The notes beneath the pieces are model-generated. The model was given only the letters and a program-made list of their open reading frames with translations, was not told the origin of the DNA and searched no databases. Below are positions 1-32,352 of a DNA stretch of 32,352 bases, in pieces. Position 1 is the first letter of the stretch; every line of letters begins with the position of its first letter. The DNA is from Chloroflexota bacterium (GTDB lineage: Bacteria; Chloroflexota; Anaerolineae; Aggregatilineales; Ch27). The translations under genes and the position numbers were made by a program. Location: assembly GCA_019873685.1 (NCBI GenBank), contig JAIOAT010000046.1, positions 1 to 32,352 of the forward strand, read 5' to 3'.

Positions 1-1
1 C

Positions 2-91
2 CTGCACATCGCCTGGGCGGTTGTCATCCATGACTGTGACTTTGACCCTGACTACGCCTCTCGAACACAAACCATGACGACAACCCCTTGA
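2..91 (+). CDS. possible 3' end of an upstream gene (partial)
   Basis: The second frame is open from the window edge to a TGA at 89-91, giving about 29 residues with the stretch LHIAWAVVIHDCDFDPDY. I cannot assign a family from so little. It is listed because no other gene explains the first 90 bases and because the following tract looks intergenic. It may equally be non-coding. Confidence 0.25.
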   Translation: MHIAWAVVIHDCDFDPDYASRTQTMTTTP

Positions 92-113
92 CTTTCAACA
101 CCATATCTTGTCA

Positions 114-200
114 CTTGCCTCCTGCCTCTGGCCTCTTGTCTCCTGCCTCCCTGTTTCCCGGCCTCCTGGCCTCCTGGCCTCTTACTTATTGCCTGCGCCC
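114..200 (+). repeat. CTCCTGGC-rich low-complexity tract 1
   Basis: This pyrimidine-rich tract is made of degenerate copies of cctcctgg and cctcttg. It lies about 40 bases upstream of the -10 hexamer of the prolyl isomerase gene. Similar tracts occur at 6952-6985 and 25018-25096. It is open in frame with the isomerase, but the translation is low-complexity and I do not consider it coding. Confidence 0.6.
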
Positions 201-235
201 TCAAAAGTCTCCCTATCCAAGCCGCGTTTCTGCGC

Positions 236-241
236 TATAAT
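236..241 (+). promoter_or_regulatory. -10 hexamer for the SlyD-like gene
   Basis: A perfect TATAAT lies about 76 bases upstream of the chosen ATG. No convincing -35 hexamer is seen 16-18 bases upstream. Confidence 0.5.
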
Positions 242-317
242 TCTCAGGCTATATCGCATGGGCGCGCTTTCCCCGCCGGGAACGCAGTCCCAGCCTGTGG
301 GGAAAGGAGATTACCCA

Positions 318-812
318 ATGGCCCCCAACAAAATTCAGGATGGTCTGGTTGTCAGCGTGCAGTACACGTTGAAGCTGGACGACGGTGAAATCATCGACGA
401 GTCCACCGCGGACGATCCGTTGTTGTACCTGCATGGCGCAGACAACATCATCCCCGGCCTGGAACGCGCCCTGACCGGCATGGCCGTCAACGAGACCAAG
501 CACGTGACGGTCGCCCCTGCCGACGCTTATGGCGAGTACGACGAAGACGCGCTCGAGTCTTTCCCGCTAGGTTTCTTCCCGGAGGACCTGGAGCTGGAGC
601 CGGGCCTGATGCTCGACATGAGCGATGAGAACGGCAACCTCTTCGAGGCGACCATCGTTGACGTCAATGAAGACGAGGTGCTGGTCGACTTCAATCATCC
701 GCTGGCCGGTGAAACGCTGCACTTCGACATCAAGGTGCTGGCCCTGCGGGAAGCTACGCCGGAAGAACTGGCGCACGGCCACCCGCATCTGCCCGGTATG
801 CACGGCCACTAA
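318..812 (+). CDS. slyD: FKBP-type peptidyl-prolyl cis-trans isomerase, SlyD-like
   Basis: The 164-residue product matches SlyD-type FKBPs, which catalyse prolyl cis-trans isomerisation and chaperone folding in the cytoplasm. Visible marks are the N-terminal strand VVSVQYTLKLDDGEIID, the segment LYLHGADNIIPGLERALTGM, and the following VNETKHVTVAPADAYGEYD. After these comes the inserted-flap (IF) region, with MLDMSDENGNLFEATI and VLVDFNHPLAGETLHFDI. The C-terminus is short and His-rich (HGHPHLPGMHGH), as expected for the metal-binding tail of SlyD. The start at 318 is chosen because AAAGGAG sits just upstream and the fold begins there; the frame stays open further upstream, but through low-complexity DNA. 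It converges on the M20 peptidase gene with a shared terminator between them. The family call is firm; the SlyD subfamily is likely. Confidence 0.93.
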   Translation: MAPNKIQDGLVVSVQYTLKLDDGEIIDESTADDPLLYLHGADNIIPGLERALTGMAVNETKHVTVAPADAYGEYDEDALESFPLGFFPEDLELEPGLMLDMSDENGNLFEATIVDVNEDEVLVDFNHPLAGETLHFDIKVLALREATPEELAHGHPHLPGMHGH

Positions 813-844
813 AGTCGCCGGGCGGTAACCCCGCAACCTGGCAC

Positions 845-873
845 AAAAAGGGGCGCCACGCGCGCCCCTTTTT
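845..873. terminator. bidirectional rho-independent terminator
   Basis: A perfect 12-bp stem (845-856 with 862-873) encloses a 5-base loop. The stem has an A5 run at its left end and a T5 run at its right end, so it can end transcription from both the isomerase gene (+) and the peptidase gene (-). Confidence 0.92.
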
Positions 874-887
874 CATTGCCCGGCGGT

Positions 888-2264
888 CTACGCCACCAGG
901 TTGTGGAAGAAGTGGATGGCGGTGGCGATCCCCCGCTCGAAGTAGTCCAGCAGCATGTACTCGTTGGGGGCGTGGACGCCTTCGCCTGTGCCATAGCCCA
1001 GCGACGTCAGCGGCATCCCCAGTTCCCGCTGGAACATGCCCATGATCGGCACAGAGCCGCCCGCCCGGATCAGCCGCGCTCGCTTGCCCCAGGTAGCTTC
1101 GTAGGCGCGCTGGATGGCCTCTACCTGTGGCCCGTCGAACATCATTGTCACCGGCCAGCCTAGCGGCCCGGTCTGCACGTCGATGCTGACTGTCGGCGTG
1201 GCAAAGCTGCGGACATAATCCACAAACTTTTGCTGCACATCGGCGGGGTCCTGGTCGGCCACCAGGCGCATGGTGACCTTGAAGCCGCCCCGTGCCGGGA
1301 TCACGGTCTTGGAGCCGGGACCCTGGTAGCCGCCCCAGATGCCGTTCACGTCCAGCGTCGGCAGGGCGGTCGCCCGCACGCTGAAGCTGCCCAGCGGCTC
1401 CGCCCAGAAGGCTTGCAGGCCGGTGTCCTTGCGGGCCATCTCCACAAAATCCGGTTCGTATGAAGCCAGCATAGACAGCTCTTCCGGCGGCAGGGGACGC
1501 ACGTTGTCGTAGAAGCCGGGGACGGTCACCCGCCCGCTGTCGTCATGCAACGCGCCGATGATCCGGCCTACCACGTGCAAGGGGTTGTGCACCACGCCGC
1601 CGTATAGCCCGGAATGCAGGTCGCGGGCCGGGCCGGTGACGGTGACTTCCGCCTCGATGATTCCCCGTGCGGCATACATGATCGTCGGGTCGTCCGGGCG
1701 GGAACCGCCATCGGAAACCAGCATGAAGTCGGCGCGGAGCAGGTCGTGGTGCTCACGGATGAACGGCTCCATGCTCGGCGAGCCGATCTCCTCCTCGCCT
1801 TCGAAGAACACTTTGACATTAACCGGCAGCCGTCCTTCCGCCGCCAGCATGGCCTCAAACGCCTTGAGGTTAACCCATACACCACACTTGTCGTCGATCA
1901 CGCCACGCGCGTACAACCTGCCATCGCGGATGGACGGCTCAAAGGGTGGCGTCACCCATTCGTCCAGCGGGTCAACCGGCTGCACGTCGTAATGGGCGTA
2001 CACCAGCACCGTCGGGCGGTCAGGGCCAGCCTCCAGCCATTCCCCGTAGACGACCGGGCTGCCGCCGGTAGGATAAGCGCGGGCGTTGCTGAAGCCCAGA
2101 CGGCGCAGTTCCGCTACCACCCAGTCGGCGCAGCGCTCCAGATCGGCCCGGTAAGCCGGATCAGTGCTCACTGACGGGATGCGCAGAAAGTCCAGGAAGC
2201 CCTCCAGAAAGCGCTCGCGGTGGGCGCGCGCGTAGTCAATGGCCTGTTGTCGTGAGTCTGTCAT
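888..2264 (-). CDS. M20-family metallopeptidase (dipeptidase, carnosinase/CPG2-like)
   Basis: This is a 458-residue cytoplasmic zinc dipeptidase or deacylase of family M20. The metal site is complete: H91 and D93 in YAHYDVQP, D124 in ARGVIDDK, the Glu cluster in FFEGEEEIGSP (157-159, holding the catalytic base and a metal ligand), D185 in VSDGG, and H431 in GEGVHAPNE. The middle of the chain (about 200-320) is the expected dimerisation lid. Length is normal for the family. The start at 2264 is preceded by AAGGAGAG; longer in-frame starts run into the upstream gene. It is 65 bases downstream of the GSDH-like lipoprotein gene on the same strand, so the two may be co-transcribed. Substrate cannot be read from the sequence. 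Confidence 0.93.
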   Translation of the reverse strand: MTDSRQQAIDYARAHRERFLEGFLDFLRIPSVSTDPAYRADLERCADWVVAELRRLGFSNARAYPTGGSPVVYGEWLEAGPDRPTVLVYAHYDVQPVDPLDEWVTPPFEPSIRDGRLYARGVIDDKCGVWVNLKAFEAMLAAEGRLPVNVKVFFEGEEEIGSPSMEPFIREHHDLLRADFMLVSDGGSRPDDPTIMYAARGIIEAEVTVTGPARDLHSGLYGGVVHNPLHVVGRIIGALHDDSGRVTVPGFYDNVRPLPPEELSMLASYEPDFVEMARKDTGLQAFWAEPLGSFSVRATALPTLDVNGIWGGYQGPGSKTVIPARGGFKVTMRLVADQDPADVQQKFVDYVRSFATPTVSIDVQTGPLGWPVTMMFDGPQVEAIQRAYEATWGKRARLIRAGGSVPIMGMFQRELGMPLTSLGYGTGEGVHAPNEYMLLDYFERGIATAIHFFHNLVA

Positions 2265-2297
2265 CACTGCTCTCTCCTTGAAAACGCATGCTTCGCG

Positions 2298-2323
2298 CCC
2301 GGCGGATGGCGTCACCCGCCGGG
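2298..2323 (-). other. intercistronic hairpin between lipoprotein and M20 genes
   Basis: A perfect 8-bp GC stem (2298-2305 with 2316-2323) has a 10-base loop and starts 7 bases after the lipoprotein stop codon on the minus strand. No T-run follows directly, so an mRNA-stabilising or partial-termination role is more likely than a full terminator. Confidence 0.45.
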
Positions 2324-2329
2324 GCCTGA

Positions 2330-3802
2330 TCACTCGCCCGTGTAGCGCACCTGCCACACGTGCCCATAGATGTAATCCGCCACGACCAGCGACCCGTCCG
2401 GGGCGACGGCCACATCCACCGGGCGGATCAGGCCGGTCACAAAGGCGCTGACCTGGGCCGTCCGCGTGTTGGGGACGTTGCGCACGCGGATGACCCGCTG
2501 CGCCCCCTCCACGCCGTTCCACAGGGCCACGAACAGATTGTCGTAGTATTCAGGCGGGAAGGCCCCGCCATGATAGGCGACGATCCCGCGCGGGCTGGAA
2601 TCCGGGGGCAGGGTTACCCAGTCCGGCACCGGGGTCAGGTCAGGGGGGATGACCGGGCATTCCAGGCAACCGCGCTCCCGCCAGTACGGCCAGCCGTGAT
2701 GCCCGCCCTGCTCCAGCCGCATCAGCCGGTCGCCGATGCCAATGATCAGCCCGGTGTCGGTCACGAACAGCCGCCCGTCAGCAGTGAAAGCGAGATCGAT
2801 CGGGTCGCGGAAGCCGCGCCCCAGCACCTCGACCGTGCTCCCATCCGGCGGCAGGCGCAGGATCGCCCCTTCCCAGCGGGTCGGCGTGGCGTACAACTCC
2901 GGCAGGTGAGGCGCGGCCTCGCTGTGATCGGTCAGCGCCCCGGCGGCCAGCACCAGGTAACCGTCCGGCCCGAAGGCGATCCCGTTGGGCTGGCCGTTGA
3001 TGATCGTGTAGCAGCAGGGCAGGTCGTCGCGCAGCAGGCGCGGTTCACCGCCCGGCTGCAGGCTCCACAGCGCCCCGCCGCCATCCGCCCGCATCCGGGC
3101 CGTGTAATAGAGGATATCCGTGCCGGGGCGGAAGGCCAACCCGCCCGGCGAGATCAGGCCGTCCAGAATCGTCGCGCTCGCGCCGGTGGCCGGATCGAGT
3201 GCGACCAGCGCACCCGCCTGCGCGCCATCAGTGATCACCAGCGCGTAGAGCCGCCCATCCGGTCCGAAGGTGATGCTCACCGGCTGGCCGGGCAACTGCC
3301 CCAGATGACTGAGCGCAAAGCCCGGCGGGACGGCAATCCGTTGCAGGAAGCCCTCGATGTCGTCCTCACAGGGGAAGTCGCCGCAACTCCACCCGGCGGT
3401 GGGTCGCAGCGGCGCTTCGACGGTCGCCCGTACGGCGGGCTGAACCGCCAGCGTGGGCACCGGCGTCAGGGTGATCAGGCCGGGGGTGGGCGTCGGCGTG
3501 CTGGAGGGCGTCAGACTCGGCGTTGGGGTGAAGCTGGCTGTCGGCGTGAAGGTGGCCGTGGGCGTGGGAGTTAAACTGGGCGTGACCGTCGGCGTGGCGG
3601 TCGGTGTAGCGGTGGGCGGCAGACCGCCGCCGGTGATGCGCGTGGGCGTGACACTGCCCGCCGCCAGCGGCGTGATGGCCGGGGCCGCTCCGCCGCCCAG
3701 GTCGCAGGCCAGGGCGGCCAGCGCCAGCAGGCTCAGCGCCAGGAAGACGCGACTCAGCCCGGCAACCGGATTGCTGTGGAACCCCGTCCGCATCCCTGCC
3801 AT
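2330..3802 (-). CDS. glucose/sorbosone dehydrogenase-like beta-propeller lipoprotein
   Basis: The 490-residue protein starts with a lipoprotein signal: a hydrophobic stretch SLLALAALAC with the lipidation Cys at 33. A Thr/Pro-rich stalk follows (about 45-125, repeated TPTATPT units). The rest (about 140-490) is a six-bladed propeller of the soluble glucose/sorbosone dehydrogenase (GSDH) type, with repeated GPDGRLY, NGIAFGPDGYLVLAAG, TADGRLFVTDTG and GGHHGWPYW motifs. Such proteins are often annotated as PQQ-dependent sugar dehydrogenases, but cofactor use is not provable here. It probably sits on the outer face of the cytoplasmic membrane. The first ATG is 2 bases after the dtd stop, implying translational coupling; a second ATG 9 bases in has a better Shine-Dalgarno (GGCAGGG) and may be the true start. 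There are several Cys in the propeller (CCY, CLEC). Confidence 0.88.
   Translation of the reverse strand: MAGMRTGFHSNPVAGLSRVFLALSLLALAALACDLGGGAAPAITPLAAGSVTPTRITGGGLPPTATPTATPTVTPSLTPTPTATFTPTASFTPTPSLTPSSTPTPTPGLITLTPVPTLAVQPAVRATVEAPLRPTAGWSCGDFPCEDDIEGFLQRIAVPPGFALSHLGQLPGQPVSITFGPDGRLYALVITDGAQAGALVALDPATGASATILDGLISPGGLAFRPGTDILYYTARMRADGGGALWSLQPGGEPRLLRDDLPCCYTIINGQPNGIAFGPDGYLVLAAGALTDHSEAAPHLPELYATPTRWEGAILRLPPDGSTVEVLGRGFRDPIDLAFTADGRLFVTDTGLIIGIGDRLMRLEQGGHHGWPYWRERGCLECPVIPPDLTPVPDWVTLPPDSSPRGIVAYHGGAFPPEYYDNLFVALWNGVEGAQRVIRVRNVPNTRTAQVSAFVTGLIRPVDVAVAPDGSLVVADYIYGHVWQVRYTGE
3460..3650 (-). repeat. low-complexity DNA coding the Thr/Pro stalk
   Basis: On the plus strand the DNA repeats ggcgtg/ggtg-type words about every 6-12 bases. 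On the minus strand these read as TPT/TPS codons of the lipoprotein stalk. It is coding, but such tracts commonly vary in length. Confidence 0.6.
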
Positions 3803-3804
3803 CC

Positions 3805-4254
3805 CTATAAGGTGTCGGTGTCGAGGATGATCGTCACCGGCCCCTGGTTGACGATCTCAACGGTCATCAGCGCGCCAAAGACGCCGTGTTCCACCCGCGC
3901 TACGCCATACTCCTGCAACCTGCGGGCGTAGGCCAGCACCAGCGGCTCGGCCTGCTCCGGGCGGGCAGCGTCGACGAAGGCCGGGCGGCGGCCTTTGCGG
4001 GCGTCAGCGTACAGCGTGAACTGGGAGATCACCAGCACGCCGCCGCCTATCTCCAGCACCGAGCGGTTGAGCTTGCCCTCGTCGTCCTCAAAGACGCGCA
4101 GATGGGCCGTCTTGCGGGCCAGCAGATCGGCCTGCTGCTCGGTGTCGGTATGGGTCACCCCCACCAGGGCGACAAAGCCCTGATCCACCGCGCCGACAAC
4201 CTGCCCGTCCACCGTGACCGATCCCCGCGTCACCCGCTGCAACACCACGCGCAT
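3805..4254 (-). CDS. dtd: D-aminoacyl-tRNA deacylase
   Basis: The 149-residue protein is DTD, which hydrolyses D-aminoacyl-tRNAs (and mischarged glycyl-tRNA) to recycle tRNA and protect proofreading. It begins [17 protein letters not shown], carries the active-site signature [17 protein letters not shown] near residues 79-95, and has the Gly-cisPro-type NQGPVT motif near the C-terminus. Length equals the family norm. The start at 4254 is chosen because the family starts at MRVVLQR and GGAGAGGAG lies just upstream; the frame is open further upstream but crosses the promoter. It is first in a minus-strand run with the GSDH-like lipoprotein gene. Confidence 0.97.
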
Positions 4255-4295
4255 CGCGTCGCTCCTCTCCTGCTGCCTGCGTTTCCAGCGGGGCG

Positions 4296-4304
4296 ATTGT
4301 AGCA
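4296..4304 (-). promoter_or_regulatory. extended -10 promoter of dtd
   Basis: On the minus strand the sequence reads TGTGCTACAAT, which contains an extended -10 TGC-TACAAT. The predicted transcript would start about 35 bases upstream of the dtd ATG. No good -35 is seen. Confidence 0.6.
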
Positions 4305-4352
4305 CATCGCAACGGCTCCCCGGCAGAGAAAGTGCGGGCAGTGCTCGCCGGT

Positions 4353-4381
4353 TTGAAAACAGGCCGGGGATGGTGTTAAAT
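4353..4381 (+). promoter_or_regulatory. sigma70-type promoter of the Roadblock gene
   Basis: TTGAAA (4353-4358) and TTAAAT (4376-4381) are separated by exactly 17 bases and lie 75 bases upstream of the ATG. Confidence 0.6.
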
Positions 4382-4455
4382 AGATCGGGGAAGGCGGCCC
4401 GCAGGTTCGACCCCCTGGCGGTGCATCCGGCGCGTGAAGTCAGTGAGGGAACGCT

Positions 4456-4863
4456 ATGGCCCAGGAATACCGGAGCGAGAAACTGGAGCGTGTGCTGCGC
4501 AAGGTTCATCTGGTGCTCCGGGGAGGCGTCAAGGCGTCGGTGATCGTCGATGTCAGCGGGCTGTTGATGGCCTCCTTTCCTCCCGGCCTGACTGACGCTG
4601 ACGCCCCGACCAGCAGCCCGCAGGTGGCGGCCATGGCTGCCACCCTGATCGGCCTAGCGGAAACCACGCTGGAACGCCTGGCGCAGGGCAGGCTGGATCG
4701 TATTCTGATGGAAGGGCAGAACGGGTTGATGCTGGTCTATCCGGCGGGCCGGGTCGCCGCCATTGCCATCCTGCTGGAGAAGAACGCCCGGCTGGATCAC
4801 GCTTTCTTCGCCGCCAGCAAAGCGGCCCGCGAAGTGCTGGAAGTCCTCAATCTGCAGCCATAG
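4456..4863 (+). CDS. Roadblock/LC7-domain protein
   Basis: The 135-residue single-domain protein fits the Roadblock/LC7 (MglB-like) fold: helix-strand start [26 protein letters not shown], the phrase [10 protein letters not shown], a central helix ([18 protein letters not shown]) and the strand pair [18 protein letters not shown] / VAAIAILLE before a final helix. Such proteins are usually dimeric partners or regulators of small Ras-like GTPases, or cytoplasmic scaffolds. No small GTPase gene is seen in the window. GAGGGA precedes the ATG. It is monocistronic and divergent from dtd. Confidence 0.8.
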
Positions 4864-4901
4864 TACGCCGCCGGGCGATACCCGGCTCCCCGCCCATCGA
4901 T

Positions 4902-4937
4902 CAAAAAACGCCCCGCCCATGACCTGCGGCGGGGCGT
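4902..4937 (-). terminator. rho-independent terminator of the FHA gene
   Basis: A perfect 10-bp stem (4908-4917 with 4928-4937) has a 10-base loop. Read on the minus strand it is followed by a T6 run, about 20 bases after the FHA gene stop. Confidence 0.9.
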
Positions 4938-4955
4938 ATCGTGATCTGCCAGCGT

Positions 4956-5717
4956 TCAGGTGTCGCCCGGCTCCTTGCCCTCGGGCGCTGGCGGAGTATC
5001 CGTGGCTGGCGGCTCCACGGCGCGGGTGGTTGGCTGGCCAGGCTCACCGGGGCGCAGGTTGTGCGCCGAACCGAGCAGTTCCTGCAGCGCCGGGCCGGTG
5101 ATTGTCTCGATCAGGTTGTTGTTCTCGGCGGCGGGCGCACTGGTAGTTTGGGGCGGCTCTTCAGGGGTAGCGCTGGCGGGATGGTTGGGTACTTCCCCCA
5201 GGACGCCCGGCGGAGGCTGGAAGATGATGCGGATGACCATCTGCCCCAGCCGCAGCCGGTCGCCGTCGCGCAGGCGGTATGGCTGGTGCGGGTTGAGCCG
5301 CTGGCCGTTGAGGAAAGAGCCGTTGCTGCTGCCCAGGTCCCAGACATCCAGGTGTTCATCATCGGTCAGGCGCAGCGCCGCATGGCGGCGGCTGACGCCC
5401 ATCCGGTAACCGGCGTAGGGCGTCAGGTCAATATCGGGCATCGCCCCGGTGGCCGGATCGCGGCGGCCAAAAATTACCTGCTGGCCGGGGCGGATCAGTA
5501 ACGGTTCTGGCGCGCCCTCGATCTCGAAGCGCAACTGCGAGCCTGCCGGGAAGTGGTCGCTCCCCGCGCTGATAATCGGCTCGCTTACGGCGACATCCGT
5601 CTCGCCAAACGAGCGGGTGGCCCCGGCAGCGGCCATATTCTCCAGGCTGGTGCCGCAGTTCTCACAGAAGACCACGCCGGATCGATTAAGGTGCCCACAG
5701 TTTGCGCAAACGAGCAT
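4956..5717 (-). CDS. zinc-ribbon plus FHA-domain protein
   Basis: The 253-residue protein starts with a CxxC...CxxC zinc ribbon (C4, C7, C18, C21). An FHA domain follows at about 62-168 with the full phosphothreonine-binding signature: GRR at 84-86, SRRH at 109-112, and SSNG at 130-133 in WDLGSSNGSFLNGQRL. The last 85 residues are Pro/Thr/Glu-rich and probably disordered. FHA domains bind phosphothreonine made by Ser/Thr kinases; a PknB-type kinase with its own zinc ribbon lies at 28955-31111, so it is a possible partner, by inference only. The gene has its own promoter and terminator, so it is probably monocistronic. A GG-containing purine run (AAAAAAGG) lies 8 bases before the ATG. Confidence 0.92.
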   Translation of the reverse strand: MLVCANCGHLNRSGVVFCENCGTSLENMAAAGATRSFGETDVAVSEPIISAGSDHFPAGSQLRFEIEGAPEPLLIRPGQQVIFGRRDPATGAMPDIDLTPYAGYRMGVSRRHAALRLTDDEHLDVWDLGSSNGSFLNGQRLNPHQPYRLRDGDRLRLGQMVIRIIFQPPPGVLGEVPNHPASATPEEPPQTTSAPAAENNNLIETITGPALQELLGSAHNLRPGEPGQPTTRAVEPPATDTPPAPEGKEPGDT

Positions 5718-5782
5718 GGGTCTGGCCTTTTTTCAGGGTACGCGGTGCGCCGCTGTACATAAACGCTACCTGCTACCCTTAT

Positions 5783-5788
5783 ATTATA
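5783..5788 (-). promoter_or_regulatory. -10 hexamer of the FHA gene
   Basis: A perfect TATAAT on the minus strand (context TGCACTATAAT) lies 65 bases upstream of the start codon. No clear -35 is seen. Confidence 0.55.
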
Positions 5789-5819
5789 GTGCAATTACTC
5801 CCACAGACGATATGCCCCC

Positions 5820-5873
5820 GCCCGCAGGCAAAGGGCCGCGCCGGGCGGCAGTATCCCCTGCCTGCGGGCAGGC
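5820..5873 (-). other. competing inverted repeats downstream of the aldo/keto reductase gene
   Basis: A perfect 11-bp inverted repeat (5820-5830 with 5859-5869) overlaps a second, smaller hairpin (5860-5865 with 5868-5873). The two cannot form at once. There is no T-run on the minus strand, so termination is uncertain. The element sits between the reductase stop codon and the FHA promoter. Confidence 0.5.
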
Positions 5874-5887
5874 TGTGGAGGCTGCAC

Positions 5888-6859
5888 CTACTGCGACCAG
5901 TCGGTCGGCGTGCGATCCCAGCGGTGGGCGCGCAGCTTCTGGATCAGTTCGGCGGGCAGGCCAGCGCCGTCGCTGGCGGCAATGTTGGCCTCCACGTGAC
6001 GCACCTTGCGCATGCCGGGGATGACCGTGCTGACCGTCGGGTTGGCGAGGATGAAGCGCAGGGCCATCTCCGCCATCGTCATCCCCGGCGGGATCAGCGG
6101 GCGCAGGGCTTCCGCCCGGTCGACCGAGGCATTGAGATTTTCCGGCACAAAGTACGTATTGCGCCAGTCGCCTTCCGGCCAGCGGGTGTCTTTGGTCAGC
6201 GTGCCGGTGAGCGTGCCTTCATCGAAAGGCACACGGGCGATGATGGCAATGTCCAGTTCCTGCGCCAGCGGGAACAGGTGATCCTCCGGCGCCTGGTCGA
6301 AGATGTTGTAGATCACCTGCACGGCGTCGATCAGGCCGGTCTTGAGCGTCTCCAGGACGTTGTCCGGCTCCCAGCGGTTGACGCTGACGCCCATCGACGT
6401 GATCAGCCCCTCGCGCTTGAGGTCGTCGACGGCGTTCTGCCAGCTTTCGTCGTTGGCCCAGGCGTCTTCCCAGACATGGAACTGCATCAGGTCAATCCGT
6501 TCCACGCCCAGGTTGGCCAGGCTTTTTTCCGTGTACTCGCGGATGTAATCGGGCGGGAAGACGTCCATCAGTTTGAAGTGCGACCGGGATGGCCAGATGC
6601 GATTCTTGGGCGGAATCTTGGTGGCGATATACAGCCGCCTGTCCGGGTAAGCGCGGATGAGCTGCCCCAGCAGACGCTCGCTGTGCCCCTCGCCGTAGGC
6701 CCAGGCGGTGTCAAAGAAGTTGCAGCCCAGCTCAACCGACCGATGCAGCGATTGCATGGTCTCTTCATCGTCGGAGCCAGTCCAGCCGGCCAGGCCCCAC
6801 ATCCCGTACCCGACTTCGCTGACCTGCCAGCCCAGGCGGCCAAATCTGCGGTACTGCAT
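5888..6859 (-). CDS. aldo/keto reductase
   Basis: The 323-residue protein is a cytoplasmic NADPH-type aldo/keto reductase with a TIM-barrel fold. The catalytic tetrad is present: D50 and Y55 (FFDTAWAYGEGHSE), K81 (YIATKI) and H128 (MQFHVW). The C-terminal cofactor segment includes STVIPGMRKVRHVEAN. Length is typical. The ATG at 6859 is preceded by GGGGAGGAG. It resembles the general stress or YajO/YdbC-like subgroup of AKRs, but the carbonyl substrate is unknown. Transcribed alone from its own promoter, divergent from the DUF2723 glycosyltransferase gene. Confidence 0.94.
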   Translation of the reverse strand: MQYRRFGRLGWQVSEVGYGMWGLAGWTGSDDEETMQSLHRSVELGCNFFDTAWAYGEGHSERLLGQLIRAYPDRRLYIATKIPPKNRIWPSRSHFKLMDVFPPDYIREYTEKSLANLGVERIDLMQFHVWEDAWANDESWQNAVDDLKREGLITSMGVSVNRWEPDNVLETLKTGLIDAVQVIYNIFDQAPEDHLFPLAQELDIAIIARVPFDEGTLTGTLTKDTRWPEGDWRNTYFVPENLNASVDRAEALRPLIPPGMTMAEMALRFILANPTVSTVIPGMRKVRHVEANIAASDGAGLPAELIQKLRAHRWDRTPTDWSQ

Positions 6860-6902
6860 GGTCGTCTCCTCCCCGCTATCTGCGGTTCAATGGTCTGCTC
6901 AG

Positions 6903-6930
6903 AGTATACCGTGATCCGCCGGAGCGTCAG
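6903..6930 (-). promoter_or_regulatory. promoter of the aldo/keto reductase gene
   Basis: The minus strand shows TATACT (6903-6908) with a weak -35-like CTGACG (6925-6930) 16 bases upstream. It overlaps the region upstream of the divergent plus-strand promoter. Confidence 0.5.
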
Positions 6931-6951
6931 GCTGGCGGGAGGCCACGGACG

Positions 6952-6985
6952 ACCTCCCCGTCTCCTGACCTCCCGGCCTCCCCCC
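6952..6985 (+). repeat. CTCCTGGC-type low-complexity tract 2
   Basis: A short run of cctcc/ctcctgacctcccgg words resembles the tracts at 114-200 and 25018-25096. It ends just before the -35 of the glycosyltransferase promoter. Confidence 0.45.
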
Positions 6986-7001
6986 GGCGGCTGGCTGACC
7001 T

Positions 7002-7030
7002 TTGCCACCCGCGCCGGGCGGCGGTATAGT
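7002..7030 (+). promoter_or_regulatory. sigma70-type promoter of the DUF2723 gene
   Basis: TTGCCA (7002-7007) and TATAGT (7025-7030) are spaced by 17 bases, about 40 bases upstream of the ATG. This is the best two-box promoter in the window. Confidence 0.7.
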
Positions 7031-7069
7031 TCCCGGCGTTTGGGATCGGGGTTGCACTGAGGTTTGCTG

Positions 7070-8986
7070 ATGGCCCGCCGTGCGCTGTCCGGCGGCTGGA
7101 TGCCGTTTCTGGCGGCGCTGGCCGCCCTGCTGATCGTCTACCTGCCTACCGTGCAGACTATCCCGGCTGGTTCCGGCCATTACACCATGCTGGACACCGG
7201 CGAGACGCAGATCGTGCTCAACGTCTGGGGCACGCTGCATGCCACCGGCTACCCGCTGTACGTCATGACGGGTAGTGCGCTGGTGGCGGCGCTGCGGCTG
7301 CTCGGCGTCAGCCCGGCGACCGCGCCGGCGCTGGTCTCCCTGCTGTGGGGGGTGCTGGCGCTGGCGGTCTTCTATGCCCTGCTGCGTCACCTGACCGGGC
7401 GGAGGTGGGCATCCGCCATTGTCATCGTGCTGTTCGGCCTGACGCGCACGGTCTGGATTCACCATGTCATCGCCGAGATTTACACGTTTGGGCTGCTGAT
7501 CCTGGTCGGGTTGCTGGCGCTGGCCCTGTGGCGCGCGCCGGTGCGGGGGCGCATCCTGTGGCTGGCCCTGCTGGGCGGGATTGGCGTCGGACATCATCGC
7601 GCCCTGGCCTTTGCCGCCCCGGCCCTGATCGTCGCTGCCTGGCCGGCGCTCTGGCGCGGCGACTCCGGCAATCCCTCCCCAGTGTCGCAGCGCGATGGGA
7701 TCGCCCGGCTGGCGCGGCTGGCGGTGGCAGGGTTGCCGCTGGCGGCGGCAGGCGTCTTCCTGCCGTACCTCTACCTGTGGGCGCGGGCCAGGGTTGGCGC
7801 GGCCTGGGTCTACGGCGATCCGTCGACGCTAGCCGGGCTGTGGGCGCAGTTCAGCGGGGAAGAAGCCGGGCGTTACATCGGTCTGCCGGGGACATGGGAA
7901 GCCCTGCAGGCCAATCTGGCGCTGGTCAACGGCGTGCTGCTGACCGATCTGACCCTGCCGGGTGTGCTGGCCGGGCTGGCCGGGTTATGCATCGCCCTGC
8001 GGGAACCGCGCCAGCGCCGGGCGGCGGTCGCCCTGCTGCTGAACGCCGCAGTGCCCTACGCCTTTCACGTGTTCTTCTACCGGGACGTGCTTTCCGCGCT
8101 GATCCTGCCGGTGCTGGTCTCGGTGGCGGCGGGCTGGCTGTTGCTGGCTGACCGTTTGCTACGCCTCGCCGCGGAGCGCCCGGCGGGCTGGACGCGGCTG
8201 ATCCCGGCCAGCCTGCTGGCGGCAGCAGCGCTGGCGGCGGTACTCCTGCTGCGGGCAAACGGCCCGTTCATCGCCGCGCTGGTGAGCGATCCCGCCGGGC
8301 TGAAAGCCATCGCCACGGCGGAAGGCACGCCGCCCGGCGCAACGCTGATGATCCCCTGGGGCGTGCAGTACTTTGCCGTCAGGTTTGCGCAGGATGTTGA
8401 TCCGGCGCTGGCGCCCGGTCTGCGTGATGTGCGGGTCGTCGACCACCGTACTGACCTGCTGGCGCTGGCGCGGGACGGCGTGCTGGTCGTTCCCGCGGAG
8501 ACACTGTGGAACCAGCCGCCCGCCTGGTGGGAGGCGCGGCTGGGCCAGCCGCCGGTCGCTCAGGCTGCCGCGCCGGGCCTGGTGCAGATCGGCCTGACGC
8601 CGGGGCGCATCGCCGACCCGCCGGATTCTTTCGGCCCCGCGGCAGAACGGATCACCTGCACTGCCAGGCGGGTGATCCTGGAGGTGACATGGTACACGCC
8701 GGAGACACCCGGCGAAGACCTCAGCGTGTTCGTCCACGCGCTGGACGCGAACGGGACGATCCTCGCCCAGGCTGACCAGATCGCGCCGGTCTATGGCTGG
8801 CGGCCGCTGACGACCTGGCGAGCAGGCGAGGCCGTGCGCGATGTCTACGCCCTGGACGCCGACCCGGCAACCGTGCGTCAGGTGCGCTACGGCCTGTACC
8901 GGATCACCACCAACGGCTTTGAAAACGTCCACACGTACGCGGTGGAGGTGAACTGCCCGCAGGGTGGAGCAAGTTCGCGGTCTTGA
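7070..8986 (+). CDS. DUF2723 (TMEM260-like) membrane glycosyltransferase
   Basis: The 638-residue polytopic protein fits the DUF2723 family, related to GT-C/protein O-mannosyltransferase enzymes that use lipid-linked sugars outside the membrane. The first external loop carries the acidic motif LDTGETQ (D42, E45) followed by H57 and TGYPLY (59-64); a second conserved acidic residue occurs in HHVIAEIYTF (E136), and GVGHHRALAF follows. About ten hydrophobic segments span residues 12-400. The last 230 residues are hydrophilic and probably extracytoplasmic. ATG at 7070 has TGAGG upstream; an in-frame TTG two codons earlier is less likely. Acceptor and donor are unknown. It is followed, after 146 bases, by a GH1 glycosidase gene, which may or may not be functionally linked. 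Confidence 0.87.
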   Translation: MARRALSGGWMPFLAALAALLIVYLPTVQTIPAGSGHYTMLDTGETQIVLNVWGTLHATGYPLYVMTGSALVAALRLLGVSPATAPALVSLLWGVLALAVFYALLRHLTGRRWASAIVIVLFGLTRTVWIHHVIAEIYTFGLLILVGLLALALWRAPVRGRILWLALLGGIGVGHHRALAFAAPALIVAAWPALWRGDSGNPSPVSQRDGIARLARLAVAGLPLAAAGVFLPYLYLWARARVGAAWVYGDPSTLAGLWAQFSGEEAGRYIGLPGTWEALQANLALVNGVLLTDLTLPGVLAGLAGLCIALREPRQRRAAVALLLNAAVPYAFHVFFYRDVLSALILPVLVSVAAGWLLLADRLLRLAAERPAGWTRLIPASLLAAAALAAVLLLRANGPFIAALVSDPAGLKAIATAEGTPPGATLMIPWGVQYFAVRFAQDVDPALAPGLRDVRVVDHRTDLLALARDGVLVVPAETLWNQPPAWWEARLGQPPVAQAAAPGLVQIGLTPGRIADPPDSFGPAAERITCTARRVILEVTWYTPETPGEDLSVFVHALDANGTILAQADQIAPVYGWRPLTTWRAGEAVRDVYALDADPATVRQVRYGLYRITTNGFENVHTYAVEVNCPQGGASSRS

Positions 8987-9067
8987 GTTCTGGCGCGGCG
9001 TGCGGGGTGCTGGGCGGCTTCTGTTGCGGGGGCGGAGCAGGCGCTCACAACCCCGGCGAGTAGGCGG

Positions 9068-9073
9068 TATGAT
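9068..9073 (+). promoter_or_regulatory. possible -10 of the GH1 gene
   Basis: TATGAT lies 60 bases before the proposed ATG in a short intergenic gap, without a recognisable -35. Confidence 0.3.
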
Positions 9074-9132
9074 CGGCGCTGATCTGCGCCTGTCTTGAGG
9101 GCGCTGCGGTGATCGGGAGGTGGAAAGATATT

Positions 9133-10491
9133 ATGCGCGACAGGTTGCAGGCCGAACTGCACTTCCCGCCGGGCTTCCTGTGGGGCACGGCGACCGCCGC
9201 CCATCAAGTAGAGGGCGGCAATCGCAACAACTGGTCCGCCTGGGAAGCTCTGGGCGGCGGGCGCATCTTTGGGGATCACGTCAGCGGGCGGGCCTGCGAG
9301 TGGTGGGATGGCCGCGCCGAGGAGGACTTCGCCCGCGCCGCGTCCCTGCATAATAACGCCCTGCGTCTGTCGGTTGAATGGAGCCGCATTGAACCGGAGC
9401 CGGGCCGCTGGGACACCGCGGCGCTGGAGCGTTACCGGGCCATGCTCGATGACCTGCACGCCAGAGGGTTGGAGCCGATGGTGACACTCCACCACTTCAC
9501 CAACCCGCTGTGGCTGGAAGAACGTGGGGCCTGGCTGGATGAGGAGACTCCGCGCCTGTTCGCCCGCTTCGCGGCGAAAGTGGCGGAAGCGCTGGGCGAG
9601 CGGGTGACGCTGTGGTGCACGATCAATGAGCCGATGGTCTACGCCGCCCAGAGTTACCTGATCGGTCACTGGCCGCCCGCGCACCGCAGTCTGGACGAAA
9701 CCTTCCGTGTGGCGGCGCAACTGGTGCGCGGCCATGCCGCCGCCTACCGGGCGATCAAAGCCGTCCGGCCAGCGGCGCAGATCGGCTTCGCCAAGCACCA
9801 GATGACTGTCGCGCCCGGCACGCCGTTGATCGGGCATCTTGGCGCCGGGCTGATCCACTACCTGTTCAACGAGGCGATCTTCGGGCCGTTCAACGGGCGG
9901 CGGCTCAACTTCCTGGTGCGCTCGGTCAGCATTCCCGAAGCGCGCGGGACGCTGGACTGGATCGGGCTGCAGTATTACGCCGCCCAGCACATCTATCTGA
10001 GCAGGTCGCCCGGCGCCCGGTTGCCGCGGCTCGAGATGCGTGCGCCGGAAGGCCGGCCCCGTGGCCCGCGAGACTGGGGTGAACTCGCCCCGGAACAGAT
10101 TTTGCCGCGCCTCAAGCACCTCTATCGCCTTGTCCGCCAGCCCATCTACGTGACTGAGGCGGGCGTCCCCGATCCCGACGATAGCCTCCGGCCCGCCTAC
10201 CTGGCCCGCACGCTGCGCGCCGTGTGGCAGGCCTGCATGCACAATTACCCGGTGCGGGGCTTTTTCTTCTGGAGCCTGGTGGATAACTTCGAATGGGCGG
10301 AAGGCTACGATCCGCGCTATCGCTTTGGCCTGTACGGGGTGGACTTCCAGACGCAGGAGCGCACAGAACGCCGCAGCGCCCGGCTGTACCGCGCCGTATG
10401 CGCGGCCAACGCCCTGACTGCCGCCATCGTCCGCGAGCACGCGCCGGAAGCCTTCGACGTCATCTTTCCCACTCCGCAGCCGGTCGAATGA
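9133..10491 (+). CDS. glycoside hydrolase family 1 (beta-glucosidase-like)
   Basis: The 452-residue protein is a GH1 retaining beta-glycosidase with a TIM barrel. Marks are the N-terminal FPPGFLWGTATAAHQVEGG, the acid/base E166 in CTINEP, the nucleophile E342 in YVTEAGV, and the aglycone/glycone region WSLVDNFEWAEGY with RFGLYGVDF. The usual TENG around the nucleophile is TEAG here. There is no signal peptide, so it should act in the cytoplasm on imported or internal glycosides. I prefer the ATG at 9133 with GGGAGGTGG upstream; an in-frame GTG at 9109 would add 8 residues. Substrate range is not readable from the sequence. Confidence 0.94.
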   Translation: MRDRLQAELHFPPGFLWGTATAAHQVEGGNRNNWSAWEALGGGRIFGDHVSGRACEWWDGRAEEDFARAASLHNNALRLSVEWSRIEPEPGRWDTAALERYRAMLDDLHARGLEPMVTLHHFTNPLWLEERGAWLDEETPRLFARFAAKVAEALGERVTLWCTINEPMVYAAQSYLIGHWPPAHRSLDETFRVAAQLVRGHAAAYRAIKAVRPAAQIGFAKHQMTVAPGTPLIGHLGAGLIHYLFNEAIFGPFNGRRLNFLVRSVSIPEARGTLDWIGLQYYAAQHIYLSRSPGARLPRLEMRAPEGRPRGPRDWGELAPEQILPRLKHLYRLVRQPIYVTEAGVPDPDDSLRPAYLARTLRAVWQACMHNYPVRGFFFWSLVDNFEWAEGYDPRYRFGLYGVDFQTQERTERRSARLYRAVCAANALTAAIVREHAPEAFDVIFPTPQPVE

Positions 10492-10534
10492 GCCGCTGAC
10501 CAGGCAGCTTCATCGTTGCCGAGGAGCCTGAACC

Positions 10535-10840
10535 ATGGATGTAGAACTGCTGTACTTTGACGGCTGCCCTTCCTGGCGGGTGGCGCTGGAGGAGCTGCGC
10601 GCTGCGCTGGACGAGCTGGCGATCCAGGCGCAGGTGAGGCTGGTGCGTGTGGAAACCGACGAGCAGGCCCAGGCGACTCGCTTTCAGGGATCGCCGACGA
10701 TTCGCGTCAACGGCGCTGACCTGTTCCCGATGGGGCACGCCCGGTATGCGCTGGGCTGCCGCGTCTATGCTACGCCGGGAGGACTGCGCGGGTGGCCGGA
10801 TCGGGCCATGATCGCGGCGGCGCTGCGCCAGAGCCGCTGA
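10535..10840 (+). CDS. small thioredoxin-like (DF-family) protein
   Basis: The 101-residue protein has a thioredoxin-like outline: first strand VELLYFDGCPSW with Cys11, a helix, a second strand QVRLVRVE, the cis-Pro-type GSPTIRVNG near 52-60, and a second Cys (C75) in LGCRVY. It resembles the family named DF family (seleno)protein, in which the first Cys may be Sec; here it is an ordinary TGC codon. A redox role is inferred from the fold. GAGGAG lies upstream of the ATG. It follows the GH1 gene by 43 bases and may be co-transcribed with it. Confidence 0.7.
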   Translation: MDVELLYFDGCPSWRVALEELRAALDELAIQAQVRLVRVETDEQAQATRFQGSPTIRVNGADLFPMGHARYALGCRVYATPGGLRGWPDRAMIAAALRQSR

Positions 10841-10867
10841 GGGCTGAGAGCTGATTGCCCTCAGCGG
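10834..10867. terminator. inverted repeat containing both convergent stop codons
   Basis: A perfect 10-bp inverted repeat (10834-10843 with 10858-10867) has a 14-base loop. The TGA of the plus-strand gene (10838-10840) and the TGA of the minus-strand PHP gene (10861-10863) lie in opposite arms. There is no T-run on either side, so terminator function is only probable. Confidence 0.5.
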
Positions 10868-11700
10868 TAACGCTCCAGGCGGGCCAGAATCTGATCGATG
10901 CAATCCGGCGGCACGCGCTGGCGTCCCAGCCGGATTGTGCCGTCGGCTTCCGGGCGGTGGAAGTCGCTGCCGCCGGTCATGATCAGGCCGTAACGCCGGG
11001 CAGCGACCCGCGCATCCCGCGTGAAGATCGGGCTGTGATCGGGGTAGTAGACTTCCAGGCCGTCCAGCCCGGCGTCAACCCACCTGCCAAGCCGGGCGGC
11101 GTAATCCCTGACCCGAATCGGATGGGCCAATACCGCCACGCCCCCGGCCGCATGGATCAGGGCGATGGCCTCTTCAATGGGCAATGGGAGATGGGGGACG
11201 TACGCCGGGCCGCCATTGCCGATGTAGCGATCGAACGCCTCCTGCATCGTGTGGACATGCCCGGCTTCCAGCAGGGCCTGGGCGATGTGCGGGCGGGCAA
11301 CCGCTCCGCCCGCGGCTAGGGCATAAACGCGCTCCAGGGAGATTGGCGCGCCCAGCGCGGCCAGGCGGGTGGCTATTTGCTCCGCGCGATCGCGGCGAGC
11401 CGAACGCAACAGGCGCAGCCGCGCTTCAAAGGCGCTGTCGGCAGGGTCCACGCCATAACCCAGCAGATCGATCGCTTCGCCGTCTGGCTGCATGGTGGAC
11501 AGTTCCACCCCTGCCAGAACCAGCAGGCGGCTGCCGGAGGCGGCTTCCAGCGCCTCCGGTAGACCGGCGGTAGTATCGTGATCGGTCAGGGCGATGGCGT
11601 CCAGGCGGTGGCGTAGAGCCAGCATAACAACCTCCGATGGCCGGAATTCGCCATCGGAGGCGGTACTGTGGACGTGCAGATCAATGCGGTTGAGGGGCAT
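10861..11700 (-). CDS. PHP-domain phosphoesterase (RNase AM/YciV-like)
   Basis: The 279-residue protein has all metal motifs of a stand-alone PHP domain: DLHVHSTASDG (H9, H11, D16), ALTDHDT (D40, H41), GVELS (E66), the mid-chain region VLAHP, and the C-terminal GGSDFH. Length and layout match the YciV/RNase AM and 3',5'-nucleotide bisphosphate phosphatase group, which act in the cytoplasm with a trinuclear metal centre on 5' ends of RNA or on pAp. The exact substrate is not fixed by sequence. It is 35 bases downstream of spoVS on the same strand, so likely in the same transcript. Confidence 0.9.
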   Translation of the reverse strand: MPLNRIDLHVHSTASDGEFRPSEVVMLALRHRLDAIALTDHDTTAGLPEALEAASGSRLLVLAGVELSTMQPDGEAIDLLGYGVDPADSAFEARLRLLRSARRDRAEQIATRLAALGAPISLERVYALAAGGAVARPHIAQALLEAGHVHTMQEAFDRYIGNGGPAYVPHLPLPIEEAIALIHAAGGVAVLAHPIRVRDYAARLGRWVDAGLDGLEVYYPDHSPIFTRDARVAARRYGLIMTGGSDFHRPEADGTIRLGRQRVPPDCIDQILARLERYR

Positions 11701-11735
11701 GGCAGGAGACGCAACTGGCGACAGCGGCGCGCCGC

Positions 11736-12047
11736 CTAGCGTGTCTCAACAACCATGCGGATGGCGGTACGCTCCTGCCCGTCGATGGAGGTCTCGGTGA
11801 AGTACGGCACAAAAACCACGTCGATGCCGTCTTCAGCCAGATACCCGCGGGCGATGGCCATGGCCTTGACGGCCTGGTTGACCGCCCCGGCGCCGATGGC
11901 CTGCACCTCAGCCCGGCTGTGCTCACGGATTACCCCGGCGATAGCGCCGGCGACCGCTGTCGAACGCGAACGGGCGGAGACTTTGATTACGTCAACCTGC
12001 GAATGTTCCATGGGTGGGGCGGACGAGTCGGATGCAGGGGTTTGCAT
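11736..12047 (-). CDS. spoVS: stage V sporulation protein S
   Basis: The 103-residue protein is SpoVS, an Alba-like small DNA/RNA-binding protein. It matches along almost the whole length: VIKVSARSRSTAVAGAIAG, REHSRAEVQAIGAGAVNQA, AIARGYLAEDGIDVVFVPYF and a C-terminal ERTAIRMVVE. Residues 1-16 (MQTPASDSSAPPMEHS) form a short extension. The ATG at 12047 has AAGGAAG in good position; an alternative ATG at 12011 is closer to the usual start. SpoVS occurs widely in non-sporulating phyla too, so it does not imply spores. It is divergent from dnaA. Confidence 0.96.
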   Translation of the reverse strand: MQTPASDSSAPPMEHSQVDVIKVSARSRSTAVAGAIAGVIREHSRAEVQAIGAGAVNQAVKAMAIARGYLAEDGIDVVFVPYFTETSIDGQERTAIRMVVETR

Positions 12048-12098
12048 GGCTGGCTTCCTTGTGCAAGAAATGGCTCGCGAGAGGTTGAATGTAAGCTT

Positions 12099-12126
12099 AT
12101 TGTACTGGAATTCACAGGCCGTTCAA
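12099..12126 (-). promoter_or_regulatory. promoter of spoVS
   Basis: On the minus strand TTGAAC (12121-12126) and TACAAT (12099-12104) are spaced by 16 bases, about 50 bases upstream of the ATG. Confidence 0.55.
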
Positions 12127-12162
12127 CGCGATTTACCTGAAGACGTGACAAATGGCCACTTT

Positions 12163-12222
12163 ACTATACGACGATAGTCCCCCCTGTGACAGGCCCCGGT
12201 TCCTGCCTGACTAATAAGGCAG
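12163..12222. promoter_or_regulatory. cluster of three dyads between spoVS and dnaA
   Basis: The 440-base gap between spoVS and dnaA starts holds three short dyads in 60 bases: ACTAT-6-ATAGT (12163-12178), CCTGT-1-ACAGG (12183-12193) and CTGCCT-8-AGGCAG (12203-12222). They lie between the two divergent promoters and could be operators. I see no TTATCCACA-type DnaA boxes in the gap. Confidence 0.3.
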
Positions 12223-12250
12223 CCCGCGCCCGGCGCTCGCCTGGCGTTGG

Positions 12251-12279
12251 TTGAGGGGGTAGAGACTCTCTGCTACAAT
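12251..12279 (+). promoter_or_regulatory. promoter of dnaA
   Basis: TTGAGG (12251-12256), a 17-base spacer ending in TGC, and TACAAT (12274-12279) form a two-box plus extended -10 promoter. The transcript would have a leader of about 200 bases before the proposed ATG. Confidence 0.65.
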
Positions 12280-12488
12280 GAAAAATGCACCAGCGCCGCA
12301 GGGACACAATGCAGCGATCGTCTGGCCGCCCGACCGGGTGCCAGAACCCGACTCCGGGAGGGGGAGAGCGCCCGGCGCTCTATTGTCGCAACCACGCAGG
12401 CGATGTGATTCACCCGCAGATTGGTTCGCGTTTGCGCCGGGAGCTGACCGCGGGGCGGGTTAGCGGAGAGGTTGAAGCAGGGGGCAGC

Positions 12489-13847
12489 ATGAGCAAAGCG
12501 ACCATGACCGCCCAGGACGCCTGGCAGGCCACCCTTGGGCAGCTTGAACTACAGCTCAACCGGGCGACGTTTGAGACCTGGGTCAAAGGCGCCCGGTTGC
12601 TGGCCTATGAGGATGGCTCGTTCATCGTCAGCGTCCGCAATGCTTATGTCAAATCGTGGCTGGAAAAGCGACTCTACAGCTCAATCCGCCGCACGCTGGC
12701 TGATCTGTTCGGGCGCTCGGTTGAGGTGCGCTTTGTGGTCTACGACCCGCTGGAAGAGCCGGTTGATCTGGGGCCGCTGTGGCCCGAAGACGAGCCGGAG
12801 CTAGGCGCCGCCCCCGGCGAACAGTCCTACGAAACCAACCTCAACCCGCGCTATGTCTTTGAATCCTTCGTCGTCGGCAGCAGCAATCAGCTGGCCCACG
12901 CCGCGGCGATGGCCGTGGCTGATCATCCCGGCAGCGCCTACAACCCGCTGTTCATCTACGGCGATGTCGGGCTGGGCAAGACTCACCTGCTGCACGCCAT
13001 CGGCAATGCTTGCCGCGCACGCGGGCTGCGCGCCCTCTACACCTCTTCCGAACAGTTCACCAACGAACTGATCGATTCTATCCGCGCCCAGAACACCGCT
13101 GCCTTCCGCAACCGCTACCGCATGGTGGATGTCCTGCTGGTGGACGACATCCAGTTCATCGCTGGCAAGGACAGCACGCAGGAGGAGTTCTTCCACACCT
13201 TCAACGCGCTGCACAGCGCCAACAGCCAGATCGTGCTGGCCAGCGATCGCCGCCCGCGGGCAATGGCCACGCTGGAAGAACGGCTGCGTTCCCGCTTTGA
13301 ATGGGGTCTGATCGTTGACATTCAGCCGCCCGACCTGGAGATGCGCATCGCTATCCTCAACGACAAGGCCGAACAGCAGGGCGTTCACCTGCCGGAGGCG
13401 CTGGCCGAATTGATCGCTAACCAGGTGCGGGGCAACATCCGCGAGCTGGAGGGCGTGCTGACCCAGATTCTGGCTCAGGCGCGCCTGGCGCATGTCCCGC
13501 TTTCCGATGAGCTGGCTCGCCGTGTCCTGCGGGAGTTCCGTGCTCCGCGCCGCGTCCATACCGTCGATACAGTGCTGGAGGTCACCGCCGCCTTCCACAA
13601 CCTGACGGTGGAGGACCTGATCGGCCCGCGCCGCACCAAGAAGATCGCCATTGCCCGCCAGCAGGCCATGTACCTGGCGCGGGAAGCTACAGAAGCCTCC
13701 CTGCCGCAGATCGGGGCGATCATGGGCGGGCGCGATCACACCACCGTCATGCATGGCTGCGCCAAGATCGCCGAACTCCTGGAATCGGATGAGGAGATGC
13801 GGCAGGAGATCAAGCAGCTCCGCCTGCGCCTGTTTGAGGGCGACTGA
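12489..13847 (+). CDS. dnaA: chromosomal replication initiator protein DnaA
   Basis: The 452-residue protein is DnaA. Domain I is at about 10-85 (AWQATLGQLELQLNRATFETW), domain II is short (about 86-115), and the AAA+ domain III runs from NLNPRYVFESFVVGSSN. Walker A is GDVGLGKTH (158-166), Walker B LLVDDIQF (216-223), and the sensor/arginine-finger region has LEERLRSRFEWG. Domain IV ends with SLPQIGAIMGGRDHTTVMHG, the DnaA-box-binding signature. The ATG at 12489 follows GGGGGCAGC; the frame is open back to 12285, but that extension is low in DnaA-like features and begins only 5 bases after the -10. No dnaN follows; the next gene is convergent. Confidence 0.96.
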   Translation: MSKATMTAQDAWQATLGQLELQLNRATFETWVKGARLLAYEDGSFIVSVRNAYVKSWLEKRLYSSIRRTLADLFGRSVEVRFVVYDPLEEPVDLGPLWPEDEPELGAAPGEQSYETNLNPRYVFESFVVGSSNQLAHAAAMAVADHPGSAYNPLFIYGDVGLGKTHLLHAIGNACRARGLRALYTSSEQFTNELIDSIRAQNTAAFRNRYRMVDVLLVDDIQFIAGKDSTQEEFFHTFNALHSANSQIVLASDRRPRAMATLEERLRSRFEWGLIVDIQPPDLEMRIAILNDKAEQQGVHLPEALAELIANQVRGNIRELEGVLTQILAQARLAHVPLSDELARRVLREFRAPRRVHTVDTVLEVTAAFHNLTVEDLIGPRRTKKIAIARQQAMYLAREATEASLPQIGAIMGGRDHTTVMHGCAKIAELLESDEEMRQEIKQLRLRLFEGD

Positions 13848-13867
13848 TCGCCGGGAACCGCTCGCTG

Positions 13868-14635
13868 CTAGCCAGGCGGGCCGGCGCGCCGCAGCCGTTC
13901 GATGGTGAAGTCGCGGGCCGGGCTACTGCTGGCCTGCAGGGCGGCGATGGTCGCCTCGACGTCGTAAGCCACGCGGCGGATGTCCACGTTCGCCGCCCCA
14001 TCGGCGAAGGTCACCAGGGCATAAGAAGCTCGCTGGTCGCCGTCGAACGGCATGCCGACGCTGCCGGGGTTGACAAAGCGCCAGGTCCCCAGGTCGCGGT
14101 CCATCGACCGGTGGGTATGCCCGCCGAAGGCCAGCCGTCCCTCGCGGTCAAGCAGAGCGTCCAGCAACAGATCATCGGGTGTGTAGGGCAACAACACCAT
14201 CTCATCATCGCCCGGCCCGGCATGGAAGCCGACCACCGGCCCGTAACCGGGGACGTCCAGCGCCAGGTCTGTGCCCAGGCGATCCAGGTATTCGGCGGCT
14301 TCGCCGTCGAGTTGCTGCGCCGTCCAGCCAAAAGCGGCGTCGCGGCCCATCATCTGCCGGACGTGCGCGGCCCAGGTGGCGGCGGTAGGGCGCTCAGCGT
14401 GGGGGCGCGCCCCGGTGGTAACGTAGCGGTCGGTATTGCCCCGGATGACTTTGGTCCGCTCAGCCGGCAGGGCGCGGATGACGGCCAGACATTCCGCTGG
14501 CTGCGGGCCAAAGGCGACCAGATCGCCCAGTATCCAGGTCAGGTCAGCGCCGCCAGCAGTCTGCAGGTCGGCCAGCACCGCTTCCAGGGCGGCCAGATTC
14601 CCGTGAATATCTGAAAGCACAGCCAGGCGCATCAT
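13868..14635 (-). CDS. calcineurin-like metallophosphoesterase (YfcE/MJ0936-like)
   Basis: The 255-residue protein has the full dinuclear-metal phosphoesterase signature: SDIHGN (D9, H11), GDLVAFGP (D38), GNTD (N67), a VGFHAGPGDDE segment with the mid-chain His, and GGHTHR near 165. The last 60 residues are an extra region after the core. Such proteins hydrolyse phosphodiesters or phosphomonoesters (some act on cyclic nucleotides or nucleotidyl adducts); the substrate is unknown. Two adjacent ATG codons (14635, 14632) both have AGGAG upstream. It converges on dnaA with a 20-base gap. Confidence 0.92.
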   Translation of the reverse strand: MMRLAVLSDIHGNLAALEAVLADLQTAGGADLTWILGDLVAFGPQPAECLAVIRALPAERTKVIRGNTDRYVTTGARPHAERPTAATWAAHVRQMMGRDAAFGWTAQQLDGEAAEYLDRLGTDLALDVPGYGPVVGFHAGPGDDEMVLLPYTPDDLLLDALLDREGRLAFGGHTHRSMDRDLGTWRFVNPGSVGMPFDGDQRASYALVTFADGAANVDIRRVAYDVEATIAALQASSSPARDFTIERLRRAGPPG

Positions 14636-14679
14636 GATCGGCTCCTGTGACTCCTGTGAATTACCCGGCAACAGGGGCG

Positions 14680-14685
14680 ATTATA
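14680..14685 (-). promoter_or_regulatory. -10 hexamer of the phosphoesterase gene
   Basis: A perfect TATAAT on the minus strand (context CGGGTATAATCGCC) lies 45 bases upstream of the start. No -35 is clear. Confidence 0.55.
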
Positions 14686-14964
14686 CCCGAAACGGACGGG
14701 GTGGATTGATCGCCGCCCGGTCGATCGGGCATCGGCTTCCCCTTCAGAGGCCCCACATAGTGCGAATACTCAAAGACTTCCGGCTACAGGCGCGCCAGCG
14801 CGTTCATCGTTGACGATAATGACGCCTTTTGAGGAGACCCGGCTATCGGTCACCCTGAACGCCGTTGGCAGAAAGCCACAGCTTGCAGGAACAGTTCTCA
14901 AACAGCCTCTGAGGAAGATTACCCGCGCCCCGTCTTGCCGCCGCTTTTGCCGGATTTTGCGCTG
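14686..14964. other. divergent intergenic region upstream of the MutL-like operon
   Basis: About 280 bases hold no convincing gene. The only visible structure is a small palindrome ATCGT-TG-ACGAT at 14806-14817. A 55-codon open frame from 14819 lacks a ribosome binding site and family features. Confidence 0.4.
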
Positions 14965-14973
14965 TGCTATACT
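14965..14973 (+). promoter_or_regulatory. extended -10 promoter of the MutL-like operon
   Basis: TGC-TATACT (context TGTGCTATACTGAT) is a full extended -10. The first ATG of the operon begins 9 bases after the hexamer, so transcription should start within a few bases of the start codon. Confidence 0.65.
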
Positions 14974-14982
14974 GATCGCGAT

Positions 14983-15297
14983 ATGAGCAGCGAAACCGAC
15001 CGCGCCGCATGGCGCATGCGCTGGGAAAACCGCCTGGCTGGCTGGGGAGAGCGGTTGCGCGCCTGGGGGCTGGATGGGCTGGTGGCGGCGTTGCTGGAGG
15101 CCGCTGAGCCGCTTGGCCCGCTGGGGGCGCAGGTGCTCTATGTGGCCCAGCCCGCGCTGGGCGTCTTTCTCCCGGCGGAGTCGGTTGGGCGCTGGGCGCG
15201 CGCGCTGGAGGACCCGGCCACGCTGGCCTGGCTACGCGCCGGCCTGAACGCGGCGAATCCGGATGAGGAAGGGCCGTCTGATGGACCCGCTGACTAG
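14983..15297 (+). CDS. 104-aa protein of unknown function, first gene of operon
   Basis: The 104-residue product starts MSSETDRAAWRMRWENRLAG and is a soluble, helical protein: an Arg/Trp-rich N-terminus, then LDGLVAALLEAAEPLGPLGAQVLYVAQPAL and an acidic tail. I do not recognise a family. The sentence-like pattern (helix, short hydrophobic segment around LGAQVLYVAQPALGVFLP, helix) could pack against a membrane protein. There is no Shine-Dalgarno upstream and the ATG is almost at the predicted transcript start, so it may be translated leaderless. Its last 17 bases overlap the next gene, showing operon membership and likely coupling. Confidence 0.72.
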   Translation: MSSETDRAAWRMRWENRLAGWGERLRAWGLDGLVAALLEAAEPLGPLGAQVLYVAQPALGVFLPAESVGRWARALEDPATLAWLRAGLNAANPDEEGPSDGPAD

Positions 15298-16141
15298 TGT
15301 CTTTACCCTGCTGGTGCTGCTGGTCACCTTCGTGCTGATCACGGTGGTCGCCCAGTTCCTGCGGCGGCAGCGGCGCTTGCGCCTGGCGCTGCGGCCTATC
15401 GCCGCTTACCGGTCGATGCCGATCCTGGTCAGCGAGGCGGTGGAAAGCGAACGCCCGGTGCATATCTCTTTCGGCGGCAGCGGGCTGGGGCTGGAGTCGA
15501 CCATCTCGGCGCTGGCCGTCGCCGATCTGATGTACCCGCTGGTGGAGCGCGCCTCCGTGGCCCGCCAGACCCCGCTGATCACGCTGAGCGATCCGACGGC
15601 GCTGGGCCTGGCCCAGGGCACGCTGATCCGCGCCTATCGCCGCCGGGAGGCGCTCGGCGCTTACCGCAGCCCTGCCGTGCGCTGGTACCCGCAGGGGCCG
15701 CGTTCGCTGGCCTTTGCGGCGGGCGTTGGCGGGGCGCTGGCGGATGAAGACGCCAACATGAGCGTGGTGGGCGGGCGCTTTGGCCCGGAGATCGCCTTCA
15801 TCGGGGAGGCCGCCTACCGCTATGATCAGACCTTTTTCGCCCAGAGCGATGACCTGGACGGGCAGGCCATTGCCTGGGTGATGGCCGGGCGGCCCCTGCT
15901 GGGCGAAGAGTTGTATGTCGCCGGGGCGTACCTGCCGGCCAAGCCATCGGCCCTGCACCTGAGCCAGCTGCTGGCCATGGATGGCCTGCGCCTGCTGGTG
16001 GTGGTCGCCATTTTGCTGGTGGCGGCGTTCACCGTCATCCGGGAATACTTTGTCCAGATCGCCATCGGGCTGGGCCTGCTTGTCCTGCTGGTCGGCGTCT
16101 ATTACGGGCTGATGTTCCTGCGCGCGCGGAGGAGGGGCTGA
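15281..16141 (+). CDS. DUF6754-like membrane protein
   Basis: The 286-residue protein has an N-terminal membrane segment (about 5-25), a large soluble region (about 30-235) that starts RRQRRLRLALRPIAAYRSMP and includes HISFGGSGLGLESTIS, ALAVADLMYPLVERA and SVVGGRFGPEIAFIGEA, and two C-terminal membrane segments (about 236-280). It resembles DUF6754 proteins, which I recall from Chloroflexota genomes; the function is unknown. The start at 15281 has GAGGAA 10 bases upstream and overlaps the preceding gene. The next gene starts 3 bases after its stop. Confidence 0.8.
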   Translation: MDPLTSVFTLLVLLVTFVLITVVAQFLRRQRRLRLALRPIAAYRSMPILVSEAVESERPVHISFGGSGLGLESTISALAVADLMYPLVERASVARQTPLITLSDPTALGLAQGTLIRAYRRREALGAYRSPAVRWYPQGPRSLAFAAGVGGALADEDANMSVVGGRFGPEIAFIGEAAYRYDQTFFAQSDDLDGQAIAWVMAGRPLLGEELYVAGAYLPAKPSALHLSQLLAMDGLRLLVVVAILLVAAFTVIREYFVQIAIGLGLLVLLVGVYYGLMFLRARRRG

Positions 16142-16144
16142 GCG

Positions 16145-16771
16145 ATGCGGCGAGTACTGGCGGTGCTGGCTTCCAGTCTGGTGCTGGCGCTCGGTCTGGT
16201 CACGCTCTGGGGGTTGTTCCCCGGCTCTCCGGCGGCGCCGGCGGCTGCCGTGCTGATCCAGCTGGTGGTGATCGTCAGCGCGGTCGCGGTGCTGGTGGGC
16301 GTTCTCAACCTGCTATGGGTGCATCTGCAGCGCGTGATCAACGGCGATCCCGGTTGGCCGTACAGCCTGGTGCTGTTCCTGGCGGCCCTGATCGTGATTG
16401 CGCTGGTCACGGTGGAACGGCTGGGCCTGGTGGCCGGTGATCAGCTGAGCGGCTTTCTCTTCAGCGCGGTGCAGGTCTCGGTGGAAAGCGCGCTGGCCGG
16501 ACTGCTGGCGTTCTTCCTGATTTTTGCGGCGGCGCGGCTGCTCCGTCACCGCGTCACCTGGGCAGCCGTGCTCTTTGTCATCACCCTGTTGATCGTCCTG
16601 CTCGGCTGGCTGAGGCTGCCCGCCCTGGGCTTTGTAAACGACCTGAGCGCGTGGATCCGCGATGTGCCCGCCGCCGCCGGGGCGCGCGGCCTGCTGATCG
16701 GCATCGCCCTGGGCGCTGCTGCGACCGGCGTTCGGGTGCTGCTGGGGCAGGACCCCAGCTATCGGGAGTAA
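16145..16771 (+). CDS. polytopic membrane protein, unknown function
   Basis: The 208-residue protein has about six hydrophobic segments (roughly 5-27, 34-60, 74-92, 100-130, 136-158 and 180-200) with short loops, and no recognisable catalytic motif. GGAGGAGGGG precedes the ATG inside the end of the previous gene. The 3-base gap to the previous gene and 6-base gap to the next imply co-translation. By position it is probably a membrane subunit of the same complex as its neighbours. Confidence 0.82.
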   Translation: MRRVLAVLASSLVLALGLVTLWGLFPGSPAAPAAAVLIQLVVIVSAVAVLVGVLNLLWVHLQRVINGDPGWPYSLVLFLAALIVIALVTVERLGLVAGDQLSGFLFSAVQVSVESALAGLLAFFLIFAAARLLRHRVTWAAVLFVITLLIVLLGWLRLPALGFVNDLSAWIRDVPAAAGARGLLIGIALGAAATGVRVLLGQDPSYRE

Positions 16772-16777
16772 ACGGCT

Positions 16778-19700
16778 ATGACCGACGACCGGCCTATCCC
16801 CCCGGAAGATGAGGGCCTGCCGGAATGGCTGCGGGGTTTCGAGCTACCGCCGGATGATGAAGAGGCAGCTAAACCGCCCCCTCAACGGCCCGCCGATTCC
16901 CTGGATTTCCTGCGCGATGTCGGCGGCGAACCCCAGCCCGGTATCCGCGATACCGCGACCATGCAGCCGGTTTCTTCCGGCGCGCCTCCCGCCAAGCCGG
17001 GGCGCAAGCAAATCCTGGAAGAAGATGATGACCTGCCCACGGTAGAGGAACTGCGCGGCATCACCGCCACCCTGCCCTGGATGCGCGACCTGCTGGGCCT
17101 GGAACCGCCCCCGGAGCCAGCGCCAGCCGGGGAACTCCCCCCCAGCCCACCCGAACCCGCCGCCGATGAACTGGATTGGATGGCCTTCGAAGCGGAAGCT
17201 GAACAGGGTGCGCCCGGCGCGCTGCCGGATTGGTTGGCCGGGGCTGATCTGGAATTGGAGCAGCGACCGCTGGAGGAGCCGCCGGTTCCGCCCCCGCCAC
17301 AGGCCGAACCTCCCGACTGGCTGGTCGGGATGGAGGAACAAGTCCTGCCGCCGGAACCTGGCCAGGCCGCCGTCCCCGCCGGAGAGCCGGAAGCGCCCCC
17401 GGACTGGGCGGTAGAACAACCCGCCATGCCGCCCGTTGAGGAAAGCGGGCTTTCCTACGAGGAATGGGAACGGCTGCAGGAAGAAGCCGGGCGCGAGCCA
17501 AGCGAGGCCGAAAAGCTGGCCGAGGAAGTGCCCGAATGGTTTGAGGCTATCGCCGAAGGCGAACTGCCCGCGGCGGAACAGCCCCCTGCCGCCGCCGAAG
17601 CCGCCGCGCCGGAGTTCATGCCGGACTGGTACCTGGGGCTGGAAGAACAGGAACCGGCGCAAAAACCGGAGTGGTTCTCCGCAATTGACTATTCGCCGGA
17701 CGCCCTGACCGCCGAGCCAGTCATCCCGGAAAAGGCTCCCGAACCGGAGCCATCGCTGGAGGACATCCCCGATTGGTTTGCCGGGGCTGAAGTCCCGCCC
17801 GCGCCGGAACCGGAGACGCCTGCCGAAGAGGAGGTGCCCGACTGGTTTGCCGGGGCTGAAGTCCCGCCCACGCCAGAGCCGGAGACCCCCGCTGCGGCGG
17901 AGGTTCCCGACTGGTTCGCCGAAATCGGGCTGACGCCCTCCCGCGAGGCGGATTGGATGGCCGATCTGCAGGCCGCCGCGCCGGAGGAGGAGCAACCTGC
18001 TCCGCCGCTCGCCGAGGAGCCAGCCCTGCCAGAAACGCCAACCCCGGAAGTTGAACCGCCCCGCCCGGCGCACGTGACCGAGCCGCCCGCCTGGCTGGGT
18101 GATTTGCCGTTTGAGCTTGAGCGTGCGCCCGCTGAGGCGGAGGAAACGCCGCCACCGCAAGCGCCTGCTGAGCCGGTCGAAGAATTTATGCAGCTCATCG
18201 AGGAAAAGCTGGGCGAGGTGGAAGCGCCCGCTCCGCTGACCACCGGCCAGGACGCGCTGGTGCCGCTGGAGCAGGCCGAGTTCGACCTGGATGAGCTATT
18301 TGCCGTGGCGGAATTGCCGCCGGAAGAAGAAGCCGTTGAACAGGCGCCCCCGCCGGGGGCGGAAATCGCGGCGACGCAACTCCCGGATTGGCTGGCCGGT
18401 GTGCAGGTTGGTGGATTCTCTGTCGTCCGCCAGGCTATGGATGTTGGCGAGACTCCGCTTGAGGAGTTAAGTGAGCGCCTGCGCGCCCTGCGCGAGCGGG
18501 CACTGGCTGCCGCTGAGGCCGCGCCGCCGCCTTCGCCAGCTCCGGCTACGTCTGCGCTGGATGGGATCACCGATGGCCTGGCTCCGGCGACGATCTTTGG
18601 CAACATGGCAGGCCGGGAAATGATCCTGGAAACCCGGCTGGATGAGCGCCAGGCGGCGCGTGTGGCGACGCTCTCCGGCCTGCTGGGGCTGGGTGAAGAA
18701 GCTGTTGCCCGTGACGCCGAAGGCCGTCCGGTCGCCCTCACCGGCGCCCAGCAGGCCGTACGCATTGCGGAGGCGGCCAAGCGCGCCCGCGCCCGCAGCC
18801 GCTTCAAGCCCGCCCGCGTGCTGGTTACGCTGGCGCTGCTGGCGGCGCTGGTGCTGCCCTTCCTGGTTGATGTTTCCGCCCTGCTCCCACTGCCACCGGC
18901 GGCTCTTGACCCGGCCAGTCAGGGGACGCTCGATGCGGCGATCGAGGAACTGGACGAGCGCTCGCAGGTGCTGGTCGGCTTTGAGTACGGTCCAACCGCC
19001 GCTGGCGAGATGGACGCTTTGACCAGGGCGTTGCTGACCCATGTGTTGATCCGGGGAGCCAGACCTGTGATCGTCAGCACCAATCCGGCGGGCGTGCTGC
19101 ATGCCCGCAATGTGCTGGCTGACCTGGCCGCTGACCCCTTCATCCTGGCCCGGCGGGGACGCACTGCCGCCCTGACCATGCCGGATGATTACGTGATCCT
19201 GCCCTACCTGCCGGGCGGGGTGGTTGGCCTGCGCGCCCTGACCGCCACCAGCACCGATGCCAGCGCCCTGGATCGCGGCCTGTTTGCCGTCGACCTGGAA
19301 GGCCATCCGACCGGCCTGGACATCCGCTTCCTGCAGACGGCGTTTGACCTGGCGCTGGTCTTTGGCGAGCGCGGCGAAGATGTCCGTCTGTGGGTGGAAC
19401 AGGTTGGCGCGGTGATCAAGTTGCCGCTCGGCGCGGCGGTCGCCGCCGGGGCGGAGCCGGTGGCCCGCCCGTACCTGGCCTCCGGCCAGCTGATCGGCCT
19501 GCTGGCCGGTTATCGCGACGCTTACAGCTATGACGCCGTGCTGCGTTCGGCCCTGGCCCAGGCGGGCGGCGAGGCTCCCGGCGGGCGGTTGACAACCGGT
19601 ACACCCCTGCCCAGCCCGACTCCCAGCCCAACACCGACGCAGCGCGTCACCGCCACACCAACATCCACGCCTGCTGACGAAGACCTGACGGCCACTGCCC

Positions 19701-19954
19701 TGGCTTCCGGCACGCCAACCGCTATCCCCAGCGCCACGCCCCGCGTGATCATCACCGCTACCCCGGTTCCCACACAGGCGCGGCCCGCCGTCGAATCGCA
19801 GGCGCCGACGCCCATCCCGCCGCCGCCCGCCCCGCCGGAACAGGACACGCGCTGGTACAGCATGACGCTCGGCGTACTGGCTGCCGGAGGGCTGATCGGT
19901 CTGGGGGCGCTGGTCAACTTCGCTCAGTGGATACGCCGGAGGCGAGAGCCGTGA
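16778..19954 (+). CDS. 1058-aa membrane protein with Trp-motif repeats
   Basis: This protein is unlike any family I can name. Residues 1-560 are acidic, Pro/Glu-rich and probably disordered, with about 15 Trp motifs, mostly P-[DE]-W-[LFMY] followed by a small residue (for example LPEWLRG, LPDWLAG, PPDWLVG, VPEWFEA, MPDWYLG, VPDWFAG). Residues about 600-685 are a helical basic region ending KRARARSRFKPAR. A membrane segment follows (about 687-705), then a folded external domain (about 710-940, with VLVGFEYGPTAAGEMDALT, GARPVIVSTNPAG and FLQTAFDLALVFGE), a Thr/Pro stalk (about 945-1020), and a second membrane segment (about 1028-1050) ending RRRREP. Both termini should therefore be cytoplasmic. 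The repeated Trp motifs look like docking sites for a cytoplasmic partner. The stop overlaps the GTG start of the next gene. Confidence 0.85.
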   Translation: MTDDRPIPPEDEGLPEWLRGFELPPDDEEAAKPPPQRPADSLDFLRDVGGEPQPGIRDTATMQPVSSGAPPAKPGRKQILEEDDDLPTVEELRGITATLPWMRDLLGLEPPPEPAPAGELPPSPPEPAADELDWMAFEAEAEQGAPGALPDWLAGADLELEQRPLEEPPVPPPPQAEPPDWLVGMEEQVLPPEPGQAAVPAGEPEAPPDWAVEQPAMPPVEESGLSYEEWERLQEEAGREPSEAEKLAEEVPEWFEAIAEGELPAAEQPPAAAEAAAPEFMPDWYLGLEEQEPAQKPEWFSAIDYSPDALTAEPVIPEKAPEPEPSLEDIPDWFAGAEVPPAPEPETPAEEEVPDWFAGAEVPPTPEPETPAAAEVPDWFAEIGLTPSREADWMADLQAAAPEEEQPAPPLAEEPALPETPTPEVEPPRPAHVTEPPAWLGDLPFELERAPAEAEETPPPQAPAEPVEEFMQLIEEKLGEVEAPAPLTTGQDALVPLEQAEFDLDELFAVAELPPEEEAVEQAPPPGAEIAATQLPDWLAGVQVGGFSVVRQAMDVGETPLEELSERLRALRERALAAAEAAPPPSPAPATSALDGITDGLAPATIFGNMAGREMILETRLDERQAARVATLSGLLGLGEEAVARDAEGRPVALTGAQQAVRIAEAAKRARARSRFKPARVLVTLALLAALVLPFLVDVSALLPLPPAALDPASQGTLDAAIEELDERSQVLVGFEYGPTAAGEMDALTRALLTHVLIRGARPVIVSTNPAGVLHARNVLADLAADPFILARRGRTAALTMPDDYVILPYLPGGVVGLRALTATSTDASALDRGLFAVDLEGHPTGLDIRFLQTAFDLALVFGERGEDVRLWVEQVGAVIKLPLGAAVAAGAEPVARPYLASGQLIGLLAGYRDAYSYDAVLRSALAQAGGEAPGGRLTTGTPLPSPTPSPTPTQRVTATPTSTPADEDLTATALASGTPTAIPSATPRVIITATPVPTQARPAVESQAPTPIPPPPAPPEQDTRWYSMTLGVLAAGGLIGLGALVNFAQWIRRRREP
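17757..17944 (+). repeat. three tandem copies of a 69-bp coding unit
   Basis: The word tggttYgccg recurs at 17774, 17843 and 17912, exactly 69 bases (23 codons) apart. The first two copies are nearly identical over more than 40 bases; the third has diverged after the Trp codon. It encodes the PDWFAGAEVPP...PEPETPA unit of the Trp-motif protein. Confidence 0.85.
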
Positions 19955-20601
19955 CGCCACAAGCGCTTGACGCCATCGGGGTCTGGGTGGGCTTCATCCT
20001 GACCCTGCTGATCTTCAGCTACCTGCTGACCGACAACTTCCTTTACCGGCTGACGGTTTACCTGTTTGTGGGGGTGGCAGCGGCCTATACCGGCGTGGTT
20101 GCTGTGGAAGGCGTGCTGCTGCCCTGGCTGCGCGGGACGCTGCTGGCCCCCGCGCCGCAAACCGGGCAGATCGTGCTGGGTCTGATCCCCCTGCTGGTCG
20201 GCGGCCTGCTCCTGCTCAAAGCTATCCCGGCCCTGGCCCCGCTGGGCAACCTGGGCCTGGCCTTCCTGATCGGCATCGGCACGGCAGTGGCGCTGATCGG
20301 CACGATCAGCGGCACGCTGATCCCGCTGGTCTACAGCAGCGGCGCGGCCATCGGCGATGACTTCGTCAACGGCCTGATCCTCATCCTGGGCACGATCACC
20401 ACCCTGCTATACTTCCAGTACCTTTCTGTTAAGACGCCGGAAGGGGAGGTGGTGCGGCCTCTGCTGGTGCGGGTGGCTGGCGGCATCGGCCAGATTTTCC
20501 TGATCGTAACCTTCGCTTCGCTCTATGCCGGCGCGATCCTCTCCAGCCTGACCATCGTCAGCGAGCGGATCGCCTTCCTGCTGGCGCGTGTGCTGGGCTG
20601 A
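19951..20601 (+). CDS. polytopic membrane protein, unknown function
   Basis: The 216-residue protein has about six membrane segments (first around VGFILTLLIFSYLL, last around GQIFLIVTFASLYAGAIL) and ends in a short basic tail. No family is recognised. The GTG start at 19951 overlaps the TGA of the preceding gene (GTGA) and has GGAGG about 8 bases upstream; another in-frame GTG at 19927 is less likely. The overlap shows tight translational coupling to the Trp-motif protein, suggesting the two are made in fixed ratio. Confidence 0.82.
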   Translation: MTPQALDAIGVWVGFILTLLIFSYLLTDNFLYRLTVYLFVGVAAAYTGVVAVEGVLLPWLRGTLLAPAPQTGQIVLGLIPLLVGGLLLLKAIPALAPLGNLGLAFLIGIGTAVALIGTISGTLIPLVYSSGAAIGDDFVNGLILILGTITTLLYFQYLSVKTPEGEVVRPLLVRVAGGIGQIFLIVTFASLYAGAILSSLTIVSERIAFLLARVLG

Positions 20602-20613
20602 GTGGTGTGAGCC

Positions 20614-22725
20614 ATGGCTGGAACGAGCGACCTCAAATCGATCATTGCGGTGGATTTTGGCAGCGTCAACACGCGGGCAGTGCTGATCGACCTGGTGGAC
20701 GGCGTATACCGTCTGGTGGCCTGCACCGCGACGCGCACCACCGCCGACGATCCGCTGCGCGACGTGGCGGTGGGTCTATTCCGCGCTCTGGCGGCCATGG
20801 AGGAGCAAACCGGGCGCCGCTTGCTCGATGCACAGCAGCAGTTACTGACCCCGGAAACCCGCGACGGCGCCGGGGTGGACGCTCTGCTGGCGACGGCCAG
20901 CGTCGGGCAGCCGCTGCGGGTGGTGGTTGTCGGCCTGATGCCGGATGTCAGCGTGGCCAGCGCCCTGCACGTGCTGGCCGGATCGTATGTCACCGTCGTT
21001 GACACCCTCTCCCTGGCTGATGTCCGCACCGAAGAGCAGCAGATCAACGCCATGCTGGCTCATAAGCCAGACCTGATCTTCATTGTCGGCGGCACAGACG
21101 CCGGGGCGGAAGAGCCGATCCTTGAACTGGTCAGGGTCGTGCGCAGCGCGGTGCAGATCGCCGCCCACCGGCCGATGGTGCTTTACGCTGGCAACCGCGC
21201 CGCTCAGGAACAGGTGAAGACCCTGCTGGATGGGCTATGCACGCTGGAAATCGCCGATAACGTGCGGCCCACCCTGGAGGAAGAAACGCTCGGCGGCGCC
21301 CAGCAAGGGTTGGCCGTGCTCTATGACCGCTTCAAGATGGAAAGCGGCGGCGGCTTTGACGAGGTGAGCAAGCTCAGCAAGATTGGCGTGCTGCCCACTG
21401 CCCAGAGCCTGACCAATATCGTGCGTTACCTGGGGGAGGTAACGGCCCGCGACCGGCGCAACCCGGCCCAGGGCGTGCTGGCGGTCGATGTCGGCAGCGC
21501 CACCACCACGGCGGCGGCCTCCATCCAGCGCCAGCCGTACATCAACATTCGCACCGATATCGGCATCGGCCACAGCGCCGCCACGCTGCTCGACTTCACT
21601 ACGCCGGGCAACCTGCGCCGCTGGCTGACCTGGGACGCCTCCGATTCCGAGATTATCTCCTACCTGCACAATAAAGCCCTGCGCCCGGCTACCGTACCCC
21701 AGACCACCCGCGAGCTTGAGCTGGAATACGCCGCCACACGGGAGGCGATCCGCGTGGTGGTTGAGCAGGCCCGCGCGTCCTGGAAGGTCGGCCCGGCGAT
21801 GCCCGTGTTGCGCCCGATCATCGGCGGCGGGGCGGTGTTGGCCAACACGCCGCACCCTGGTCTGGCCGCCATGCTCCTGCTGGATGCCATCCAGCCGGTC
21901 GGCGTGACCGAGCTGTGGCAGGACCCGGTCGGGCTGATCCCGGCGATGGGCGCGCTGGCTTACCTCAAGCCGGAAGCGGTTGTGCAGATGATCGACGAAG
22001 GCGACCTGATCCGCCTCGGCTCAGTTGCCTGCATGGAAGGGGAAGTGCGGCGCATCGGGCGCGGCGGCATGCGGGTGACCATCCGCCTGGCGGACGGCCA
22101 GGTGGTGCGCCGTGATGTCGCCGCCGGGACGATCTGGACGTATCCATTGCCGCCCGGCCAGACGGCCGCCGTTGACATCAGCGTGACGCGCGGCCTGACC
22201 ATCGCCGGGCGCGGGCGCGTCCGCCTGCAGATGACCGGCGGCGCTGCCGGCCTGATCTTTGATGCCCGGGGTCGTCCGTTGCCGCTGCCGCGCGACGCTG
22301 AGGCGCGGGCGCAGCTTTACCCGCGCTGGGCCGCCGGTACGCGGGGCGTCATCCAGCGCCGCGCCGACGAAGTGGATGAATCACAGGTGGGCAGGGGCGA
22401 ACTGGATAGCGTCGCCCTGCAGCTGGAAGCGGAAGCGACCGCCGCCGTGCCGGAGGAAGAAGACCTGCTGGAAGTCTCCGATGCTCCCGTCCGGCCTGCC
22501 CGGCGCCGCCTGTTCGGCTTCCTGCGGCGGCGGTCAGCCCTGGCGGTGGAAGACGCGCTTGAGGAGGAAGAGTCGGAGGGCGCGCCGGTTGGCAGGGCGA
22601 CGCCAGCCGGGCTGAACGGTGACGGGCAATTGACGCCGGGGTCGCCCTCGACCAAACCGTTCATCGACGATGAGGAACTGCGCACCGAGTTGCGCGGGGC
22701 AAAGGGCCGCCGCCAGCGCCGTTAA
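20614..22725 (+). CDS. MutL/GlmL-like actin-fold ATPase with C-terminal extension
   Basis: The 703-residue protein matches the glutamate-mutase MutL (GlmL) family of ASKHA ATPases over about residues 8-455. It shows two phosphate-binding loops, IIAVDFGSVNTRAVLID (10-26) and LAVDVGSATTTAAAS (about 289-303), and the adenosine-type segment IIGGGAVLANTPHPG (about 402-416), then DPVGLIPAMGALAYL. Family members characterised in clostridia are linked to reactivation of the B12-dependent glutamate mutase. Here about 250 extra residues follow: a beta-rich region (about 460-580, VRRIGRGGMRVTIRLADGQ) and a basic/acidic disordered tail (RPARRRLFGFLRRR, final RGAKGRRQRR). No mutase gene lies in the window and the neighbours are membrane proteins, so the role is probably different: an ATP-driven assembly or cytoskeletal-type factor. 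That is inference. Confidence 0.88.
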   Translation: MAGTSDLKSIIAVDFGSVNTRAVLIDLVDGVYRLVACTATRTTADDPLRDVAVGLFRALAAMEEQTGRRLLDAQQQLLTPETRDGAGVDALLATASVGQPLRVVVVGLMPDVSVASALHVLAGSYVTVVDTLSLADVRTEEQQINAMLAHKPDLIFIVGGTDAGAEEPILELVRVVRSAVQIAAHRPMVLYAGNRAAQEQVKTLLDGLCTLEIADNVRPTLEEETLGGAQQGLAVLYDRFKMESGGGFDEVSKLSKIGVLPTAQSLTNIVRYLGEVTARDRRNPAQGVLAVDVGSATTTAAASIQRQPYINIRTDIGIGHSAATLLDFTTPGNLRRWLTWDASDSEIISYLHNKALRPATVPQTTRELELEYAATREAIRVVVEQARASWKVGPAMPVLRPIIGGGAVLANTPHPGLAAMLLLDAIQPVGVTELWQDPVGLIPAMGALAYLKPEAVVQMIDEGDLIRLGSVACMEGEVRRIGRGGMRVTIRLADGQVVRRDVAAGTIWTYPLPPGQTAAVDISVTRGLTIAGRGRVRLQMTGGAAGLIFDARGRPLPLPRDAEARAQLYPRWAAGTRGVIQRRADEVDESQVGRGELDSVALQLEAEATAAVPEEEDLLEVSDAPVRPARRRLFGFLRRRSALAVEDALEEEESEGAPVGRATPAGLNGDGQLTPGSPSTKPFIDDEELRTELRGAKGRRQRR

Positions 22726-22787
22726 GCGGGGACGCGGGGGATTTGCGATCTGCCCGCATGGTTGAGAGGTTTGTGGCGGGCAGGGCT

Positions 22788-22816
22788 TTGCTTTTTTGGG
22801 CCTTCGGGCTTTAAAT
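22788..22816 (+). promoter_or_regulatory. possible internal promoter
   Basis: TTGCTT (22788-22793) and TTAAAT (22811-22816) are spaced by 17 bases in the 143-base gap after the MutL-like gene. The match is weak. Confidence 0.25.
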
Positions 22817-22868
22817 AGGGATACCCGGCGCACCTTACTGGCTGCGAGGGGCAAAGAGTCAGCGGACT

Positions 22869-23945
22869 ATGGCTACCTACTACCCGGATCAGACGACCAT
22901 CTTGCCCATGACGACCATCCGCCGGGAGCGCACGCTGCCGCCGGATGTCATTGGTGAGGTGACGGTGCAGCTTGATGCGTTTGTCAGCGCCGTGGATGTC
23001 GTTGCGCGTGGTATGCGCGCCAGCCGCTACCTGGTGATCGACTTGCGGAGTGCGCTTGGTACGAGCGACCCGGCCATGATGGCGGCCCGGCTGCACGTCC
23101 GGGCCGGTCAGGTCATCCGCAAGGGCGATGTCCTGGCCGGGGACAAGAAGAACCGCCGCACACTCCTGCGCGCCCCGGTGGCCGGCAGGGTACACAGCGT
23201 GGTGGATGGCCGGCTGGTGTTGCAGACCGGCCTGAGTGAAGTCAATGTGCGGGCGGGCTTCCGCGGCGTGGTGACTTCCGTCCGACCGCGCGGCGTACTG
23301 CTGGAGACAACCGGCGGGCTGGTGCAGGGCGTATGGGGCAACGGGCGCAACTGCCTGGGCGCGCTCAAGATGGCCCCGCGCGGTGGACTGGGGGTGCTAG
23401 AAGTGGAGGAAATCACGCCCGACTGGCGGGGAGCGATCGTCGTCAGCCCGCAGCCGCTGGATCGCCTGGCCCTGGCCAAGGCAGAGGCGCAGGCCCTGGG
23501 GGCGGTCATTGCCCCTTCGATGCCGGCGGATTTGCGTCCAGTCGCGCTAAAGTTCAAAATCCCTATAATGTTGACTGAGGGCTTTGGCTCGGAACCGATG
23601 AACCGGTTGGCTCAGGAGGTGCTGGAATCCTACGCTGGCATGCAGGCGTCGCTCAGCGCCCACGAGCCGAACCGCTGGTCGCCGGATCGACCGGAGGTGA
23701 TCATCCCGGCGCAGGCCGATCGCATACCACCCCCACCGGCCCGTGATGAGCCGCTCCGTCCCGGTGCTGAGGTGCGCATCATCCGCCAGCCCTATGCCGG
23801 GATGATTGGCCGGGTCCGCAGCCTGCCGCGGGTCCCGCAGCGCATTGAAAACGGCCTGCGCCTGCCGGTAGCGGAAGTCCTCCTGCCCAGTGGGCGGACG
23901 GTGACCGTCCCGCTGGTTAACCTGGAACTGTTTGGACGGGGTTAA
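22869..23945 (+). CDS. 358-aa protein with biotinyl/lipoyl-like and KOW-like regions
   Basis: I do not recognise a characterised family. The central part (about 75-130) looks like a biotinyl/lipoyl-type barrel: VRAGQVIRKGDVLAGDKK, then RTLLRAPVAGRVHSVVDGRL. It lacks the MKM lysine, so it is not a cofactor carrier. The next part (about 135-250) is a mixed alpha/beta domain with GGLVQGVWGNGRNCLGALKM and PIMLTEGFGSEPMN. The C-terminus (about 295-358) looks like a KOW/SH3-type barrel: GAEVRIIRQPYAGMIGRV and VPLVNLELFG. No signal or membrane segment is seen, so it is cytoplasmic. It lies 143 bases after the MutL-like gene and ends in a terminator, making it the last gene of the operon or a small unit of its own. 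Confidence 0.78.
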   Translation: MATYYPDQTTILPMTTIRRERTLPPDVIGEVTVQLDAFVSAVDVVARGMRASRYLVIDLRSALGTSDPAMMAARLHVRAGQVIRKGDVLAGDKKNRRTLLRAPVAGRVHSVVDGRLVLQTGLSEVNVRAGFRGVVTSVRPRGVLLETTGGLVQGVWGNGRNCLGALKMAPRGGLGVLEVEEITPDWRGAIVVSPQPLDRLALAKAEAQALGAVIAPSMPADLRPVALKFKIPIMLTEGFGSEPMNRLAQEVLESYAGMQASLSAHEPNRWSPDRPEVIIPAQADRIPPPPARDEPLRPGAEVRIIRQPYAGMIGRVRSLPRVPQRIENGLRLPVAEVLLPSGRTVTVPLVNLELFGRG

Positions 23946-23946
23946 G

Positions 23947-23968
23947 CCCCTGCGTTCAGGGGGTTTTT
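23947..23968 (+). terminator. rho-independent terminator
   Basis: CCCCTG-cgtt-CAGGGG (23947-23962) followed by a T5 run (23964-23968) starts 2 bases after the stop codon of the 358-aa gene. It separates the MutL-like operon from the next gene, perhaps incompletely. Confidence 0.8.
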
Positions 23969-23996
23969 CATCCCCCGCACAGTGAAGGAGAGAGCA

Positions 23997-24818
23997 ATGA
24001 GCGATAGGGACGAGCTGTTCAGGGATGACTCCTTCGACGAAGAACCCTTTGGCGATGAAGATTTCTGGCCGCCAGAAGAAGAGGAAGCGGCCGGAGAAGG
24101 CGATCTGCGCTCCGAACTGGGGGATGAAAGCCGCGATGTGCCGGAGTTTGGCGAGGAGCTGGAAGAGGAAGAAGGCCGCCGCCGGACCATCCTGGGGATG
24201 AACCGTACGTTTGTCATTATCGGCGCCATCATCGCCCTGATCGTGTGCCTGGGGATTGGCGTGCTGCTGGTCTACATTCAGGCGACCGCTGGCCCGACGG
24301 ACATTGAACTGACGGTCACGGCGGTCTACGCCACCAATACTTTTGTCGCCTACGCTCTGGAACTGACCGAAACGCAGAACGCCGTCAACGCCAACCTGAC
24401 GGCCACCGCCGACGCCTGGACAGATACGCCCACGCCGACGCCGACTTTCACCGCGACGCCCAGCCCTTCGCCCACCGTGGAGCTGGCCACCCAGGTGCCG
24501 ATCTTTATGACGCCCACCCCTGATCTCTCTGCCGGAGGGCTGAGCGCCAGCGCGATCGAATTGACCGCGACGAAGCTGGCAGTCGTCCTGCGCGGCGGCA
24601 CGCCCACACCGGAGGGAGGCGTTGTCGTCCCCGGCGGCGGGTTCGTGACGGTGACGCCGTCCGGCCCAGTCCCACAGGTGACCACGCTGCCCGATTCCGG
24701 CCTGTTTGATGATGCTATTGCCGGCGGGCAGGGCATCAACGGTCTGCTCACGGCGGCGCTGGCCGCCCTGGGACTGGGGGCCGTGATCGTGGTGGTCCGC
24801 CGTCTGCGGGCGCAGTAA
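23997..24818 (+). CDS. bitopic protein with acidic head, Thr/Pro stalk and LPDSG-like anchor
   Basis: The 273-residue protein has a strongly acidic cytoplasmic head (1-60, many Asp/Glu), a basic stop (GRRR) and a membrane segment (about 72-95, FVIIGAIIALIVCLGIGVLLVYI). An external region follows with ELTVTAVYATNTFVAYALELT, a Thr/Pro stalk (about 140-160), and a C-terminal LPDSG motif, a second hydrophobic stretch (GLLTAALAALGLGAVIVVV) and the basic end RRLRAQ. This last tripartite order resembles a sortase-type sorting signal. I recognise no family. AAGGAG is 6 bases before the ATG. It shares the acidic head, stalk and two-TM plan with the 1058-aa protein upstream, which suggests a related role. 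Confidence 0.78.
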   Translation: MSDRDELFRDDSFDEEPFGDEDFWPPEEEEAAGEGDLRSELGDESRDVPEFGEELEEEEGRRRTILGMNRTFVIIGAIIALIVCLGIGVLLVYIQATAGPTDIELTVTAVYATNTFVAYALELTETQNAVNANLTATADAWTDTPTPTPTFTATPSPSPTVELATQVPIFMTPTPDLSAGGLSASAIELTATKLAVVLRGGTPTPEGGVVVPGGGFVTVTPSGPVPQVTTLPDSGLFDDAIAGGQGINGLLTAALAALGLGAVIVVVRRLRAQ

Positions 24819-24862
24819 CCTGCGGGCGCAGTAACCTGCGGGCGCAGTAGCCTGCGGGCGCG
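24804..24862 (+). repeat. 16-bp tandem repeat across the stop codon
   Basis: The unit ctgcgggcgcagtaac occurs at 24804-24819 and 24820-24835, with one mismatch at 24836-24851, and a partial fourth copy follows to about 24862. The first copy includes the stop codon TAA (24816-24818) of the LPDSG protein gene. Confidence 0.93.
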
Positions 24863-24925
24863 GGGATCGCGCCACCTGTCGACCCGGTTCCCGTCGGCGG
24901 AGACTGTCCACCATAATAATGCTCG

Positions 24926-24954
24926 AAAGGCCGGGCGAGGCTGCCCGGCCTTTT
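24926..24954 (+). terminator. rho-independent terminator
   Basis: A perfect 11-bp stem (24926-24936 with 24943-24953) has a 6-base loop and ends in TTTT. It closes the LPDSG protein gene about 108 bases after its stop. Confidence 0.8.
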
Positions 24955-25017
24955 GGTCTGTCCGGTGCGTGTGTACAGACCTTCCGCGATCGGGTTGTTC
25001 CCTGCCTGCAGACCTGC

Positions 25018-25096
25018 TGCCCCCATGGCTTCCTGGCTCTGGCCTCCTGGCCTCCCGGTGCCCGGCCTCCTGGTCTCCTGACCTCCTGGCCTTGCC
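25018..25096 (+). repeat. CTCCTGGC-rich low-complexity tract 3
   Basis: Degenerate tandem copies of ctcctggc/ctcctgac words fill about 80 bases and end about 32 bases before an extended -10. It matches the tract at 114-200 in wording, strand and position relative to a promoter. The rest of the 370-base gap before the next gene holds only the 16-bp repeat, the terminator and the promoter. Confidence 0.7.
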
Positions 25097-25127
25097 TTTC
25101 GCTGGCAGACCCCGGCCATCATTTTTC

Positions 25128-25136
25128 TGCTAAAAT
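25128..25136 (+). promoter_or_regulatory. extended -10 promoter of the ATPase-winged helix gene
   Basis: TGC-TAAAAT is an extended -10 with no clear -35. It places the transcript start near 25143, just after an in-frame GTG (25142), which supports the ATG at 25190 as the start. Confidence 0.6.
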
Positions 25137-25189
25137 CTCCCGTGTCGGACGCTCATGAAGGGCTTCCCCATCGCCAGGCGAGAAACGCT

Positions 25190-26563
25190 ATGGACACTGC
25201 CGGGGTTTCCGAGCTGTACCGCGATGATGATTTGCGCGCTGTGTTGCGCCTGCTGGCCGGCGGCCATTGCGTCGCCGTGGTGGGGATGAGCAACTTCGGC
25301 AAGTCCACCCTGCTGCGCGCCCTGCAATCCCCCGCCGCCGCCGAGCATTACCGGGAGCTGACCGGCACATCTGCGTTATTTGTTTATGTTGACTGCAACC
25401 GGATGCTGGAGCTTTCGCCGCGCGGCTTCTTTGAGGCTACCCTGCGGGCGGTGCTGGAGACGCTGCCCCCGGAGGATGAGGCGCTGCGGGCCATCATCCA
25501 GGCGCAGTATGAGATCATTGTCCAGCCGCCGAATGATTTCGCTGCGCCACTGGCGTTCAACAATGCCCTGGTGAGTCTGGTGGAAGAAGCGGCGCGGCGG
25601 GTTGTCCTGCTGCTGGATGAGTTCGACGAGGTCCTGACCGGGATTGAGCCGCGCATCCTGCTGAACCTGCGCGCCCTGCGCGATCGCTATGGCGCCGACC
25701 TCAGCTATGTGATTGCCTCCGTCATCCTGCCCACCTACGGCCCGGACGACGACCATGTGGCTGAGTTCGCCGAATTGTTCGCCGCCGGGCGGCATTATCT
25801 TGGCCCGCTTTCGCTGGAGCATACCCGGCGGATGGCCGCCGAGTTGTTCACCGCCGCCAACGATCATCTGGATGACGCCGAAGCCGAGTTTGTGGAACGC
25901 CAGGCAGGCGGCCACCCTGGCCTGATCCAGTCAGTGGTGCGGGTGCTGTTGCAGGTGGAAAGCGGCGCGCCGCAGCTTTACCAGCGCCAGGCTTTTGCCC
26001 TGGCGACCGAGATGCTGGAATCCGACCGCCAGACGATCAACGAGTTGAACCGGCTGTGGCGGCAGCTCAGCGGGGACGAACAGCAGGCTCTGATCGAGGC
26101 GGTGACCGGCGGGCGCTTTTCGCCGGAGACGGTGCGCGCCCTGGCCCAGCGCGGGCTGATCGACCCCGCCCAGATCGATCAGCAGACTCCCCGCCTGCTG
26201 GGGGAACTGTTCACCCGCTTTGTGCGCCGCAAGGCGCTCACGCGGGCCGGGCGCCAGCGCGGCATCCGCGTTGACACCGATTCCGGCCAGGTGTGGGTGG
26301 ACGGTGTGGCAATCGAGACGCTGACCGATCTGGAGTACCGCCTGTTGCTGCTGCTCTATGGGCGGCTGGATAAAATCTGCGACAAGTACCAGCTGGTTGA
26401 AGCCGTCTGGGGCGAGGAGTACATCGACGAAGTGGATGACGCCCGCATCGAAAAGCTGGTCAGCCGCCTGCGCTCCAAACTGGAAGCCCACCCCGGCGCG
26501 GCCCGTTACCTGGTCACCGTGCGCGGGCGCGGCTACCGGCTTTCCAGCGTGCCGGAGGAATAA
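25190..26563 (+). CDS. AAA/STAND-like ATPase fused to OmpR-type winged helix
   Basis: The 457-residue cytoplasmic protein has an N-terminal P-loop ATPase: Walker A GMSNFGKST (32-40) and Walker B VVLLLDEFDE (138-147, D143/E144). A helical region follows (about 195-355) containing AGGHPGLIQSVVRVLL, which resembles the lid or winged-helix part of Orc1/Cdc6- and STAND-type ATPases. The C-terminus (about 362-455) is a PhoB/OmpR-type DNA-binding domain: LTDLEYRLLLLLYGRLDKIC, YQLVEAVWGEEY, KLVSRLRSKLE and the wing TVRGRGYRL. It has no receiver domain. A switch ATPase that controls transcription is the natural reading; the signal is unknown. It precedes a receiver-kinase hybrid by 280 bases. Confidence 0.88.
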   Translation: MDTAGVSELYRDDDLRAVLRLLAGGHCVAVVGMSNFGKSTLLRALQSPAAAEHYRELTGTSALFVYVDCNRMLELSPRGFFEATLRAVLETLPPEDEALRAIIQAQYEIIVQPPNDFAAPLAFNNALVSLVEEAARRVVLLLDEFDEVLTGIEPRILLNLRALRDRYGADLSYVIASVILPTYGPDDDHVAEFAELFAAGRHYLGPLSLEHTRRMAAELFTAANDHLDDAEAEFVERQAGGHPGLIQSVVRVLLQVESGAPQLYQRQAFALATEMLESDRQTINELNRLWRQLSGDEQQALIEAVTGGRFSPETVRALAQRGLIDPAQIDQQTPRLLGELFTRFVRRKALTRAGRQRGIRVDTDSGQVWVDGVAIETLTDLEYRLLLLLYGRLDKICDKYQLVEAVWGEEYIDEVDDARIEKLVSRLRSKLEAHPGAARYLVTVRGRGYRLSSVPEE

Positions 26564-26635
26564 AGCCCGGCCAGGCTGCCTCGTCACCATTTGACCTGGG
26601 AAACCATTAAGGCAGAACCGGGCAGCTAAAAACGG

Positions 26636-26644
26636 TGTTATACT
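26636..26644 (+). promoter_or_regulatory. possible extended -10 upstream of the receiver-kinase gene
   Basis: TGT-TATACT lies 200 bases before the kinase ATG, in the 280-base gap after the ATPase gene. Confidence 0.45.
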
Positions 26645-26725
26645 TCTCTGCCGGGCCATTGCCGGGCAAAGGCGCTGATCCCGGCCCGGATTCCCGGATT
26701 TCATGAAGCGACCATTGCGCCTGAG

Positions 26726-26736
26726 TATGATAGAAT
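26726..26736 (+). promoter_or_regulatory. second possible -10 upstream of the receiver-kinase gene
   Basis: Overlapping TATGAT and TAGAAT hexamers lie about 110 bases before the ATG. No -35 is clear. Confidence 0.35.
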
Positions 26737-26843
26737 GATAGCGTCAAGGCAGATGGCATATTCAACGCGCCTATTTTGTGTGCGAATCGACAGTCGGCCA
26801 GCCACTGGATGGCAGGCCCGATAGCGTGAAGGAGGAGGGCCTG

Positions 26844-27977
26844 ATGGCTGAGCGTCAAGCAACCCTGCTCGTGGTGGAAGATGATATTCATCTGCTGCAG
26901 GGTATCCGTGACATTCTGGAGATCGAGGGGTACCAGGTGGTAACCGCCTCCAGCGGTGTTGAAGGGCTGGAAATGCTGCATAGCATGCCCAAGCCGCCCG
27001 ACCTCATCATCTCCGATATTATGATGCCGCGTATGGACGGCTACCAGTTCTTTGAGGCGGTGCGGGCGTCGGAAGAATGGCTGGATATCCCGTTCGTGTT
27101 CCTGACGGCCAAAGGCGAAAAGCACGATGTCCGGCTGGGCAAGCGCCTGGGCGCGGATGACTACGTCATCAAGCCGATGGACCCGGAAGACCTGCTGGTG
27201 GTGGTCGAGTCCAAGCTCAAGCGTACCGCCGAGATCAAGGATCGCTACGACAGTCAGGTATCCAGCATCAAGCACAACATCCTGACCATCCTCAACCATG
27301 AGTTCCGCACCCCGCTGACTTACATGGTGGCCTACGCCGATATGCTCAACACCGACGCTGAGCACTTGACGGCGGAAGAACTGCGCGCATTTCTGCGCGG
27401 GGTTAACAGCGGCGCCGATCGCTTCCGCCGCCTGGTCGAGAATTTCATCGCTCTGGTGGAACTGGAGACAGGCGAGGCCCGCAATAACTATGAATGGCGC
27501 CGGCAACCCGTGACCGATGTGCGCCCGCTGTGCAACGAGGTTATGGAGATGACTCGCCCTGCCGCTGAGGAGCGCCATGTCGAACTGATCGCCCGGGTTC
27601 CGGAAAGCGTGCCAGAGTTTTCCGCCGATTATGAGTATCTGCGGGCGGCGCTGGTTCAGCTCCTCGACAACGCGGTCAAATTCTCCGACAAGCCCAACTC
27701 GCGTGTGGAACTGCGCGTCGATTCCGATGCTTCCAGCGTGCGCTTTGCCGTGCAGGATTGGGGGCGCGGCATCGAAGCCGCCGAGTTTGAACGTATCTGG
27801 CAGCCGTTCTACCAGATCGAACGCGCCCAGTACGAGGATCAGGGCGCGGGTTCCGGGCTGGCGATCGTGCGCGGCATTGTCGAGTTGCACGGCGGGCGGG
27901 TGGACCTGCAGAGCACCTTTGGCAAGGGCAGCACCTTTACGATCATCCTGCCCCGCACGGCCCCCGACCTGGCCTGA
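26844..27977 (+). CDS. receiver domain-histidine kinase hybrid
   Basis: The 377-residue cytoplasmic protein has an N-terminal receiver (acid pocket D13/D14, phosphoacceptor D58 in ISDIMMPRMDGY, T88, K110 in YVIKPMDPEDLL). A HisKA domain follows with H152 in ILNHEFRTPL, and an HATPase_c domain with N-box LLDNAVKFS (N276), G1 DWGRG (305-309) and G2 GAGSGLAIVRGIVELHGG. No membrane segment or PAS domain is present. With the receiver first, phosphorylation by another kinase probably controls this kinase's own activity. It has no DNA-binding output, so it needs a partner regulator. GGAGGAGG precedes the ATG at 26844. Confidence 0.95.
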   Translation: MAERQATLLVVEDDIHLLQGIRDILEIEGYQVVTASSGVEGLEMLHSMPKPPDLIISDIMMPRMDGYQFFEAVRASEEWLDIPFVFLTAKGEKHDVRLGKRLGADDYVIKPMDPEDLLVVVESKLKRTAEIKDRYDSQVSSIKHNILTILNHEFRTPLTYMVAYADMLNTDAEHLTAEELRAFLRGVNSGADRFRRLVENFIALVELETGEARNNYEWRRQPVTDVRPLCNEVMEMTRPAAEERHVELIARVPESVPEFSADYEYLRAALVQLLDNAVKFSDKPNSRVELRVDSDASSVRFAVQDWGRGIEAAEFERIWQPFYQIERAQYEDQGAGSGLAIVRGIVELHGGRVDLQSTFGKGSTFTIILPRTAPDLA

Positions 27978-28044
27978 GACCCGCCCCAGGCCCGGATCGT
28001 CAGCCTGCTGTCCGACTGCTGTCAGTGTCTAACTGGCGTGCCTG

Positions 28045-28053
28045 TGCTAAGAT
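28045..28053 (+). promoter_or_regulatory. extended -10 promoter of pspA
   Basis: TGC-TAAGAT (context TGTGCTAAGATAAAAG) lies about 41 bases before the ATG; no -35 is evident. No sigma54-type GG-N10-GC element was noticed. Confidence 0.55.
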
Positions 28054-28094
28054 AAAAGGCAAACCGGGGCACAAGCTTAAGGAGGCCGTCGCTC

Positions 28095-28796
28095 ATGGCG
28101 CAGTCTTTGCTGGACAAAGTGCAGACCCTCATTTCGGCTAACCTGCATGGCCTGGTTGACGCCGCGCTGGAAAAGAACTCGATCAAGGTGATGGACGAGT
28201 ACATCCGGCAGGCCGAGCGCAACCTGGATTCACTGGAGGATTCGGCGGCCACCGTTGGCGGGACGGTACGCACGCTCAAGCGCAAGCATGAGGAATATGC
28301 CGCCGCCGCCGAAAAGCTCGACCGCGATATCGACGCCCTGCTGATCAGGGGGAAGAACGAACTGGCGGCTGCTGCTCAGGCTGACCTCAACACCAAGCAA
28401 CAGCTGGCTCAGGAATACTACGAGCAGTGGCAGCAGCAGGAAGAGCAGTACCGCAGGATGATGGACATGAAGCTCAAGCTGGAGGCCAAGCTCACGACCA
28501 TCAAACAGGAACGTGAGCAGGTCATCGCCCTGCTTGAGCTGGCCGAAGCCAAGCGTATCACCACCAAGACGATCAAGAGCCTGGATGACCTGGCCGGTCA
28601 GGGTGATGAAGACGTCGCCCGCGTGGTGGACGCCATCCGCAGCCGCCTGGACCGGGAAGACGCCAAGCTGGCTATGGCGACCGGCCGTCTGAGCGAGCAA
28701 ATCGAGGAAGCTGTTGGCTTCAGCGAGGTGGAGCAGCAACTTGAAGAACGCCGCCGCCGCCTGAACCTTGGCGGTGGCGAGAGCGGCGGGCAATAA
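28095..28796 (+). CDS. pspA: PspA/IM30 family membrane-stress protein
   Basis: The 233-residue protein is a PspA/Vipp1 (IM30) homologue, an ESCRT-III-like protein that forms oligomers on the inner face of the membrane and repairs or stabilises it. It starts with the amphipathic helix MAQSLLDKVQTLISANLHGL, followed by VDAALEKNSIKVMDEYIRQA and long heptad helices rich in Glu, Gln and Lys (about 40-165). The end SEQIEEAVGFSEVEQQLEER is a typical PspA tail with a short Gly-rich finish. GGAGG lies 9 bases before the ATG. No pspF, pspB or pspC is nearby; kinases and an NfeD-like gene are. Confidence 0.94.
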   Translation: MAQSLLDKVQTLISANLHGLVDAALEKNSIKVMDEYIRQAERNLDSLEDSAATVGGTVRTLKRKHEEYAAAAEKLDRDIDALLIRGKNELAAAAQADLNTKQQLAQEYYEQWQQQEEQYRRMMDMKLKLEAKLTTIKQEREQVIALLELAEAKRITTKTIKSLDDLAGQGDEDVARVVDAIRSRLDREDAKLAMATGRLSEQIEEAVGFSEVEQQLEERRRRLNLGGGESGGQ

Positions 28797-28830
28797 AAGA
28801 ACGCCGCGGCTGCCGCCAGCTATCACCGGG

Positions 28831-28890
28831 GCGAGGTCGCCGGGGGAGCGCGATCATCCGATCAGTTCTTCCGGGCTGGCCTCGCTCTTT
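28831..28890 (+). terminator. weak long-loop hairpin after pspA
   Basis: GCGAGGTC (28831-28838) can pair with GGCCTCGC (28878-28885) across a long loop, followed by TCTTTTG. It may give partial termination in the 158-base gap before the kinase gene. Confidence 0.25.
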
Positions 28891-28954
28891 TGATCGAACC
28901 ATCCAAAGCTGTGTGGCAACGCGGCAGGTCCCAGCGGCGCAGGGGGGTGCGACG

Positions 28955-31111
28955 ATGAGCGACCTCATCGGAAAACACATTGGAGACTACCGTATCCTGG
29001 ATATCTTAGGGCACGGCGGGATGGCCGATGTCTACTACGGCCTCGACCCCGCTAATAACCCGGTTGCAGTCAAGATCATGCATCCCCGCATGGCCCACGA
29101 CCAGCAGTTCATCGCCCGCTTCCGGCGTGAGATTCGCGTTACCAGCGCCCTCCAGCATCCCCATATTGTCCGGGTTTACGACAGCGGGGTACACGAAGCG
29201 ATTCCTTACCTGGTCATGGAGTATGTCAGCGGCGGGACGCTCAGCCAGCTGCTGGATCAGGGTGCGCTCCCGCTCACCGAGGTAGCCCACCTGCTGGCGC
29301 AACTGGCTGACGCGCTGGATTATGCCTGCCATCAGGGCGTCATCCACCGGGATGTCAAACCGCAGAACGTGCTGATGGCCTCCCCGACCGAGGCCAAACT
29401 CTCCGACTTCGGGCTGGCCAAGATCGCCGGCGACCAGGGCGGAGCCACAGTCAGCAGCACCGCGATGGGCACAGCCCGCTATATGGCCCCGGAGCAGTTC
29501 ATCGACGCGAAAAAGGTGGATCATCGCGCTGACCTCTACGCCCTGGGCGTGATCCTCTTTCAGATGCTCTCCGGCCACTGCCCCTTTGAAGCCACCAGTG
29601 CCCCCGAATTGATGCACCAGCACATCAGCGCACCGGTGCCCTCCGTGCGGGAGTTTGCGCCCGGCCTGCCGCCGCAGATCGACAATCTGCTTTACAAAGC
29701 GCTAGCCAAGCAGCCGGATGACCGCTTTCAATCTGGCGGGGAAATGGTCGCCGCTTTTCAGGCTATTCTGGATAGACAGGCGGTCGAGGTCGCCCCGCCG
29801 GAAGATCTGAAGGATCAGACCCTGCCCCCGGACATCGACGAGGCTGAGGAAGAACTGGCGCCGTACCTGCAAAAGATGCGACCGGCGCATCAGGCGCTGT
29901 TTCAGCGGGCGCTGGCGGCCTACAGCCGTGGCGACAACCTCATCGCTCTGGCCCTGCTGCGGGAGATTCTAGAAGCCGATGAGCGGGCAGCAGCGGCCTG
30001 GGTGCTGCGCAGTTACGCGGAAGCGAACTGGTACGATCAGGTGCAGTGCGCCCGCAACGCGCTGGCGGTCGCCCCCGATATGGTTGACGCCAGGCTCCGC
30101 CTTCAGCAGCTTGAGGCGCAGGAGATCAGGGTCACCTTTGCCCGGACGCATAGCGACATCCCGGCCATCGGTCTGCAACTGACCGCCCCCGAACCGCAGG
30201 TCTCAGCGGACAATGACCCGCTGGATAACCTCTACCAGTGCCCGTACTGCGGCGTGGTCAATGATCCCTCTCGCCAGCGCTGCAGCAGTTGCCGCCGCAG
30301 CCTGATGCGCCCTGTCCCGCCTGAGCGTAAACCTACTCCCGCGCTGCTGACCGCTGGCTCGCTGGCCCTTGGCCAGTTTGTCATGATCATTTTCCAGTGG
30401 CTGCCAGCCCTGTTCTGGACGTGGTATGACGGCCTGGAAGATGGCTCCCGGCTGAAGTGGAGCGCGGAGCAGATCTTTGCCACCGATGCATCGCATATGT
30501 TCGCCGGGGATTTCTACCGTGTGCTGACGCCCGACCTCTTCCAATTCATCATGGTCACCAGCCTGATCCGCGCCGGACTGGTGCTGCTGGTAGCCCTGGG
30601 GTTGCGGCTGCGGCTGGTGTGGAGTTTCTACCTGGGCCTGCTGGTCTTCATCGCTGAGATCGGCTGGGGGATGCTGGGCTTCGCCCGCGACTGGACCGGC
30701 TCGATCCCCGGCGTGGGTGGGGCATTGCTGGCAGTGGGGATGCTGTTCATGCTCAGCCGGGCAGCGCCGAATTTCATCGGCACGGCGGAGCGTTACCTGG
30801 TCAAGCCCGACGCCAAATTGCCCAGCGGGCAGGCGTACTGGCAACTCGGACGCGAGTATGAACGTAAAGGGATGTGGGCGATGGCTGTGGCCCACTACCG
30901 GGCAGCCGCCGCGACCTTTCCGCGGCGCCCTGAATTCTATAAGTCGCTGGCCATCGGGTATAATCAACTGGGTCGGCTGGATCGGGCCTGGGCTGCCCTG
31001 GAAGAAGCCCGCATCCTTGCCCCCACCGATGAGGAGATCCCGGCCCTGATGCAACGCCTGACGGCGAAGCAGCCCCGGGGAGGGATACAGGGAGTTATCC
31101 ATGAGCGATGA
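28955..31111 (+). CDS. Ser/Thr protein kinase with zinc ribbon, four TM segments and TPRs
   Basis: The 718-residue protein begins with a PknB-type kinase domain (about 11-275): glycine loop LGHGGMADVYYG, K40 in VAVKIM, HRDVKPQN (D133), DFGLAK (D151) and GTARYMAPE. A linker and TPR-like helices (about 310-390) lead to a zinc ribbon YQCPYCG...CSSCRR (about 427-448). Four membrane segments follow (about 463-490, 528-548, 552-575, 583-602), then a cytoplasmic C-terminal TPR region (about 625-690, YWQLGREYERKGMWAMAVAHY and YNQLGRLDRAWAALEEA). An even number of membrane segments keeps both ends in the cytoplasm, so there is no PASTA-like external sensor. AGGGGGG precedes the ATG at 28955. It overlaps the next gene by 11 bases. 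Confidence 0.93.
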   Translation: MSDLIGKHIGDYRILDILGHGGMADVYYGLDPANNPVAVKIMHPRMAHDQQFIARFRREIRVTSALQHPHIVRVYDSGVHEAIPYLVMEYVSGGTLSQLLDQGALPLTEVAHLLAQLADALDYACHQGVIHRDVKPQNVLMASPTEAKLSDFGLAKIAGDQGGATVSSTAMGTARYMAPEQFIDAKKVDHRADLYALGVILFQMLSGHCPFEATSAPELMHQHISAPVPSVREFAPGLPPQIDNLLYKALAKQPDDRFQSGGEMVAAFQAILDRQAVEVAPPEDLKDQTLPPDIDEAEEELAPYLQKMRPAHQALFQRALAAYSRGDNLIALALLREILEADERAAAAWVLRSYAEANWYDQVQCARNALAVAPDMVDARLRLQQLEAQEIRVTFARTHSDIPAIGLQLTAPEPQVSADNDPLDNLYQCPYCGVVNDPSRQRCSSCRRSLMRPVPPERKPTPALLTAGSLALGQFVMIIFQWLPALFWTWYDGLEDGSRLKWSAEQIFATDASHMFAGDFYRVLTPDLFQFIMVTSLIRAGLVLLVALGLRLRLVWSFYLGLLVFIAEIGWGMLGFARDWTGSIPGVGGALLAVGMLFMLSRAAPNFIGTAERYLVKPDAKLPSGQAYWQLGREYERKGMWAMAVAHYRAAAATFPRRPEFYKSLAIGYNQLGRLDRAWAALEEARILAPTDEEIPALMQRLTAKQPRGGIQGVIHER

Positions 31112-31937
31112 GCTAACCCCGCGCGAACGCCTGCGCGAACGCGCCAGGAAAACCGTCTGGGCGGATGCTTTCTTCCGCTGGGAGAGCGCGGTCACCATCG
31201 CGCTGACCATGTTGCTGGCTTTTTTCGTCCCCCAGCTTCCGGCCCCCTTTGAGTGGTGGCAGTGGTGGTACTGGCTCCTGGCCGGGCTGGTTGTCGAGGC
31301 CGGGCTGGTGCTGGCCCATGTCACCGATCCGCAGTCGGCCCAGGCCGCGGTAGCCCGCCTCTTTCGCCGCGAACACGATCCGCGCGACATCCGTAACCGT
31401 ACGGCCCGCCAGCAGCTTCAGAAGGCGCTGGACTACCGCGACCGCATCGCCGACCTGGTGGCCCAGCAATCCGGCGTGCTACAGATGAGCCTGCAGCAAA
31501 CGCTCGATGACGTGGACGAGTGGATCGCCCAGGTTTACCGCCTGGCCCGGCGCATGGATAGCTTCGCCGCCGATTCCCTGCTGGAACGCGACCGGCGCAA
31601 TGTGCCGAACGAACTGCGCGCCCTGCGCCGCCGCCTGGAAACCGAGGAATCGCCCACCGTGCGCCAGGAACTGGAAGACGCCATCCGGCTGAAGGAGCAG
31701 CAACTGGCCAACCTCAAAGCCGTCGAGGATAACATGAAGCGGGCCGGACTCCAGCTGGATAACACGCTGGCCGCGCTGGGCACCCTTTACGCCCAGGTGC
31801 AGGTCATCGACTCCAAAGATATGGACAGCGCCCGCGCCCGGCGGTTGCGCGACGAAATTCACGACGAAGTGGCCGAACTGCAGGATACCATCCTGGCCAT
31901 GGACGAGGTGTATTCCACCGGACGGCTGCGCGAATGA
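31101..31937 (+). CDS. two-TM coiled-coil membrane protein
   Basis: The 278-residue protein has two N-terminal membrane segments (about 28-46 and 55-73) with a very short Trp-rich turn (FEWWQWWYW). A long cytoplasmic helical region follows (about 100-275), with heptad-like stretches such as ELRALRRRLETEESPTVRQ and LKEQQLANLKAVEDNMKRAG. No enzymatic motif is seen and I recognise no family. It starts 11 bases before the kinase stop, with AGGGAG upstream, so the two are translationally coupled. It may be a substrate or membrane scaffold for the kinase and could pair with PspA through coiled coils; both are inferences. Confidence 0.85.
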   Translation: MSDELTPRERLRERARKTVWADAFFRWESAVTIALTMLLAFFVPQLPAPFEWWQWWYWLLAGLVVEAGLVLAHVTDPQSAQAAVARLFRREHDPRDIRNRTARQQLQKALDYRDRIADLVAQQSGVLQMSLQQTLDDVDEWIAQVYRLARRMDSFAADSLLERDRRNVPNELRALRRRLETEESPTVRQELEDAIRLKEQQLANLKAVEDNMKRAGLQLDNTLAALGTLYAQVQVIDSKDMDSARARRLRDEIHDEVAELQDTILAMDEVYSTGRLRE

Positions 31938-31976
31938 GCGTCCTGCGCTCATCCGCCGGGCTGAGAGGAGGTGGGT

Positions 31977-32352
31977 ATGGAACCGCTGTTGCCGCCTGCT
32001 TTGCTGGACCCTAACCTGCTGTACCTGGTGCTGGTGGCCGCGGCCTGGATCGCTGTGCTGGCCCTGTTTGTGCCCGGCACCGGGATTATCGAGGTGCTGG
32101 TGATCGTCGGGTTGCTCTTCGGGCTGGGCGGGCTGCTAACGATCGGCGCGGGCTGGCCGGGCCTGGTGTTGCTGCTGATCGCCTTCGGCCTGTACGCGCT
32201 GGCGATTCTGAGCCAGTTCACGGCTGCCCGTGAACCGGCCCGGCGATCCTGGCTGCCGGTTTCCTCATGGACGGCGGCGCTGGTGGCCACCGCCGTGCAG
32301 ATCGGCGCCGGCCTGCTGCTGGCATCGGGCCTGCCGGGCCTGGCCTGGTGGC
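31977..32352 (+). CDS. NfeD-like membrane protein (partial, cut by window end)
   Basis: The first 125 residues are present and run off the window. The start MEPLLPPALLDPNLLYLVLV followed by WIAVLALFVPGTGIIEVLVI and a chain of hydrophobic segments matches the NfeD family membrane domain (DPN-x-AYLLL ... PG pattern). NfeD proteins act with flotillin/SPFH or PspA proteins in membrane organisation. The typical C-terminal OB-fold would lie outside the window. GAGAGGAGG lies 7-8 bases upstream of the ATG. A gene for an SPFH protein may follow beyond the edge. Confidence 0.72.
   Translation, partial: MEPLLPPALLDPNLLYLVLVAAAWIAVLALFVPGTGIIEVLVIVGLLFGLGGLLTIGAGWPGLVLLLIAFGLYALAILSQFTAAREPARRSWLPVSSWTAALVATAVQIGAGLLLASGLPGLAWW

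Follow-up and report, generated by a model that had tools for sequence, protein, structure and literature searches.

A run of seven same-strand genes in a Chloroflexota bacterium joins an ATPase of the GlmL/MutL family to a soluble partner and four predicted membrane proteins, and recurs in the same order in relatives. The genes, here g1 to g7, occupy positions 14983-23945 of the window, the whole stretch of 32,352 nucleotides analysed; an eighth, g8, follows. Tentatively, we read this operon as encoding an envelope-located remodelling machine powered by ATP, one that would likely work like the reactivases of B12 enzymes.

Organisation of the locus

All eight genes lie on the forward (+) strand. 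The first, g1 (14983-15297, 104 aa), is small, with no membrane span by hydropathy, no Pfam match and no named family. Overlapping it by 17 bases is g2 (15281-16141, 286 aa), which matches DUF6754 (PF20539). Two predicted polytopic membrane proteins without a named family, g3 (16145-16771, 208 aa; 3 bases after g2) and g5 (19951-20601, 216 aa), flank g4 (16778-19954, 1058 aa), a protein with Trp motifs and predicted membrane helices that starts 6 bases after g3 and overlaps g5 through GTGA. Twelve bases further on lies g6 (20614-22725, 703 aa), the actin-fold protein of the GlmL/MutL family (PF13941), and after a gap of 143 bases g7 (22869-23945, 358 aa), like g1 without a membrane span by hydropathy. 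The eighth gene of the unit, g8 (23982-24818, 278 aa), has counterparts after g7 in most relatives and ends in an LPxTG-like tail. Coordinates and spacings of the first seven genes agree with the original prediction, and its four membrane proteins are borne out by hydropathy, which predicts spans in g2, g3, g4 and g5.

Conservation in Chloroflexota

One way to account for such an assortment is accident: seven genes with nothing in common could have ended up side by side here by chance. Only the diversity of their products speaks for this, and conservation has already refuted it, leaving it practically no probability. Genes g1 to g7 stand in identical order in 57 of 80 named Chloroflexota loci; in the remaining 23, where the contig cuts the locus short, no more than 660 bases separate the recognised genes from its end. 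Wherever DUF6754 (g2) and MutL share a contig (46 of 46 genomes), DUF6754 is the upstream gene, and it occurs once per genome in the Chloroflexota sample (55 genomes with DUF6754 over cut-off); the g1 profile matches at 79 loci. In one genome from the taxonomic order to which the window belongs (G226) no g7 was found; its operon stops at the contig end. The gene-neighbourhood check therefore upholds the claim that the genes are conserved together in relatives. Outside Chloroflexota, the DUF6754 relatives among the matches listed include some named Zixibacteria and Eisenbacteria.

The pair g6-g7 is a wider core, present beyond the loci with membrane genes: it occurs without any g1-g5 profile match in 13 of 41 first-set loci, and is present in 13 of 20 further loci chosen around g7. 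At eight first-set loci, belonging to families f22, f32, f57 and f60, which from genome size may be Chloroflexia, g7 is not beside g6 but at another place in each of the eight genomes. As originally stated, the proposal that a MutL ATPase had been put to use in a membrane assembly is not supported: g6 is conserved with g1-g5, but the ATPase is not tied to that setting alone.

Transcription signals and the downstream gene

A single promoter had been placed before g1. The promoter scan listed no forward-strand site there, but a conserved extended -10 element, TGCTATACT (14965-14973, +), is present 9 bases 5' of the g1 ATG. The pattern TGnTA[T/C][A/G/T]nT falls within -70 to +10 of the g1 profile start at 47 of 79 loci, against a mean of 2.2 and a maximum of 8 loci in composition shuffles; in the 1.52 Mb searched, 48 of 92 TGnTATACT sites are at g1. 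Given its distance from the ATG and its retention in relatives, the operon transcript would be almost leaderless. The terminator claimed after the last gene is matched by a terminator-like hairpin followed by GTTTTTC (23947-23962, +), but the pattern alone is weak evidence, as the region has 11 such sites against 4.6 expected, and the hairpin lies between g7 and a further gene of the unit.

That gene, g8, encodes in succession an acidic tail, a membrane helix, a Thr/Pro-rich stretch, LPDSG, a second membrane helix and an RRLR(AQ) end. LPDSG, helix and RRLRAQ resemble the LPxTG-like motif, membrane helix and basic tail of a sortase substrate, and the genome itself has four sortase-domain matches; at its N-terminus, however, g8 carries an acidic tail and a membrane anchor. 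By criteria set after examples were seen, a similar gene lies within 400 nt after g7 at 69 of 99 loci with room for one, and PxTG is found at 58 of these 69 loci.

The ATPase and its missing client

The sixth gene had been assigned to the MutL/GlmL family with both phosphate loops, and so it proves: g6 covers nearly the whole PF13941 MutL profile (6.4e-64, 216.8 bits, cut-off 27), with DFGSVNT at residue 14 (D14-G16-T20) and DVGSATT at 292 (D292-G294). Among 39 aligned rows, the window included, the Asp, Gly and Thr of phosphate-1 are retained in 33, 38 and 37, and the Asp and Gly of phosphate-2 in 34 and 37. The first Asp is replaced by Glu or Asn in 6 of the 39 rows and the second differs in 5; the loops are thus not strict, and some g6 members may bind ATP without hydrolysing it. 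These proteins are of a long form (562-774 aa in the 39 rows), with an added C-terminal part, which in g6 carries DARGRP; D550 and R552 are invariant in 39 of 39. A PDB profile search with g6 gave nothing convincing.

Another explanation is that g6 is an ordinary B12-enzyme reactivase serving a mutase encoded elsewhere, its neighbours being incidental. Its PF13941 membership is what one would then expect, since MutL has a described role with B12-dependent glutamate mutase (PMC4682846); there are also weak matches to the mutase profile (GlmE, PF06368), below cut-off in 7 of the 55 DUF6754 genomes and reaching 19.6 bits, against a cut-off of 26.6, in the genome studied here, and these may be other mutases. 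Set against this, glutamate mutase exceeds the cut-off in 5 of 251 genomes, MutL being found in 106, and in 0 of the 55 with DUF6754 over cut-off; genomes with the operon generally lack a glutamate mutase, a check on which the original prediction could have failed. Further, g6 scores 107.7 bits with the NCBIfam GlmL equivalog (NF040745), far from its cut-off of 475. Where MutL does adjoin a mutase (two genes in genome G065, one in G168), the open frames reach only 467-486 aa, and the two of these genes placed in the MutL tree lie outside the group of long forms; in G168 the short and the long form are encoded at different places. Within the operon itself, just as had been noted for mutase and B12 genes, the eight genes matched no B12 enzyme family in Pfam or NCBIfam; the client expected of a reactivase is therefore missing. 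With glutamate mutase as the B12 mutase searched for in the genomes, we consider an ordinary reactivase very improbable.

The soluble partner

The description of g7 as a soluble partner fits its sequence and its predicted model (pLDDT 89.6, pTM 0.67), which consists of a barrel-sandwich hybrid, a swivelling beta/beta/alpha domain (residues 148-281) and a KOW/Tudor-like domain (293-358). Its N-terminal stretch matches NQRA_N in Pfam (2.5e-6), a profile search finds SPT5 KOW (3.2e-8), and Foldseek gives a single hit better than 0.001, Thermotoga maritima NusG (1.5e-4). The structure matches listed include no dehydratase reactivase, an absence that carries no weight as evidence. Swivelling domains are widespread as a fold. 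An identification of g7 as NqrA was rejected: the whole-protein match fails (nqrA equivalog 20.4 bits against 321), and only the N-terminal barrel-sandwich part matches.

The membrane proteins

The match of g2 to DUF6754 is clear (2.6e-14, 53.4 bits, cut-off 27). The protein comprises a predicted membrane helix, an alpha/beta domain, which from its charge we infer to be cytosolic, and C-terminal membrane helices; R38, E55, G65, G165, G208, E209, D234 and R237 are invariant in 23 aligned rows. The larger g4 runs from an acidic tail with Trp motifs (670 residues, 16 of them Trp), predicted to lie inside, through a membrane helix, an alpha/beta domain, a Thr/Pro-rich linker and a further membrane helix to a basic end. 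LPxW motifs number 3.4 per protein among 102 g4 proteins, against 0.09 in shuffles, with three strict copies in the protein of the window. LP[DE]WL coding patterns in the same genome (10) are no commoner than in the reversed control (13), and the Trp motif is thus no general tag there. The earlier picture of g4 as a hub, or membrane adaptor, is in keeping with sequence and predicted model.

The outer domain of g4 (18875-19567, +) is predicted with a Rossmann-like fold (pLDDT 91.8, pTM 0.89). Its best structural Z is 10.5, to 1kjn (rmsd 3.4, 142 aligned), with RCK/TrkA and others near 8; Foldseek gave no match under E 0.001 (best 5.7e-3) and no clear homologue, and the fold comparison allowed no enzyme assignment. 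Profile comparisons did not support homology of this domain with that of g2 (best P 0.08), nor of g3 with g5. PDB profile searches with g2, g3, g5 and the C-terminal part of g4 found nothing convincing.

A signalling or regulated transport complex might be imagined from these parts: the g4 outer domain and g8 would detect the wall or a ligand, with g2 passing the signal inward and g6-g7 serving as a nucleotide switch. We regard this as unlikely. No transporter or receptor family is over cut-off for g2, g3 or g5, nor does any solved structure emerge by profile; and RCK domains are cytosolic, whereas the g4 domain is predicted outside.

Another reading makes g6 a scaffold resembling actin, comparable to PilM/GspL or MreB/FtsA, a polymer or cytoplasmic platform under g2-g5 that organises an envelope or secretion complex and has no chaperone role. 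PilM/GspL and MreB-RodZ platforms do combine an actin-fold protein, a bitopic adaptor and polytopic membrane proteins, and g7 occurs mostly in genomes with a MurG match. That association is a weak one: it was counted at E 1e-3, where 14 of 14 control genomes, archaea included, also match (MurG is over cut-off in 86 of 251 genomes), and it is confounded by ancestry, since, of the 20 genomes listed as lacking MurG, 18 measure 0.9-2.2 Mb and a single family accounts for 8. Moreover, g6 matches MutL and, in Pfam and NCBIfam, no MreB, FtsA or PilM family; neither g2-g5 nor proteins related to g3 and g5 match a pilus or elongasome family there; MreB is strongly matched twice elsewhere in the genome; and no swivelling-domain partner is known from PilM/GspL or MreB/FtsA systems. 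A scaffold is conceivable, though we doubt it.

A possible mechanism

The remodelling machine that we favour could then be described as follows, with some reserve: an ATPase of the B12-enzyme-reactivase type, freed from any B12 enzyme and equipped with a swivelling-arm subunit, may be tethered through Trp motifs to a four-protein membrane complex, where its ATP cycle would drive a cell-surface process of Chloroflexota. This would be an undescribed class at the level of the phylum. In such a machine g6 would bind ATP; the swivelling domain of g7 would be the moving arm, so that g6-g7 might pull a subunit on or off a client. The arm would sit on g7, whereas the glycerol dehydratase reactivase has it in the same chain as the ATPase. 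Through the Trp motifs of its acidic tail, g4 would hold the g6-g7 pair at the membrane, with g2, g3 and g5 as the putative membrane body; the ATP cycle would alter the assembly or gating of this body, a change that would be read out by the outer domain of g4 and, at the surface, by g8. In lineages that lack these membrane proteins, g6-g7 may be brought to its client by another adaptor, one with a zinc ribbon and Trp motifs.

If this is right, a repair-type ATPase has come to govern a membrane complex, a role for GlmL proteins that our literature search did not find. That search, which covered few subscription journals, found no description of the operon, no paper naming DUF6754, and none joining glutamate mutase, MutL and Chloroflexi. 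Chloroflexota, whose envelope biology is little studied, would gain a conserved, testable operon with a conserved promoter element. One DUF and six families without a Pfam family of their own (g1, g3, g4, g5, g8, and g7 outside its NQRA_N stretch) would be joined in one system.

Relation to known systems

Resemblances to known systems are partial in each case. With NqrA/RnfC and NusG/Spt5 only small domains are common: the barrel-sandwich part of g7 matches NQRA_N and its KOW part SPT5/NusG, but in g7 a predicted swivelling domain lies between them. The PilM/GspL and MreB-RodZ platforms share the general layout and differ in the ATPase family, in the lack of any membrane-protein family match, and in that the genome has its own MreB. 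GlmL/MutL shares with g6 the PF13941 domain and both phosphate loops; g6 differs in its long form with the added C-terminal part, and in that a mutase is missing from the operon and, generally, from the genome as well.

A parallel in design is the reactivase of diol and glycerol dehydratases, DdrA/GdrA, B12-enzyme reactivases in which an ATPase domain is paired with a swivelling domain (PMC7674605), the pairing predicted here. The differences are several: to judge by Pfam and NCBIfam searches with the eight genes, a B12 enzyme is lacking beside g6-g7, nor was a small beta subunit recognised; the two domains are predicted on two proteins, g6 and g7, together with barrel-sandwich and KOW domains; and membrane proteins take the place of the soluble dehydratase.

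Organization and conservation of the operon

The seven genes of the operon (g1-g7) run along the + strand from 14983 to 23945, with the overlaps and gaps of the original prediction, which agree with the ORF listing and the sequence. A Pfam search likewise places the sixth in the MutL family (g6; PF13941, 216.8 bits), and hydropathy bears out the four membrane proteins: spans are predicted in g2, g3, g4 and g5, with none in g1 or g7, and the single stretch flagged in g6 falls within the MutL domain. In Pfam, g2 matches DUF6754, and g7 has both an NQRA_N stretch over cut-off (28.1 against 25 bits) and a KOW match below it; for g1, g3, g4 and g5, neither Pfam nor NCBIfam gives a match over cut-off. 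The first 670 residues of g4 include 16 Trp and are strongly acidic (151 acidic versus 35 basic residues); a span (676-710) then leads into a folded domain, which a Thr/Pro-rich linker connects to a final span (1028-1049) and a basic end. From this charge distribution, the N-terminal tail is predicted to lie inside and the domain outside. Upstream, dnaA (12285-13847, same strand as g1) ends ~1.1 kb before g1, with a phosphoesterase gene on the opposite strand between them; downstream (25142-31111) are genes for an AAA ATPase whose C-terminal domain is a winged helix, for a fusion of response regulator and histidine kinase, and for a protein kinase.

A neighbourhood search across Chloroflexota, set beforehand as a check, found the genes kept together. 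MutL matches occur in 138 of 251 genomes at E 1e-3 (106 over cut-off), the strong ones mostly in open frames of ~580-740 aa. DUF6754 occurs in 56 (55 over cut-off), one copy per genome; wherever both share a contig (46/46 genomes), it lies no more than 9 kb upstream of MutL, on the same strand. The two are on separate contigs in nine genomes, and one (G081) has DUF6754 with MutL absent among the matches listed. Forty fetched surroundings of MutL matches plus the window, scored by profiles that these loci had partly trained, gave g1-g7 in order in 13 of 41, g2-g7 in 3, g1-g6 in 8 and g2-g6 in 1; another 13 have only g6-g7 and two have only g6, and in the one remaining locus g5 and g6 overlapped in sort order. 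An untrained set came from a motif scan of named genomes (573 stretches, 557 relatives). Among the best 80 of the 557, all with Chloroflexota titles, 57 have the full g1-g7 order; in the other 23 the contig ends no more than 660 bases from the recognised genes. Median gaps in 70 complete operons are -4, 0, 3, -4, 5 and 6 nt, with outliers, as gene starts were set mechanically.

The extended -10 element TGCTATACT lies at 14965-14973, ahead of g1. In 47 of 79 loci the pattern falls between -70 and +10 relative to the g1 start, whereas composition shuffles, which ignore kinship, give a mean of 2.2 loci (maximum 8). Of the 92 TGnTATACT sites present in 1.52 Mb, 48 are at g1. A second exact copy lies inside g5 (20405-20413), ~200 bases ahead of g6, making two in the window against 0.06 expected, and might act as an internal promoter of g6-g7.

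An eighth gene (g8, 23982-24818) ends in LPDSG ... RRLRAQ. By criteria chosen after the first examples, 69 of the 99 loci with room have a Thr/Pro-rich protein of two spans no more than 400 nt after g7; in 58 of the 69, PxTG stands close to its end. The genome itself has four sortase-domain matches over cut-off.

The g6-g7 core and its putative adaptors

The g7 profile matches 157 of 251 genomes, or 149 once eight matches weaker than 1e-15 are dropped; G226, of the window's order, has none. (By eye, the outer part of g4 in G226, L031:5365-9711, has apparent SH3-like repeats where other g4 proteins have a Rossmann-like domain.) In eight loci of the first set (families f22, f32, f57 and f60) g7 is apart from g6, and it is present elsewhere in all eight genomes; in all six loci examined (L162-L167, same families), the separate g7 has a response-regulator or sensor-kinase gene no more than two genes away. 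Twenty further loci were chosen around g7: a g6 relative adjoins it in 13, and the other seven are these six and L180, where a scan of the locus did not find g7. Among the matches listed, Pfam MutL reaches cut-off at only two of the 13 loci with an adjoining g6 relative (G001 and G011). After the pair, two f30 genomes have a TsaE-like gene, by Pfam in L172 and by eye only in L178.

LPxW motifs average 3.4 per g4 protein, versus 0.09 in shuffles (n=102), and occur at least twice in 70; a zinc-ribbon pattern is present in 53 of the 102 and absent from the window g4. In six loci (L053-L058), the protein encoded upstream of g6 has a zinc ribbon and 5-14 LPxW motifs and gives no outer-domain match; L170 has the order zinc ribbon, g6, g7. 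The usual company of the pair would be a Trp-motif adaptor that often also bears a zinc ribbon, joined in DUF6754 lineages by a set of membrane proteins.

DUF6754 is not confined to Chloroflexota. One protein from elsewhere, P0052, has, by eye, a long N-terminal stretch ahead of its first hydrophobic segment; PF20539 is present in its best 120 listed relatives (P0173-P0291 among them), whose names include Zixibacteria and Eisenbacteria. A DUF6754 domain that faces inside would agree with this stretch and with the name of one Zixibacteria relative, 'fibronectin type III domain-containing protein'.

Relation to glutamate mutase and other systems

Glutamate mutase was expected to be missing where the operon is kept, and of the 55 DUF6754 genomes none has a PF06368 match over cut-off, while seven have weaker ones; the genome itself has a best match of 19.6 bits, below cut-off. 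Only five of the 251 genomes exceed it (G168, G105, G065, G170 and G243). In G168, a short MutL adjoins the mutase and a separate long form lies with g5 and g7 (L037). A tree separates 39 long forms from five short or B12-fused forms by a 100/99 branch. The added C-terminal part of the long forms has D550 and R552 invariant (39/39 aligned rows), and 31 of the 39 show the word D[A/G]RGR, which none of the five other forms has. Phosphate-1 Asp/Gly/Thr are retained in 33/38/37 of 39 rows and phosphate-2 Asp/Gly in 34/37; Glu replaces the phosphate-1 Asp in five rows, four from f22. One 1264-aa open frame (L042:4233-8027) joins a MutL domain, grouping with the short forms, to a long N-terminal part resembling, by eye, a cobalamin-type enzyme.

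A link to the envelope is weakly suggested by the presence of g7 in 147 of the 221 genomes that match MurG versus 2 of the 30 that do not (Fisher 1.8e-10, ancestry uncorrected; 10 of the 30 identified by elimination). At E 1e-3 this search matches all 14 control genomes too, archaea included, and ancestry confounds the comparison: of the 20 MurG-less genomes listed, 18 measure 0.9-2.2 Mb and eight belong to one family. The genome itself has two strong MreB matches; therefore, g6 is no stand-in for an absent MreB there.

Literature searches found no paper naming DUF6754 and no description of the operon. The g6 ATPase alone is a variant within a known family; the whole g1-g8 system matched no known kind that could be named. 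MutL is described as a chaperone reactivating glutamate mutase (PMC4682846), and in glycerol dehydratase reactivase an ATPase is joined to a swivelling domain (PMC7674605). This is the predicted domain pair of g6 and g7, here split over two proteins; given this match and the described role of MutL, g6 and g7 would form an ATP-driven remodelling pair.
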